From the NCBI RefSeq assembly GCF_900291465.1, contig NZ_LT985808.1, forward strand, positions 3,649,494-3,706,277: a DNA stretch of 56,784 nt, given 5' to 3'. Shown here one piece after another: positions 1-56,784 of this stretch. The DNA comes from Bacteroides sp. Marseille-P3684 (GTDB taxonomy: Bacteria; Bacteroidota; Bacteroidia; Bacteroidales; Bacteroidaceae). The position numbers and the translations under genes are program-made. Numbering within the stretch: the first letter of the stretch is position 1; each line of letters starts with the position of its first letter. The notes under the pieces were generated by a model, which was given only the letters and a program-made list of their open reading frames with translations, was not told where the DNA came from and made no database searches.

Positions 1-1926
1 ATCGAGTAGGAGGAAAACGACGTAGTTTTCTTCCTACTTTCGTTTTCCGTCCTCTCACACCACCGTACATGCGGTTCCGCATACGGCGGTTCCTATTTTG
101 GGTACCATTCGAGATATTCACCCATTAAAGTAGCATACCCTGCTTTGCGCAAGTTCTCATTTGTGATTGCCCTGTGCATTATGTGGCTGTCTGCTATGCG
201 CCAGCAGCCCTTGCGAGTATTACCCCATTCATATGCCTTGTACTTATCGATACCGCATCTAATGAGGTTTGCCACTTTTGTCTTGACTTTCTTCCATGCT
301 TTCCATATACACATACGTATTCTACGCCTTAACCATTCGTCAGTGGTAAGTAGAAGACGTTTCATATTGGCAAGATGATAATAGCCGACCCATCCTCTTA
401 TGTATTCTTTGAGCTTTTGCTTTCTCTTGGAATATCCCCATCCATTGCTGCGACTTGTCAGTTCTTTTAGTCTTGACTTCATCTTGGCTTTGGATGTCGG
501 GTGTACCGTAAGTTGGCATTTACCTTTCATTACATTAAAGGAATAGCCGAGATATTTCACTCCGCGCACATACGACACTACGGTCTTCTCCTGGTTGACT
601 TTGAGATATAGATTGTTCTCTATAAATCGGGTTATGCTCTCCTTCACTCGCATTGCTGCCCTTCGGGACCTGCAGAATATCATCGAGTCATCCGCATAGC
701 GCACAAAAGGGAGGCCTCTGAGTTCCAGCTCTTTGTCCAGTTCATTGAGCATAATGTTGCTCAACAAGGGACTTAGCGGACCTCCTTGGGGAGTTCCTTC
801 CTCGCTCGCTTCAAACAAGCCTTTATTCATTACACCGCTACGGAGATACTTATGTATAAGACTGACCACTCTGCCGTCTTTTATGGTACGGCTGAGGATT
901 TCTATGAGCTTGCTGTGGCACACCGTGTCGAAGAAGAGTTCAAGGTCAAGGTCTACAACATATACGTAGCCTTCATTGATTATCCTCTGCGCTTCACGTA
1001 GTGCGTCATGGCATCCTCTTCTCGGACGGAAGCCGTAGCTTGTCTTGGAGAATTGGTTCTCATAGATGGGAGTCAACACTTGGTTTATGGCTTGTTGCAC
1101 CAATCGGTCTATCACGGTGGGGATACCTAAAAGGCGCATCTTGCCATTGTCTTTGGGGATTTCTACCCTTCTTACCGGGTTCGGACGGTAAGAGCCGTCC
1201 ATCAAGGAACTAAGGAGCATTTCCCTATTGGTCAGGAGCCATGGGAGCAATTGCTCGCACGACATCTTGTCGATACCACCACATCCCTTGTTTCTCACCA
1301 CTGTTTTGTAGGCTCTGTTGAGATTTGACGGACTGAGAATTTGCTCGAAAAGGTGTTCCTTGTCGAATGGTACTTCCACGATGTTGTCTTCACACATCCA
1401 CATAAAGGTCTGCACTCCCCCATATCTTTCGGTTTCCGACCTATTCCTTTGAGGGCAGCCATTAAAACGTGATAATGTTTTCTGCATTCTGTCCTTCATA
1501 TGGTATGTTTCAATTACTATCGTTTAATTGTTAGGTTCTGCCCTTCATGCAACTCTATCGACAGCTGCACTACTATGGCGTCTGCTGACTTCTCACGACA
1601 AGCTTTACTCCACTTCTTTCGTAAAAAAAAAAAACTATTCGAAGTGTCCGTGAGACCTCCTCGGATAAGGGCGTTGTCTTTCCATCTTATACCTACTTCA
1701 TCTACACCGACCGTTCCGAATAGCTATAGGGCTTCGATTTGTTTAGCAATCTTACCCACGGTCATATGCCTTGTATGAAGTTTCTGTTCGTTAGGCCAGA
1801 TGTTTGCCGACGGCTTCCTTCAGATTTCACCTCGCGATGAACACCCTTGCCTGGGGCTATGTAATTCCCGCTATTAGGGCTTACTCGGGACTTGCACCCG
1901 TTAGACAACACTCATGCCGAGCGTAC
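1..1926 (-). mobile_element. Group II intron (class C-like), complete or nearly so
   Basis: The element contains a reverse transcriptase/maturase gene. Downstream of it, on the minus strand, lies a domain V-like hairpin (positions about 46-93, ending GTGGTGTGAGAGG) and a domain VI-like hairpin (about 1-45) ending in AT at the window edge. The inferred 5' end is at 1926, where the minus strand reads GTACG instead of the usual GTGYG and forms a short stem (CGCTC with GAGTG). Support for this boundary: the six exon bases before it (GTCTTA) pair with TAAGAT inside the intron at 1684-1689, as IBS1 with EBS1, with one wobble. The site lies just behind a terminator hairpin, which is the known preference of class C introns. 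The 5' boundary is inferred; the 3' end may continue past base 1. Confidence 0.8.
93..1499 (-). CDS. ltrA: Group II intron reverse transcriptase/maturase
   Basis: A 468-residue intron-encoded protein, expected to bind its intron RNA, assist splicing and copy the intron at the target site. The reverse transcriptase domain spans roughly residues 55-330: RT motifs include GFRPRRGCHDA, EGTPQGGPLSPLL and the catalytic YADD near residue 265. The segment VDLDLELFFDTV holds the first catalytic aspartate, with Leu where many relatives have Lys. A maturase/thumb region follows (EYIRGWVGYYHLANM and a basic tail). No HNH endonuclease domain is visible, which fits class C-like introns. Length and motifs look intact, so it could be active. 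The first methionine is kept because the sequence immediately upstream is intron RNA. Confidence 0.93.
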   Translation of the reverse strand: MKDRMQKTLSRFNGCPQRNRSETERYGGVQTFMWMCEDNIVEVPFDKEHLFEQILSPSNLNRAYKTVVRNKGCGGIDKMSCEQLLPWLLTNREMLLSSLMDGSYRPNPVRRVEIPKDNGKMRLLGIPTVIDRLVQQAINQVLTPIYENQFSKTSYGFRPRRGCHDALREAQRIINEGYVYVVDLDLELFFDTVCHSKLIEILSRTIKDGRVVSLIHKYLRSGVMNKGLFEASEEGTPQGGPLSPLLSNIMLNELDKELELRGLPFVRYADDSMIFCRSRRAAMRVKESITRFIENNLYLKVNQEKTVVSYVRGVKYLGYSFNVMKGKCQLTVHPTSKAKMKSRLKELTSRSNGWGYSKRKQKLKEYIRGWVGYYHLANMKRLLLTTDEWLRRRIRMCIWKAWKKVKTKVANLIRCGIDKYKAYEWGNTRKGCWRIADSHIMHRAITNENLRKAGYATLMGEYLEWYPK

Positions 1927-1934
1927 TAAGACAA

Positions 1935-1964
1935 GGAGGGTGCGTCGTAATTGACACACCCTCC
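1935..1964 (-). terminator. Terminator hairpin after the first SusD gene
   Basis: Perfect 8-bp stem (GGAGGGTG with CACCCTCC) and a 14-nt loop, followed on the minus strand by a weak U-tract (TTGTCTTA). It lies 52 bases past the SusD stop. The group II intron begins directly after the U-tract, so this hairpin is probably also the intron's recognition feature. Confidence 0.65.
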
Positions 1965-1972
1965 AGACATTT

Positions 1973-1992
1973 GTGTTTGGCAATTCAAACAC
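1973..1992. repeat. Isolated palindrome related to the 17.3-kb repeat array
   Basis: GTGTTTG and CAAACAC arms with a 6-nt spacer, in the untranslated tail of the SusD operon. Flanking bases (TTTGGCA and CAAACACTTGTG) match parts of the second unit of the palindrome array at 17261-17348, suggesting one dispersed repeat family. Confidence 0.45.
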
Positions 1993-2015
1993 TTGTGCTT
2001 CATCCGTTCTACAAC

Positions 2016-3692
2016 TTATTTATCTCCTCCACTCGGGTTCTGTTTCAGATTGATATTCACGGAGGTGGCATCATAGGGGAAGGCGAAATATTCATGCTTT
2101 CCCTTCACGAATCCGGTCGGACCATTGTTAGGGTTGGAATATTCCACATAGATGCGGTGCTTTGCTTCTCCCTTTGTGAAAAAGGCATCGTAAGTTGTCG
2201 GTATGTTCTTCCCGTTATCTTTGACGTTCTCCGTGTCTCCCCAGCGCACCATGTCCGGGAAGCGGACTCCTTCCAGCCACATTTCGAAACCTTTCTCATT
2301 CTTAACTTCCTCCAAGGTGAGTCTCTCAGAGATGTGTTTTGAACCGGCACGCCGCTGGATATCCTGAAGACATTGCAATCCGAGCCCGTCCGCATCATCC
2401 GTCTGTGCACAAGCCTCAGCATACATCAAAAGGACTTCGGCATAACGGAATATAGTGAGATTCTTGAATCCCCAACTGCCTTTCACGTTATCCTCCTTCC
2501 AAGCAATGAACTTCTTCCCGAAATATCCTCCAAATCCATAAAGCCCGGTCTTGTTCTTGATTCCAATCTGATCGGATGTCTCCAGCTGCTCCCGGGTCAT
2601 CCCCTTGCCTTTAGTCCCGTTCCACTCCATTTCATAGAGGAACTCGTCACCGGTCAGGAACGTCGCCTTACGACGGGGAGAATCACCATCGTTGGCCAGC
2701 ATGCGTTTGGCAAAGTCCGCACGGATAGCATGACCGCCCCAACCATCAGCCCCGATAAAGGAAGGCATGGAAGCCAGTTTGTCTGTCCTCCAGTTCCAGA
2801 ACTGAATGAACATCCATCCTGTACGCTGGATATAGTTGCTCCATTCCCCGATATTGGGATTCTCCACTACGTTTGCCTGGAAAATCATTTCCTCACAGAG
2901 GTCACCTGACGTATGGAAGAGATTTGCCCAACGTTCAGTCGGAACCAATTCATACTTTTTAGAATCAATCACCTGTCTGAGGTCTTTCCTGGCACCGGCA
3001 TAATCGCCCATAAAGAGGCGGGCTTTCCCTGCAAGTGTGAGAGCAAACCCCTTGGTGACCTTGGAAGCGCCTACCTTGTCAGCAGGACTGGTGCGTTCAT
3101 CCAGGTCACTCACCGCAGCTTCGGCTTCCGATGCACACCATTCGAGGAGTTTGTCATGCCCGCCTTCATAGTTCGCCGGTTTGGCATCTCCCGGAAGGAT
3201 ATGGTCCACCAAAGGAGGGCAATTCCATCCGATAGTCAACATAAAGTGTGCCCAAGCACGGAGTGCACGCGCTTCGGCGCATACACGTTTCTTGACATTC
3301 GTTTCAGGTTCTACGTTATCAAGAATGAGATTGGTATCATAAATGACACCGTACAGTCCCCAATAGGCATTTTTAATCACTTCGTTCTGCGAGTCATAAC
3401 GGAACTCATTCAGTTGTGCGCCAAAATCATTGTCACCGTATTGACTGCCTGCCGCCAACATGTCGTCTCCCGGTTCATTGAAAAGCACCGGGAGTGCAAT
3501 ATAGATGCCTTCATTGCCTGCTATGTTCAGACAGAAGGACTGATAAAGATTGTTGAGCGCATTCTGCGCATCATCGTCCGTACGGTAGAAATTTTCAAAT
3601 GGGATGACACCCTTCTGCTCGATGTCAAGGCAATCCTCGCAAGCACCGAAAAGGAAAGCGGCACCCAAGAGTGAATATAGAATCTTTTTCAT
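2016..3692 (-). CDS. SusD/RagB-family glycan-binding lipoprotein
   Basis: Outer-membrane surface lipoprotein expected to cap the SusC channel encoded directly upstream and capture oligosaccharides. The signal peptide MKKILYSLLGAAFLFGAC ends at a lipobox cysteine followed by Glu-Asp, a Bacteroidetes surface-export type sequence. I start at MKKIL rather than three codons upstream because the signal peptide begins there. Family marks: YRTDDDAQNALNNLYQSF near the N-terminus, TPR-like helices (ARALRAWAHFMLT, KGFALTLAGKARLFMGDYAGARKDL) and a C-terminal FRYAEVLLMYAEACAQ helix. About 558 residues is normal. It is the last gene of the five-gene operon; a terminator and then the intron follow. Confidence 0.93.
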   Translation of the reverse strand: MKKILYSLLGAAFLFGACEDCLDIEQKGVIPFENFYRTDDDAQNALNNLYQSFCLNIAGNEGIYIALPVLFNEPGDDMLAAGSQYGDNDFGAQLNEFRYDSQNEVIKNAYWGLYGVIYDTNLILDNVEPETNVKKRVCAEARALRAWAHFMLTIGWNCPPLVDHILPGDAKPANYEGGHDKLLEWCASEAEAAVSDLDERTSPADKVGASKVTKGFALTLAGKARLFMGDYAGARKDLRQVIDSKKYELVPTERWANLFHTSGDLCEEMIFQANVVENPNIGEWSNYIQRTGWMFIQFWNWRTDKLASMPSFIGADGWGGHAIRADFAKRMLANDGDSPRRKATFLTGDEFLYEMEWNGTKGKGMTREQLETSDQIGIKNKTGLYGFGGYFGKKFIAWKEDNVKGSWGFKNLTIFRYAEVLLMYAEACAQTDDADGLGLQCLQDIQRRAGSKHISERLTLEEVKNEKGFEMWLEGVRFPDMVRWGDTENVKDNGKNIPTTYDAFFTKGEAKHRIYVEYSNPNNGPTGFVKGKHEYFAFPYDATSVNINLKQNPSGGDK

Positions 3693-3734
3693 AATGAACA
3701 TACTTTTGAGGTTTTCAAGTAATACGTTACCCGA

Positions 3735-6700
3735 CTAGAATGAGAGGCTTGCACCAAAGGTACATTTCCTCATCGTGGGATAGGAACCGATGTCGAAACC
3801 AGCCCCTCCATTCCGGCTGGTCGTTGCCGTTTCAGGGTCCATACCCGGATAATCGGAGAATGTAAAGAAGTCATCCAACGACACAAAGAGGCGGAAGTTC
3901 TTGACGGCCACTTTCTGTGTCAGTTTCTTCGGCAAAGTGTAGCCTAACTGAAGTTGCTTGATTTTGAAGTAGGCACCGCTGAACATGGAGGCACTTGAAC
4001 CCCAGAAATTGAGATCGGTTGCCACTTGACGCGGGTCCGGCATGGAGGCTCCCCGATTCTCCGGAGTCCAGGCATTGTCCATATAATACCTCAGGGAGTT
4101 ACGTAACGGACTGTCTGCACGGTAGAGTATGTTGAAAATCTTATTGCCTGCCACACCGGTTCCAAATGCCGTAAAATCGAAACCTTTATATTCGAGATTG
4201 ATGGTAATGCCATAAGTGAACTTCGGAATGGAACTGCCGATATCCGTCATATCCTCGTCGGTCAACTCTGAGGAATTCACGATTTCACCTTCATGATTAC
4301 GGAATCGGGGAGCACCGGTCTCACTATCAACCCCTACATAGTCGAATGCACGGAAATACCAGATGGAGTGTCCCTCCTCAAATGCAGTATGCACTTTGTT
4401 GTTTGTTCCGTCCACTCCACCTTTGCTGGCTGTGATGCGCGGAAGGTCATCATACAGATAGGTCACTTCGTTCTTCAAGGTCGAGAAATTCGCATTTACA
4501 CGGTAGGTAAGGTCACCGATATGGTCTCTCCAACCAGCTTCAAATTCAAAACCCTTGTTGTTCACCTCACCGGCATTCACCGTAGTCTGGTTGGTATACA
4601 CCTCAGGCACCGGATTGATGTTGATCAGCAGGTCTTTGGTGTTTTTGTTATAGTAGTCCAGACTGACTGTCAGACGGTCATTCAGGAAACGCATGTCAAG
4701 ACCAAGGTCCAGCTGCTCGGATTTCTCCCACTTGAGATTCGGATTGGCAAGTCCGGAAGGATAAGAACCATAATATTGTTCAGGACTGTCTCCATACTGA
4801 TACCAGGCTGCATTGTAGCTGATAGGTGCAGTATAGGGGTAGTTATTAAGCACATTCACATTACCGTTAATACCCCAGGAAGCACGAAACTTCATGAATG
4901 AGAGGATGTCTCGGCTCACATTTTCCGCGATAAACTTCTCATTGCTGATGTTCCAGCCTACGGCTACAGAAGGGAACTTTCCCCAACGTCTGTCCGCTGG
5001 GAGCTTGGATGTATCAAAGGCATCGGCACGGTAATTGAACTGCAGACTATAACGATTGTCAAACGTGTAAAGCAGACGACCGAAGTAAGAAAGACTGGTC
5101 GAAATACCCGGAAGGTTACCAATACTTTTTGTTGTGGTTGAGGCTGAATTTACGTAATCGAGGTATTTGAAGTTGTCAGCATCGCCGGAGAGAATCTTAT
5201 TGCCACCCGTTCCTGTAGCCGAAGCCGATACATTGTCCGAGCGGAACTCTGTATAGGACATACCGAGCATCGCACCCACATTGTGCTTGTCAAACAAGGT
5301 CTTGTTGAAATTCACGAAGTTCTCCCACTGGTAGTAGTGGTTGTTGTTGGCGTTGGCAGATATGGAGTAGTCATCCGCTTTGGCCTGACCGTTCATGTAG
5401 TAGGGTTCGGAATACTCATGGCTATTGTTTTGTGAGATACGGTAAGAAAAACGCGACGTCATGACAAGGCCGTCCAGCGGAGTCAAGTCCAGGAAAGCCG
5501 TCCCACGGATAGCGAAGCCCGAATTCTTCTGATTCCGTCGGTCACGTTGGAGCAGCGGATTCCCGTTATCATCCATTTGGAATTTGGATGTCGCATAGAA
5601 TTTGCCATTCGGAGCCACAAGAATCTTCTCAGGATTCGTAGCATAGACTTCTTTCATTCCGGTGGTGAAATCATCGGTACTATCCCAATAGACAGGAGTC
5701 AGCGGATCGAGCAAGAGTGCCGGTGCAAGCATGGAACCATAAGCACTTTGGTGAGTAATGTTACGGGTCGCCCACCGTTCAATCGAGGTATTGGTACCTA
5801 CCCTGATCCACTTGTAGAGCTTATAGTCCGCATTGAGCTGTGCAGAAAGACGGCTATACGTATCCTTCTTTCCACGTACGATACCATCATTGTCAATGTA
5901 GTTCACCGACGTGAAAAAATGCCCTTTATCGTTGCCATCCTGGAAAGTCACAGCATGCTGAGTCGCCCAGCTCGTACCGAACACTTCCTTGATCCAGTTC
6001 GTTTCCAACGGGTTGTCGTAGTCCACACCATTAGCCTCACACATCGTCTTCATATCATAGCCGGACATCTCTTTGTATCGAATCCAGTCTTTCGCGCCAA
6101 AAAGCTCCGGAGTCTTGCCCAAACGCTGGTTAATCGCCTTAAAAGAATAGGTAATCTTAGGCCTGCCATTGGCGCCACTACCTGTCTTTGTCGTAATCAG
6201 AACGACACCATTACCTGCCTGTGCACCATAGATTGCTGCAGATGCCGCATCCTTAAGGACTTCGATGGACTCAATCATGGACGGGTCAAGATATTGGATA
6301 TTATCCACCTTCAAACCATCCACAATCAACAGAGGCCCCAGCTGGTCAGAGTTGGACGAATAACCGCGGATACGGATCTTCGCTCCTTCGCCGGGAGCAC
6401 CGGATGTGTTCAGAATCTGAATACCCGCAGCTTTTCCTTGAAGGGCAGCACCGGCATCAACGGTCGATAAATTCTTGATGTCATCGCCGTTGACCGAGGC
6501 GACCGAACCTGTGAGGTCACTCTTACGCTGTACACCGTAACCTACAACAACAACTTCATCGAGCGTCTTCAGATCCTCCTGCATACGGATGTCTATTTTC
6601 TCACGCCCGTTCACTTTGATTGTCTGCGTCTTGAAACCGACAAAAGATACGGTAAGGGTTGCGTTGCTATTCTGCACCCGGATAGTGTAGTTACCATCCA

Positions 6701-6872
6701 GATCGGTGATGCAACTGTTGGTCGTTCCTTCTTCACGAATTGCAACACCAATCATTGGCTCAGAATCGTTAGCTGAGACAACTGTACCCTTAACTTGGAT
6801 TTGTGCCATTGCCGTTGTGCAACAGAAAATCACAAATACCAGTAACAACTGAATTCTTGATTTCATAAGCAT
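3735..6872 (-). CDS. SusC/RagA-family TonB-dependent outer-membrane transporter
   Basis: Imports glycan fragments across the outer membrane with energy from TonB-ExbBD. Signal peptide at residues 1-23 (MKSRIQ at residue 3 is an alternative start). A carboxypeptidase-regulatory-like domain (about 25-115, VKGTVVSANDSEPMIGVAI) ends in the LDEVVVVGYG TonB-box region. The plug follows (about 120-230, with LQGKAAGIQI, IRIRGYSS and ESIEVLKDAASAAIYGAQAG), then a 22-strand-type barrel ending CTFGASLSF. The 1045-residue length is typical. The SusD partner starts 42 bases downstream. Preceding glycoside hydrolases suggest a plant hemicellulose or pectin-type substrate; the exact glycan cannot be read from this protein. 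Confidence 0.95.
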   Translation of the reverse strand: MLMKSRIQLLLVFVIFCCTTAMAQIQVKGTVVSANDSEPMIGVAIREEGTTNSCITDLDGNYTIRVQNSNATLTVSFVGFKTQTIKVNGREKIDIRMQEDLKTLDEVVVVGYGVQRKSDLTGSVASVNGDDIKNLSTVDAGAALQGKAAGIQILNTSGAPGEGAKIRIRGYSSNSDQLGPLLIVDGLKVDNIQYLDPSMIESIEVLKDAASAAIYGAQAGNGVVLITTKTGSGANGRPKITYSFKAINQRLGKTPELFGAKDWIRYKEMSGYDMKTMCEANGVDYDNPLETNWIKEVFGTSWATQHAVTFQDGNDKGHFFTSVNYIDNDGIVRGKKDTYSRLSAQLNADYKLYKWIRVGTNTSIERWATRNITHQSAYGSMLAPALLLDPLTPVYWDSTDDFTTGMKEVYATNPEKILVAPNGKFYATSKFQMDDNGNPLLQRDRRNQKNSGFAIRGTAFLDLTPLDGLVMTSRFSYRISQNNSHEYSEPYYMNGQAKADDYSISANANNNHYYQWENFVNFNKTLFDKHNVGAMLGMSYTEFRSDNVSASATGTGGNKILSGDADNFKYLDYVNSASTTTKSIGNLPGISTSLSYFGRLLYTFDNRYSLQFNYRADAFDTSKLPADRRWGKFPSVAVGWNISNEKFIAENVSRDILSFMKFRASWGINGNVNVLNNYPYTAPISYNAAWYQYGDSPEQYYGSYPSGLANPNLKWEKSEQLDLGLDMRFLNDRLTVSLDYYNKNTKDLLININPVPEVYTNQTTVNAGEVNNKGFEFEAGWRDHIGDLTYRVNANFSTLKNEVTYLYDDLPRITASKGGVDGTNNKVHTAFEEGHSIWYFRAFDYVGVDSETGAPRFRNHEGEIVNSSELTDEDMTDIGSSIPKFTYGITINLEYKGFDFTAFGTGVAGNKIFNILYRADSPLRNSLRYYMDNAWTPENRGASMPDPRQVATDLNFWGSSASMFSGAYFKIKQLQLGYTLPKKLTQKVAVKNFRLFVSLDDFFTFSDYPGMDPETATTSRNGGAGFDIGSYPTMRKCTFGASLSF

Positions 6873-6937
6873 GAATGGGTAGTTTAAGTTAAATGAATAT
6901 CATAAGTCGAGCTTGCAAAAGCTACATTGTCATGGAA

Positions 6938-7945
6938 TTACTCCGAGACTCCCTGTTTGGTCTGTACGACTGTCTGCATCGTCCCATCCGGATTATAATG
7001 CAGTTCGTCCACACATACACTACGCCGTCCGATGGCTCCGGGATGTCCATCCAGCGTCAACGTTGCATTGTGATAGAACAAGTACCATTTCCCCTGAAAT
7101 TCAATGATTCCCGGATGAATGGTGAAGCTGTTTTCCGCCATACCCGTCAGTTCGCCTCGCGGTGTCCATGGACCTTCCATGCTGGGAGCAGTGGCATACG
7201 AGATGGCTTCCCGTCCTTCTCCGAGGGATGCATACGTCAGGTAATACAGGTCACCATGTTTATGCAGCCAGGGACCTTCCACATAACGCGGCAGATCGAC
7301 GACCTGAATATCACCATCTATCTCAATGAGGTTCGGCTTCAGCTTAGCCAGGAAGCAGGTTCCGTTTCCCCAGCACAGCCAGGCTTGTCCGTTGTCGTCA
7401 ATCAGGGCGGTAGGGTCTATGTCGTTCCACCAGCCACGCGGACCATTGGACGTCATGTCATCGGAAACAAGAGGCTTGCCGATAGCATCCGTGAAAGGAC
7501 CAAGCGGTGTATCGCCGACAGCCACTCCGACAGCTTTTCCGGTATAAGGTTCACCAGCCTGTACCGTCGTGTAGTAATAGAACTTGCCGTTGTGCTCTAT
7601 CACTTGGGATGCCCAGGCCTCTCCTACTCCCCATTTAAAATCCGTAGGTTTCAGGACAACACCGTGGTCAGTCCAAGTCTGCATGTCTTTCGTTGAATAG
7701 CAGAGCCATTCGGTGATATTGAATTCTTTCCCGCCGTGAGCCGTGTCCTGACCTTCATAATACTCATCGTGGCCCACATAAAGATACAGAGTACCGTCAT
7801 GCACCAAGGGAGCCGGGTCTGCCGTAAACTTGTCTTTGACAAGCGGATTGCCGGTATTTCGGAAAGTGGGCAATTGCGGACGTTGTGCACATCCTGCCAA
7901 CAAGACAAGGGCACTGAGAATAAAAAGCAATTTCTGTTTCATCAT
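6938..7945 (-). CDS. Glycoside hydrolase family 43 lipoprotein (arabinofuranosidase/xylosidase type)
   Basis: A 335-residue lipoprotein (LLAGC, Cys19) consisting of a single five-bladed GH43 catalytic domain. The three family-43 acidic residues are visible: the base Asp in FTADPAPLV (Asp43), the pKa-modulating Asp in NDIDPTALIDD and the acid Glu in YVEGPWLHK. GH43 enzymes remove alpha-L-arabinofuranosyl or beta-xylosyl units from arabinan, arabinoxylan or xyloglucan; subfamily and linkage cannot be assigned by eye. It sits between the GH9 gene and SusC, all on one strand. No separate carbohydrate-binding module is seen, unlike the GH43 at the head of the operon. Confidence 0.88.
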   Translation of the reverse strand: MMKQKLLFILSALVLLAGCAQRPQLPTFRNTGNPLVKDKFTADPAPLVHDGTLYLYVGHDEYYEGQDTAHGGKEFNITEWLCYSTKDMQTWTDHGVVLKPTDFKWGVGEAWASQVIEHNGKFYYYTTVQAGEPYTGKAVGVAVGDTPLGPFTDAIGKPLVSDDMTSNGPRGWWNDIDPTALIDDNGQAWLCWGNGTCFLAKLKPNLIEIDGDIQVVDLPRYVEGPWLHKHGDLYYLTYASLGEGREAISYATAPSMEGPWTPRGELTGMAENSFTIHPGIIEFQGKWYLFYHNATLTLDGHPGAIGRRSVCVDELHYNPDGTMQTVVQTKQGVSE

Positions 7946-8058
7946 GGTATGTTTTTAATGATTGAATGCGGATGCAATATTACACGCGCAACACACTTTC
8001 AAGCTTCTATTTTCAGGTATTTCATTTATAAAATCAGATATATGAAAGCAAATCACCC

Positions 8059-10545
8059 TCATTTCAGCAGCCAATCTACCGCATTTACCAAATAGATGTA
8101 CTCGGGCGCCAGAGAGATGACATACTCATTCTCACTCCAATGGAACTGATAATCGTCGCGATTCTCCGGGAAATCCGGCTTCAGGAGGCGAACACCCGGT
8201 ACAATGCCACCGGGAATAAAGGAATGGTCAGCCCGGTTATTGCCATAACCTATCTTCTTGGGTTGTGCCCCTACTCCTGACACGAAGGAACGGTTATGGT
8301 AAGGATGGCAACCGTAGATATAGTTCAAATTACGGAATATTAACTCAGGATTAACCATTTCAGGGAAAATCTTATGTATCTGGTAATTGGTGATGCCCGT
8401 ACGAAGTATCATGCCATTACCTGCCCAGTTACTCAAACTGATGCTGATGCCAAAAGGATTCCGAGTGTCCAATTTCTCCAGTTGTGCCACGTAGGCTTCA
8501 AGTTGCGGCTTTACCTGCTGCCTGAAGGCATCCTCCATGAATGGCAGTATGCGAACGATAAACGACAAGTTCCAATTGAACTGGCTGGTCACTTCCGGAA
8601 GCAGTTCATCCATACGTGTCTTGTAGACTTTGTCACCAGTCGTACGCCAAAGTTCAAAAGCTGCACGGCTCTCGTGCACAACCGAGCGACGGAACTGGTT
8701 GAAAGGAGGAGTCGCTACCTCCTCTGTCTCCGGCTCACGGCTGTGTTCATCCTTCCAGATAAATTCAGCGGTACGTAACGCATCTCTGGCAAGCTCAGGA
8801 TTGATGTCGGGCAACACCCGTGCTGCAGCGGCAAGCGCTGTGGCAGTACCGTAATTGAGGGCAGCTGTACGGTTCGTGAATGCCATGCGGTCGTCCTCAT
8901 TACCGGCTATACCGTCGGTTTTGGTAACCGCATCCCCCAAATGCCGGTATTGGTAAAGGTGTGACTCATTGATGCCGGGGATGGCATACCCCACAGCATG
9001 GACTTGCGCCACAAGCTGCAAGATACCATGTTCGATTTGTTGCAGGATGTCTGGTTTGCCGTCAGGCAGATGCATTTCGGTATAACGTGATTCTTGGCTG
9101 ACAGTCGTTTCATCGTGGGCGAGGGCGAACTCTTCCCAGATATCTACCAGTGATAGTACGGTCTGCTGCTGCGAGGGAGTCTGTATATCAAAGTCGCCCG
9201 CGTCGAACCAGCCACCCACATTCAGTCCTGGAATGTGCTGTCCGGGTTTGAACTTGTTGTCTGTCGAGGGTCCCTGTCGCCAACCGTCCCAATGCGCATA
9301 GTTGACCGGAGCCTGACGGGCATCGTCAAGATGTGCTGCACCATGCCATACGCGGTAAGCCTCCCGAACAAACATGTGGTCCATCTGTACCGGCATGAAG
9401 ACATCCAACGTCGGATACCAGGCACGCCGATACACATCCGTGCCAATCGGAAACGGACCACTCAGCTGCTCACCGTAAGCAATCTGATAGATACCAGGCT
9501 CCTTCACTTGCGAAAAGTCGAACTGCAGGTAGTTATAGCGAGTATACATGCCCCATACAGCAGGTTTATCCGACAAGGCAACCGTCAGAGAGCCATCGGA
9601 ACCAACCCGGTAAAGGGTTACATCTGAAAGCGGCTTGTCATTCTTGTCCAATTCGATTACGGCGATTTTCTGCTGCGCCGGATGATAGCCTACCTGCGAA
9701 TAGCTGATGACAGGCGTACGCAACCAATGGATGTCGGTTTCGGCCTGTATGAACCATTCAGCTATTTTCCCGGTTCTATCAGCTGGCAGCAAGGTACGCA
9801 CGACGAAGGTGCCATTCTGCTGCTTGTTGCGTCCGTCAAAAAGCATCAGCTTGCTATCTTTCTGTGTGGTGCGGATGGAGACATGCCTTCGGGGATCATC
9901 CGGGGCAATCTCAACTTCAGTTCCAACAGCCATCGGAGTCGGTTCGACCGTACCGTTGATAACAGTCATGTTGTCGGCAGCAGAAGTCGGGAATAGACCG
10001 GGCCTGCCGTCCATCAGGTAGGAGTGCTCGACGAATAAGGGCGGGAAGAACTCCAGATTGAGTCCTGCCACTCCCACCAATGAATCGGGGAGCGCCTTGT
10101 CCGTTGAAATACTGAGATAGAACCCTCCGTCTCGAGCCTCTCCACTCAAGGTATAAGCAAATGCATATTGCGGATATTCCAGCTCAACCTGGATGCGTTT
10201 GGCTGCCTTGTCTACCGTACGACGGATGAATCTAGGCAACTTGTCCCATTGTCCCGGTGTCGGATTGAGACGGACATCTCCGTTGGTTGCTATTCGAATT
10301 CCGTGCTGGATGATTTCTACGGCACTCACCTTGGAGTCATCGAACATGTCATCGTAATTATTGCTGAAGACAAAATAGTTCAATCCACGGGTCTCGAAAT
10401 AACTGGAATCATTGAGGAACAAATCATTGGTTTGTGTAAAAGACGGGGAGCTGTCCTGTCCGCAAGCATGAAGCATCAGCATACCGACCAAGGTCAGGAC
10501 GGACTTGCGGCAAAAGGATGCGAAGTGTAAAAGGTATGTGTTCAT
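8059..10545 (-). CDS. Glycoside hydrolase family 9 endoglucanase-type lipoprotein
   Basis: An 828-residue lipoprotein (LMLHAC, Cys28). Residues about 35-275 form an extra N-terminal beta-rich region I do not recognise. An Ig-like CelD_N domain follows (about 280-370, YSQVGYHPAQQKIAVIELD), then a GH9 alpha-helical catalytic domain. Catalytic features are the GGWFDAGDFD motif near residues 445-455, holding the base aspartates, and a C-terminal SENEYVISL segment with the probable acid Glu. GH9 enzymes cut beta-1,4-glucan backbones in cellulose, mixed-linkage glucan or xyloglucan. With two GH43 enzymes in the operon, a substituted beta-glucan such as xyloglucan, or an arabinose-bearing hemicellulose, is plausible but inferred. 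Confidence 0.88.
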   Translation of the reverse strand: MNTYLLHFASFCRKSVLTLVGMLMLHACGQDSSPSFTQTNDLFLNDSSYFETRGLNYFVFSNNYDDMFDDSKVSAVEIIQHGIRIATNGDVRLNPTPGQWDKLPRFIRRTVDKAAKRIQVELEYPQYAFAYTLSGEARDGGFYLSISTDKALPDSLVGVAGLNLEFFPPLFVEHSYLMDGRPGLFPTSAADNMTVINGTVEPTPMAVGTEVEIAPDDPRRHVSIRTTQKDSKLMLFDGRNKQQNGTFVVRTLLPADRTGKIAEWFIQAETDIHWLRTPVISYSQVGYHPAQQKIAVIELDKNDKPLSDVTLYRVGSDGSLTVALSDKPAVWGMYTRYNYLQFDFSQVKEPGIYQIAYGEQLSGPFPIGTDVYRRAWYPTLDVFMPVQMDHMFVREAYRVWHGAAHLDDARQAPVNYAHWDGWRQGPSTDNKFKPGQHIPGLNVGGWFDAGDFDIQTPSQQQTVLSLVDIWEEFALAHDETTVSQESRYTEMHLPDGKPDILQQIEHGILQLVAQVHAVGYAIPGINESHLYQYRHLGDAVTKTDGIAGNEDDRMAFTNRTAALNYGTATALAAAARVLPDINPELARDALRTAEFIWKDEHSREPETEEVATPPFNQFRRSVVHESRAAFELWRTTGDKVYKTRMDELLPEVTSQFNWNLSFIVRILPFMEDAFRQQVKPQLEAYVAQLEKLDTRNPFGISISLSNWAGNGMILRTGITNYQIHKIFPEMVNPELIFRNLNYIYGCHPYHNRSFVSGVGAQPKKIGYGNNRADHSFIPGGIVPGVRLLKPDFPENRDDYQFHWSENEYVISLAPEYIYLVNAVDWLLK

Positions 10546-10600
10546 AGGGTAATGGTATTAGTGTGCATGAGTATGCGTCCCGATTGTTAACAGGACAGAG

Positions 10601-11929
10601 CTATTCAAAACAGAGCCAATCGATGGCGACCGGAGCTTGTCCGACTGATTCGACCCTCAGGTTCTGCACACCGGAAGGTGCATGGAGAATATCCGTATCT
10701 AAATCCGTCCATTGTTCCGTCGGTTCGATCAGTAACCGGGAAAGGATTACTCCTTTATCACCGGTAGTCCGCAAAATAATCTCTCCGCCTTTCTCCGAAC
10801 GGACACGCGCTTTAAGCCGCTTGACCGGAATGGCGCCAAAGTCCACACTGTTATAGACCAGCCAAGTGTCTGCCCGGAGAAACAATGCCTGCCAACCGTC
10901 GAATGGATTGGCAGGATTCAGGTAGTCAATGGTTACTCCGTAGGGACTGATTGCAGTATAACGGTCGACCTGAATCCGGTTCCGTGCAGGGGTTACTCCT
11001 ACACCGCGCAAGGTGGGTCTCACTTTCCTGATGGTGCCGTCCGCATTGAAAGACAAAGAGTCGATACGCACCGAACGGTTCTTGTCAAACTGTGGGGAGT
11101 AATCATTATGATGGTAGAAGAGGTACCACTGGCCGTTGTATTCCGTGATGGAATGATGATTGGTCCAGCAACCGACGGGAGATTCGTCCATGATGACGCC
11201 TTGGAAGGTAAACGGTCCCATAGGGCTGTCTCCCATGGCATACGCCAATGTTTCAGTCTTGTCCTGTACCCAGGGAAACGTAAAATAATACTTGTCCTTG
11301 CGCTTGAATACGTAAGGTCCCTCCTTGAATCCGTCAGGTAATCCTTGCACCGGTACCGGCTCAGACGCCAATTCGGTCATAGTGGGTTTCAGCCTGGCAA
11401 CCGACATGCCTCTCCCAGACCAGTAGATGTATGCTTCCCCATCGGTGTCGATGAGTACACAAGGATCGATACCGAAGATTCCGGCTATGGGTTCTGTTTC
11501 GGGAGTAAAAGGACCCTCCGGGTGGTCGGCAACGGCCACACCGATGTTGAAACCACGCCTGCCTTCACCCTTGGGAGTACTGGGAAAGTAAAGGTAGTAT
11601 TTACCATCCTTGCATACACAATCGGGAGCCCACATGGAATAGGAGTCCGGCTGTACCCAGGGTACTTCATTCTGGGTGAGGATGACTCCGTGGTCGGTCC
11701 AGTCGGTCAGGCTGGTCGAAGAGAATACATGGTAATCCGCCATGCAGAACCACTCTTTCAGACGGTCGACAGGACTGGGGATGTCGTGTGAAGGATAAAT
11801 GTATACCTTCCCGTCAAAGACCCGCGCTGTCGGGTCTGCCGAGAACTGGTCCCTGATGACCGGATTTTGTGCCTGAAGGACACCTGCCGCGGTCATTGCA
11901 GCTGCAAGCAGAAGGAAACGTGTGTTCAT
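10601..11929 (-). CDS. Secreted GH43 enzyme with C-terminal CBM6-like domain
   Basis: Starting at MNTRFLLLAAAMTAAGVLQA gives a clean signal peptide; the frame stays open 52 codons further upstream, but that stretch has no signal peptide and overlaps the promoter. The GH43 propeller spans about residues 22-310, with the three acidic motifs FSADPTARV, FGIDPCVLIDTD and FKEGPYVFKRK. A CBM6-type beta-sandwich covers about 330-442 (NPANPFDGWQALFLRADTW through VAIDWLCFE). GH43-CBM6 proteins are commonly arabinoxylan arabinofuranohydrolases or xylosidases. No lipobox cysteine is seen, so it is probably periplasmic. It is the first gene of the operon: a perfect -7 box lies about 25 bases upstream, and GH9 follows after 55 bases. 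Confidence 0.88.
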   Translation of the reverse strand: MNTRFLLLAAAMTAAGVLQAQNPVIRDQFSADPTARVFDGKVYIYPSHDIPSPVDRLKEWFCMADYHVFSSTSLTDWTDHGVILTQNEVPWVQPDSYSMWAPDCVCKDGKYYLYFPSTPKGEGRRGFNIGVAVADHPEGPFTPETEPIAGIFGIDPCVLIDTDGEAYIYWSGRGMSVARLKPTMTELASEPVPVQGLPDGFKEGPYVFKRKDKYYFTFPWVQDKTETLAYAMGDSPMGPFTFQGVIMDESPVGCWTNHHSITEYNGQWYLFYHHNDYSPQFDKNRSVRIDSLSFNADGTIRKVRPTLRGVGVTPARNRIQVDRYTAISPYGVTIDYLNPANPFDGWQALFLRADTWLVYNSVDFGAIPVKRLKARVRSEKGGEIILRTTGDKGVILSRLLIEPTEQWTDLDTDILHAPSGVQNLRVESVGQAPVAIDWLCFE

Positions 11930-11952
11930 GATATTGAATTTTGGTACGTGGA

Positions 11953-11960
11953 CAAATATA
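11953..11960 (-). promoter_or_regulatory. Promoter -7 box of the first PUL operon
   Basis: The minus strand reads TATATTTG, an exact match to the Bacteroidetes TAnnTTTG element, about 24 bases upstream of the GH43-CBM6 start. No clear -33 TTTG is found, which would suit an activator-dependent PUL promoter. No regulator gene for this PUL lies in the window. Confidence 0.55.
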
Positions 11961-12140
11961 GCCCGATTCCCCTTCCTGTGCCTTACACTATTGGATATTA
12001 CTTTTGCATTTTCAGATAAGATTGTCCCCCTCAAACCTCCCCAAACTGCCAAACATCCCGCAAAACAAAGGAAATGCGGCTTCATGGTACCCTGCAGAGG
12101 GGCTTATCTGAAGAAAATTGGAAAAAAGTTGCGCCGATGT

Positions 12141-12171
12141 TTTGGTACTTTCAAAAAAAGCTCTACCTTTG
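12141..12171 (+). promoter_or_regulatory. Promoter of tRNA-Lys
   Basis: -33 box TTTG at 12141-12144, exactly 19 bases, then -7 box TACCTTTG at 12164-12171. This is a full match to the Bacteroidetes sigma consensus. Transcription would start about 12 bases before the tRNA. Confidence 0.8.
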
Positions 12172-12189
12172 CAAGCGCAAATGAGAAAT

Positions 12190-12262
12190 GCACTCTTAGC
12201 TCAGTTGGTAGAGCAATTGACTCTTAATCAATGGGTCCAGGGTTCGAGCCCCTGAGGGTGTA
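12190..12262 (+). tRNA. tRNA-Lys (anticodon CUU)
   Basis: A 73-nt cloverleaf. The acceptor stem GCACTCT pairs with AGGGTGT (a G-U pair at 1:72 and one other wobble). The D-arm contains AGCTCAGTTGGTAGAGC. The anticodon arm ATTGA-CTCTTAA-TCAAT gives anticodon CTT, and the T-arm is CAGGG-TTCGAGC-CCCTG. It reads AAG codons. CCA is not encoded after the discriminator A. It has its own promoter and terminator, and lies between the divergent PUL promoter and the asnS end. Confidence 0.95.
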
Positions 12263-12267
12263 CAAAA

Positions 12268-12303
12268 GAAGGAGACTTGCAAAAGCCTCCTTCTTTTTTT
12301 TAT
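12268..12303 (+). terminator. Terminator of tRNA-Lys
   Basis: Stem GAAGGAG with CTCCTTC, followed by a run of T residues, five bases after the tRNA. Confidence 0.85.
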
Positions 12304-12343
12304 GCCCTATCCTGCAAGTCCCACACAGAGCTACAGGAACAGC

Positions 12344-12385
12344 AAAGCCGTGCCCATTCCGTCAAGTGGAACCGGGCACGGCTTT
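12344..12385. terminator. Inverted repeat downstream of asnS
   Basis: Perfect 12-bp stem AAAGCCGTGCCC with GGGCACGGCTTT and an 18-nt loop, between the convergent tRNA terminator and the asnS stop. It probably ends the asnS transcript, although the U-tract on that side is poor. Confidence 0.55.
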
Positions 12386-12408
12386 GTTTATATCAGTCTC
12401 TGAAAATA

Positions 12409-13812
12409 TCAGAACTCGGCATTACGCGGGGTACGCGGGAACGGGATGACGTCGCGGATGTTCGTCATACCTGTCACGAAGAGCAACAGACGCTCAAAGC
12501 CCAATCCGAAACCGGAGTGAGGACAGGTACCGAACTTACGTGTATCGAGATACCACCACATGTCCTTCATCGGGATGTGAAGCTCGTTGATGCGGTTGAG
12601 CAACTTGTCGTAGTCTGCCTCACGCTCCGAGCCGCCGATAATCTCGCCAATCTTCGGGAACAGCACATCCATCGCACGCACGGTCTTGCCGTCTTCGTTC
12701 TGCTTCATGTAGAAGGCCTTGATGTCCTTCGGATAATCCGTCAGGATGACAGGACGCTTGAAGTGGTCTTCCACCAGGAAACGTTCGTGCTCGGATGCCA
12801 GATCCACACCCCAGTATACGGGGAATTCGAACTTATGGCCTTTGGCTACGGCATCTTCCAGAATCTTGATACCTTCGGTGTAAGGCAGGCGGACAAACTC
12901 TTCCTTCAGCACACTCTGCAGACGCTCGATCAGTCCCTTGTCGAACATGTCGTTAAGGAACTTCACATCGTCATAACAGTTGTCAAGTGCCCACTGCACG
13001 CAGAATTTGATGAATTCTTCCGCCAGGTCCATGTTGTCGGTGATGTCGTTGAAGGCCACTTCCGGCTCAATCATCCAGAACTCTGCCAAGTGACGCGGCG
13101 TGTTCGAATTTTCAGCACGGAACGTCGGACCGAACGTATAGATGGCACCGAGTGACGTAGCTGCCAACTCACCTTCGAGCTGTCCGGAGACAGTCAGGCT
13201 GGCCTGCTTGCCGAAGAAGTCGTCGTCATAGATGATGGAACCCTTCTCATCCTTCTTCAGGTCATACAGGTTCATGGTCGTCACCTGGAACATCTGTCCG
13301 GCACCCTCACAGTCAGAAGCCGTGATGATGGGTGTATGGAAATAGAAGAAGCCCTTGTCATGGAAGAACTTGTGAATGGCATACGCCATGTGGTGACGGA
13401 TGCGGAACACCGCACCGAATGTGTTCGTACGCGGACGCAGGTGGGCTATCTCCCGAAGGAATTCCATCGAGTGACCCTTCTTCTGCAAGGGATAGGTGTT
13501 GTCGCAAGCACCCAACACCTCGATTTCCGTAGCCTGGATTTCCACAGCCTGACCGGAACCGACGGAAGCCACCAGCACACCGTTCACGCTCAGACAGGCA
13601 CCGGTCGTGATGAGTTTCAGCATGTCGGCGTCGAACTTCTCCACATCGACCACCACCTGTACATTATTGATAGTAGAACCATCATTGATAGCCACGAAGT
13701 TGACTTGTTTACTACCGCGGCGGGTACGTACCCAGCCTTTCACATTGACTTGCGCACCGACGTCGGTACGCTTCAGCAGGTCGACAACCTTTGTTCTACG
13801 AATTGTTTCCAT
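12409..13812 (-). CDS. asnS: Asparagine--tRNA ligase
   Basis: Charges tRNA-Asn in the cytoplasm. An N-terminal OB-fold anticodon-binding domain (residues about 18-105, [18 protein letters not shown]) is followed by a class II catalytic core. Motif 2 is [21 protein letters not shown]-like near residue 225, and motif 3 is [15 protein letters not shown] near 445; the protein ends PRTPRNAEF, as AsnRS does. Asn rather than Asp specificity is supported by the overall bacterial AsnRS pattern and the 467-residue length, since bacterial AspRS is about 590. It lies 107 bases after the pseudouridine synthase gene and may share the purB transcript. Confidence 0.97.
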
Positions 13813-13919
13813 AATATATCATGTAACTAAAGTTCCGCATGCACCCGGTCTGACAGTGGACAAGGCATGAGTCGCCCTCTCCTCCCACCACCTTGCGCAT
13901 GCGAAAGTTGAAAAATGTT

Positions 13920-15446
13920 TTACTCGAAAGCACCCATGCGGAGCATGTTGACTTCCTTCTCTGTCAGGTATCTCCACTGTCCGCGACGCAGGTTCTTCTT
14001 GGTCAGTCCGGCAAAGAACACACGGTCGAGCTTGGTGACACGATAACCCAGCGATTCAAAGATACGGCGCACGATGCGGTTCTTTCCGGAGTGGATTTCA
14101 ATGCCCACCTGCGACTTGTCGGTGTCGGAAGCATAGCTGATGGAGTCAGCGTGGATTTCACCGTCATCGAGCGTGATGCCTGCGGCAATCTTGTCGAGGT
14201 CAGCCTGAGCCACGTTCTTGTCACAGTGTACGTGATAGATTTTCTTCTTCAGGTACTTCGGATGGGTCAGCTTCGAAGCCAGGTCACCATCGTTCGTCAG
14301 CAGCAGCACACCGGTCGTGTTGCGGTCCAGACGGCCCACCGGATAGATGCGCTCCTTGCAGGCACCCTTCACGCAGTCCATGACGGTCTTACGTTCCCGC
14401 GGATCTTCTGAAGTCGTCACACAATCCTTCGGCTTGTTCAGCAGCACGTACACCTTGCGTTCGATGGTCACCGGCTGGTCGTGGAACTTCACCTCGTCGC
14501 TGCGCTTGATCTTCGTACCCAGTTCAGTCACCACTTCACCGTTCACCGAAACGACTCCGGCAGTGATGTATTCGTCAGCCTCGCGACGTGAACATACGCC
14601 GGCATTGGCAAGATATTTGTTCAGACGGATCGGCTCGTTCGGGTCGGTCAGCACATCCTTGTATTCAAACTGCTTCTTGCGGCTGTACTTCGCATTCGGG
14701 TCATAATCGGCCGTCCGACGACGGAAGCCGCCCTGACCGCGGTTGTTGTTGTAGCCACCCTGACGGTATCCTCCGCCCTGTCCATAAGAGTTTCCACCCC
14801 GGTTGTAGCCACCGCCATTGTTATAACCACCGTTGTTGTAGTTGTTCTGCCGACGGAAGCCCGAGCGTTGTTGCGGCTGCTGTCCGTCTCCGTTTTCCCA
14901 GCGGTTGCCGTTCGGCTCGTAGCGGTTGCCTCCGTTATTGTCATAACGGTTGCCATTGTCGTAGCGGTTGCCGTTGTTATAGTTGTTCTGACGCCAGGGA
15001 CGTCTTTCACCGTTGTTCGCATTGCGGAAGTTCGGGTTGTAGCTGCGCTGACGGTCATTCTGACGGTTGTAGTTGTTCTGACGGTCGCCGCCACGGTATC
15101 CCTGATTGCCGTCGCTGTGGTAAGCGGGCGCATTTCCTCCGCCGATACGCGGACGACGCGGGCGCTGTCCTTCATTGCCGTCAGCACGGTATGCCGGTTC
15201 ACCTGCAGGGGGTGTCGGACGGCTGATGCGCGGACGACGCGGACGGTCCTGATTGTATGAGTTTCCTCCACCTTCACCTCCGAAGCGGTTGAACGAAGAA
15301 GGACGGAACGCACGCCCCTCGGCGTTGTTGTTTTCGTCGCGGTTGTAATTCACCTTTCTATACTCTCTATTAAACGAACGTGATTCTTCGCGTGCATTGG
15401 AATTCTCTTCCGAATTCTCCTGCCAGTTTTCTTGATCTGTACTCAT
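13920..15446 (-). CDS. RluB/RsuA-family pseudouridine synthase with long Asn/Arg/Gly-rich N-terminal tail
   Basis: Isomerises a uridine in ribosomal RNA. The folded part begins near residue 265: an S4 RNA-binding domain (IRLNKYLANAGVCSRREADEYI), then the synthase with catalytic Asp in PVGRLDRNTTGVLLLTND and the closing GKNRIVRRIFESLGY and LDRVFFAGL motifs. Relatives in Proteobacteria are about 250-300 residues; here about 260 extra N-terminal residues are low-complexity, dense in Asn, Arg, Gly and Tyr, with repeated NNYN, NGNRYDNG and GGYNNGG elements. This looks like an intrinsically disordered RNA-binding tail. The exact rRNA position (RluB, RluE or RluF type) is uncertain. It follows purB by 55 bases. 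Confidence 0.9.
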   Translation of the reverse strand: MSTDQENWQENSEENSNAREESRSFNREYRKVNYNRDENNNAEGRAFRPSSFNRFGGEGGGNSYNQDRPRRPRISRPTPPAGEPAYRADGNEGQRPRRPRIGGGNAPAYHSDGNQGYRGGDRQNNYNRQNDRQRSYNPNFRNANNGERRPWRQNNYNNGNRYDNGNRYDNNGGNRYEPNGNRWENGDGQQPQQRSGFRRQNNYNNGGYNNGGGYNRGGNSYGQGGGYRQGGYNNNRGQGGFRRRTADYDPNAKYSRKKQFEYKDVLTDPNEPIRLNKYLANAGVCSRREADEYITAGVVSVNGEVVTELGTKIKRSDEVKFHDQPVTIERKVYVLLNKPKDCVTTSEDPRERKTVMDCVKGACKERIYPVGRLDRNTTGVLLLTNDGDLASKLTHPKYLKKKIYHVHCDKNVAQADLDKIAAGITLDDGEIHADSISYASDTDKSQVGIEIHSGKNRIVRRIFESLGYRVTKLDRVFFAGLTKKNLRRGQWRYLTEKEVNMLRMGAFE

Positions 15447-15501
15447 GTTTTTACGGTTTATGGTATATTAAAATGTTCGCCCTCGCGGGCTAATGTTAAC
15501 T

Positions 15502-16848
15502 TTACATGCCTGTGTAGTTGTGCGGAGTGATGGCACGCAACTCCTTCTTGATGTCCTCACTTACATTGAGCTGCTCGATGAACTCCTTGATGGATGCTTC
15601 GGTAATCGCCTGGTTCGTACGCGTCAGAGCCTTCAGCGCCTCGTAGGGATGCGGGTAAGCCTCACGACGCAGGATGGTCTGAATGGCTTCTGCCACCACG
15701 CTCCAGCAGTTGTCCAGGTCACGGTAGATGGCAGGCTCGTTGAGCAACAGCTTGCGGAGTCCCTTCAGCGAACTCTGGATGGCGATGACCGTGTGTCCGA
15801 AAGGAACACCAACGTTACGCAACACCGTGGAGTCGGTCAAATCGCGTTGCAGGCGGGATACCGGCAACTTGCTCGACAGGTGTTCGAGCACGGCATTCGC
15901 CATGCCGAGATTTCCTTCCGCGTTTTCAAAGTCGATGGGGTTCACCTTGTGCGGCATGGCACTCGAACCGACCTCGCCGGCCTTGATACGCTGCTTGAAG
16001 TATTCCATCGAGATGTATTGCCAGAAGTCGCGGTTCATGTCAATCATGATGGTGTTGATGCGCTTCATGGCATCGAAGATGGCGCCCAGGTTGTCGTAGT
16101 TGGAAATCTGCGTCGTGTACTGCTCACGCTCCAGCCCCAGCTTTTCAGCCACAAACTTGTTGGCAAATGCCTTCCAGTCATATTGCGGATAAGCCACATG
16201 GTGTGCGTTGAGGTTTCCCGTCGCACCGCCGAACTTGGCAGTGATGGGTGAAGCCTTCAGCACGGCAAGCTGACGTTCCAGACGGTAAACGAAGACCATT
16301 ATCTCTTTTCCCAGACGGGTGGGTGATGCCGGTTGTCCGTGAGTCTTTGCCAGCATCGGGATGTCTGCCCACTCATCGGCATACGTACGCAACTGGGCAA
16401 TCAGCTCCTCCAGCTGGGGATAGTAGACGTCGTTGAGTGCATCCTTGATGGAAAGGGGCACCGACGTATTATTGATGTCCTGAGAAGTCAGTCCGAAATG
16501 AATAAACTCCTTGTAGGCTTCCAGCCCTCCGATGCGGTCGAACTGTTCCTTGATGAAGTATTCAACGGCTTTCACATCGTGGTTGGTCACGCTCTCTATC
16601 TCCTTCACGCGGGCAGCATCCGCCTCCGAGAAATTACGGTAGATATTTCTGAATGTTTCAAACAGGTTGTGGTCGATGCCGTCCAATTGCGGCAGAGGAA
16701 GTTCACACAACGTGATAAAATACTCTATTTCAACCTGCACACGGTATTTGATAAGTGCATATTCTGAAAAGTAAGAAGCCAAAGCTCCCGCTTTGCTCCT
16801 GTATCGTCCATCAATCGGCGAAATCGCCGTGAGAATATCAAGCTCCAT
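15502..16848 (-). CDS. purB: Adenylosuccinate lyase
   Basis: Cleaves SAICAR and adenylosuccinate in purine synthesis; cytoplasmic homotetramer. The fumarase/aspartase-superfamily signature GSSAMPHKVNPIDFENAEGN is present near residue 290, and the N-terminus MELDILTAISPIDGRYRSK is characteristic of the E. coli-like branch. I start at MELDIL, 11 codons inside the longest open frame, because the family begins there and a promoter lies upstream. About 448 residues is normal. It heads a probable purB, pseudouridine synthase, asnS transcript. Confidence 0.96.
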   Translation of the reverse strand: MELDILTAISPIDGRYRSKAGALASYFSEYALIKYRVQVEIEYFITLCELPLPQLDGIDHNLFETFRNIYRNFSEADAARVKEIESVTNHDVKAVEYFIKEQFDRIGGLEAYKEFIHFGLTSQDINNTSVPLSIKDALNDVYYPQLEELIAQLRTYADEWADIPMLAKTHGQPASPTRLGKEIMVFVYRLERQLAVLKASPITAKFGGATGNLNAHHVAYPQYDWKAFANKFVAEKLGLEREQYTTQISNYDNLGAIFDAMKRINTIMIDMNRDFWQYISMEYFKQRIKAGEVGSSAMPHKVNPIDFENAEGNLGMANAVLEHLSSKLPVSRLQRDLTDSTVLRNVGVPFGHTVIAIQSSLKGLRKLLLNEPAIYRDLDNCWSVVAEAIQTILRREAYPHPYEALKALTRTNQAITEASIKEFIEQLNVSEDIKKELRAITPHNYTGM

Positions 16849-16878
16849 AAAAAATTTAATTCGATAATTATCAGATTG

Positions 16879-16886
16879 CAAAAATA
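16879..16886 (-). promoter_or_regulatory. Promoter -7 box of purB
   Basis: The minus strand reads TATTTTTG, an exact TAnnTTTG match, about 30 bases before the purB start. A TTTG lies at 16909-16912, 22 bases upstream, slightly more than the usual 19-20. Confidence 0.6.
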
Positions 16887-17260
16887 GTGGTTTTTATCGA
16901 GACCCATCCAAACATCGGTCGATAATCTTTCTTTAAAAAGTTATAATACTCAACCGCTTTGAGAAGTCTTTCGGCTTTTATCCGGAAAGCATCTGCAAAG
17001 GAAGTAATACATCCCTTCCCCCCCGTTTACCCCACAATGCATTCAGGAGCCTGCACCCGCCCAAAGCAATTACCGGAAGACAAATAGAAAGCAAAAGCCC
17101 TTATTTGCTTTCACAATTTCCCAAATCCCGTTTTTCAGCTAACGCGTACTTCGAGAATATGCGGCAAACTAGCGAGCAAATGCTAAATCTGCTTCACATT
17201 GACAAGCCAGACCGCCTATGATTTTAATAGTTGTTCACACAAAACGCTTCTTTTTCATGC

Positions 17261-17348
17261 GCGAAACAATATTGTTTGAGACGTCAAACACTTGTGTTTG
17301 GCACGTGAAACAATATTGTTTGACGAGTGAAACAATATTGTTTGGTCC
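17261..17348. repeat. Four tandem 22-bp palindromic units
   Basis: Units at 17261-17282, 17283-17304, 17305-17326 and 17327-17348 abut without spacers. Units 1, 3 and 4 carry the perfect 14-bp palindrome AAACAATATTGTTT; unit 2 carries CAAACAC-TT-GTGTTTG. The linkers between cores (for example GACGTC and CACGTG) are themselves palindromic or nearly so. It could be an operator array, a hairpin-forming transcript or a REP-like element. Confidence 0.8.
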
Positions 17349-17680
17349 GTCGATGTATAAAAAAGAGAAAAACGAAACAAAAATCTTGACATCCGCTCTC
17401 CAGAAGAAGTGAGAGCAGGCAACTTTTGCAACTATTAAATCGTACCCAACGGAAAGCCTCATCTTCTCAGAAAGTCATCGTAGCAGACACTCTTCCTCTC
17501 CCGGAGCAACCATTTTCCATCAAACGCCGACAATGTGTATTTTGCGAATCGCTCCAGAAGGACATTTTTGCTCACCGAATCGTCTTCGGGTACAAGGAAG
17601 CCCTTCTCAAACGATTCGTTTGACGTTTTGACACTTTGTCAATCCGGGGAGAAAGAGACGGAATACCTGCCTGAATGTTG

Positions 17681-17688
17681 TATCTTTG
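17681..17688 (+). promoter_or_regulatory. Candidate -7 box of the Fic gene
   Basis: TATCTTTG matches TAnnTTTG exactly, 51 bases before the start codon. No good -33 box is seen. Confidence 0.5.
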
Positions 17689-17739
17689 CTTGGAGATTCC
17701 AAGATATTTTGCGAACATTGCAAAACCTAAAAGAGGCCT

Positions 17740-18873
17740 ATGATTGATTTTGACGAATACCTGCATCAAAGTGAACCGGACAAGCGGGCAAAAAGTTATG
17801 CCTGGCAGACCGCCATCGGTCTTCAAGCCGTCGATGGACTGAAAACGTCCGACTATCTGCTGGACACCGTCCGTAAAGACATCGAAGGAGAGATTGACAT
17901 CGACGAAGTTTCCCGACTGATACACAGCTATTATGAATCAAAGGGAATCCATACTGAGGAAGACGAAGAACAGCATGAGGCAGACAAGGCTTCCGTCAAT
18001 ATCCGACGACTATTGACGGAACAGACCTTTGCGTTCACATTGGTGGGACTGACTTCCATCCACCGACGGATTTTTGACGGGATATTCAAATTCGCCGGTC
18101 AAATCAGAGACTACAACATCTCCAAAAGGGAATGGGTATTGCGAGGAGAAAGTGTCCTCTATGTTTCTGCCCCGGATATCCGGATGGCCATCGAATATGA
18201 CCTGGAACAGGAACGGCAGTTCGACTATTCCGGAGTAAATCCGGAAGGCTTCATCCGGCATTTTGCCCGGTTCATTGCAGGACTGTGGCAGATACATCCT
18301 TTTGGAGAGGGAAATACCCGGACAACAGCCATATTCGCCATCAAGTATTTACGTTCCATGGGATTTCACATCGAAAACGACCTGTTTGCCAAACATGCGT
18401 GGTACTTCAGAAACGCATTGGTGCGTGCCAACTATCAGAATATCCAAAAAGGCATCACGGCCAACCGCGATTATCTGGAACGCTTCCTTCGCAACCTGCT
18501 GATGGGTGAACAGAACGAACTGCGCAACCGTTATCTCTTGGTCAATGCCCCTGAGAAACTACCTGACCCGACAAGTAACCCGACAAGCTACCCGACAAGT
18601 AACCCGACAAGTAACGACAGTCAGTGGAATATCCCCAATGAAAACGTCCATCGACTAATCGAGGTACTGGACCGTCAGCAGTTGTCCGTCAAGAGCATGC
18701 TGGCTGCCCTGAGACTGAAGAACCGGGAGAGCTTCATAGACACCTACCTGACGCCTGCCATGCAGGAGGGAGTTGTCGCCATGCTTTATCCCGACAAGCC
18801 CAAGCATCCCCGTCAGAAGTACCTGCTGACAGCCAAGGGACTCGCCCTGCTGACAGAGAAGACGAAAGGCTAA
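17740..18873 (+). CDS. Fic-domain protein with C-terminal winged-helix-like domain
   Basis: A 377-residue Fic protein, expected to transfer AMP or another nucleotide-derived group onto a target protein. The core motif near residues 187-198 reads HPFGEGNTRTTA. Catalytic His and the first Arg are kept, but the canonical GNGR Gly is Thr and the last Arg of HxFx(D/E)GNGRxxR is Ala. Near residues 45-60, DIEGEIDIDEVSRLI resembles the class II inhibitory segment (S/T)xxxE(G/N), with Arg in place of Ser/Thr. A linker of NPTS/YPTS repeats (about 276-292) leads to a C-terminal domain (RQQLSVKSMLAALRLKNRESF) typical of Fic proteins in Bacteroidetes. No separate antitoxin gene is adjacent. Its end nearly touches the convergent menA end. 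Confidence 0.88.
   Translation: MIDFDEYLHQSEPDKRAKSYAWQTAIGLQAVDGLKTSDYLLDTVRKDIEGEIDIDEVSRLIHSYYESKGIHTEEDEEQHEADKASVNIRRLLTEQTFAFTLVGLTSIHRRIFDGIFKFAGQIRDYNISKREWVLRGESVLYVSAPDIRMAIEYDLEQERQFDYSGVNPEGFIRHFARFIAGLWQIHPFGEGNTRTTAIFAIKYLRSMGFHIENDLFAKHAWYFRNALVRANYQNIQKGITANRDYLERFLRNLLMGEQNELRNRYLLVNAPEKLPDPTSNPTSYPTSNPTSNDSQWNIPNENVHRLIEVLDRQQLSVKSMLAALRLKNRESFIDTYLTPAMQEGVVAMLYPDKPKHPRQKYLLTAKGLALLTEKTKG
18567..18614 (+). repeat. In-frame 12-bp tandem repeat in the Fic gene
   Basis: Four copies of CCCGACAAGTAA (copy 2 reads CCCGACAAGCTA), encoding the PTSN/PTSY linker. Twelve bases is a multiple of three, so copy-number change would alter linker length without a frameshift. Confidence 0.85.
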
Positions 18874-18877
18874 TCCT

Positions 18878-19780
18878 CTATCCCAGGCACTGCAACAGCA
18901 ACCCGACGGTGAGCAGCAATCCGAAAAGGAAGATGTTGCGTGCCGTCATGCCCAGCACCCGGTTGAGCGCACGGCCCTGATGGAGGCTGACCATGAGCTG
19001 CCAGGTCCTGATGTGGAGGAGCAGGTAGAACTGCGGCAGGATTGCTGCCCACAGATAACCGCCTGCCACAAGCGACAGGCAACCTACGCAGGAGAGGAAG
19101 CCCAACCACAAGTAACCGGTGCTGCCGGCACGTGCCCCCCAACGGACCACTACGGTACGCTTGCCGCTGATGCGGTCCTGGTCGCGGTCGCGGAAATTGT
19201 TGACCATGAGCAACGTGTCAATGACCAGTCCGCAGGCTGTAGCACAGACCACGGATGCCCAGGTCCAGCCCCCCGTCTGCAAATAGTAGGTGAAGCAGAC
19301 CGGCACCCAACCGAAGAACACCAGCACGAGCACGTCGCCCCATCCGCGATAGGACAACCCGAGGGTATAAAGGAAGGCGAACAGCACACAGACGGCTCCC
19401 ACCAGCAACAACTCCCATCCGCCAATCCACAGCAACGGCAAGCCTGCCACACAGGCAAGCAGCGTAGTCACGACAATGCCTCCCTGCATGGCACGGGGCG
19501 TAATCCATCCCTGTGCACAGGCACGCTCGGGACCGAGCCGGTCGGTGCGGTCACTCCCTTTGCGGAAATCGAAATAGTCGTTGATGAAGTTGGCGTCAAT
19601 CTGCATGATGAAGGCAAACAGGAAGCAGAGCACACAGGGCAGGACCTGAAAGTCTGCACTCAGGTCGGCGGCTGCCAGTGCCGAACCGACCATGACCGGG
19701 ACTGCCGCAGCAGAGAGGGTCTTGGGACGTGCGGCAAGCAGCCAGGCACGCGGAGAATTGGTCTTTACGTCGTTTTCCAT
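18878..19780 (-). CDS. menA: 1,4-dihydroxy-2-naphthoate polyprenyltransferase
   Basis: Attaches the polyprenyl chain to dihydroxynaphthoate in menaquinone synthesis; inner-membrane protein of the UbiA superfamily. About eight hydrophobic segments are seen. The first Asp-rich motif is NFINDYFDFRKGSDRTDR near residue 65, and the second is NNFRDRDQDRISGKRTVVVRWG near residue 190. The 300-residue length is normal. It has its own likely promoter and is transcribed convergently with the Fic gene, with only four bases between the two coding ends. No other men genes are in the window. Confidence 0.95.
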   Translation of the reverse strand: MENDVKTNSPRAWLLAARPKTLSAAAVPVMVGSALAAADLSADFQVLPCVLCFLFAFIMQIDANFINDYFDFRKGSDRTDRLGPERACAQGWITPRAMQGGIVVTTLLACVAGLPLLWIGGWELLLVGAVCVLFAFLYTLGLSYRGWGDVLVLVFFGWVPVCFTYYLQTGGWTWASVVCATACGLVIDTLLMVNNFRDRDQDRISGKRTVVVRWGARAGSTGYLWLGFLSCVGCLSLVAGGYLWAAILPQFYLLLHIRTWQLMVSLHQGRALNRVLGMTARNIFLFGLLLTVGLLLQCLG

Positions 19781-19850
19781 TTGTTTCTGGTTTTACCGGA
19801 GAGAAGGCTTTGGGGAGAAAGGATGACACTGCCTCTCCGCCTTCCGCCTG

Positions 19851-19858
19851 CAAAAGTA
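19851..19858 (-). promoter_or_regulatory. Promoter -7 box of menA
   Basis: The minus strand reads TACTTTTG, an exact TAnnTTTG match, about 70 bases upstream of menA, with GTTG 18 bases further upstream as the -33 box. Confidence 0.6.
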
Positions 19859-19880
19859 GGCATATTCCGGAAAAGGCAAC

Positions 19881-19918
19881 GCGGGCGCTGCCGGCTTTTT
19901 ATCGCCGGAGCGTCCGCG
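19881..19918 (-). terminator. GC-rich hairpin after the BACON lipoprotein gene
   Basis: Imperfect stem of GCGGGCGC and CCGGC with GCCGG and GCGTCCGC around a T-rich loop, 37 bases past the stop codon and just before the menA promoter. Probable end of the transport-locus transcript, but no strong U-tract follows. Confidence 0.45.
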
Positions 19919-19954
19919 CTGACAAGCATCGGAAACCAATGACAGGGGAAGGGA

Positions 19955-21433
19955 TTATTTTGCCAATGAAGCGGCAACGGCCGGTTCGAAGTCATTGGTC
20001 GAGTTGTTGGTGTCGACCAGGGTGCCGTCGGTGTTGGCCTTGCGGCGCACGGCTTTCCCATAACGGCTGGTATCGTCGCTGTTGACGGCACAGTAGGTGA
20101 AGCCGGCATCGAGCGCACTGCCGAAGGGATTGTAGGCAAAGCCTTCCTTCGTACCGATTACAACCGCATCAATCACCCAGTCATTGGGAACAGCCTGGTA
20201 GTTGAACTTCGTCGAGAAGTCGCGTCCGGTCGAAGCCACCTGCCAGGAGCGTGTGCCGCTCCAGAGATAGGCCTCGTTGTCCACAAAGGTGGCGGCGGTC
20301 AGGTCGGCAGGAAGGGATACCAACACAAAGCCGTGGTTCATCTGCACGTTCAGGATGTAGATGGTCATGGAGTTGGAAATCCATACATCCATGTTCGGCA
20401 CATCGGGGTTGTCGACATCCATCATCGAGCTGACGGTCGACTCGTTGTACCACTCGAAGTCGGCTCCCGTCAGGTCGAACGAGGTGGCATTGGTCGCCTT
20501 GTAGTTCTGTGCATTGTTGACAATGAGAACGGATTCACGGGCGGCGAGAGTATGCTTGCCGCGGTCCTTCGGAATCACGTACAGCGACTGGATGGCAGCC
20601 ACGTTGTCGCGGTTGTCCGGTTCCCATTTCTGGTTGGTCATCGTGGTGCTGAGCGTCGTGATGGCACTCTCGGCGAAAGCCACGCCCCCGATTTCCAGCT
20701 CTTCGTCGGTGTTGTTGGTCAGGATGAAGTACTGCTCCATGTTGCGCGAGTCGGTCTTTCCGGTCTCGGCTATCAGGTTGCTGGTAAGGAAGACCTCCTG
20801 GAACAACAGCTCACCCGGTTCCACGTTGCGCCAGCTCTGTGACAGGTTGAGGGTGGCGAGGTGCGAGCCGTCGGTCTTGCTGACGGTCACGGCAGCCGTA
20901 CGATAGTGGTCGCCCGCCTCGTTGGCGGCAAGCGTCAGGACCACACTCCCCGACTTCTTCTCTTTCAGCTTCACCCAATCGGCATCCGTGGGGATGGTCA
21001 CTTCATAGCCTTCGTTTGCCGGCAACACGATTTCCCGGTCACCACCCTTGGCACGCACCTTGATGGTCTGGTTGCTCGGGTCGGCAGGATTCTCCGTACC
21101 TGTCTGAGTGACCACCAGAGTAGCCAGGGCACTTCCGCTGCGCACCACCAGATTGGCACTGCGCGAAGCCACTTCCCCGGATGCTTCAGCTGTCACGGTG
21201 ACTTCCGTCGTGCCGGTCCCCTGCTGGGGTGAAACGGTGTACCACGACTGTCCGTCGGTTTCGATGGTCCAGTCACCGACGGTCTGCACGGTGAAAGTGG
21301 TCGTTCCGCCTGTCACTTCGAGGTTCACCTCCCGGGTCGAGAGGGTGACTTGTACATTGTCGTCATCGTCGCTACATGCTGCCAAGCCTACCAGAAGGAG
21401 GAGCAGCAGCCATACGTTCTTAAGTTTTTCCAT
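19955..21433 (-). CDS. BACON-domain surface lipoprotein (DUF4876-like)
   Basis: A 492-residue lipoprotein whose signal peptide ends at LAAC (Cys20), followed by Ser and four Asp, matching the Bacteroidetes lipoprotein export signal and so predicting surface exposure. Two BACON-like beta-sandwich repeats (about 28-113 and 123-205, each with a DW core and a closing TQTG or SQSW) precede a larger domain (about 210-492, ELLFQEVFLTSN onward). That domain resembles DUF4876 and has lamin-tail-like features. BACON domains usually position or bind ligands outside the cell. As last gene of the receptor transcript, it may capture the ligand for the TonB receptor, analogous to a SusD although unrelated in sequence. 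Confidence 0.8.
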   Translation of the reverse strand: MEKLKNVWLLLLLLVGLAACSDDDDNVQVTLSTREVNLEVTGGTTTFTVQTVGDWTIETDGQSWYTVSPQQGTGTTEVTVTAEASGEVASRSANLVVRSGSALATLVVTQTGTENPADPSNQTIKVRAKGGDREIVLPANEGYEVTIPTDADWVKLKEKKSGSVVLTLAANEAGDHYRTAAVTVSKTDGSHLATLNLSQSWRNVEPGELLFQEVFLTSNLIAETGKTDSRNMEQYFILTNNTDEELEIGGVAFAESAITTLSTTMTNQKWEPDNRDNVAAIQSLYVIPKDRGKHTLAARESVLIVNNAQNYKATNATSFDLTGADFEWYNESTVSSMMDVDNPDVPNMDVWISNSMTIYILNVQMNHGFVLVSLPADLTAATFVDNEAYLWSGTRSWQVASTGRDFSTKFNYQAVPNDWVIDAVVIGTKEGFAYNPFGSALDAGFTYCAVNSDDTSRYGKAVRRKANTDGTLVDTNNSTNDFEPAVAASLAK

Positions 21434-21495
21434 TGCTTTGTGAGTTTATGAATTTGTTGGTTTGTAATATTCCATCATCTGCGGAAGGGCACAGC

Positions 21496-23034
21496 CTAGA
21501 AGCACAACCCTGCCGCTACCTGCAGCCTGCCGTCGCTCATGCCTTCACCGTAGAACTGCCTGCCGTAGCAAGCTGAAAGGAACAGCGCCGTGGTGAGCGA
21601 CAGGCGGCGTTGGACTCGCACCCGTGCCTCCACCATAGTCCGGCTGTCGGTCCGCCGACGGTAGGACGTTTCGAGATAACGGTAGATGCGCAGGTCGGTG
21701 TCGTCGAGCGGGATATCGAAGGTCCCCGTCAGGTTGACGGCATGCCAGCCGCCTACCGAAGCATCCAGGAGCCATGCCTTCTGCAAGCGGGTAAACCCGA
21801 CGGCTGCCCCGGCATTCACTTCCGCCACCTCCAGCCGACGGCGCGGATAGACATACTCCTCATTGGTCCACCGGAAGTCCGCCGACGGGCGCAGCGACCA
21901 TCTGCCTGCCGGACGTTTCCACTCCACCAGCCCTTCCACCCGGGCGTCTGCCTCGCGACTCTTGTAGAGTTGTTGCCCGGCAAGGGGTTGGTTATCGTTC
22001 ACATCCCCGCTGCCCATCACGTGCTCCGTTCCCTGACGGACGCTGTAGGCTCCGATGGCCTTCACTGCCCAGTCGACGTGCTGCCCGGGATGCTTGCAGG
22101 CAAGTCCTCCCGTCAGCGTGTGGACGGTCAGCGTGGTGAGTGTCGCCGTGTTCAGCCCGTCGAGGTTGCGGTCCACCGTCCAGTGGTCATAGTCAGCCAG
22201 AGCGTACCAGCCAGCCCCGTCATGGGGTACCAACGTCAGCGCGGCGTGATAACCCGTACCGCGATACTGCGTATCGGTGAACGAGGTACCGGAGTAACGG
22301 CGATAGAACGTACCCAGTCCGGTGAAGTGCAACTCGGAGGTGTTCGCTCCGTTGGGGTCGTAGAAGTCCACGCTCTGCTGCTGCTTGTACGTGCGGATGC
22401 CGCCTGCCACTCCCAGCACATAAGTGCCCGACCGATAGCCGGCGGACAGGTCGGCAGACAGCTCGGCAGTGATGTTCCGCGGACGGGGGTCCACCTGACG
22501 ATAGGCTTGCGAGGCACGGTAGCCGGCAGTGATGCCGTAGTTGAAGCGTCCGTCCATACGGGTATAGCCGCCATAGAAGTGATACTGTTCCTGCTTCAGG
22601 TCGCCCCCGATGGAGTCCGCCAGGATGTAGGGATACAGCAGGCGGTAGTCCGACGTGGAGTTCCAGCGGACGTTGCGCAGTGTCCCGTTCGTATAATCTG
22701 CTCCGGCAAAGACTGCCGAGCGGGGGTCCAGGCGGAAGTAGGACTCCACACGGAACATGCCGCCAAGAGCTCCGTCCCCTTGTGCCGGGTCAAATGCCTC
22801 GTCCTCGTGACGCCAATCCAGCTGTCCTTTCAGCTCGGTGAACGCATGGTCACTCCGAAAGAAGGCTGCCGCTGCCGAGCGGTCGGACACGAAACGTCCC
22901 GTCTGTGCGAAGGACGACAGGTGTTCCACCGTACGGAGATTGATATCGGGCTGTGCCTTCTGTTCCTGCGCCTGAAGTTTCAGGACGGGCAGTACGGCAA
23001 CGAATAGCAGTCCCAATCGAAAACGTCTGTTCAT
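21496..23034 (-). CDS. Outer-membrane beta-barrel protein (DUF6850-like)
   Basis: A 512-residue protein with an ordinary signal peptide (MNRRFRLGLLFVAVLPVLKLQAQ), then alternating aromatic/polar strands and a terminal GLCF, typical of outer-membrane barrels. There is no plug or TonB box, so it is not itself a TonB receptor. I place it in the DUF6850 group from its neighbourhood and general pattern, with moderate certainty; no enzymatic motif was found. It lies 13 bases after a small lipoprotein and 62 before the BACON lipoprotein in the TonB-receptor transcript, so it probably forms part of the same outer-membrane assembly. Confidence 0.7.
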   Translation of the reverse strand: MNRRFRLGLLFVAVLPVLKLQAQEQKAQPDINLRTVEHLSSFAQTGRFVSDRSAAAAFFRSDHAFTELKGQLDWRHEDEAFDPAQGDGALGGMFRVESYFRLDPRSAVFAGADYTNGTLRNVRWNSTSDYRLLYPYILADSIGGDLKQEQYHFYGGYTRMDGRFNYGITAGYRASQAYRQVDPRPRNITAELSADLSAGYRSGTYVLGVAGGIRTYKQQQSVDFYDPNGANTSELHFTGLGTFYRRYSGTSFTDTQYRGTGYHAALTLVPHDGAGWYALADYDHWTVDRNLDGLNTATLTTLTVHTLTGGLACKHPGQHVDWAVKAIGAYSVRQGTEHVMGSGDVNDNQPLAGQQLYKSREADARVEGLVEWKRPAGRWSLRPSADFRWTNEEYVYPRRRLEVAEVNAGAAVGFTRLQKAWLLDASVGGWHAVNLTGTFDIPLDDTDLRIYRYLETSYRRRTDSRTMVEARVRVQRRLSLTTALFLSACYGRQFYGEGMSDGRLQVAAGLCF

Positions 23035-23047
23035 GAGTGTGCTGGGT

Positions 23048-23455
23048 TTAGTTGAGTAATGTCAGTTGGAGGACGACCGCCTCGGTATCGTTGAGCAGGG
23101 TGACAGCTTTTTCGGGGTTGGCATGTTGCGAACTGCGTACCCGCGCCGTCGTCCCGTCGGAGAATGTGGCACGTGCATCGAACGAGATGAGGTAAACCCC
23201 CTTCTGCACACGGACCGTCCCGCGGTTGTTGACGAAGAGGGGAAAATCATACTCCTGCCGGTTGTTCACGTTGCGCAGGAAGGTCCCTGCCAAGGAGGCA
23301 TCTGCCTCCATCCGCACGATGGAACGCCCGTCGGACAACGAAGTCATCAGGGTGACGTCGCAAAACAGGTGTTCATCGCCCCGGTCCTCGCAGGCGGTAA
23401 GCACCGTCAGGAGTACCAGCAGACAGGGAAACAGGAAGTGGACTTGTCGTTTCAT
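23048..23455 (-). CDS. Small lipoprotein of the TonB-receptor operon
   Basis: A 135-residue lipoprotein (LTAC, Cys22, then Glu-Asp-Arg-Gly-Asp-Glu: an acidic start compatible with surface export). The mature part looks like one beta-sandwich domain (CDVTLMTSLSDGRSIVRMEADASL, later VRVQKGVYLISFDARATF), reminiscent of fimbrillin- or FimB/Mfa2-like folds. I do not recognise the family. It is tightly packed, 9 bases after the receptor and 13 before the barrel gene, so it is almost certainly co-expressed with them. Confidence 0.72.
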   Translation of the reverse strand: MKRQVHFLFPCLLVLLTVLTACEDRGDEHLFCDVTLMTSLSDGRSIVRMEADASLAGTFLRNVNNRQEYDFPLFVNNRGTVRVQKGVYLISFDARATFSDGTTARVRSSQHANPEKAVTLLNDTEAVVLQLTLLN

Positions 23456-23464
23456 AGGCTATCG

Positions 23465-26266
23465 TTACAGTTTAAAGTTCAGCTCCATGCCGAAATAGGG
23501 CTGCACATCGCGCCGCACCAGGGAGCCGTAACGGGTGCGGTAGGAGGGCGTGTAGTCCAGCAGCTTGTTGGCAAACACCGCCAGCGCAATGCGGTCGCGG
23601 TAGAGTGTCTTGGTGACTTTCAGGTTGATGTTCATGCTGAACGGTACCCGGTTGTAATCATAGGATGTCGTGTTGAACTCGCGCACCAAGGCAGAAAGCA
23701 GGGCATTTGCCGCCGACTCTTCCGTAAAAGGGTGACGCTCGTTGTTCTTGTCGATGTACTCCAGCGGATACAGGCTCCGCGGCTTGTTCCGGCTCCCGGT
23801 GAACCACAGGCACTGGAACGAGGTGGAGAAGATCAGCCCCAGACGGGGTATCTGTGTGTCGGCGGTGAAGTTGGTGTTGAACATCTCGCGCACGTAGCCG
23901 TCCTCATCCTCGTAGTAGCCGATGTAGGGATAGGACTTCCCGTCGACCACCATCGTCGGCTTGTAGTATTCGGGCAGGCTGTTGCTATAAACAGTCTTGA
24001 ACCAGGCTCCCGTGACGGTGAACTTCGTCAGCAGCGGACGGATGCGAGGTGTCGTCAACGTGAACTCCACACCGCGCTTCTGCGTACGGCTGCCGTTGAC
24101 CGTACTCGAACGGGTGGTCAGCAGGGTGTCGGTCACGTAAGGGGTAGTCTCCAGGGAGGGCGGTCCCGTCAGCGTCGACGCGTCGATTGCCGACTCGTCA
24201 TAATCCTTGTAAACCATCGTCACCGGCTCGGAGGAAGAGCGGAAGCCGGACTTCATGTCCTCCTGGAAGTAGGTGACCGAGAGCGAACAGCCTTTCCAGT
24301 CCACATCGCCACGCACCTCCCACTTGAAGTTGCGGGCGGCACGAAGCTTGAAATTCGTCGGGTCGAGCTTGAACACCCGCACGTTGATGCGCCGTTTCGC
24401 CGCGTCCGCCGACCAATAGTTCAGCTGGGTGATGTCGTAGTAGACGGGGTCTGGATAGAGCTGGTCCATCGTGGGCATCTTGGTGTGCCAGCCCGTACCG
24501 CCTGCCACCGTCAGCCTCATCTCATCGCCCGCCACCTGGAAGCGCGGCAGGTCCAGACGCACATTCAGGCGCGGGTCGAGATAGACACGCCCCTGCAAGT
24601 CGTAACGGCTGTCCAGGTTCATCAGGGTCTGGGCGCGCAGTCCCGCCATCCACTGCAGGCGGAAGGCACCCAATGGCAGCGTGGAATTGCTCTCCACAAA
24701 GAGGGCGCCCTGGTGTTGCGCAGGTATCTCGTTAAAGGCACGCGGACGCAGGTTCATGTCGACCGAGAACGGACGAGTCGGGTCAAACACCGTGCCGTCG
24801 CCGTAATTCTTGCTCATGCTCCAGTCGGCACCGGCCTTCAGTCCGTAGGATGCCTCGCCGCGCAGACGTTCAAAAGAGGTGACCACCTTTGCGTAGCCAT
24901 AAAACGGACGTCCCTCCACACGCAGGGAGGCTTCGTACCGGGAAGGGACGACCGTGACGTCGTATTCCCCTTCACCCAGGTTCGTCGAAAGCGGGACCTC
25001 GCCTGTCATGGCAACGTACTTCCAGCGGTCAATCAGGTCGTTCTCCATGGTGAAGGAGAGCGTCGCGTCGAGGCTGCGGAAGAAGCGTTCCTCGTCCTTG
25101 GCAGCCATGCGGAAGTTCGTGCCGAATGCCACCCGGTTGTAGGAGGACTTGTAACGTTCCAAAGGGATATCGCCGTTGTCCAGGTTCTTGTCGGACTTCT
25201 CGTCATCGAACGAACCGGTATAGTCCACGTTGCCACCCCACGTATAGCGGAAGGGCGAATCCGTCAGCCAGCGTTTATCCACACGGACGCTCCCCGTCAG
25301 TCGGTTGTAATTCTGCCGGTTGTTGCGTGGGTCGGACTTGGCGTCGAGGTAGTTCAAGCCGACGTTGAGCGACAGACGATCGGGGGCATCGCCCCACTCC
25401 ATCCCCTTGCCCACATACAGAAGCTTGCTCGACATGTCCGCCTTGAAGCGGGCATTCAGGTCAGTGCCGCCCCGCTTGCGGTTCACCTTCACCATGCCGC
25501 TCGTCAAGTCGCCGTATTCCACCGACGGGATACCGCGGACGACTTCAATCGACTCGATGTCGTCCGTCGAAACGGAGCGCATGTCGACGCCGCTGTTGAC
25601 AAAGCTGCTGCCGTAGTTGCTGTACGCCGGGGTGGACTGCAGGTTGGCATCGTTGCTCATGGGTACCCCGTCGATGAGGAACTGCGTCCCTAACGAAGAG
25701 GTGTTGTAGTTGCTGCCCACGGGAGATGCTTCGCGCAGACGGATGACCTGGGGTGTGGCAAAGTTGGGATCGGAGGACCGTCCGCCGGGCAACAGCTCCA
25801 GCAGGTCGGCAATGCTCGACGGCTGTATGTGGCGGATGGCGTCCAAACCGATTTTCGAAGCTGTAGAAAGGGACTTCGATTCGGATGCCGTCACCACGAC
25901 TTCACCGATGCGGATGGGGTTGTAGTTGACCCGCAGACGGACGGTGCGTTGCGAACGGTCGTCCACCGTAAGGTCGGGCTGACGAAAAGTCTGTCCCATG
26001 TAGAACACCTGCATCCGGTACGTGCCCGGCGGCAGGTTGCGGAATGTACACAGTCCGGCTTCGTCGGCTGCCACCGTATAGGTCCTGCCCTCCCCTGCTG
26101 TCAGCGAACAGGCGGCGTAGGATAGAGGTTCCTTCCCTTCCGACTCAGTGAGGATGACACGAAGCCATCGTTCCACCGGGGAAGCCTGTCGGGCACGGGA
26201 GGCGGAGCATGGGACTCCGACAAAAAAGAACAACATGAGATAAATGAGGTACGTCTGTTTCTGCAT
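23465..26266 (-). CDS. TonB-dependent outer-membrane receptor (non-SusC type)
   Basis: A 933-residue receptor. The signal peptide is followed by an N-terminal carboxypeptidase-regulatory-like domain (about 32-110, with PPGTYRMQVFYMGQ), a TonB-box-like GEVVVTAS, and a plug with DLLELLPGG, GTQFLIDGVPMSND and DDIESIEVVRGIPSVEYGDLTSGMVKV. The barrel ends YFGMELNFKL. It is not paired with a SusD. Plug-first receptors of this kind usually import metal chelates, cofactors or small ligands. It is the first gene of its transcript, with its own promoter (26290-26297) and the 18-bp shared site. The ligand is unknown; the neighbouring PepSY-TM protein and Cys/His lipoprotein make a metal or metal chelate the leading guess. 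Confidence 0.93.
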   Translation of the reverse strand: MQKQTYLIYLMLFFFVGVPCSASRARQASPVERWLRVILTESEGKEPLSYAACSLTAGEGRTYTVAADEAGLCTFRNLPPGTYRMQVFYMGQTFRQPDLTVDDRSQRTVRLRVNYNPIRIGEVVVTASESKSLSTASKIGLDAIRHIQPSSIADLLELLPGGRSSDPNFATPQVIRLREASPVGSNYNTSSLGTQFLIDGVPMSNDANLQSTPAYSNYGSSFVNSGVDMRSVSTDDIESIEVVRGIPSVEYGDLTSGMVKVNRKRGGTDLNARFKADMSSKLLYVGKGMEWGDAPDRLSLNVGLNYLDAKSDPRNNRQNYNRLTGSVRVDKRWLTDSPFRYTWGGNVDYTGSFDDEKSDKNLDNGDIPLERYKSSYNRVAFGTNFRMAAKDEERFFRSLDATLSFTMENDLIDRWKYVAMTGEVPLSTNLGEGEYDVTVVPSRYEASLRVEGRPFYGYAKVVTSFERLRGEASYGLKAGADWSMSKNYGDGTVFDPTRPFSVDMNLRPRAFNEIPAQHQGALFVESNSTLPLGAFRLQWMAGLRAQTLMNLDSRYDLQGRVYLDPRLNVRLDLPRFQVAGDEMRLTVAGGTGWHTKMPTMDQLYPDPVYYDITQLNYWSADAAKRRINVRVFKLDPTNFKLRAARNFKWEVRGDVDWKGCSLSVTYFQEDMKSGFRSSSEPVTMVYKDYDESAIDASTLTGPPSLETTPYVTDTLLTTRSSTVNGSRTQKRGVEFTLTTPRIRPLLTKFTVTGAWFKTVYSNSLPEYYKPTMVVDGKSYPYIGYYEDEDGYVREMFNTNFTADTQIPRLGLIFSTSFQCLWFTGSRNKPRSLYPLEYIDKNNERHPFTEESAANALLSALVREFNTTSYDYNRVPFSMNINLKVTKTLYRDRIALAVFANKLLDYTPSYRTRYGSLVRRDVQPYFGMELNFKL

Positions 26267-26289
26267 CCTGAATCCTTTTAATAGTCAAA

Positions 26290-26321
26290 CAAAAGTAGAG
26301 GAAGCCCTCCGGCGGCACAAT
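26290..26321 (-). promoter_or_regulatory. Promoter of the TonB-receptor transcript
   Basis: -7 box TACTTTTG (26290-26297) and -33 box ATTG (26318-26321), 20 bases apart on the minus strand. The -33 overlaps the 18-bp shared site by two bases. Confidence 0.7.
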
Positions 26322-26337
26322 CACCATTTTTAGGTAT
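26320..26337 (-). promoter_or_regulatory. Shared 18-bp operator-like site, receptor promoter
   Basis: The minus strand reads ATACCTAAAAATGGTGAT. Fourteen of 18 positions match the site at 30348-30365 read on the plus strand. The distance to the -33 and -7 boxes is identical at both promoters. A regulator-binding site is inferred. Confidence 0.6.
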
Positions 26338-26405
26338 TTTGTTATACACCCGCCAGCCGAAGGTTACCTATCGGACGAGCCGCCTGTACGGACATCCGCA
26401 CCGTT

Positions 26406-27434
26406 TCAGAACCGCGGACGAACGTAGCGGTCGTAAGGCGACGTGAAGCTCAGGCCGGGCACCTCGTCCGAGGCAGTCTCCACGTCCAGGCTCTTCACGA
26501 GCGCATAGTCGTCCGCCCGAAGCGCATAGTAATGATTAACACCGGGCGATGAAACACAGACCGTCCAGTCAAACAGGTTTCCGAAAATGGTGAGCTGGTC
26601 GCGTGCCGGGTCGTAGGCGGGAATGCCCGTGCGGACAATCGTCCCGTCCGCCCGGATGACGTGAAAGCGATGCTCCGTGTCAATGAGGAAGCCCAACAGC
26701 TGGCGGTCGCGGAACTCCGTGAGGAACACATGCTCCGCCTCTACCCCGTCGGGCAACGGGAGGGGCTTCACATAGGGTTGACCCACCGTCTGCTTCAGGT
26801 GGAAGAGCTTGCCGTCGGCATCGAGCAGGAGGTAACCGTTGTCATACTCCTTCATGGTCGTCGGGTTGCCCGACACTTCGCGGGGAGGGAAGCGGAAGCC
26901 CTTGTCCGACAACATACGGGTGTAGCGGGCACTCTTCCCGGCATCGGGCGTATTCGTGTCCATGACGATGAATTCCACCCCTTCCCCGGTAAAACGGAAG
27001 GCGTCCGCAGGCATCTCCAGGTCGACACGCTTCGGCATGGACTCCAGCAGGAAGTACAGCCCCGTCTGAGGAGCATTGACCGCCGACGGACGCATGCGGA
27101 AGTTGAACGACGTCTGTTGCACCTCGCGCGGACTGACCGCGACGCCGAACAGACTGTCCGGGAAACGTTCGTCGGCTACCAGCTGACGCATGTAGAACAA
27201 CGGCAACAGGCTGTCCACTTCGTGTTCGGAATAAGTGTGCCCGGCAGGGTCCTGACGGGTGATGCCCACACCTTCGGTATACCCCGTGAGGATGAAATCG
27301 TCCAGCAGCGAGCTGTACATGACAAAACGGGAGGGAGCCGCCTTTGTCGTCAGGAAGGCATAGCACCAGGGCAGTTGCCACACTGCCAGCACGGCAAGGG
27401 TGACAAACAGGAATATCTTGCTAATACGTATCAT
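26406..27434 (-). CDS. Membrane-anchored DUF4857-like protein
   Basis: A 342-residue protein with one N-terminal membrane helix (about residues 5-28) and a large periplasmic part rich in beta structure (for example EFRDRQLLGFLIDTEHRFHVIRADG), resembling a propeller or repeated beta-sheet sensor. I assign it to DUF4857 from its setting and general pattern; there is no known catalytic motif. It is the last gene of the inner-membrane transcript, 28 bases after the permease, and the TonB-receptor promoter follows it. It may be the periplasmic or accessory component of the ABC transporter. Confidence 0.75.
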   Translation of the reverse strand: MIRISKIFLFVTLAVLAVWQLPWCYAFLTTKAAPSRFVMYSSLLDDFILTGYTEGVGITRQDPAGHTYSEHEVDSLLPLFYMRQLVADERFPDSLFGVAVSPREVQQTSFNFRMRPSAVNAPQTGLYFLLESMPKRVDLEMPADAFRFTGEGVEFIVMDTNTPDAGKSARYTRMLSDKGFRFPPREVSGNPTTMKEYDNGYLLLDADGKLFHLKQTVGQPYVKPLPLPDGVEAEHVFLTEFRDRQLLGFLIDTEHRFHVIRADGTIVRTGIPAYDPARDQLTIFGNLFDWTVCVSSPGVNHYYALRADDYALVKSLDVETASDEVPGLSFTSPYDRYVRPRF

Positions 27435-27462
27435 AGATTGGTTGAGTTTAGTCCGTTATCAA

Positions 27463-28158
27463 TCATTGTTTCCCGGCTTTGAAGCGCGACACGGAAATCC
27501 ACGCCAACAGCGACAGGGCAAACGTGTAGAGCGCCAGCCAGGGCAGGAACCCGTTGTATGCCTGAGGAACGGGGGCAAGGTAATAGGCACGCACCACCAA
27601 GGCACCTATCAGGAGATTGCACACGCGGAGCTTCCACGTCGGTTCCAGGCAGACCCACGCCGTCAGCAGGTAACCCGCAAAGCCTGCCAGATACCAGGGG
27701 GCAGCGGCAGACAGGATGTTACGTGTCAGCTCGGCAGGAAGGACCGTCGGGAGGTAGGCGAGCATCACCCCGATGTTGACGGCAAAGCAGCCTGCCAGCA
27801 GCACTACGCCGGACGCCAGCATACTGAACACCATCCGCTGTTGCGGACAAGGCAGATGCAGCGTCAGCTTCAGGCACTTGCGCTGCATCTCGGGCATGAA
27901 CTGCACCAGAGCGGCAAGGATGCCTGCCAACAGGGGAACAAACTGCATGTAATCGATGAACACGGCGTCCTTCAACACCATGACTTCCCAGATGTGCGCG
28001 GCTCCTTTCAGCTCGATCGCACGGTCCATGCGGAGCAGGCAGTAACCCGCCACTCCGCTCGTGACCAGCACCGCCAGCAGGAAATACCAGCGGAGCTTGA
28101 TCCACTCTTTATAAAAGATGGCTTGCAGCATTTTTTCTTCGGATTTTAACTGTATCAA
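27463..28158 (-). CDS. ABC transporter permease-like membrane protein
   Basis: A 231-residue protein with about six hydrophobic segments (WYFLLAVLVTSGVAGYCLL, FVPLLAGILAALVQF, MVFSMLASGVVLLAGCFAV and three more). Topology and size fit an ABC-2-like or LptF-unrelated exporter permease rather than a classical BtuC/FecCD importer. Its start overlaps the ATPase stop by four bases, so the two are translationally coupled and very likely form one transporter. No substrate-binding residues can be read. DUF4857-like protein is encoded directly after it. Confidence 0.8.
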   Translation of the reverse strand: MIQLKSEEKMLQAIFYKEWIKLRWYFLLAVLVTSGVAGYCLLRMDRAIELKGAAHIWEVMVLKDAVFIDYMQFVPLLAGILAALVQFMPEMQRKCLKLTLHLPCPQQRMVFSMLASGVVLLAGCFAVNIGVMLAYLPTVLPAELTRNILSAAAPWYLAGFAGYLLTAWVCLEPTWKLRVCNLLIGALVVRAYYLAPVPQAYNGFLPWLALYTFALSLLAWISVSRFKAGKQ

Positions 28159-29042
28159 TACTTTCCCGTCAGCCCGATGAAGGCATCTTCCAGGTTCACT
28201 TTCTCGGCTTTCAGCTCACTGTAGGGCACTTGCAGCTCGGCGAAGACCCGTTCCACCTCGGCGGGAGGCAGGAAGGAGCAGGTTTCCATCACGCCACGCA
28301 CGACCGACGGATGATGGAACGCCTCGGGAAGCCGGGGCACGTAGCCTTCAGGTACACGGCAGGTGTAACGGCGCAGCGTGTCAAGCAGCTGTCCGACGGG
28401 CTGCTGGGTGAGGATGCGCCCGTAGTCCATGATGATGCAGTCGTCGATGAGCCGCTCCATGTCCTGGATGATGTGCGACGTCAGGAAGACCGTCTTCCCC
28501 TCTGCCCGGGCATAGTCGCGCAGGTAGTCGGAGAAGAGACGGCGGTAGCCCGGGTCAAGTCCCAGCGAGAAGTCGTCGAGGATGAGCAGTTCGGGGTTCT
28601 GTGCCAGGATCAGCCCCAGCGCCACCTGCGAACGCTGCCCGTTGGACATGCGCGAGATGATTTGCCCGGGAGCGACCTTCAGCATCCGCATCAGCTCATA
28701 GTAGGCCTCTTTCTTCCACTGACCGGGATAGAATGCCGAGTAGAAACGTTCTATCTGGGTGATGTTCATAAACTGGTACTGCACGTGACCTTCGAGCAGC
28801 AGCCCGATGTTGCGGCGCAATGCCGGAGGCATCGTCTGTATGTTCTCGCCGAAGATGAGGCATTCGCCGGAACGAGGCTTCAGGTATCCGCTCAGGATGT
28901 TGATGGTCGTCGTCTTGCCCGTACCGTTCTTGCCCAGCAACCCGAGGATACGTCCGCGGGATACCTCGAAGCTCAGGTCTTCATAGATTTTCCGTTTCCC
29001 ATAGTAATGGGTCAGGTGTTTGCATGCTAAGATTGGAGACAT
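28155..29042 (-). CDS. ABC transporter ATP-binding protein with variant Walker B
   Basis: Starting at MSPILACKHLTHYYGKRKIYEDL gives 295 residues; the frame runs 45 codons further upstream but that part has no family resemblance. Walker A GLLGKNGTGKTT is near residue 38. The signature is RMSNGQRSQ, in place of LSGGQ. Walker B reads LLILDDFSLGLDPG: the usual catalytic Glu after the Walker Asp is Asp. The switch His is in FLTSHIIQDME. ABC-2 exporters have similar stand-alone ATPases. The variant may slow ATP hydrolysis or be normal for this branch. It is coupled to the permease gene and follows the PepSY-TM gene after 95 bases. Confidence 0.92.
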   Translation of the reverse strand: MSPILACKHLTHYYGKRKIYEDLSFEVSRGRILGLLGKNGTGKTTTINILSGYLKPRSGECLIFGENIQTMPPALRRNIGLLLEGHVQYQFMNITQIERFYSAFYPGQWKKEAYYELMRMLKVAPGQIISRMSNGQRSQVALGLILAQNPELLILDDFSLGLDPGYRRLFSDYLRDYARAEGKTVFLTSHIIQDMERLIDDCIIMDYGRILTQQPVGQLLDTLRRYTCRVPEGYVPRLPEAFHHPSVVRGVMETCSFLPPAEVERVFAELQVPYSELKAEKVNLEDAFIGLTGKY

Positions 29043-29136
29043 TGTGTTGGAGTAAAGAATGAATTGTGAAGTCAGCCCGGAGACAGACGTACGTGTGCCC
29101 CGGGCAGTCGGTCCAAACTCTAAAGACCGATTCGGA

Positions 29137-29706
29137 TTAAAACAGCAGGAAGCAGAGGGGGATGAGGATGCCCACAAGGAGCTCGATGCCTCCGCGTCCC
29201 CACAAGCCCTTCGGTCCCTTCACCATCCACAGTCCGGTGAGGGTAATGAGGATGAGGCACACCGAGAAGGCGTCGGCGAACCACGTCCACCAGCCGCCGG
29301 GATTGAAGTGCAGGCGCACCATCGGCGCAATGACCGGACGGGGCTTGACCGACTCATAGACAGCCTGTCCCGTCGCAACATCGACCACCAGCGAAGAGCC
29401 TCCCTTCAGGAAGACCTTCAACTGCCCGGGCTGCGGGAAGTAGAACTGCGTGAAGTTCTCCTCCTCATCCAGCGGACGGAGCAGCTCCAGCACCCGTTCG
29501 CGCGTCATCCCCTCCTTTCCGGGCAAGTTGTCAGCGACCCGGAACTCCGTCCGTCGGACCGTGTACTGAGGGTCGATGTCGTTGCGGTGGTTCATGAACA
29601 GCCCCGAAAGGGCGTAAATCAGGACCATCCCGGCAAAGAAGAACGACAAGTCGCGGTGCAGCCACCGGCAGAGCTTGCGGAAGGCAGCCCCTCTACTTGA
29701 TGGCAT
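29137..29706 (-). CDS. Small PepSY-TM inner-membrane protein
   Basis: A 189-residue protein with a helix at about 16-38 (LHRDLSFFFAGMVLIYALSGLFMNHR), a periplasmic stretch of about 100 residues, and two C-terminal helices (FADAFSVCLILITLTGLWMV and LLVGILIPLCFLLF). The His residues in WLHRDL and RLHFN resemble heme- or metal-coordinating positions of PepSY-TM proteins, several of which reduce siderophore-bound iron at the inner membrane. It is much shorter than the usual 370-500-residue members, like a minimal form. Its start overlaps the end of the upstream Cys/His lipoprotein gene by 14 bases. Confidence 0.82.
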   Translation of the reverse strand: MPSSRGAAFRKLCRWLHRDLSFFFAGMVLIYALSGLFMNHRNDIDPQYTVRRTEFRVADNLPGKEGMTRERVLELLRPLDEEENFTQFYFPQPGQLKVFLKGGSSLVVDVATGQAVYESVKPRPVIAPMVRLHFNPGGWWTWFADAFSVCLILITLTGLWMVKGPKGLWGRGGIELLVGILIPLCFLLF

Positions 29707-30277
29707 AGCTCTGCGCTTCTACGTAATAGAATGAGAGATAATCCTTTCCGGAGTCCGCCTTACGCTTGGCTATCTTCTCGCGGAAATCGGCGATGCGCTC
29801 CTCGGGAGTGTTTCCCGTTTCGCCGCGCGCCTTCTTCTCTGAGTCACATCCCGCCTCGCCGTCGCCGTGCGTCTTGGCTGTCTGTGCCTTCAGCTGCGCC
29901 TCCCAGTTCTGCAGGTAAGCCTCATCGATGCGCTGCTCTACGAGTGTTCCCGTCACCTCCACCATGGAGTTGATGCACTTTGTGTCGAACGCCCCCAGCT
30001 TTCCGGCTTCCACACGGATGGTCTTCGTGTCGTCACTTCCCATCATGAACATTTTCGTAGCTCCGTGCTTGCACGTGTGGGTACATACCCCTTGGAAGTT
30101 CACCTGTTGTCCCACCAACGAATCGGCACGGGCGAGCAGGTCGTCCACACTCATCACCGCCGCTGTCTGCACTTCCGTGTTTTCAGCCGACGCCGTGTTT
30201 TTACTGTTTCCCGAGCATGCCGAGAGAGTCAGGGCAACGAGAGCCATCGATGCCACCAGTAGTTGTCTTGTTTTCAT
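29693..30277 (-). CDS. Lipoprotein with CTHTCKHG putative metal motif
   Basis: A 194-residue lipoprotein (TLSAC, Cys21). The mature domain (about 45-120) looks like an OB-fold, with VNFQGVCTHTCKHGATKMFMMG: a Cys-x-His-x-Cys-x-His cluster placed in the first strands. Further Cys occur in DTKCINSM and GCDSEKK. Such clustering suggests binding of a soft metal or metal cofactor, but this is inference. The C-terminus is a charged helix (TPEERIADFREKIAKRKADSG) ending in YYVEAQSYAIK. It is the first gene of the inner-membrane transcript, directly after a perfect promoter and the shared 18-bp site, and overlaps the PepSY-TM gene. Confidence 0.82.
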   Translation of the reverse strand: MKTRQLLVASMALVALTLSACSGNSKNTASAENTEVQTAAVMSVDDLLARADSLVGQQVNFQGVCTHTCKHGATKMFMMGSDDTKTIRVEAGKLGAFDTKCINSMVEVTGTLVEQRIDEAYLQNWEAQLKAQTAKTHGDGEAGCDSEKKARGETGNTPEERIADFREKIAKRKADSGKDYLSFYYVEAQSYAIK

Positions 30278-30317
30278 GCTTGTTTATATTAATTGATTGG
30301 TATCTCTTTCCGGCATG

Positions 30318-30349
30318 CAAAGCTACGCCCGATAAAAAGGTGGGGCAAT
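30318..30349 (-). promoter_or_regulatory. Promoter of the inner-membrane transcript
   Basis: -7 box TAGCTTTG (30318-30325) and -33 box ATTG (30346-30349), 20 bases apart on the minus strand, about 41 bases before the lipoprotein start. Confidence 0.75.
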
Positions 30350-30365
30350 ACCTAAAAGTAGGTAT
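30348..30365. promoter_or_regulatory. Shared 18-bp operator-like site, lipoprotein promoter
   Basis: ATACCTA-AAAG-TAGGTAT, a perfect inverted repeat with 7-bp arms that overlaps the -33 box by two bases. A near copy sits at the same position at the TonB-receptor promoter. Confidence 0.7.
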
Positions 30366-30409
30366 ATTTACTTCAGGATTATTCAATGAGAACAAGCACA
30401 TACAAAAAT

Positions 30410-30456
30410 ACACGGGCCGTGCCTCTCCCAATATAAGAGAGATACACGATCCGTGT
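30410..30456 (-). terminator. Terminator of the second SusCD operon
   Basis: Long interrupted stem (ACACGG, TCGTG, TCTCTC with GAGAG, GCACG, CCGTGT), followed on the minus strand by ATTTTTG, 30 bases after the SusD stop. Confidence 0.75.
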
Positions 30457-30485
30457 AATTTATAAGTTGAATAGCTACCGCAGAC

Positions 30486-32243
30486 TCAAAGCTCCACCCA
30501 CCCCGGGTTCTGCTCAATGTTCTGGTAGCGTACTTCGTCCCAGGGAATAGGCCAATAGTACTGCATCGGCTTGAAGACGCGTACAGCTTCAGGCTTGGCA
30601 TTCATGTTTGAAACGGTATAGACGTCGGGCTTACCCTCCTCCTTGACTATCTTCATAGCCTTCAGCGGGTTGCTGGAACCGTTCATACGTTCTTCTGCTA
30701 TCCCCCAGCGCAAGAGATCCCAATAGGTGCTCTCTTCGAAAGCAAGCTCCACACGGCGTTCATTCACTAAAGATTCCCAATCAAGGGACGTGAGAGCGTC
30801 CATGTGCACACGCCGACGTATCTCGTTGACTTTGGCGAGTGCCGTCTCTGTATCACCCAAGCGGAAAACCACCTCAGCATAGTCCAGCAACGCCTCGGCA
30901 TAACGCCAGATAATATAGTTCTGTGAACTACCATAAGTATCATCGGTGTCGATAGGCTGCTTCTCGTTGACAAACTTGCCCAAGTAATAACCGGTCCGTG
31001 TCACTCCAGCGTTACGCGACGTACCGTAACGGGTCAGATCAGCACCGGCTTGTTCTTTGCCGCCGAAGAGCGTGTAGTGAATCTCCATCACATGGTTGCG
31101 GAAGGTACAGCCGTCATAAAGGATATTGGCATAGAAGCGATAGTCGCGATTCTCGTACGGATGTGCCGGGTCAACAACAGTCTTTCCACCGCGCATGCCG
31201 TACTCGTCAACGTGATTCTGCGTCGGCGTATAAGCGGCATAGATACCACCGAAAGAGGGCGCACTGGCTTCGCGATCCAGTTTATGTCCGAAACCAGTGT
31301 CAAAGTTTCCATCATTGGAATGCTGTACTTCAAAAATAGACTCTACACTATTCTTTGTCAGGAAGATGGTCCGGTATTCCTCTTTGATTTCATCCAGCGT
31401 GGTACCCTCTATGGTCATCAACTTATAACCCAGAGTGAACAGCTCCTCATAAGTAGCTTTCGCCTGCCGGAGCATATCTAGAATACGATCATCTGTGAAA
31501 CCCAGGAAATCTTTCTCCTTACGCTGGAAGACTGGAGAAGAAGCCCACTGGTAGGTCTTGGCTTTGAGCATCAATGCAGCACCACGAGTGACACGCCCGG
31601 CATCAGCCTGCTCATAAGCCACAGGTAACAGTGTGGCTGCCTGTGAAGCCTCATCAGCAATAAATGCCACCATGTCAGCAAACGAAGCACGGGGGAACTT
31701 CGTCTTGTCGTTGAGCGGATCATAAGTCCGGTCGATGAGCAGGACACCGCCGTAACGCCGCAGAAGCATGTAATAATAATAGGCACGGAAGAAGTGCGCC
31801 TCACCCAGGATACGCTGTTTCTGACTCCCCTCGGAAATCTTTCCGGCATTCTCCAACAAGAGATTGATAGATTGAATGCGCGTATAGCAGTTAGTCCATT
31901 CGTTGAGGCTTCGACGCATTATTTCGTTCTCCCGACATTTCAGGACATCACCGTAGGAATTATTATACCAGTCATTACGGCTCACTGTAATCTGGTCGCC
32001 ATACCAAGGCAAGAAATCTCGCGTCATGGACTTCAGCCATGAGCTGGTAGGCATGTAAATGGAATAACCATTACTCATATTGCGGTACCAAGGCAACACA
32101 TATTCATCCAGTAGAAGCGGATCTGCCCAAATGGATTCTTGGGAGAGCCGATTGTAGGGAGCATCTCTGAAGATATCATCACAACTGCCCAGTAACAAGA
32201 CCGAGGCAATCATGCCGAAAAGGTATTTCTTTATTTGTATCAT
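30486..32243 (-). CDS. SusD/RagB-family surface lipoprotein
   Basis: Surface substrate-binding partner of the SusC encoded directly upstream. Starting at MIQIKKYLFGMIASVLLLGSC gives a clean lipoprotein signal (about 585 residues); ten further upstream codons add nothing recognisable and overlap SusC. The cysteine is followed by Asp-Asp. Family features: YNRLSQESIWADPLLLDEYVLPWYRNM, helices with LGEAHFFRAYYYYMLLRRYGGV, and the C-terminal IWRYAEALLDYAEVVFRLGD and LNEIRRRV-like segment. Because the operon begins with a large protease rather than glycosidases, its ligand may be peptide or glycopeptide. The terminator follows at once. Confidence 0.94.
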   Translation of the reverse strand: MIQIKKYLFGMIASVLLLGSCDDIFRDAPYNRLSQESIWADPLLLDEYVLPWYRNMSNGYSIYMPTSSWLKSMTRDFLPWYGDQITVSRNDWYNNSYGDVLKCRENEIMRRSLNEWTNCYTRIQSINLLLENAGKISEGSQKQRILGEAHFFRAYYYYMLLRRYGGVLLIDRTYDPLNDKTKFPRASFADMVAFIADEASQAATLLPVAYEQADAGRVTRGAALMLKAKTYQWASSPVFQRKEKDFLGFTDDRILDMLRQAKATYEELFTLGYKLMTIEGTTLDEIKEEYRTIFLTKNSVESIFEVQHSNDGNFDTGFGHKLDREASAPSFGGIYAAYTPTQNHVDEYGMRGGKTVVDPAHPYENRDYRFYANILYDGCTFRNHVMEIHYTLFGGKEQAGADLTRYGTSRNAGVTRTGYYLGKFVNEKQPIDTDDTYGSSQNYIIWRYAEALLDYAEVVFRLGDTETALAKVNEIRRRVHMDALTSLDWESLVNERRVELAFEESTYWDLLRWGIAEERMNGSSNPLKAMKIVKEEGKPDVYTVSNMNAKPEAVRVFKPMQYYWPIPWDEVRYQNIEQNPGWVEL

Positions 32244-32262
32244 ACGTTCACGTTTATAGAAA

Positions 32263-35200
32263 TTAGAAGCCAAGATTCAAAGTTACGCCATAGGAACGTT
32301 GCACGGGATAGCCGCGCAAAGTCTCAGGGTCCATGTTCTCCAATGACGACCAAGTATGCAGGTTGGAACCTTGCAGTGCAATAGAAGCCGAGGATAGTTT
32401 CACGCGGCTCAAAAGGTGGCGCGGGATAGAGTAGCCCACGGAAAGTGCCTTCAGACGTACGAAGTTGCAAGACTGCAACCAGAAGGTAGATGCCTTGCGG
32501 TTATTGTCATTCTTGTTGGCAAACTTGATACGCGGATAATGTGCGTCACGATTATCCTCGTTCCAGGTATCGGTCAGATGATAGTCCTGAAAACGTTGCA
32601 GGGAGTTATTCTCCAGCGTGTAGAGGTCACTGATATCCTGTTTGTAACCCGAGACCCCCTGAATGGTTGCATTAATGAAGAATCCCTTGTACTCCACGCC
32701 CAGACGAAGGCTCATGGTCATGTCGGGCATCGAGGAATTCTTCACGGCAATCTTATCAAGATCGGTCAGTTCGTTATCACCATTCTGGTCCTTGTACCTA
32801 ATGTCACCAGGAGCAAGAGTTGCATTTTTCTTACCGTCCTGATCAAGAGGATGGTTCTTGATTTCCTCCTCTGTCTGAAAGAGTCCGTCAGCTTCATACA
32901 TCCACCACACAAGACTGCTCTTTCCCACCCGTCGGCGTAAGGGATCGACGGATGACTCGTCACCATAGTCCTTCACTACATCATCGGTCTTCGACAAACG
33001 CAGAGCTGCGTTGTACTTCCATGCGCCAATGGTATTGAGATGCGTCAAAGTCAAGTCCCATCCCCACGCTTTCACCTTACCAAAATTCATACTCGGCACA
33101 TTGCCTTCCACTCCGGTCGAAGGCGGATAAAGGTAGGCAGGTGCAGAGGTAATCATATTGGTATTGTAGCGCCAGTAGTATTCATAGGAGAGGCTGATAC
33201 GATTATCCCAAAACCCAAGGTCTATACCGAGGTTGTAATCCCGACTCTTTCCCCACTCCAGTTTCGGATTGGGATAGTTTCCGGTACTCATTACGATGCC
33301 CGGCTTCATGTTTCCACCAATATTGTAGCCCTGCTGAGTGGTGTACATGTAGTTAAGCAGGTAGGCATAATCAGCGATACTTCCGTCATCTCCCAAGATT
33401 CCCAAGGAAGCGCGAAACTTCACATTGGACAATACCCGTTGTTGCCAAGCCTTGAAGAACGGTTCGTTCGACAATACCCAGGAAGCCGACACTGTAGGAA
33501 AGAAACCCCAACGATGGTCCGGATGGAATTTCGTCGAACCGTCGACACGGAAGCTGCCTTCCACAAAGTAACGGTTTCCATAACCATAAGTCAGACGTCC
33601 AATCATTGACGCACGTTCATTGTAATACTCATCGCCACTCAACTTTGCCGACACAGCTGTACCTATAGTCTCAGGATAAATACCCGGCATATCAAGATTT
33701 GTACCCGACATATAGCGATTCTTGTAGTCCTGATAATTGAGTATGAGTAGCGCCGACACATCATGCATCTCGGCAAAGGTACGATTGTAATTGATTCCTA
33801 ACTCCACCAGTTTGTTGTCAACAAAGCGATCGGTCTGTTCCAATGAAATCTTCGCCTTGGGATAGGTAGTCTTGGAATCTTCCTTGAAGGTATCTTCGTT
33901 TTCATCGTAAAGATAGAGTGTTACAGGCTTGTCAAAGGTCTTATTAATGATACTGTTATTGTCGAATGTACCACGCAAGTATGCGGAAAGTCCTTTCACC
34001 CAAGGGATCTCGTAACGAAGAGTGGCCGTAATGGTGCTCATGTTGAACTTATCTTCCACGTAACCGCCCAATCCATCGACGGCAATCAGCGGATTACCTC
34101 CTTCAATGCTTGCCAACTGCCCGTTGGTGAAACGCAGAACCTGCACGGGCGAGTAACTGTAGGCAGCTTCGAGTGTCGTGTAACTGGTATTCTTGTTTTG
34201 TGAACGGGACCCTGTGACATCAAGCGAGAGTGTTAATCCTTTAAGCAGAGTAGCATCAAGTTTCATTGAGTAATTGTAACGGTCTCGTCCGATACCGCTG
34301 TAGAGTCCCCTCGTATCAGTATATCCACCGGACAAGTAGTAGCGCACGGCATCATTGCCTCCGCTGACCGACAGACTGTGAATCATCGAATAACCGTAGT
34401 CGTCGAGATAATCAAGCAAATTCTCGTCACCAAACTTGTTTGGAGCAGCATGCGTACGTATCATCTCCAGCTCCTCATCCGTATAGGCTTCATAAGGCGT
34501 GGAAGGTGTATTTGCCACAGCACGGTTATAAAGTTTGGCAAACTCATAGGCATCGAGGAAGTGAGGCAGCTTGGTCGCCTGTTGCAGGTTGAACTGTCCG
34601 CGGTAATTGACCGACACTTTCTGCGGTTTACCTGCGGCACGCTTAGTCTGCACAAGGATAACCCCATTGGCAGCACGTGCACCATAGACAGCCGCAGCTG
34701 CTGCATCCTTCAGAATAGAAATGCTCTCAATATCATCCGGATTAAGATCGGACAACAACATCTCACCGTCGGATGTATTTGTACCGAAGCGGGGCACACC
34801 ATCAATAACCAGCAAAGGTGCCTTATTGATACCCCGGATATGGATGGATGCTTCCTTGCGTGAACTAGGGTCTCCCGTAGTACTCATCACCTGAAGACCT
34901 GCAGCTTGTCCGCTCAATGCCTCATCGAGATTTACCGTTCCCATCTGCAAGAGGTCATCCGCCTTGACCATCTCTACCGAACTGGTCAATGATGTCTTCT
35001 TCTGTGTACCATAACCCACCACGACAACCTCGTCCAGCTGACGGAGATCGTTCTGAAGCACGACACGCAGGGAGGTCTGCCCCGGTGTCACCGCCACAGT
35101 CTGCGATTGAAAGCCAATATACGTCACCTGCAAAGCACGTACAGAATCGGGCAATTGCAACGTGAATGCACCGTCGAAGTCTGTTATGGTCCCCAGCTTC

Positions 35201-35346
35201 GTTCCTTTCACACTGATGTTAGCTCCTATGACCGCTTCCCCATTGGTGTCAACCACAACACCCCGAAGCTCCCGACGATGGTTCTGCGCCATCACCAATC
35301 CGGCCACACAACACCACACGATTAAAAAATGGATTATCCTGTTCAT
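32263..35346 (-). CDS. SusC/RagA-family TonB-dependent transporter
   Basis: A 1027-residue outer-membrane transporter. Signal peptide (MNRIIHFLIVWCCVAGLVMAQ), carboxypeptidase-regulatory-like domain (about 25-110, LRGVVVDTNGEAVIGANISVKG), LDEVVVVGYGTQKKTSLT TonB region, and plug (LSGQAAGLQVMSTTGDPS, IHIRGINKAPLLVIDGVPR, SISILKDAAAAAVYGARAANGVILV). The barrel ends YGVTLNLGF. The SusD gene overlaps its stop by a few bases if the longer SusD start is used, otherwise a short gap separates them. It follows the metalloprotease after 14 bases, so it probably imports products of that protease. Confidence 0.95.
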   Translation of the reverse strand: MNRIIHFLIVWCCVAGLVMAQNHRRELRGVVVDTNGEAVIGANISVKGTKLGTITDFDGAFTLQLPDSVRALQVTYIGFQSQTVAVTPGQTSLRVVLQNDLRQLDEVVVVGYGTQKKTSLTSSVEMVKADDLLQMGTVNLDEALSGQAAGLQVMSTTGDPSSRKEASIHIRGINKAPLLVIDGVPRFGTNTSDGEMLLSDLNPDDIESISILKDAAAAAVYGARAANGVILVQTKRAAGKPQKVSVNYRGQFNLQQATKLPHFLDAYEFAKLYNRAVANTPSTPYEAYTDEELEMIRTHAAPNKFGDENLLDYLDDYGYSMIHSLSVSGGNDAVRYYLSGGYTDTRGLYSGIGRDRYNYSMKLDATLLKGLTLSLDVTGSRSQNKNTSYTTLEAAYSYSPVQVLRFTNGQLASIEGGNPLIAVDGLGGYVEDKFNMSTITATLRYEIPWVKGLSAYLRGTFDNNSIINKTFDKPVTLYLYDENEDTFKEDSKTTYPKAKISLEQTDRFVDNKLVELGINYNRTFAEMHDVSALLILNYQDYKNRYMSGTNLDMPGIYPETIGTAVSAKLSGDEYYNERASMIGRLTYGYGNRYFVEGSFRVDGSTKFHPDHRWGFFPTVSASWVLSNEPFFKAWQQRVLSNVKFRASLGILGDDGSIADYAYLLNYMYTTQQGYNIGGNMKPGIVMSTGNYPNPKLEWGKSRDYNLGIDLGFWDNRISLSYEYYWRYNTNMITSAPAYLYPPSTGVEGNVPSMNFGKVKAWGWDLTLTHLNTIGAWKYNAALRLSKTDDVVKDYGDESSVDPLRRRVGKSSLVWWMYEADGLFQTEEEIKNHPLDQDGKKNATLAPGDIRYKDQNGDNELTDLDKIAVKNSSMPDMTMSLRLGVEYKGFFINATIQGVSGYKQDISDLYTLENNSLQRFQDYHLTDTWNEDNRDAHYPRIKFANKNDNNRKASTFWLQSCNFVRLKALSVGYSIPRHLLSRVKLSSASIALQGSNLHTWSSLENMDPETLRGYPVQRSYGVTLNLGF

Positions 35347-35360
35347 AAGTTAAGAGTTTA

Positions 35361-37943
35361 TTAGTCTGCACTTAGCGTTCGTTGAATCATTGTAATCTGA
35401 TAATCATAGAAATCACGGTCTGTACCCGATGCTCCGAGACGACGTGATTGATAGAGCCTCAACACTCGGTGCAGGCATCCGCTCATCATCGGTTCCAGCT
35501 TCTCTTTCGGCAGTGAGGGTAAACTGAAATTCAGACGGACAAATGAGTGTGCATCGTCTGCATGACTACATACAGGCTCTGAGGATACTGTTTCCTGCAT
35601 CAATTCTTCATACGCATCCAACGCCGAGGAACTGCTTTTCTTTGCAGCATTCACAGCCAGTCCGCTGTTGCGAATCATCAAGTTTATAGCAGCGGCCTCA
35701 ATACTCCGGTCCGCATCTGTCAGTCGGCGTCCGGCATAGGTCTGCTTGAACAGCTCCTTCATTACGTCATCAATATAGGCAGACAGGGTATAGTTGCCTT
35801 CAGGGTCATATTGTCCACCTTCCTCTATGCGATAAAGCGCCGTCGGACTCAGCAGACAGCCCACGACCGAGGAACGTAACTTATCGTTCATATTCATTCC
35901 GGCTTCAAAGTTAACAAACAGTTCCTTGGGAGTGAGCCAGGCATCATACGTCCGTGCCTGCTCCAGCAACCAGTGCATAGCCGCCTGCTGATGCGCCTTG
36001 TCAACATAGTTCTTTCCCATTGCCCCATCACCCTGGCGAACCTCCCGGTAACGTATACCACCTATATAAGGCATTACATGACGCAAGTGACGAGTATACT
36101 GCTGCACAATGGCATTGTACATCTTCTCCATATCATCGTAACGTGCCCCCTGTTCGTGCATCCACTCAGGAAGATGCGCCATAATGAGCTTCAGATTAGC
36201 GATGGCAAGGTTACCCGATTTAATGTGGTCATTGCCCAAGTCCTCTGTCTGGTCAGTAGGATCGACCGTAGCGAAAGCCTGCTGTGCCCCGAACTCATAC
36301 ATAGGGTCTGCTGCCTTTTCCGCAATCCAACGGTCCAACACGGATTTTTCATCATCAGGAGTATCTGCATCGGGAATCAGTCGATAGCCCCAGTTGATAG
36401 CATAGATATCATAAACACCCAGTACCGGTGGGGTAAGTTTCACGCCACGCTCCACATCGCCCGGCTGCGCCACGAAATTGTTGCGCGCATAGTCCATAAC
36501 ACTAGGAGTAGTACCATACTTTTGAGTAAACGATGGGCTACGCAAAGAATCTACCGGAAATGCATAACTGGCACCCATGTTATGCATCAAGCCCAATGTA
36601 TGTCCGATTTCATGTACTGCCACATAACGAATTGATTCACGCATCACTTCGTCATCGAACACAGACTTACGCACCCGTGGGTCAACTGCCCCCGTCTGCA
36701 CGAAACGCCAGTCATGGAGAAGTGACACCACGTTATGATACCAGATGACGTCGGCTGTGAGAATCTCTCCCGTCCGCGGATCAACATAGCTGGGTCCCAT
36801 CGCGTTTGCAATTGGGGTAGCTGCATACTTGACACAACTGTAGCGCATGTCATCAGGATCGAACGAAGGGTCGTCCGTAGGATAATCTACCGCACGCACC
36901 ACATTCTTGAAACCCGCGGCTTCAAAAGCCCGGTTCCAGTCTTCGATCCCTTGTTTCACTGCACTCCTCCATTTGTCTGGAAAGGCAGAATCTACATAAA
37001 ACACCAGCGGTTTCTCCGGTTCGACCAGTTCGCCCCGGAAATAACGCTCCATATCCTCCTGTTTCGGACGAATGCGCCAGCGATTGATGTAGGTCCTCTC
37101 CACAATGCGATCATGCCCCGATGTGTAAAGCTCCTTCATGTCGTTAAAAAAGCCCACCCTATTGTCCTGCAAACGGCGAGGCATCGGGTCATCAGGCAAC
37201 ACAAAAAGCGAGCGGTGCACCACCACAGTGTACGGACGATTGAGTGGCGTAAGATTGTAGGACAAAAGGCTCTCCACTTCGATGTTCTTCGGAAAAGTCT
37301 TCACTTGCATGATATTCGAGCCATCTGCCTGAAACGTACCTTTTAGTGACTTACTGCCACCCAGCAACTTTTCCAATGGATTATCAGGTTTTATGGGACT
37401 GATGATGCGTTCGTTCGTCCCAAAAAAATCTGTCATGTTGATAACCACACTACCCTTATTCCGAGCCACAATCTTGAAGCCCTTCAACACTGGATCAGCA
37501 AAGTTCCGGTGAAATGCCGCTGCTATCGGATCAGCCGCATCCACTTCATTTTGATATTGCACCTTGTGCATATACACCTTTTGGTTATCTTTCGAGAAAC
37601 GAATCATCAACGGCGCAGACACCATCTGTCCTGCTACAAAATCCTGCGTATCACTTGTTCGAGCGATGCGGTTTGCCAACATGTACGTGTGATTGAATGC
37701 CGAATCCGGTAATTCAAAATAGAGTTCATTCTTGTCCGTCTTATACCAGGTCATGAAAAGGCCCGGCTTACCCACGGCACCTCGTGTCAGCTTTGCATAG
37801 TCAGAATTTGTGGAATCTTTTTTCTGAACAATGTCCACTTTCTTCTTTTTCTTCAACCAGTATCCCTCTATGACGGACGAAGAGGCTGTTATACCCCCTC
37901 CCCACATACACAGAGCGACAAACACTACTGTTTTCGCCTTCAT
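35361..37943 (-). CDS. Secreted zinc metalloprotease (DUF5117/DUF5118 type)
   Basis: An 860-residue protein with an N-terminal signal peptide, and no lipobox. N-terminal DUF5118/5117-like region (about 35-400), then a metzincin-like catalytic domain: HEIGHTLGLMHN near residues 440-451 supplies three zinc-binding His and the catalytic Glu; a downstream MDYARNN Met-turn-like segment follows. The C-terminal part is helical. Such proteins are common in Bacteroidetes and are thought to be periplasmic or outer-membrane peptidases. As first gene of a transcript with SusC and SusD, it probably releases peptides for uptake, or matures glycoprotein substrates. No glycosidase accompanies it. Confidence 0.88.
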   Translation of the reverse strand: MKAKTVVFVALCMWGGGITASSSVIEGYWLKKKKKVDIVQKKDSTNSDYAKLTRGAVGKPGLFMTWYKTDKNELYFELPDSAFNHTYMLANRIARTSDTQDFVAGQMVSAPLMIRFSKDNQKVYMHKVQYQNEVDAADPIAAAFHRNFADPVLKGFKIVARNKGSVVINMTDFFGTNERIISPIKPDNPLEKLLGGSKSLKGTFQADGSNIMQVKTFPKNIEVESLLSYNLTPLNRPYTVVVHRSLFVLPDDPMPRRLQDNRVGFFNDMKELYTSGHDRIVERTYINRWRIRPKQEDMERYFRGELVEPEKPLVFYVDSAFPDKWRSAVKQGIEDWNRAFEAAGFKNVVRAVDYPTDDPSFDPDDMRYSCVKYAATPIANAMGPSYVDPRTGEILTADVIWYHNVVSLLHDWRFVQTGAVDPRVRKSVFDDEVMRESIRYVAVHEIGHTLGLMHNMGASYAFPVDSLRSPSFTQKYGTTPSVMDYARNNFVAQPGDVERGVKLTPPVLGVYDIYAINWGYRLIPDADTPDDEKSVLDRWIAEKAADPMYEFGAQQAFATVDPTDQTEDLGNDHIKSGNLAIANLKLIMAHLPEWMHEQGARYDDMEKMYNAIVQQYTRHLRHVMPYIGGIRYREVRQGDGAMGKNYVDKAHQQAAMHWLLEQARTYDAWLTPKELFVNFEAGMNMNDKLRSSVVGCLLSPTALYRIEEGGQYDPEGNYTLSAYIDDVMKELFKQTYAGRRLTDADRSIEAAAINLMIRNSGLAVNAAKKSSSSALDAYEELMQETVSSEPVCSHADDAHSFVRLNFSLPSLPKEKLEPMMSGCLHRVLRLYQSRRLGASGTDRDFYDYQITMIQRTLSAD

Positions 37944-37999
37944 TCCTTAATTTTTTAGTCTGTTAATATCCTTTTTCTTGTTATACTATCAAATTAAGC

Positions 38000-38007
38000 T
38001 ATTTTTG
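38000..38007 (+). promoter_or_regulatory. Promoter -7 box of the phosphoesterase gene
   Basis: TATTTTTG is an exact TAnnTTTG match, with CTTG 19 bases upstream as a partial -33 box. Confidence 0.6.
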
Positions 38008-38066
38008 AGCAAAGAATCAACTAATTGCAAGTTCTCTTGCAGGAGACCGCAGCAACCAACAGACAA

Positions 38067-38903
38067 ATGAAAATACTTTTTCCCTTACTGACGTCAATAC
38101 TTTTTCTCACCTCGTGCGCTTCGCTCAGCCACTATCCCGGCATCGGACGAACGCGGAAGTACACGTTCGAACATCCGCAGGTACCACAGTCCTTCGACGG
38201 GTTCCGCATCGCCTTTGTCTCAGACATCCACTATCCGAGCAAGTTCAAACGGAAGCACCTGCACAACCTCGTCCGTGCCCTACGCGACTTGCAGCCGGAC
38301 CTATTGCTTCTCGGGGGTGACTACCAGGAGGGATGCGAGTACGTGGAGGAGTTGTTCACAGAGCTGGGACGCGTGCATCCGCCCTACGGCACAGCGGGAG
38401 TTTTGGGAAACAATGACTATGAACGTTGCACGGAGCAGATACGGGAGTGCATGGAACGTCACCAAATCCGTGTGCTGGAACATCGCAACGACACCGTGTG
38501 GCGCGACAGCTCCTTCATCATCGTCAGTGGTGTACGCAACCCGTTCGACCTGAAGGCGAACGGCATCTCTCCCACCCTCGCCCTGCATGACAGCGACTTC
38601 GTCATTCTCCTGACGCACACGCCCGACTACGTGGAGGATGTGCCCGTGCCTCACACCGATTTGGCTTTGGCAGGTCATACACATGGCGGACAGGTCTCCT
38701 TCTTCCGTCTGTGGACGCCGCAGACAGGTTCCAAATACGGCAGTCGGCTGCTCACCGGACGGCGTACCGACAGCCACGGACTCCCCGTCATCATTACCAA
38801 CGGACTGGGGACATCCCGCCTTCCCGTCCGTTTTTGCTCACCCAGTGAAATTGTGGAGATTACGTTGAAGAGGGAGTATTCTGATAACAGGAATGGCTTA
38901 TGA
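38067..38903 (+). CDS. Calcineurin-like metallophosphoesterase lipoprotein
   Basis: Starting at MKILFPLLTSILFLTSC gives a lipoprotein signal; 14 codons upstream remain open but lie in the leader. About 278 residues. Metallophosphoesterase motifs in order: VSDIHYPS (DxH), LLLGGDYQEG (GDx), VLGNNDYERC (GNxD in place of GNHE), LLTHTPDY and AGHTHGGQVS (GHxH). These coordinate two metal ions for phosphodiester or phosphomonoester hydrolysis. Membrane-linked relatives (YaeI/LpxG-like) hydrolyse phospholipid head groups or UDP-diacylglucosamine; substrate here is unknown. Its stop codon overlaps the start of a small downstream frame (ATGA). Confidence 0.9.
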   Translation: MKILFPLLTSILFLTSCASLSHYPGIGRTRKYTFEHPQVPQSFDGFRIAFVSDIHYPSKFKRKHLHNLVRALRDLQPDLLLLGGDYQEGCEYVEELFTELGRVHPPYGTAGVLGNNDYERCTEQIRECMERHQIRVLEHRNDTVWRDSSFIIVSGVRNPFDLKANGISPTLALHDSDFVILLTHTPDYVEDVPVPHTDLALAGHTHGGQVSFFRLWTPQTGSKYGSRLLTGRRTDSHGLPVIITNGLGTSRLPVRFCSPSEIVEITLKREYSDNRNGL

Positions 38904-39221
38904 GAAATAAAGATTACAAAAAGAGTGCATGGAAGAAAAGCCGCAAGTTTGGCGACAAGAGAGCCCCCTTCCCCTCGCACCATAAAATGGTATAAGGGAT
39001 ATGCGGATGTCCGTATGGACAGAGATGGATGGGTAGCCCAGTTCACAGAAGTCTCAGCACACAGATATTATCTGGAAAGGTTGTTGCCCCATGAGATTGC
39101 ACACTGCATTGCGTTCAGCCAAAGTCTGATGCAGCATTCCACATCCAAGAATGAAAATTATGCAGATAACTTCGCGTACAATCACGAAAGAAGGAAGGCC
39201 ATCAACAAAGATGTTCAGTAA
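38900..39221 (+). pseudogene. Small zincin-like gene, apparently frameshifted
   Basis: ATG at 38900 overlaps the phosphoesterase stop (ATGA). This frame encodes a basic MRNKDYKKSAWKKSRKFG start and stops at 38993-38995. Skipping one A in the run AAAA at about 38984-38987 joins it to a second frame that continues WYKGYADVRMDRDGWVAQF and ends at 39221, about 106 residues in all. The second part contains HEIAH, fitting HEXXH, and then NENYADNFAYNHERR, where the Glu could be the third zinc ligand as in small ImmA-like zincins. Either a single-base indel has broken the gene, the base is a sequencing error, or the frame is shifted by the ribosome. Family not recognised. Confidence 0.55.
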
Positions 39222-39241
39222 GCCTCCGCCCCTCCCGACAA

Positions 39242-39871
39242 TCACTCCTTCAGCTTCTCATTGTCAAACCACTTCCCGATGAAAATCTTGTTGTCCAGGT
39301 CAAACTGGGCACCATAACCGCAACGGACGTTGTGGCGATACTGTCCGTACCAGAAACGTCCGTCATTCCAATAATAGATGCCATAACCATGACGCTCGCC
39401 GTTCCAGGTCTCACCCACGTAACGGTCACCGTTGGCATAGGTCATCGACTCGAAACGGTAGGCCTTGGCTGTCGCGGCATCGGGTGCCGACACTCCGTCG
39501 GGAGTCTGGATGCGGAGCAGCTCGCCCGTGGTGAGGTCGTAGAGCGAATAGAATGTTTTCGAACCGACATTGGCAGTCTTGTCATCCATCAGAATGCCGA
39601 AGATGCACTCCCCGTCGCGGTACTGCCCCACCCACTGGGAACCATTGTTGTTGATGAATATGCCGTAGCCATAGAGCACGCCGTCACGCGACTGCCCCCA
39701 GTACTGGCCGTTGGCAGTATTGACCAGGCAGGTGACACACTCGGCAGCCACGTCGTTGAACACTTGTTGGAAGGCATCGGGGATGCGGTCGTAACGGTAC
39801 AGGTTGTCTTGCTGTGACCAGGCGCAGAGTGCACACAGGCAGCTCAGCAGCGAGAGGTAGAGTCGTTTCAT
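39242..39871 (-). CDS. Secreted MORN-repeat protein
   Basis: A 209-residue protein with a signal peptide ([19 protein letters not shown]) and several MORN-type repeats: [57 protein letters not shown] and [20 protein letters not shown] repeats form beta-sheet ribbons that bind lipids or proteins; bacterial ones are little studied, and this one should be periplasmic or surface-associated. Its start overlaps the end of nadD by four bases (ATGA type), so it is the last gene of the yicC-gmk-nadD transcript. Confidence 0.85.
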
Positions 39872-40455
39872 AAATACCAGTTTTCTTGTTTGATACGTTC
39901 GTAGACAGCCGGGGGAAGGAAGAAGCGTATGTCCTTGCCTTGCCGCAGACCTTCACGGATGAAGGTCGAACTGACATCGAGCAGAGGAGCCTTGACCAGC
40001 CGCACCTGGGGCGGAAGCTCTTCCGTGTTGACGTCAAAACCCGGACGGGGATAAATGATGAGCTTGTTTTCGGCAATGAGCCGCTGTGGGTTGAACCACA
40101 GGTTGAACACCTTCCAGTTGTCGCTCCCGATGATGAGGTGGAACTCGTTCTCGGGGTAGGCACGCTTGAGTGCCTGGAGGGTGTGGACGGTGTAGGACGG
40201 ACGGGGCTGGTGAAACTCGAAGTCGGACACGTAGAACTTCTCATACCCCTGAGTGGCAAGCCGTGCCAGCTCCAGCCGGCAATGGTCATCGAGCAGGTCG
40301 TCGTGCTGCTTCAGCGGATTCTGGGGTGTGACAAGAAACCACACGGCATCCAGACCGCCAAACTCACAGAGGTAGTTCGCCAGTGCCAAGTGGCCGATGT
40401 GTATGGGGTTGAACGAGCCACCGAAGATGCCGACTTTCCGGGGGAGCGTGTCCAT
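39868..40455 (-). CDS. nadD: Nicotinate-nucleotide adenylyltransferase
   Basis: Adenylates nicotinate mononucleotide in NAD synthesis; cytoplasmic. The nucleotidyltransferase motif [18 protein letters not shown] is near the N-terminus, [11 protein letters not shown] is in the middle, and [20 protein letters not shown] (the ISSTxIR motif) is near residue 165. The 195-residue length is typical. The start overlaps the stop of a 51-codon membrane ORF (ATGA), and the end overlaps the MORN gene start, so all three appear translationally coupled. Confidence 0.96.
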
Positions 40456-40610
40456 CAGCGCTTCTTCCGTTTCTTGGCTCCCAGGAGGTTCACCACCTGA
40501 AGGAAGATGACGAACACCATGGCAAAAGCGATGACATACTCCTCCTTGTAGACGGCATAGCCGCCTACACCCAGTGCTGCCAGTATGATGACAATGAAAA
40601 GGATACGCAT
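40455..40610 (-). CDS. 51-residue membrane micro-protein between gmk and nadD
   Basis: A short frame, [20 protein letters not shown] onward, with two hydrophobic segments (about 2-20 and 27-44) and a basic tail GAKKRKKR. It starts 7 bases after the gmk stop and its stop overlaps the nadD start (ATGA), which strongly suggests it is translated. Function unknown; it looks like a two-helix inner-membrane micro-protein. Confidence 0.72.
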
Positions 40611-40617
40611 AGAGATT

Positions 40618-41181
40618 CTATCTGTTTAGAAATTTACGGATTACGTCGTAGGCGCGCTGCTGGGCTTCCTCCAGGTTGTCGTTCACCACCACGACATCAA
40701 ACTGCGGAGCAAATCCCAGTTCATACTCAGCCTTCGCCACACGGTCTTCAATCACTTCAGGGGCATCGGTGCCGCGTCCGACCAGCCGACGGCGCAGCTC
40801 CTCGACGGATGGCGGCTGGATGAATACCGAGAGGGCGCGTTCGCCGTAATACTTCTTGATGTTGCAGCCTCCCACGACATCGACATCGAACACGACGTTC
40901 TGTCCGGCAGCCAGTTGCTTCTCAACCTGTGACTTCAGCGTGCCGTAGAAACGTCCGGGATAGACCTCCTCGTACTCGAGGAACTCGCCCCGGGCAATGC
41001 GTTCACGGAATTCGTCGGGAGTCAGGAAGAAATATTCCACACCGTCCCGCTCCGTTCCACGCGGAGGACGGCTGGTCGCAGAGATGGAGAACGCCAGGTT
41101 CAGGTCCTGCTGCAGCAAGTGGTTGATGATGGTCGACTTGCCGGACCCCGAGGGGGCGGAAAAGATAATCAGTTTACCCAT
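40618..41181 (-). CDS. gmk: Guanylate kinase
   Basis: Phosphorylates GMP to GDP; cytoplasmic. I start at MGKLIIFSAPSGSGKST, 12 codons inside the longest frame, because the P-loop always lies at the extreme N-terminus in this family. Further motifs: SISATSRPPRGTERDGVEYFFL (GMP-binding), EYEEVYPGRFYGT and VFDVDVVGGCNIKKYY, and a helical C-terminus. About 187 residues is normal. It follows yicC after about 25 bases and precedes the micro-protein gene. Confidence 0.97.
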   Translation of the reverse strand: MGKLIIFSAPSGSGKSTIINHLLQQDLNLAFSISATSRPPRGTERDGVEYFFLTPDEFRERIARGEFLEYEEVYPGRFYGTLKSQVEKQLAAGQNVVFDVDVVGGCNIKKYYGERALSVFIQPPSVEELRRRLVGRGTDAPEVIEDRVAKAEYELGFAPQFDVVVVNDNLEEAQQRAYDVIRKFLNR

Positions 41182-41206
41182 AAGACGTAAGTTTGTGTAT
41201 TCGACA

Positions 41207-42082
41207 TCACATGACATTCAGCACCTGCTCCTTGATTTGCTCCAGCTCATCCTTCATCTTCACCACGATGTTCTGCATCTCGGCATGATTGGACTTGCTT
41301 CCGGTGGTGTTGATTTCGCGGCCCATCTCCTGAGCGATGAACCCGAGCTTCTTGCCCTGCCCGTGTCCGTCGTGCATGGTCTCGCGGAAGTAGCGCAAGT
41401 GGTTTGCCAGGCGCTGCTTCTCCTCGTTGATATCCAGCTTTTCGATGTAATAGATGAGTTCCTGCTCCAGGCGGTTCTTGTCATAATCGACGCTGAGCGT
41501 CTTCTCCAGCGCGTCGGTGATGCGTTCGCGGATGCGGGTGACGCGCTCCGTCTCATACACTTCGATGGATGCCAGGAGGGAGGTGATGTTGTCGAGCTTC
41601 TCGTTGAACTTGCGTTCGAGCGCTTCGCCTTCCTGCCGGCGGAAGTCCACCAGCCGGTCGATGGCTTCATGGATGGCGTCGTTGACTACCGTCCACTCTT
41701 CTTCAGAGAGCTCCTGGATTTCCACCTTGGTCAGGACGTCGGGCAGACGGAGCAAGGTCTGGAACCAGTCGGCAGGGAGAGGGATGCCGGTCGTCTCGGC
41801 AATGGTGTTTATCTGTTTGTAGTAGTTCTCAAGTACTGCCATGTTGATGGGTGTCGCCGTGTCGGCAACATCTTTCTCCACCCACAGCATGAAGTCCACC
41901 TTTCCACGCTCCAGCCGCTTGGCTATCAGGTTGCGTATTTCCATCTCTTTCTCACGATAGAGTGGCGCGATGCGGGTGGACAGGTCGAGGGCTTTGCTGT
42001 TGAGCGACTTGATCTCGACATTGATTTTCTTTCCTTCGAATGCGACTGTCGCCTTGCCGTATCCGGTCATTGATTGTATCAT
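41207..42082 (-). CDS. yicC: YicC-family endoribonuclease
   Basis: Starting at MIQSMTGYGKA gives about 291 residues, the family length; the 61 codons upstream lie in the promoter region. The N-terminal MTGYGKATVAFEGKKINVEIKSLNSKALD and the C-terminal GREINTTGSKSNHAEMQNIVVKMKDELEQIKEQVLNV are hallmarks of YicC/YloC, recently described as an endoribonuclease family. Between them is a long coiled-coil-like region. In many bacteria yicC lies next to gmk, as here. A perfect promoter lies just upstream, making this the first gene of the transcript yicC, gmk, micro-ORF, nadD, MORN. Confidence 0.93.
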   Translation of the reverse strand: MIQSMTGYGKATVAFEGKKINVEIKSLNSKALDLSTRIAPLYREKEMEIRNLIAKRLERGKVDFMLWVEKDVADTATPINMAVLENYYKQINTIAETTGIPLPADWFQTLLRLPDVLTKVEIQELSEEEWTVVNDAIHEAIDRLVDFRRQEGEALERKFNEKLDNITSLLASIEVYETERVTRIRERITDALEKTLSVDYDKNRLEQELIYYIEKLDINEEKQRLANHLRYFRETMHDGHGQGKKLGFIAQEMGREINTTGSKSNHAEMQNIVVKMKDELEQIKEQVLNVM

Positions 42083-42100
42083 ATACTCTGCTATTTTTTG

Positions 42101-42108
42101 CAAAAGTA
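42101..42108 (-). promoter_or_regulatory. Promoter -7 box of the yicC operon
   Basis: The minus strand reads TACTTTTG, an exact TAnnTTTG match, about 19 bases before the yicC start, with GTTG 20 bases further upstream. The leader is very short. Confidence 0.65.
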
Positions 42109-42183
42109 ATTCATTCTGCCTAGTTGACCAACACCGCATTTGAAGTTTTATGGGCTTCTGCCCAGGAAGCGGAAAGCCGGGGT

Positions 42184-42732
42184 TCAGAATGTGTCGTCGC
42201 CCCACCAGCGGTCGAAGGTGCGCGGACACACACGGTGGATGGACTCTTCGTCGTCTTCCTCCCACTGGAAGTCAAGGTGGGGCAGCACATCGGCAGGCCA
42301 TTCATAGCGTGCGGCTTCTTCGTCAAAGTCCTTGCCGTACACCTCTTCCAGGATGTTCATCACAGCATAGTCCAGCTCCTCCTGCTGCGGATATTCACTG
42401 CCCGACGGGTTGCTCAACCGACCGAAGACATCGCACAGGGAGTCTGCGTTTTCCAGTGCCGCATAGAAGATGTCCCGTCCGCGTGCCATGAGCCAGAAAC
42501 GGAAATTGTCAAACCCGTCATCGCTGCATCCTCCCAGCACGACATAAGCCACTGCCCACAAGTCCTGCCGGTAAGACAGACGTCCGAAATATTCCCACCA
42601 GTAACGGAAACCCATCAGCTCCTCCACCGGGCATCGGCCCAACACTGCCTCCAGGTTGCGTCCGCCGTGAGACTCCTCGATGAGCTGCCAGAAGCGGGTC
42701 TCTGTAATCAAGGTTGCTACATCCTTTTTCAT
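42184..42732 (-). CDS. DUF4240-like protein
   Basis: A 182-residue soluble protein. Features: FWQLIEESHGG near the N-terminus, ELMGFRYWWEYFGRLSYRQDLWAVAYVVLGGCSDDGFDNFRFWLMARGRDIFYAALENAD in the middle, and ARYEWPADVLPHLDFQWEEDDE near the end. The many Trp and acidic residues and the DGFDNFRFWL motif fit DUF4240, whose function is unknown; the family is often found near toxin-immunity genes, but nothing of that kind is adjacent. It has its own promoter and ends about 100 bases before the yicC operon. Confidence 0.82.
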   Translation of the reverse strand: MKKDVATLITETRFWQLIEESHGGRNLEAVLGRCPVEELMGFRYWWEYFGRLSYRQDLWAVAYVVLGGCSDDGFDNFRFWLMARGRDIFYAALENADSLCDVFGRLSNPSGSEYPQQEELDYAVMNILEEVYGKDFDEEAARYEWPADVLPHLDFQWEEDDEESIHRVCPRTFDRWWGDDTF

Positions 42733-42785
42733 CTTTTCATGTTTTTACAGGATTGTCATCGTGAAACCAAACTTCTTATGATACA

Positions 42786-42793
42786 CAAAGATA
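42786..42793 (-). promoter_or_regulatory. Promoter -7 box of the DUF4240 gene
   Basis: The minus strand reads TATCTTTG, an exact TAnnTTTG match, about 54 bases before the start codon, with GTTG 19 bases upstream. Confidence 0.65.
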
Positions 42794-43335
42794 GGGAGAA
42801 TCTGACAATGTACAACTTCTATTTCCCTTTTTATGGACCGGCACATGAAAAAGAGGGGACGAAGGGAAAGAAATGTCATCCGACGCTTCTCTCCGCTTCG
42901 TCCCTTGTCAACCACGACTAGTTACAGAAAAACTCTTCCTGCACACAGAGCCGTCCAGAGGGGAACCGGCTGCCGTGTCCTCTTTCTTGTGCCTGTGTCC
43001 GGATAGTCGCTACCACGGACACAGACAGCAAGACAAAGAGAAGAGTCAAAAAGAATGATTTATCCTTTGTTCGTCAGGCCTAGGTCTCATCATATATGTG
43101 TCACAGAAATCACAGACATCCTAATCACAAAGGAGACTGAATATGGGAAGAATCATGCGAACCGTCAGAGGAACTGTCGGTCCGCATGACCCATACCCAA
43201 TTTCCCTCATAACATTTTTACAATGCAAAAGACGCCATTTCTGATGACATCTACACGACAAAAAGTCCGAATACACATGCAATTCGTCCTAAAGACAAGT
43301 AACCGAGGACAAATGGACACAGCTGCCTATACACA

Positions 43336-43363
43336 GTGAGACCGGCCTCACGACCGGTCTCAC
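43336..43363. terminator. Strong hairpin downstream of buk
   Basis: Perfect 10-bp stem GTGAGACCGG with CCGGTCTCAC and an 8-nt loop, about 165 bases past the buk stop. No U-tract follows on either strand, so its role in termination is uncertain. Confidence 0.4.
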
Positions 43364-43529
43364 CCGCAAAATCATATCCTGAAAACGACTCTACTGTTTG
43401 TGAGAAAGTATCTGGCTGTTTCGTTGGCCCGGCAACGTGCTTGCACATCATTGCCTGAGACAAGCCGCGGAAAACCCCTGACGGCTCACAAACACCTCAA
43501 AAATCTCGGTAGCTCAATATCGTTGAATC

Positions 43530-44615
43530 CTAAACTGTTGCCGTCGTCAGCTTCTCGCCGGTATATTCCCGACAAATCAGCGTCCCGTTCAGGGCGCCCA
43601 GTGCATTCTCAGCCAATGCACCCATCTCATCTTCACCCGGAATCACCACCACAGGTGCCAGGTAGCTGATTTGCTCCCGCAACAGGTCCACGCAGTAATC
43701 ACTGTAGGCGATGCCGCCTGTCAGGATAATGGCTTCCGCCTTCCCCTTCAATGCCACATGCATGGCGCCAATCTGCTTGGCGACAGTGTAGAACATGGCT
43801 TCGAGGAAATCCCGGCATGCCACATCTCCCTCCAGGGCACGGTCTTCCACCGTCTTCAGGTTGTTCGTGCCCAGATAGGCGACAGCCCCGCCACGGGTTG
43901 TAATCATCTTCTTGACTTCCTTCAAGGTATATTGTCCGCTGAAGCACAGTTCAGCCAGTTCGTAGGCAGGCAATGTCCCGACCCGCTCGGGGGAGAACGG
44001 GCCTTCGCCGTCAAGGGCATTGTTCACATCGATCACTCTTCCGTGCCGATGTGCACTGATGGAAATGCCGCCTCCCAGATGTCCGACGATGACATCAATG
44101 TCTTCGTATGCCACTCCCCGACTTGCCGCATAGCGACGGGCAACCGCCTTGCTGTTCAATGCGTGGAAGATGGAACGGCGTTCAATCTGCGGCAGTCCAG
44201 TCCGACGCGCCCGCTCGTCCAGCTCGTCCACCACGACAGGGTCGGCAATGTATGCCGGACAACCCGTCCGGAAAGCCCAGTCGTCTGCCAGAAACGCTCC
44301 GAGGTTGCAGGCATGTTCGTGCTCGGCATGAATCAGGTCTTCCTTCATCTTCGCATTCACCGGATAAACGCCTCCGGGTGTGGGATGAAGCAACCCGCCG
44401 CGACCGATAACTGCGTCAAACTTCGTATCAATTCCTGCCTCCTTCAGCGCCTCCGCAATCCGGTGACGACGGAAATCATACTGCTCGTTGATGTGGACAA
44501 AGCCCGCAAGTTCCTCCGTGGAATGACGGATATTGTGCACCCACACTTGCTTTTCGTTCTCATAGACCGCTATCTTGGTCGAGGTGGACCCCGGATTAAT
44601 AACAAAGATTCTCAT
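43530..44615 (-). CDS. buk: Butyrate kinase
   Basis: Transfers phosphate between acyl phosphate and ADP, making ATP from butyryl- or branched acyl-phosphate. It is a member of the acetokinase/ASKHA superfamily: INPGSTSTKIAVYE at the N-terminus, VGHLGGGISISAHRHGRVID in the middle, and ILTGGIAYSDYC near residue 300. The 361-residue length fits Buk, while acetate kinase is about 400. Its start overlaps the end of ptb by 20 bases. In Bacteroidetes such pairs may act on branched-chain acyl groups from amino-acid breakdown; no butyryl-CoA pathway genes lie nearby. Confidence 0.94.
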   Translation of the reverse strand: MRIFVINPGSTSTKIAVYENEKQVWVHNIRHSTEELAGFVHINEQYDFRRHRIAEALKEAGIDTKFDAVIGRGGLLHPTPGGVYPVNAKMKEDLIHAEHEHACNLGAFLADDWAFRTGCPAYIADPVVVDELDERARRTGLPQIERRSIFHALNSKAVARRYAASRGVAYEDIDVIVGHLGGGISISAHRHGRVIDVNNALDGEGPFSPERVGTLPAYELAELCFSGQYTLKEVKKMITTRGGAVAYLGTNNLKTVEDRALEGDVACRDFLEAMFYTVAKQIGAMHVALKGKAEAIILTGGIAYSDYCVDLLREQISYLAPVVVIPGEDEMGALAENALGALNGTLICREYTGEKLTTATV

Positions 44616-45549
44616 GGTTGACTGGTATTTGGGATTTACAGGTTTCAGTCAGGCAGGCTAGTGCCAGGCTGTAATATTTGGAGAGTCCCGAGTCACTGCG
44701 CGATGTCACGACCACGGGACATATCGGTCCGCGCAACGTACCTGCCATGTCGGCATTGGCAAAGAGCGTGATGGACTTGTAGAAGGTGTTTCCGGATTCG
44801 ATGTTCGGGAAAATCAGTATGTCCGCATTGCCCACCACCGGCGAGGAGAGCCCCTTGATGTTGCCGCTGTGGATATCACATGCCGTCTTCACATCCATCG
44901 GACCGTCCATCTGCACACGTCCGAATTCTCCCTGGACGGCACATTCCTTCAGGACAGCATAATCGAGCGTATGGGGAAACTTCTCGTTGATTTTTTCCGA
45001 ACAGTGGAGCAAGGCGATACGTGGCTCCTCCACCCCACAACAATGTGCTACTCCGACGGCATAACGTATCATCGCCTTGAACTGTGCCAGTGTGGGACGC
45101 GGGATTACCGCGGCGTCCGAGAATATCAGCAGCTTGGGGTAAGTCGGGACATGTGCCACCGTGACATGCGTCAGCACTTCCCCCTTGGGCAGGATACCGG
45201 TTTCCTTATTAAGGACTGCACGCAGCAGGTTATCGGTATTGATCAACCCCTTCATCAGGATATCCGCCTTCTGCTCACGGACTATCTTCACCGCCAAGGC
45301 GGCTGCGTCGTCAGGAGTAGCAACGACCAACACGTCCACATGCTCCGGACAACGGCTGCGCATCTCCTCGGCATGTGCGGCAAAACGAGCATCGGCCACC
45401 AATACAAAATCGGCAATTCCTTCCTCCAAAGCACGCGAAACGGCATACTCTGTATGAGGGTCATTCGGGCAGACCACCACAACGCGCTTCCTGTGGGAGA
45501 GCGATTGCAGGTGTGCGGTCATCTGGGCAAAGTCTCTAATCGGATTCAT
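44596..45549 (-). CDS. ptb: Phosphate butyryltransferase
   Basis: Converts acyl-CoA and phosphate to acyl-phosphate, the substrate of Buk. A 317-residue protein of the phosphotransacetylase family: VVVCPNDPHTEYAVSRALEEG near the N-terminus, ADILMKGLINTDNLLRAVLNKETGI in the middle, and a C-terminal LIFPNIESGNTFYKSITLFANADMAG segment typical of Ptb/PTA. It heads the ptb-buk pair. Its promoter should lie in the next 60 bases: CATATTTG at about 45563-45570 on the minus strand is a 7/8 match to the -7 box. Confidence 0.94.
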   Translation of the reverse strand: MNPIRDFAQMTAHLQSLSHRKRVVVVCPNDPHTEYAVSRALEEGIADFVLVADARFAAHAEEMRSRCPEHVDVLVVATPDDAAALAVKIVREQKADILMKGLINTDNLLRAVLNKETGILPKGEVLTHVTVAHVPTYPKLLIFSDAAVIPRPTLAQFKAMIRYAVGVAHCCGVEEPRIALLHCSEKINEKFPHTLDYAVLKECAVQGEFGRVQMDGPMDVKTACDIHSGNIKGLSSPVVGNADILIFPNIESGNTFYKSITLFANADMAGTLRGPICPVVVTSRSDSGLSKYYSLALACLTETCKSQIPVNHENLCY

Positions 45550-46105
45550 ATATCATATTTTTAGCAAATATGGTAAAAATCCGGTGTAATGCAATAGTCT
45601 GAAGGAACTTTTTGCACACAATCCAGCCGTTTGAGAACATCTTGTCAATCATTCTTTCAAGAGAGCTTTCTTTCAAGAGGAGAGCAGATTCCCATTTATA
45701 GCTGTCAGACGCCTTAATGAAGAATTTTAGAAAGAGAAAACGAAGGTTCAGATTACAATTCGACAGACTTCTCTGCATACTGTTAATTAAACCCAAATCG
45801 GGACATGAGGAATCATGCATCCAAGATGTACTAAACACACTTGTTCATAGGATTGTACGGGACTCGACACTACCTGATTGTTCCTCCTCAGGCTTCCGTT
45901 ACTCCAGATTCCGGCGAACGGAAAAGGCCGACGCTTCTTGCGGAAAAGGTTGCCATCCTCTTGCTGAAGAGCCTGTCCACGTCTTGCTCATCTCCTTTTG
46001 CCGAGATGCGCATGAGGATACCAGGGAGATGCGCAAGACCCTGTGTCCTCTTGCGCAAGACGCTCCGGGGAGAGCATCATGGCTATTTTGAGGGAAAATA
46101 CTAAA

Positions 46106-46187
46106 CCCAAATCGGTCATTAGACCGCTCAAAGTTCTCTTCACTTCAAAAGGGCAAGTTCCTTGAGCAGTCTAATGACTGACTTGGG
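46106..46187. repeat. Long imperfect hairpin
   Basis: About 26-bp arms: the left starts CCCAAATCGGTCATTAGACC and the right ends GTCTAATGACTGACTTGGG, with few mismatches and a loop of about 30 nt. On the minus strand it is followed by TTTAGTATTTT, so it could terminate, but arm length suggests a mobile-element end or an RNA element. Confidence 0.6.
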
Positions 46188-46198
46188 CTAAAAAAAAA

Positions 46199-46233
46199 TT
46201 CCCTTCCTCCGTACCAGGTACCGAGAAAGGGAA
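46199..46233 (-). terminator. Second terminator after the TPR gene
   Basis: Stem TTCCCTT with AAGGGAA, with an inner CGGTACC-type stem, followed on the minus strand by a run of eight or more T residues. Confidence 0.8.
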
Positions 46234-46272
46234 CAGTTGAAAACATTCGAAAAAATCAGACAACACATAAAA

Positions 46273-46305
46273 AAGGAGGAGGAAGAATCACTCTTGCTCC
46301 TCCTT
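46273..46305 (-). terminator. First terminator after the TPR gene
   Basis: Stem AAGGAGGA with TCCTCCTT, followed on the minus strand by TTTTTT, 26 bases past the TPR gene stop. Confidence 0.85.
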
Positions 46306-46330
46306 ACACGTAAACAACTAAAATTATCCA

Positions 46331-47764
46331 CTATTTAATACCTTCCAATGCTTTCGTAGCGATAGCATCTTCGGGATCGATAGCCAAGATTTTGTTCCAG
46401 TACTCTTTTGATTCTTCGTACTTTTCAGCCACCAGGTAGTAGTAACCCAAGTAGCGGTAGCACTCAATCAAGTAGCGGTTGTAGCGACTGTCTTCCTTAG
46501 CCTTGTCAGCCAACAAGGTAGCAACCTGTTCGTAGTAAGGCTTAGCCAGACCAGCCGTAGTTTCGGGGTCAAGTGCAGAGTTCGTACGTGCACGCCAGAA
46601 ATTACCCAGGTAGTTATCGGGAACCAGCTCAGCCAACTTGCCGAAAGTAGAATCAGCCTTATGCAAGGCAGCCGTCTTCATCTCCGGAGTATAGTTGATG
46701 CTGTCCGTGGTAGTACCTTCACCGTAATACATACGTCCCAATTGGAACACGAGGTCCGGAGTTTTCTTGTCTTCCGGCAGTGTCTCTACATATTTGTTGA
46801 ACGCATTGATTGCCTCTTCATATTTACCGGCACTTTCATAGCACGATGCAATCTGATTGAGGACTTCGCTGCGCTCCTTGTTCATGTCGTATGCCTTTTC
46901 CAAAGAAACAACTGCATCCTCGTATACCTTCAAAGCCTCCAGAAGAGTACCATGGTAAAGGTAATCCAGGTAAGTCAGGTCTTCCACCTTGCATGCACCA
47001 AAGAAAGCATTGGCAGCTTCCTTCGCTTCGTCGTAACGCTTCAAGTCAATGAAGTTGTACATACGCAGACGGTTGAATACAGCATGTTGAGGATTCTTTT
47101 GCAAACCAAGATTTGCCACTTCCAAGGATTTCTCAAAGTTGTGATTGAGGAAGAGAGCGAAAGAGTATTTCACCAAGTCGTTCTCAGTTGCCTTATCGCC
47201 TTCAGCAAAACGTGCGTAAGCATCAGCAGCCTTATCGAACTGGTTGGCAGAATAATAGATTTCAGCCAACTTACGGTCTACTTCCACAGCCTGGGGGTCG
47301 ATGGCTCTCAGCTCTTCCAGCTTTCCGGTAGCCAGACTGGGATTGGCAGCTTTGTAGATATCAGCATACTTCAGATATGCTTCCTTGCAATTCGGGTCGA
47401 AGTAAATAGCCTCTTCGTAACGTTGGCTGGCAGTACCCGGGTCCTTACGGGCCACAGCGATGTCTCCTTCAAAAACAGAGACGATTGCCGATTTGGAATC
47501 GGCCTTCTTAGCCAACTTTGCGTAGTCATCAGCCTGCTCCAGTTGTCCGGCATCCAAGTATGCACGGCCAATGGCCAAAACCAATTCTACATTCTTTTTA
47601 TTCTTGCCTTTCAACAAATCGTCTGCTTGCTCTTCTGCCATTTCAGGATTGGTCTTGATCAAATCCTTCACTTTGGCAACGCCTGCTTTCCAATCTTCTG
47701 ATTGTGCGTAGAGTGAGCTTGCTGCCACACACGCTCCTAATAAAAATAGATTTAGTCTTTTCAT
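46331..47764 (-). CDS. Secreted TPR-repeat protein
   Basis: Starting at MKRLNLFLLGACVAASSLYAQ gives a clean signal peptide (477 residues). The mature protein is a chain of helical TPR-like repeats, for example VLAIGRAYLDAGQLEQADDYAKLAKKAD, EVLNQIASCYESAGKYEEAINAFNKYVE and YLIECYRYLGYYYLVAEKYEESKEYWNKIL. It should lie in the periplasm as a scaffold or adaptor. It is the last gene of the exbB-exbD-exbD-tonB-pstS series, ending in two strong terminators. This association suggests a role with the TonB energy-transducing machinery, but its partner is not known. Confidence 0.88.
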   Translation of the reverse strand: MKRLNLFLLGACVAASSLYAQSEDWKAGVAKVKDLIKTNPEMAEEQADDLLKGKNKKNVELVLAIGRAYLDAGQLEQADDYAKLAKKADSKSAIVSVFEGDIAVARKDPGTASQRYEEAIYFDPNCKEAYLKYADIYKAANPSLATGKLEELRAIDPQAVEVDRKLAEIYYSANQFDKAADAYARFAEGDKATENDLVKYSFALFLNHNFEKSLEVANLGLQKNPQHAVFNRLRMYNFIDLKRYDEAKEAANAFFGACKVEDLTYLDYLYHGTLLEALKVYEDAVVSLEKAYDMNKERSEVLNQIASCYESAGKYEEAINAFNKYVETLPEDKKTPDLVFQLGRMYYGEGTTTDSINYTPEMKTAALHKADSTFGKLAELVPDNYLGNFWRARTNSALDPETTAGLAKPYYEQVATLLADKAKEDSRYNRYLIECYRYLGYYYLVAEKYEESKEYWNKILAIDPEDAIATKALEGIK

Positions 47765-47798
47765 AGAGTGTATCAAGATAATTTTAGTCTTCTACTTA

Positions 47799-48749
47799 TT
47801 ATTGGTCATTAACTCTCACAGAGATATATCCTCTCAGAATCTCCGGCAACAGACCGGCCTTCAGGATAATGCGTTGTCCGCGATCGCTCTGCATGAAGTT
47901 GGAGAAGCCCCACGACAGTCCGTTACGGGGGTCATTCAACAGTATATAGATTGGCCGTGCCAATGGATAATCGTCATAATACAAGTAAGCCTGATAAGGC
48001 TTGTAGGAATTGTCGGGACGTGCCTGATTTTCGGCAGAGACCGACATCACCCGAATCTCATCACGGAAAGAGAGCCGTGTCGAGTCACTCCGGTTTGTCA
48101 ACCAGTTTACGCCGACGACACCGATTGCTTCGGGTGTCTTGGCAACAAAATCAATTACTTCCAGATTGTTGTCCAGTGCATAGACCTTCTTGTTGTCCAA
48201 GGGCTTTCCACCACAGATGGAGTCCATGGCGTAACGCACCGTACTTGAATTCTTGTTATCAAACACAAGACAGATGTCGTCCAGCTTTGACGACGGATAA
48301 ATATCTTTCCAGTTTTGCACATCACCGGTCAGAATCCGGCGTATGTCTCTGACTGAAATGAGCGTGTCAGGATTGCTTCGGTTGACAATCAACGCCAACC
48401 CATCGACAGCAACCTTGATAGCACGCGGCTGAAACTTGCGACTTTCAAATGACTGTAATTCTTGGGGTGTAAATGTACGGGTGGCAATTGCCAAGCGCAC
48501 ACTGTCCTTCAACAACAGGCTGATGGCTTCTACTTCCGTTGTATAAATGGGATTTATGGTAGCTGCGGGAGTCAGTCCTTCGAACACATCAATCTCTTCC
48601 TGAATGATCGGTCGGAAGCTTTCGTCGGCAGTAATATACACCGAACCGGTATTGAACGTATCCGTACGACCGTCTTTCGGCTTGGGCTGGCATGCAGCCA
48701 ACAGGCCTAAGAGCATAAAGCTAATGAGATATGTAAAATGGGTTTTCAT
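47799..48749 (-). CDS. PstS-like phosphate-binding lipoprotein
   Basis: A 316-residue lipoprotein (LLAAC, Cys20) of the periplasmic binding protein fold: SVYITADESFRPIIQEEIDVFEGL at the N-terminus, DGLALIVNRSNPDTLISVRDIRRILTGDVQNWKD and NSSTVRYAMDSICGG in the middle, and GFSNFMQSDRGQRIILKAGLLP at the end. It resembles PstS, but no pstCAB genes are adjacent; instead it lies between tonB and the TPR gene. It may sense or bind a ligand for the TonB-ExbBD complex. A strong hairpin separates it from tonB. Confidence 0.85.
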   Translation of the reverse strand: MKTHFTYLISFMLLGLLAACQPKPKDGRTDTFNTGSVYITADESFRPIIQEEIDVFEGLTPAATINPIYTTEVEAISLLLKDSVRLAIATRTFTPQELQSFESRKFQPRAIKVAVDGLALIVNRSNPDTLISVRDIRRILTGDVQNWKDIYPSSKLDDICLVFDNKNSSTVRYAMDSICGGKPLDNKKVYALDNNLEVIDFVAKTPEAIGVVGVNWLTNRSDSTRLSFRDEIRVMSVSAENQARPDNSYKPYQAYLYYDDYPLARPIYILLNDPRNGLSWGFSNFMQSDRGQRIILKAGLLPEILRGYISVRVNDQ

Positions 48750-48832
48750 TCTAATTATTCGAAAGGCTAGAGATGCTGTAATTCCACAGGAGCCATCCAG
48801 TCTGGCTGCTATTCAGAAAAGAAACAAAACTG

Positions 48833-48890
48833 AAGTGCTATCGTTTTTGGGATGCCGGCATCAACCGGCAATCCCAAAAACATCGCACTT
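48833..48890 (-). terminator. Long hairpin between tonB and the PstS-like gene
   Basis: Outer stem AAGTGC with GCACTT, then GTTTTTGGGAT with ATCCCAAAAAC and CCGG with CCGG: about 20 pairs in all. It begins 28 bases after the tonB stop. With only a weak U-rich tail (CAGTTTTG) it may act as a partial terminator or an mRNA-stabilising element that sets tonB:pstS ratio. Confidence 0.65.
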
Positions 48891-48917
48891 AATAGAGTTG
48901 GAATGAGACAAGTCTCA

Positions 48918-49739
48918 TTACTGTAATCTAAAGACAATAGGCACGGTATATTTTACGGACACAGCCTTACCGTTCTGCTTACCCGGAATCCACTTGGGCA
49001 TTCCGCTCAACACGCGGATAGCTTCCTTGTCGCAAGAAGGATCCAATGTACGTACAACGACAACGTCGCGTACCTGACCATCTTTACCAACTACGAACTG
49101 ACAAATAACACGTCCCTGAATACCGTTCTCCTGAGCAATAGCAGGATAACGAAGGTTCTTACCGATGTATTTCATCAACTCTTCCTGTCCGCCGGGGAAG
49201 GTAGGCATCTGTTCTACCATATCGAACACCTGATCCGGTTCCTCTTTGGCCTGGACAACGACTTGCTTCAGGTCGGCAATATCCGCACCATGTTCTTCGT
49301 CGTTACCCTTTACGTCAGCGATAGAAATACTGGTCTTACTTGCATTCAACTCATCCTGGCTCTTCATCTGGTCTTCATCAGGCACTTCCTCGTCCTTTTT
49401 GATGACCGGAGCAGTAAACTTGATGGTACTCTTCAAGGCAGGAGGGGGAGGAGTTGCTTCCACCGGTTTTACAAAGTCCTTCTGCTTAACTTCGGGTTCA
49501 TCCAATTGTGAAAGCGTTGTTACTTCCGTCATTGCTTCATCCACAGTCTGTTCAGGAGTAGCCAATTTTATCAAAGTCGGGAGAGCACATGCAAGAGCCA
49601 CTACAAGAATCACAATGATCATTGCGCGGGTGTGACGCTTTGGAGAGTCGGCACGCATCTTATACGCACCATAAGACTTATTCTTATCTCCAAAAACGAG
49701 ATCACACCATTGTAAAGAAGTCAAATCTATTTTTGCCAT
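48918..49739 (-). CDS. tonB: TonB energy-transducing protein
   Basis: A 273-residue inner-membrane protein linking the proton gradient to outer-membrane transporters such as the SusC proteins here. N-terminal cytoplasmic LTSLQWCDLVFGDKNKSYGAYKMR, one membrane helix (about 37-60), a proline-rich periplasmic spacer (KPVEATPPPPALKSTI), and a C-terminal TonB domain (about 195-273: LRYPAIAQENGIQGRVICQFVVGKDGQV). The sequence YPAxAxExxIxGxV is the family signature. It follows the second exbD after 26 bases. Confidence 0.95.
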   Translation of the reverse strand: MAKIDLTSLQWCDLVFGDKNKSYGAYKMRADSPKRHTRAMIIVILVVALACALPTLIKLATPEQTVDEAMTEVTTLSQLDEPEVKQKDFVKPVEATPPPPALKSTIKFTAPVIKKDEEVPDEDQMKSQDELNASKTSISIADVKGNDEEHGADIADLKQVVVQAKEEPDQVFDMVEQMPTFPGGQEELMKYIGKNLRYPAIAQENGIQGRVICQFVVGKDGQVRDVVVVRTLDPSCDKEAIRVLSGMPKWIPGKQNGKAVSVKYTVPIVFRLQ

Positions 49740-49765
49740 ATCTATATTATTTTAGGTGTGATTCA

Positions 49766-50419
49766 TTATTGTTGTGCTGCAGCTTCACTGGCCAACGTAC
49801 CCTTGGCATCAAAGTTCTTGATCAAGAACTCATCACCTTCTGTAATGTCAGTGATCACATACTTACCGATATTGCAAATCTGCATTTCATCGAGAGCATC
49901 AATCAGATTCTTATAAGAAGCATCATCTGTAGCTTTGATGATGACAGTCGGGGTGTTCTTTCCACCCTTAATGTCGCTCAGTTTCTCCTTATATTCATCC
50001 TCAGATATTTTCAAATCAATCTTATCTTGCTTGAGTTTGTTTACTTCATTCACGGCTGCCGCATTTCTCTTCAGCAACATAGCACGCAAACCATCTGCAT
50101 TATAAGAAGTCTGCTTCAACGATGTATAATCCTCATAGTTGGGTTGTCCGTCATAATAGAAGACCCGGTCATCACCAGCCAACAGCAAAGTAATGGCTTC
50201 AGATGCCTTAACTTTTGATTTCTGGTCATCGGTCAAGTCTTCTTTCGCCGGCATACTAATCTCCATCGTCTGAGGCTTACTCATCGTGGTACACAGCATA
50301 AAGAAGGTAATCAGCAACATGTTCATATCCACCATCGGAGTAAAATCCACGCGGACATTCATCTTTTTCTGTTTGCTTTTACCTCTTTTTTCATTTGCAC
50401 CTTGTTGTACTTCTGCCAT
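49766..50419 (-). CDS. exbD: ExbD/TolR-family protein (second copy)
   Basis: A 217-residue protein of the TonB motor. One N-terminal membrane helix (about 27-47), RVDFTPMVDMNMLLITFFMLCTTM: the Asp in PMVDMN is the proton-relay residue of ExbD/TolR. The rest is a periplasmic domain with some extra charged helix (KLKQDKIDLKISEDEYKEKLSD). It differs in sequence from the first exbD, so the two probably form a heteromer or alternative motors. It lies 17 bases after the first exbD and 26 before tonB. Confidence 0.93.
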   Translation of the reverse strand: MAEVQQGANEKRGKSKQKKMNVRVDFTPMVDMNMLLITFFMLCTTMSKPQTMEISMPAKEDLTDDQKSKVKASEAITLLLAGDDRVFYYDGQPNYEDYTSLKQTSYNADGLRAMLLKRNAAAVNEVNKLKQDKIDLKISEDEYKEKLSDIKGGKNTPTVIIKATDDASYKNLIDALDEMQICNIGKYVITDITEGDEFLIKNFDAKGTLASEAAAQQ

Positions 50420-50436
50420 ATTCCTTAACCAGTTTT

Positions 50437-51039
50437 TTATTCTTCAACTTCCTTCAAGTTCGTAATCAAGTTGTAACGATTCTCTCGAAGGTCCTGAAGT
50501 GATGACATTACTTGTTTAATTACAGAATAGGGAGTAGTCTGGTCTGCCTTGATAGCAATACGTAAATCCGGATTAGCGGCACGCGCTTGACGTACCCAAG
50601 CTTTAAATTGATTATCAACGCTGTCACAGGGGATACCCTCATTCTTCAAAATCTCGTCCTGCTTGTCAGAGGGCAATGCAAGGAATTGCTTCATCTTGCC
50701 AATTGCGACACCAAAAGTAGGAGCAAGTGAGAACTTATGTATTTCCGTCGGCGTAAATGCAATACCATACTCATTACCTACCGCCTCCAAAACAGCACGC
50801 ATGTCCTGCTGTTTATCCAGGCTCATGAATATTTTACCTTTCGGGTCGACCAGTATCTGAAGGATATCCGTCTCCGGAATCTTAATTTCAGACACAGAAG
50901 CAGGAGTGGAAACCATTACCGGCTCTTTCTTAATGAAGGTTGAAGTCAACATAAAGAAAGTCAGCAACAGTACGGTAACGTCACTCATTGCCGTCATGTC
51001 GATGAAAGTATCTTTCTTTTTAATTTTAGCTCTAGCCAT
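50437..51039 (-). CDS. exbD: ExbD/TolR-family protein (first copy)
   Basis: A 200-residue TonB motor component. N-terminal basic segment (MARAKIKKKDTFIDMTAMSD), one membrane helix with the proton-relay Asp in MTAMSDVTVLLLTFFML, and a periplasmic domain with AIKADQTTPYSVIKQVMSSLQDL, matching the ExbD periplasmic fold. It lies 30 bases after exbB. Tandem exbD genes between exbB and tonB are characteristic of Bacteroidetes. Confidence 0.93.
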   Translation of the reverse strand: MARAKIKKKDTFIDMTAMSDVTVLLLTFFMLTSTFIKKEPVMVSTPASVSEIKIPETDILQILVDPKGKIFMSLDKQQDMRAVLEAVGNEYGIAFTPTEIHKFSLAPTFGVAIGKMKQFLALPSDKQDEILKNEGIPCDSVDNQFKAWVRQARAANPDLRIAIKADQTTPYSVIKQVMSSLQDLRENRYNLITNLKEVEE

Positions 51040-51069
51040 AATTAAAATGATTTAAAAGGTGAGCCGAAA

Positions 51070-51876
51070 TTATTTATGAGTAGCAGCAAAAGTCTGTACG
51101 ATAGAGAAACCTACTTCGTCAAGGCTATAAGTCAACTTATCAATTTTGTTAGTGTAGTAGTTGTAGGAGATAACAGCCAAAGCACCAGTCAAGATACCGA
51201 ATGCAGTGTTAACCAAGGCCTCAGAAATACCGGTTGACAATGCAACAGAGTCAGTACCACCACCGGCACCCAGAGCCTGGAATGAACGGATCATACCAAC
51301 AACGGTACCAAGCAGACCGAACAATGTACCCAGAGTAGTAATGGTAGCGATGATCGGCAAGTTCTGCTGCATCATAGGCATTTCAAGAGCTGTAGCTTCT
51401 TCCAATTCCTTTTGGATAGCCAACACCTTTTGTTCTTTTGTCAAGCCATTGTTGTTTTCAACTTCGGCGTATTTAACCAAAGTAGCAGTTACTACGTTTG
51501 CAACAGAACCGCGTTGTTTGTCACATACTGCGTGAGCTTTCTGCAAGTCACCTGCAGCCAAAGCGTCCTTGATGTTAGCAACGAATTTCACCAAAGAACC
51601 TCTACCATAAGCAGAACGCAATGCGAAGTAACGTTCAACGCTCAATGCGATAACAGTCAGCAACAAAGTTTGGATAACCGGCACGATCACACCACCTTTA
51701 TAGACAGTACCCAACAAGTTTACCGGGTGGTTGTTCGGGTCATTGTTAACAAAGTTAGAGCCATCGCCCAAGAAGAACCGGAAGATACATACTGCTACGA
51801 TGAAACAGCAGATAATAACTATACCAGCATTTTTGATACCCCAAATCTTCGTAGATTTTTTCTTAGTTGTTTCCAT
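51070..51876 (-). CDS. exbB: ExbB/TolQ/MotA-family proton channel protein
   Basis: A 268-residue inner-membrane protein that forms the pentameric proton channel around the ExbD helices. Hydrophobic segments occur at about 14-35, 60-80, 160-185 and 205-235, with the conserved IATITTLGTLFGLLGTVVGMIRSFQALG and ALVNTAFGILTGALAVISYNYY typical of MotA/TolQ/ExbB. It heads the exbB-exbD-exbD-tonB-pstS-TPR transcript, behind a long AT-rich leader. It probably powers both SusC systems and the TonB receptor in this window. Confidence 0.95.
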   Translation of the reverse strand: METTKKKSTKIWGIKNAGIVIICCFIVAVCIFRFFLGDGSNFVNNDPNNHPVNLLGTVYKGGVIVPVIQTLLLTVIALSVERYFALRSAYGRGSLVKFVANIKDALAAGDLQKAHAVCDKQRGSVANVVTATLVKYAEVENNNGLTKEQKVLAIQKELEEATALEMPMMQQNLPIIATITTLGTLFGLLGTVVGMIRSFQALGAGGGTDSVALSTGISEALVNTAFGILTGALAVISYNYYTNKIDKLTYSLDEVGFSIVQTFAATHK

Positions 51877-52286
51877 AATAAAGCTTTTTAGTTTTTAAAG
51901 TATTTGTTTGTTTAGTTAATAAATTTCAGTTCTGTTGCCGCGGACCGAATCCAAAGTACAGATAAAATATGAGGCATTTATCCCAAAATATCCCATCAGC
52001 TATCGTCACAAGAGGGTCATTCAATTCTAATCATTACAGATACAACTAGATAAACATTATAAACTCTTGTAAAAAGACTTCGATTTCTTTGAAATAAATA
52101 CCTGCAAAAATTGCGACAACAAAAATAGTAAATTCTAGGAGATAGATAATATAATTCACATCTTTTAATCAAAAAAACATTTTAGGGCAAGAGACACATT
52201 ACAAAATAATCTATAATAAGGGCAATACAGGAACTTAAAGACACATCAGCCTAGCATCTGTAAATAAAGTCACTAATATGGAATGA

Positions 52287-52317
52287 CAAAGATAATACAT
52301 CCAGTAAAATATACAAT
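52287..52317 (-). promoter_or_regulatory. Candidate promoter for the exbB operon
   Basis: The minus strand carries -33 ATTG (52314-52317), 19 bases, then -7 TATCTTTG (52287-52294). It predicts a leader of roughly 400 nt before exbB, or a small RNA. Confidence 0.5.
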
Positions 52318-52386
52318 AATAAATCTCGGCTATAGGTCGATCCAGCCAGCTCATCGACTTTGATAAATAATGTCAGTATCTATAAA

Positions 52387-52422
52387 AAGGGACCGACTCT
52401 TCCACTAAAGAATCAGTCCCTT
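52387..52422 (-). terminator. Terminator of the fimbrillin-like gene
   Basis: Stem AAGGGAC with GTCCCTT plus inner GA/TC and TCTT/AAGA pairs, followed on the minus strand by TTTTTAT, about 60 bases past the stop codon. Confidence 0.8.
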
Positions 52423-52485
52423 CTTAACTAAGCTCAAAATCGCAATCATAGCCATTGGTGCACTCCAAAGACTATGACAAAGCAT

Positions 52486-54230
52486 TTATTTCTCTTCGTG
52501 TGCGTCCATCTTCACCCCGCTAGTAGGATTGTCATCTTCCTCCGAACCAATCCATTTAGCTGGATAGCCTTGGTTCATATTACAGCCATAAACAACCGGG
52601 GTGTGCTCTTTATCCTCCAAAATCCTCATGCGACCGACAAGACCACCGAGCATTTCGTTGCATTCCACCTGGGCATTTGTATGGTGCACACTTGCGTGTA
52701 GTTCAGAATCAGTAGAGAGGTAACCTATGATACCACCGGCATAGGCGTGTATACTATTACCAATCCGCGACCGGCCAGCAGTAACTTTTCCGTAGTTCGC
52801 GCATCGGATCATCAGGCATCGTGCGCCACGTCCCACAATGCCACCTGCGTAGGCTGAAGACAATTTGCCAGTTTCCGTGGAATAGGAATACACATTACCC
52901 TTGTTCCGGCAGCCTTCGATGGAAGACCAATCGTCAATACTGCCGATGATACCACCACAATAGCCTATCAAGGAAACGGCAGGAAGACGGACCTCGCCAT
53001 AATTGTCACATGCAGACAGTAGTGCCCGTGTCTTGGAAAGATTATCCGTAAAGGAATTGCGACATCCGCAGATACCGCCAAGCTCGATATTGTTGCCGTT
53101 GCATTTCAGTAAAGCGTGATTGGAACAATCGGAAATCGAACCGGATTTCAGCAGACCGACGATACCGCCAACATGAACCTCCGGCACATTTGGCACAGAA
53201 GACGAGTAGGCAAGACGCCCGTAGTTACGACATCCGGTGATACGTCCCAAGTTAACGGCAGCAATACCACCCATATCAAAGCCACGTTTTTTCACATTAA
53301 AGGATTTCAGAGAAGCTGTCAGGGATGCACAGTTGGTGCAGTTCTCAATGCTGCCCACATTATAACCCACCAAACAGCCCATGACCGAAGGCATGTCTTC
53401 AGCAGTCAGCGAGACAGCCACGGAACCTGCAAGAGTGACATTACATATATGTCCGGCATTGTTACCGAAGAGTCCCACATAAGTATCAGTCACGTCCGGA
53501 AGGTAACCTAAGATGTGGAAGCTCTTACCGTCAAAAGTACCAGCAAAGACATGAGTACTATCGCCGATGGAAGTGAAAGGATGACCACCCAAATCCAAAT
53601 CTTTGCCAAGCCTGATAGTCTTACCCTCAAATGTTACGCCCGAATTCACCAGGTCTGCAAGTCCCTTGAGTTCGCTGCCACGAGAGAGAGTGAATACCGC
53701 GTCTGTCGCTTTATACCAATGACGGTCTGAAGAGGATCCGTTCCATGGAAAAGGAACGTTTGTGCCGGGTTTGTTCGAAAGACTGTCTGCCTCTCCGTCT
53801 TTCCATGGGGAAATTTCCGCATTCAGGGAGGGACTGTTGGTGCTCCGGTCCAAAGAGAGGGTGTACTGATACTTCGTACCAGGCTTCCAATCCTCCTGGT
53901 CCGGAGAAATGAAGAAATCATAATGCCCGGAAGGCAGTACGACAGACACCGTATGGTTTCGTGCCTCACCCGGATAAACAATGGCCTCCCCCTTCGTGTC
54001 TGTAACCCGTGCAGCCAAGGAAGAAGCTGAGGAGGCTTCCGGATCGAGCCTTCTAGTTGACAGGTCGAAAGTCGCCTTAATGGGAATATCTCGTATAAAT
54101 ATCTGCATACCACTCAAATCCGACTCCTGCATACCTTCCTGCAGACTGACGGCAAAACTCAGTTTGCTGAGACAATGAGCGAAGTCAAGCGTCAGTGGTG
54201 TAGAAGTAGCAGAAATATCCTTCAGATTGT
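52486..54230 (-). pseudogene. 3' part of an IS-disrupted fimbrillin/GLUG lipoprotein gene
   Basis: Carries the C-terminal 579 codons of the original protein, plus the duplicated target bases. Sequence before the junction reads NLKDISATSTPLTLDFAHCLSKLSF, continuing the 5' fragment's ...LLCSDNL. The first ~170 residues are fimbrillin-like (STRRLDPEASSASSLAARVTD); the remainder contains many GLUG-type repeats such as GGIVGLLKSGSISDCSNHA, GGIIGSIDDWSSIEGCRNKGNV and GGIVGRGARCLMIRCANYGKV, found in surface adhesins. The open frame continues about 80 bases into the IS and could start there, but would lack a signal peptide. The gene is therefore broken as an exported protein. Confidence 0.88.
54223..54230. 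repeat. 8-bp target site duplication, left copy
   Basis: CAGATTGT immediately outside the left inverted repeat of the IS, matching 55654-55661. Confidence 0.92.
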
Positions 54231-54294
54231 GGAGCAGTAGAAAATCAGTGGGGATTAGTTTTCCAATATCCAGAGGAATTCCGACCTTTGCCTT

Positions 54295-54681
54295 ATGGAA
54301 AAGAATCAATTGGAAGTGCTTGCGCGTATCGTGCTGCCTTCAGAAATACTGGATCATTTTGAGATAGCAGGTGTGCAACAGAGTCGGACAGAGATTCATA
54401 TTTATCTCGACGAGTTAATGAATGCGGGATTGTCATCAGATGCCAATTTTGCATCCAAAGGCTTCATGGAGGCTGTGAATGTAACCGATTTCCCGATACG
54501 CGACCATAAGGTCATACTGGTCATACGCCGTCGCAGGTGGACCGACCTGCGTACAGGCAAGAGTTTCAGCCTTCCAATCAGCCTTGACATAGCCTGCAAA
54601 GGAACCCGTTACTCCAAGGAGTTCGGGGCTTTTTTAAAAGAAACGTATGGAGACATCCCCTGTGACCTGCCGTACGCTTGA
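54295..54681 (+). CDS. IS transposase N-terminal region protein
   Basis: A 128-residue protein, MEKNQLEVLARIVLPSEILDHF onward, with a central basic stretch (RDHKVILVIRRRRWTDLRTGKSFSL) compatible with DNA binding to the IS ends. It resembles the separate N-terminal region proteins of ISAon1-type elements in Bacteroidetes (from memory). The frame overlaps the main transposase frame by 35 bases in the +1 direction. The two could be joined by frameshifting near TTTTTTAAAAG (about 54630) or made separately by restart at the ATG at 54647. Confidence 0.8.
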   Translation: MEKNQLEVLARIVLPSEILDHFEIAGVQQSRTEIHIYLDELMNAGLSSDANFASKGFMEAVNVTDFPIRDHKVILVIRRRRWTDLRTGKSFSLPISLDIACKGTRYSKEFGAFLKETYGDIPCDLPYA

Positions 54682-55639
54682 AACATTCTACCACATAAAT
54701 GCACATACCTTTGAGAAACAGTACAAGGAAACGCTAAGCGGCTTCCACGACTGGGACCAGCTAGACCATGCCGATTCATGGCTGTTGTTTCCCGAAAACA
54801 TAGGCCGGCATCTTGCCATAGACGAGTCTTCCCTGTCCAATGGGGAGCTGTATACGTTTGTCACCAACCGTGACCGGCATACAGGTGAAGGAAGTCTGGT
54901 GGCGGTCGTTTCCGGCACGAAATCGGAAGACGTGATACAGGTGCTGAAGTTGATAGACGAGGAAGAACGCATGAAAGTGGAGGAAGTGACCCTTGACCTT
55001 TCCGATTCAATGCGCAAGATTGTTTCTGTCGCATTTCCGAAGGCTCAAAGAGTGATTGACCGTTTCCACATCCAGAAACTGGCTTGTGATGCCGTGCAGG
55101 AAATCCGTGTGGCGCACCGTTGGGACGCCTTGCAGCAAAGCAATGAAGAAATGGAAGAGTGCAAACAAACCGGCAAGCCCTATGTGCCGTTCCGCTTTTC
55201 CAATGGAGACACGCGTCCGGAATTGCTCATCAGAAGCCGTTACCTTCTGTTCAAATCAGCAGACAAATGGACGGAAAGACAAAAGGAAAGGGCTAAAATC
55301 CTCTTCGAGGAGTATCCTGACATCAAAATGGCTTATGGTCTGTCCCACTCATTAAGAATGATATTCTCAAAGAACACCATCAAAGATGCAGCGCGGTTGA
55401 GCATGGCCAAATGGTACAACAAAGTCGATGATTCAAGAATGAAGCAGTTCAATGTCATTGCCTCGACATTCTATGAGCATTATGACGAAATCCTGAACTT
55501 CTACAACAAACGCTCATCAAATGCGGCAGCCGAATCATTCAACGCCAAAATCAAACTTTTCAGGGCGAATCTGCATGGAGTCGTAGACAAAAAATTCTTC
55601 CTCTTCAGAATCGCAAAGCTGTATGGTTATCCCCACTGA
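54647..55639 (+). CDS. ISL3-family DDE transposase
   Basis: A 330-residue catalytic transposase. The DDE triad is visible: first Asp in HLAIDESSLSNGELYTFV near residue 65, second Asp in VTLDLSDSMRKIVSVAFP with the following RVIDRFHIQKLA, and Glu in SSNAAAESFNAKIKLFRAN near residue 305. This arrangement is the DDE_Tnp_ISL3 pattern. The frame is intact and ends 14 bases before the right end of the IS. Its start overlaps the upstream IS gene, so expression may be by coupling or frameshift. Confidence 0.92.
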   Translation: METSPVTCRTLETFYHINAHTFEKQYKETLSGFHDWDQLDHADSWLLFPENIGRHLAIDESSLSNGELYTFVTNRDRHTGEGSLVAVVSGTKSEDVIQVLKLIDEEERMKVEEVTLDLSDSMRKIVSVAFPKAQRVIDRFHIQKLACDAVQEIRVAHRWDALQQSNEEMEECKQTGKPYVPFRFSNGDTRPELLIRSRYLLFKSADKWTERQKERAKILFEEYPDIKMAYGLSHSLRMIFSKNTIKDAARLSMAKWYNKVDDSRMKQFNVIASTFYEHYDEILNFYNKRSSNAAAESFNAKIKLFRANLHGVVDKKFFLFRIAKLYGYPH

Positions 55640-55653
55640 TTTTCTACTGCTCC

Positions 55654-55661
55654 CAGATTGT
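55654..55661. repeat. 8-bp target site duplication, right copy
   Basis: CAGATTGT immediately outside the right inverted repeat of the IS. Confidence 0.92.
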
Positions 55662-56082
55662 CGCTACAAAGCAAGTCAAAGGAAGAGGGATGCTGCTGGT
55701 CAGAGATATCCAGCCCGAGCTTGTAGCCTGAAACATCCTGGAGCGGATAATAAGCCACAAAGTCCACATGCTCTTCAACCGGATAGAACAAGCGGTCTTC
55801 CTCTCCTTCGGGACAGAATGCTCCATTCTGATAGACGTAGCAAGCTGGAACTGAATTGACAACGCTCTCCTCCGACAGACCACTGCCACTCAAGTACATG
55901 AAAACACCGATGCGGTCATTGGCGTCCCAATTCAAATCGGTAACTCTGGATATCACGCTGTTAAACGAAACTTCAATATTCGAAAGGGGAATTCTGTTTT
56001 CTTCTTCAACATTCTTCTCGCATCCCAAAAGAAGTAGTAAAGATACATAGCTCAATAAGAGCTTATAGGCCGTCTTGTTCAT
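55654..56082 (-). pseudogene. 5' part of an IS-disrupted fimbrillin/GLUG lipoprotein gene
   Basis: Encodes the first 143 residues of the original protein. Lipoprotein signal MNKTAYKLLLSYVSLLLLLGC (Cys21), followed by a fimbrillin-like N-terminal domain: IEVSFNSVISRVTDLNWDANDRIGVFMY, ACYVYQNGAFCPEGEEDRLFYPVEEHVDFVAYYPLQDVSG. After the last genuine codons (SDNL) the frame runs eight codons into the IS and stops. Joining this piece to the 3' part with one copy of the duplication restores an uninterrupted frame of about 721 residues. The truncated product would be a secreted stub. Confidence 0.9.
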
Positions 56083-56508
56083 GGTAGTTTAGGTATGGAT
56101 GCAGGCAGAAGGACTTGTATCCGGGTTATTATTTTCCTTCCTTCCAAGGAATTGGTTTAAGGTTCTCATAAGGATACCGGATACACAGAAGCAGTACCTT
56201 TACGGGGTACGGCATGCATTCCTGTCAGACTCCATCATAAATGAAGTATGTGGAATGTTTAGTCGTACTGCAATATTCGCAAGATAAATCGATATAAGCA
56301 AATATTTCATAAAGATAATTACCTGAAGTTCATCCAAAAGGGAGAAAAATTCATCACAAAATGGTATCTTTTATCACCATTAAAATACAATCGAAAGACA
56401 CGTTATCACCCTATACATAATACCACATAACACAGGCAGAGGATAGCACTGTAAAGAAAAGAGACCTATGTTTGTCAGGAAATAAAAATTTAAGAAGGAT
56501 CAATGTCA
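56083..56508. other. AT-rich region upstream of the fimbrillin-like gene
   Basis: No gene seen. An inverted repeat GTATCCGG/CCGGATAC encloses a loop of about 50 nt at roughly 56117-56187, in the probable leader of the fimbrillin gene. No exact TAnnTTTG promoter was found in the minus direction. Confidence 0.5.
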
Positions 56509-56660
56509 ATCATCGGTATTCAGCTCTTACTTCATATCTACCGACCTCTCACACCACCATACGTGTGTTCAGCACACATTATTATAGCTTAGTCAGAAGC
56601 TTCTCACAGCAATTCAAAAAGACCAAAACGAAGCAGAGCTTTCAAGTAGGAAGCCCGTAA
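56509..56660 (-). mobile_element. Relic of a group II intron 3' end
   Basis: The plus strand carries CCTCTCACACCACC (56545-56558) followed by an RTACRTGYG pattern, matching the domain V region of the intact intron at positions 51-75. The segment to its left folds as a domain VI-like stem (GTCGGTA with TACCGAT) and ends ATC, as at base 1. To the right on the minus strand, a short frame VLRASYLKALLRFGLFELL with a stop could be a maturase C-terminus. Everything else of the intron is missing. It lies directly behind the rRNA-operon terminator. Confidence 0.55.
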
Positions 56661-56670
56661 AACGCAAAAA

Positions 56671-56698
56671 GCCTCCGCAACACTCATGCTGCGGAGGC
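56671..56698 (-). terminator. Terminator of the rRNA operon
   Basis: Stem GCCTCCGCA with TGCGGAGGC, followed on the minus strand by TTTTTGCGTTTT, just past the 5S rRNA end. Confidence 0.9.
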
Positions 56699-56711
56699 TC
56701 TGCTTTCAAAA

Positions 56712-56784
56712 ACGGCGACTACCTACTCTCCCACTTGCGCAGTACCATCGGCGTGACGAAGCTTAACTTCTCTGTTCGGAATGG
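56712..56784 (-). rRNA. rrf: 5S ribosomal RNA, 3' part
   Basis: The minus strand reads CCATTCCGAACAGAGAAG at the window edge and ends TGGGAGAGTAGGTAGTCGCC, the conserved bacterial 5S sequence. The 5' portion (about 35-40 bases) and presumably the rest of the rRNA operon lie beyond the window. Confidence 0.95.

Follow-up and report, generated by a model that had tools for sequence, protein, structure and literature searches.

The window analysed here, the whole 56,784-nt stretch of Bacteroides sp. Marseille-P3684 (NZ_LT985808.1), holds nine open reading frames at 19955..30277. All nine lie on the minus strand, as do the palindromes and promoter boxes described below, and each was confirmed at the position where an earlier note on this DNA had placed it. 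The genes are arranged as two halves. Within each half the intergenic gaps are no longer than 94 bp, and the first two genes, encoding a lipoprotein (lpA) and a PepSY protein, overlap. The halves are separated by a 139-bp gap holding its own promoter-like site, so the sequence fits the previously suggested layout of two transcripts. A Pfam search gave matches above cut-off for six of the nine proteins, while lpA, the permease and the small lipoprotein matched no Pfam family at E ≤ 0.1.

The inner half opens with lpA (29693..30277), a lipoprotein whose structure model shows an OB-fold. It lacks an acidic surface-export signal after the lipobox cysteine and probably faces the periplasm. lpA carries a C65-x-H67-x-C69-x-H71 motif and a further cysteine, C144; in an alignment of 72 rows, C21, H67, C69 and C144 are present in every row, and C65 and H71 in 69. 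The next gene (29137..29706) encodes a minimal PepSY-TM protein of ~190 aa with about three transmembrane segments. It matches PF16357 (PepSY_TM_like_2, 50.8 bits) and PF03929 (PepSY_TM, 31.4 bits), both above cut-off, and is a candidate heme-b ferric reductase; H17, H40 and H133 are invariant in all 58 aligned rows. A sequence search against solved structures gave no match for this protein at E ≤ 1. An ABC ATPase follows (28155..29042), for which the ATG at 29042 is a likelier start than an upstream TTG; ABC_tran is matched above cut-off, and the nearest models, themselves below cut-off, are of exporter type, e.g. drrA and GldA. Its polytopic permease partner (27463..28131) has five to six transmembrane segments by hydropathy, and the gene is present in 79 of 81 loci. 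The half closes with a DUF4857 protein (26406..27434; PF16149, 366 bits), predicted to consist of an N-terminal transmembrane anchor and a periplasmic propeller-like domain; the model has a pLDDT of 90.2, and its matches to propellers are weak. The PepSY-TM, ABC ATPase and DUF4857-like assignments of the earlier note are each borne out by a family match above cut-off.

The receptor half begins with a TonB-dependent receptor (23465..26266; PF07715 Plug above cut-off), the plug of which resembles those of ferric-enterobactin receptors. It had been described as lacking a SusD partner, and no SusD match was present among the nine proteins; the nearby SusD at 30486-32273 belongs with a SusC-type receptor at 32263-35346. 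A SusCD nutrient importer was dismissed on this ground. The small lipoprotein that follows (23048..23455) is a genuine ORF but a clade-specific addition, detected in five of 81 loci (this locus and four relatives), and it therefore lies outside the conserved set; the conserved core is eight genes. The DUF6850 protein (21496..23034; PF21012, 310 bits) is presumably an outer-membrane barrel, an assignment we carry over from the earlier note. The last gene (19955..21433) encodes a surface lipoprotein in which the BACON domain (PF13004) reported earlier was found together with DUF4876 (PF16215), so that it is better described as a BACON-DUF4876 protein. Its mature N terminus reads CSDDDD, and SDDDD is a proposed surface-export signal in B. 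fragilis (PMC5080379, available text).

Both promoters share an 18-bp palindrome. At the receptor transcript, the palindrome ATACCTAAAAATGGTGAT (26320..26337) is followed after 22 nt by a promoter box, TACTTTTG (26290..26297); at the inner-half transcript, ATACCTACTTTTAGGTAT (30348..30365) precedes TAGCTTTG (30318..30325) at the same spacing. We take TAnnTTTG at the two promoters to be the Bacteroidetes -7 box; at both of them the palindrome lies immediately next to the -33 region. Using an operator matrix derived from 22 sites outside the locus, we found exactly two sites in the window scoring at least 9, at the two promoters. Scores of at least 10 occur upstream of 41 of 58 receptor genes, as compared to 23 of 365 control genes. 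In relatives, the palindrome also precedes feoAB and flavodoxin, hemerythrin-domain and pyruvate-formate-lyase genes, which makes it a likely iron box and a candidate iron-response operator for Bacteroidales.

Across eight genomes, the motif occurs about twice as often as its reversed control (59 vs 26 places), and in the window's own genome, with two mismatches allowed, it occurs in 16 places vs 6. B. salyersiae shows no excess (4 places vs 8 in the control). Several sites precede genes without an evident iron role, and most two-mismatch sites in the own genome adjoin unrelated genes. Of the 15 own-genome places that were read, three are conserved members of the set: the present locus, a TonB receptor (L094) and an enolase (L092). 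One exact site (L091/L158) falls within a frame that resembles a receptor gene. The genome encodes three FUR-family genes and one FeoB. Among the open papers listed in our searches, no title or abstract opening gave a Bacteroides Fur motif; in P. gingivalis, PgFur binds the hmu promoter and not the E. coli Fur box (PMC6613475, available text).

The earlier note had viewed the genes as one coherent trans-envelope unit, an idea that would be undermined if the two halves seldom occurred together. In a sample of 246 genomes of the order Bacteroidales, from which a below-cut-off DUF4857 match (G274) was dropped before counting, DUF4857, which marks the unit, is carried by 36 genomes, and 35 of these also encode DUF4876 (Fisher p 1.6e-27; 246 genomes). 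For 32 of 42 DUF4857 copies, a DUF4876 gene lies at most 12 kb away. Seven of the 36 genomes have no DUF4876 within 20 kb, some of which may be explained by contig ends; one of the seven (G104) has no DUF4876 at all. The loci show at least four gene orders, and the set is kept together in each; in Porphyromonas bennonis (L086) the genes are interleaved. By these sequence comparisons, the nine genes form one unit, in agreement with the original proposal.

The unit is not a fixed set, however. PepSY was undetected in 8 of 50 well-covered loci, so that some units would do without a PepSY reductase, and DUF4876 and DUF6850 are both missing in 5 of the 50. The receptor half occurs without DUF4857 in 19 of 54 DUF4876 genomes, which argues that the unit is modular, and relatives reveal three reusable modules. 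In stretches with lpA but without DUF4857, PepSY directly follows lpA in all 10 that were read.

The locus has an apparent counterpart in B. thetaiotaomicron, BT3625-BT3633, as judged by the match of published gene names. In the available text of PMC10434189, the listed families include, as here, a TonB receptor, DUF4876, PepSY, ABC ATPase and DUF4857, and no function is assigned to the locus. It differs in that its receptor half comes first, that DUF4876 is listed twice and that one gene is annotated as fimbrillin; the receptor-first order is also seen in B. faecis (L026), a relative of B. thetaiotaomicron. Low iron raises all nine BT3625-33 genes 36.7- to 128-fold, and a colitis study cited there gave increases of 14- to 19-fold (PMC10434189), so the link to iron was already known. 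PG1019-22 of P. gingivalis likewise respond to low iron, with a rise of 20.8- to 214.5-fold (PMC10434189). Our search of open papers returned no functional study of BT3625-33 beyond transcript tables. The halves had been open to a reading of independent regulation; instead, one operator stands at both promoters and the whole of BT3625-33 is iron-induced (PMC10434189), and the siderophore or metal-chelate link suggested in the earlier note was right in kind, the metal being iron.

The arrangement invites comparison with known systems. XusABC (BT2063-2065), a xenosiderophore system of Bacteroides, is likewise induced by iron starvation and also combines a TonB receptor with a surface lipoprotein and a PepSY protein of the inner membrane (PMC13142918, available text). 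XusB is a DUF4374 protein, a family with no Pfam match among our nine proteins, whereas the surface parts here are the BACON-DUF4876 and DUF6850 proteins, and the present locus adds the OB-fold Cys/His lipoprotein, the ABC ATPase, the permease and DUF4857. The HiuABC/FoxB siderophore reductases are Fur-regulated and also combine a receptor with a PepSY protein, which in their case bears putative histidine-ligated heme sites (PMC13001220, available text); here, by comparison, PepSY is a minimal ~190-aa protein accompanied by a lipoprotein and an ABC module, and its reductase role is that of a candidate. No family match was found among the nine proteins for the parts of a siderophore ABC importer (binding protein, FecCD-type permease).

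Taken together, we consider the locus to be, probably, an iron-starvation-induced system for the uptake of an iron carrier. An iron-responsive repressor would bind the palindrome, whose position at each promoter is seen in the sequence. The BACON-DUF4876 lipoprotein and the DUF6850 protein would help the TonB receptor to capture the carrier and deliver it to the periplasm. There, lpA and PepSY may act as a redox pair in which Fe(III) is reduced and Fe(II) received, a role we infer because their ligands are invariant and their gene pairing is constant. The ABC ATPase, permease and propeller-like DUF4857 protein may form an ATP-driven complex that clears the spent carrier or mechanically aids release, and ferrous iron would then enter through FeoB.

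The nature of the carrier is where the principal alternatives arise. Among 20 receptor modules without DUF4857, the iron box is present in four and some have peptidase neighbors; the receptor module is therefore not inherently an iron-chelate device, and a peptide or protein carrier is retained as a candidate. An iron-loaded peptide, ferredoxin or heme protein might be imported whole, with the redox/ABC module taking the place of a protease, a scenario we hold to be unlikely. A co-oriented ~940-aa M16 peptidase lies 6-54 bp downstream in three of the 20 stretches (L162, L165, L173), an M16 pair two genes further along in L174, and an S46 peptidase in L175; similarly, in FusA-FusC, ferredoxin is imported and then cleaved by an M16 protease (PMC6793856, available text). 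Co-oriented ~720-aa proteins occur in seven of the 20, with HEAT repeats above cut-off in five of nine scanned. A C25 (gingipain-like) identity for these is weak and failed as a candidate, with one of nine scanned matching, below cut-off. The likeness to Fus/PqqL-Ydd protease-associated import is one of gene neighborhood in some genomes, where related receptor modules adjoin M16 peptidases, whereas no peptidase family was matched by Pfam among the nine window proteins. Moreover, most of these DUF4857-free receptor modules form a lineage of their own: 13 of 17 barrel rows fall into a single clade, though its branch, with support 90/70, is not a strong one. A broader version, in which the receptor, DUF4876 and DUF6850 would constitute a general importer of polypeptide cargo that lineages couple to peptidases or, here, to an iron-boxed lpA-PepSY-ABC-DUF4857 module stripping iron from the imported peptide or protein in an ATP-driven periplasmic step, strikes us as improbable.

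Heme uptake, in which the receptor would take heme itself or a heme-carrying protein and the heme would be handled by the inner module, is a doubtful reading as well. A P. gingivalis DUF4876 gene has a log2 fold change of -5.42 in a hemin-response table (PMC10470040, available text), the low-iron rise of PG1019-22 can be counted toward it (PMC10434189), and the Cys/His motif of lpA could bind heme; against this, no HmuY-type family was matched among the nine proteins, and B. thetaiotaomicron, P. gingivalis and P. intermedia have a separate hmu hemin operon (PMC10434189). That the halves are two adjacent, unrelated operons with only iron control in common is very improbable: they have separate promoters in the window, and the genomes counted above have a receptor module but no DUF4857, yet the interleaving in P. 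bennonis, the presence of DUF4876 in nearly all DUF4857 genomes and the adjacency through at least four arrangements led us to dismiss it. The label of PMC10434189, "putative fimbrillin synthesis/transport", would make this a locus for fimbria or surface-protein assembly, in keeping with the annotation of BT3630 as fimbrillin family. With a TonB receptor, PepSY and an iron box in one set, and no fimbrillin-type family match for any of the nine proteins, this is scarcely credible and was also dismissed.

Whereas iron control was already in print for a relative, this analysis contributes the inventory of parts, the likely DNA switch and the modular architecture. Bacteroidales are a dominant group of gut bacteria, and to our knowledge little is known of their iron acquisition in inflammation beyond heme uptake and Xus. 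Our analysis offers a testable role for the DUF4857, DUF4876, DUF6850 and OB-fold lipoprotein families and supplies a candidate Bacteroidales iron box, in a system whose apparent counterpart in B. thetaiotaomicron is upregulated during colitis (PMC10434189, available text).

The earlier note's nine-gene envelope locus was recovered in full, all nine genes lying on the minus strand from 30277 to 19955 of the window, which belongs to a 3.7-Mb, three-contig genome. They form two closely packed halves, separated by a 139-bp gap with a second promoter-like site. The inner half encodes a Cys/His OB-fold lipoprotein, hereafter lpA (29693..30277), a PepSY-TM protein (29137..29706), an ABC ATPase (28155..29042), a permease (27463..28131) and a DUF4857 protein (26406..27434). 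The receptor half encodes a TonB receptor (23465..26266), a small lipoprotein (23048..23455), a DUF6850 protein (21496..23034) and a BACON-DUF4876 lipoprotein (19955..21433). PepSY-TM, ABC ATPase, DUF4857, TonB plug, DUF6850 and BACON plus DUF4876 all scored above the Pfam cut-off, and no Pfam family matched lpA, the permease or the small lipoprotein. After its lipobox Cys, the BACON-DUF4876 lipoprotein carries SDDDD, an acidic signal proposed for surface export in B. fragilis, which lpA lacks; lpA has conserved ligands (C65, H67, C69, H71). Immediately upstream on the same strand (30486-37943) lie, in order, genes for a DUF4953 Met-zincin, a SusC-type receptor and SusD, a separate locus possibly for peptide uptake. 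At 17740-18873 (plus strand), a gene for a Fic/DOC-family protein, whose C-terminal domain is Fic-like, is convergent to a UbiA prenyltransferase gene (18878-19780).

A DUF4857 alignment, scanned against named genomes, confirmed 105 relatives, the best 80 of which were retained as loci; all 80 are Bacteroidia by organism name. Using profiles grown from the window's proteins, we searched these 80 loci and the window, many of the loci being cut by contig ends, and found the permease in 79/81, the ABC ATPase in 76, lpA in 73, the receptor in 65, DUF4876 in 62, PepSY in 58, DUF6850 in 57 and the small lipoprotein in 5. Where at least 20 kb of sequence was available, lpA, ABC ATPase and permease occurred together in 49 of 50 loci, a DUF4876 or DUF6850 gene in 45, PepSY in 42 and all eight genes in 35. 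The inner half comes first in the window and L011-L014, the receptor half first in others such as P. vulgatus (L016), B. fragilis (L018) and B. faecis (L026); the halves are divergent in B. pyogenes (L038, L054), Rikenella (L067) and Barnesiella (L069), and the order is mixed in Porphyromonas bennonis (L086) and Marinilabilia (L087, L088). One locus, L037, has a single inner half between two complete receptor halves, which suggests that one inner module can serve several receptors. Because this survey begins from DUF4857 and is therefore biased, we repeated it on 246 genomes of the order by three family searches, which placed DUF4857 above cut-off in 36 genomes, DUF4876 in 54 and DUF6850 in 52. 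DUF4876 was present in 35 of the 36 DUF4857 genomes (table 35/1/19/191; Fisher p 1.6e-27, uncorrected for genome relatedness), and within 12 kb of 32/42 DUF4857 copies (29/36 genomes). The converse fails, as 19 of the 54 DUF4876 genomes sampled lack DUF4857. The nine-gene locus is a real, coherent system, as proposed earlier.

An 18-bp palindrome is found at both promoters, at 30348-30365 upstream of lpA (ATACCTACTTTTAGGTAT) and at 26320-26337 between the halves. Its strict form, AT[AC]CC-N8-GG[GT]AT, lies upstream of 14/58 receptor and 10/71 lpA genes (0.05 each in base shuffles). Within 60 bp after 16 of 28 strict sites we found TAnnTTTG, the Bacteroidetes -7 promoter consensus, at exactly 22 nt in 14 of those 16, and both window operators share this 22-nt spacing. 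A first matrix, built from the strict sites and so circular for its training rows, scored at least 10 upstream of 42/58 receptor and 15/71 lpA genes. The second was built from 22 hand-picked sites that lie upstream of non-locus genes and were originally found by a locus-suggested pattern; at the same score it marked 41/58 receptor and 13/71 lpA genes, compared with 23/365 of the remaining genes in these loci (p 5.2e-27, with related rows). The receptor matches comprised 36 different site sequences. Few lpA genes are expected to have a site, since most sit within a receptor-first operon; several that apparently start a transcript (e.g. L013, L065, L069, L077) had none by the second matrix. Across the whole window, only the two promoter sites reach 11 or more with the first matrix and 9 or more with the second.

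With one mismatch allowed, the palindrome occurs at 59 places in eight named genomes vs 26 for the reversed control, with no excess in B. salyersiae; with two mismatches, the window's genome has 16 places vs 6. Seven of these eight genomes supplied 36 of the stretches examined, and the window's genome another four. Below the sites lie, by sequence, genes for FeoAB (L145, L152, both Pfam-confirmed), flavodoxin (L126, confirmed), hemerythrin-domain proteins (L124, confirmed; L136, L148, L156), pyruvate formate-lyase (L132, confirmed; L125, L150, L154), enolase (L131, confirmed; L140, L144, L153 and L159 of the window's genome) and several TonB receptors, as well as a Pfam-confirmed methyltransferase (L129), TetR regulator (L147) and esterase (L151); a porin-like protein (L123) had no Pfam match. 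Other genes below the sites lack any obvious link to iron. In the published stimulons, genes for flavodoxin, hemerythrin-domain proteins, TetR and FeoB belong to those induced by low iron (PMC10434189). On these grounds we take the palindrome to be a predicted Bacteroidales iron box. Enolase, palindrome-preceded in five genomes, is a glycolytic gene and unexpected in an iron regulon; a site before pyruvate formate-lyase would fit a low-iron shift from the iron-rich pyruvate:ferredoxin oxidoreductase. At 2706774-2708258 of contig C1 in the window's genome (L101-L103), three palindrome variants lie within 1.5 kb, adjoining a gene that presumably resembles one for a phage head protein.

Parts of the system also occur apart. 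lpA-like proteins were found in 56/119 sampled genomes, and in 10/10 DUF4857-free stretches examined (L206-L215) PepSY directly follows lpA at gaps of -17 to 228 bp. The other neighbors of this OB-fold-type lipoprotein and minimal PepSY-TM gene differ among the stretches. These lpA proteins retain H-x-C (10/10) and the next His (9/10) and have lost C65 (10/10). lpA-PepSY is a recurrent, uncharacterised two-gene module, whose joint role would be redox handling of a metal. DUF4857-free receptor modules were collected as 20 stretches, drawn from 18 of the 19 DUF4876 genomes that lack DUF4857. Three of these stretches (L162, L165, L173) have an M16 peptidase of ~940 aa at a distance of 6-54 bp downstream; in L174 there is a downstream M16 pair and in L175 an S46 peptidase. 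Co-oriented ~720-aa proteins occur in seven (L163, L166-L168, L170, L177, L178); nine of them were scanned, of which five scored above cut-off for HEAT repeats and one, from L168, matched Peptidase_C25 below cut-off. In L163, L166 and L177 the receptor-DUF4876-DUF6850 module is flanked by two or three proteins of ~720 to 758 aa that resemble one another; some contain HEAT repeats, and their N termini look, to our eye, gingipain-like. Fer4_5 membrane proteins are close by in L165 and L176. The predicted iron box precedes the receptor in 4/20 of these stretches and is more frequent in receptor lineages paired with the inner half. Because 13 of 17 DUF4857-free rows fall in one clade of a 67-row DUF6850 tree (support 90/70, long branches) and the inner-half label changes 5 times vs 15.4 when shuffled, the inner half appears largely tied to particular receptor lineages.

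The iron link of the locus is already known. PMC10434189 reports 36.7- to 128-fold low-iron induction of B. thetaiotaomicron BT3625-33, which we equate with the window locus from family names and gene order rather than genome sequence, and 20.8- to 214.5-fold increases for P. gingivalis PG1019-1022 (DUF4876, TonB receptor). Open-access searches by DUF names and that paper's locus tags returned no functional study, and the papers matching the DUF names all gave transcript data; the consulted portions of the cited literature mention neither the operator, the three-module make-up nor the peptidase-linked relatives. The locus is likely under iron control. A ligand would be captured at the cell surface, imported by the TonB-dependent receptor and reduced by lpA-PepSY; a putative ABC-DUF4857 complex may clear the spent carrier or help release, and Fe(II) would enter via FeoB, of which the window's genome has one. 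XusABC (PMC13142918) and HiuABC (PMC13001220) are described as operating in the same manner up to the ABC part, a component that the excerpts of those papers do not name for either system. Compared with receptor-plus-PepSY iron-uptake systems, the window locus adds an ABC-DUF4857 module and a lipoprotein partner.
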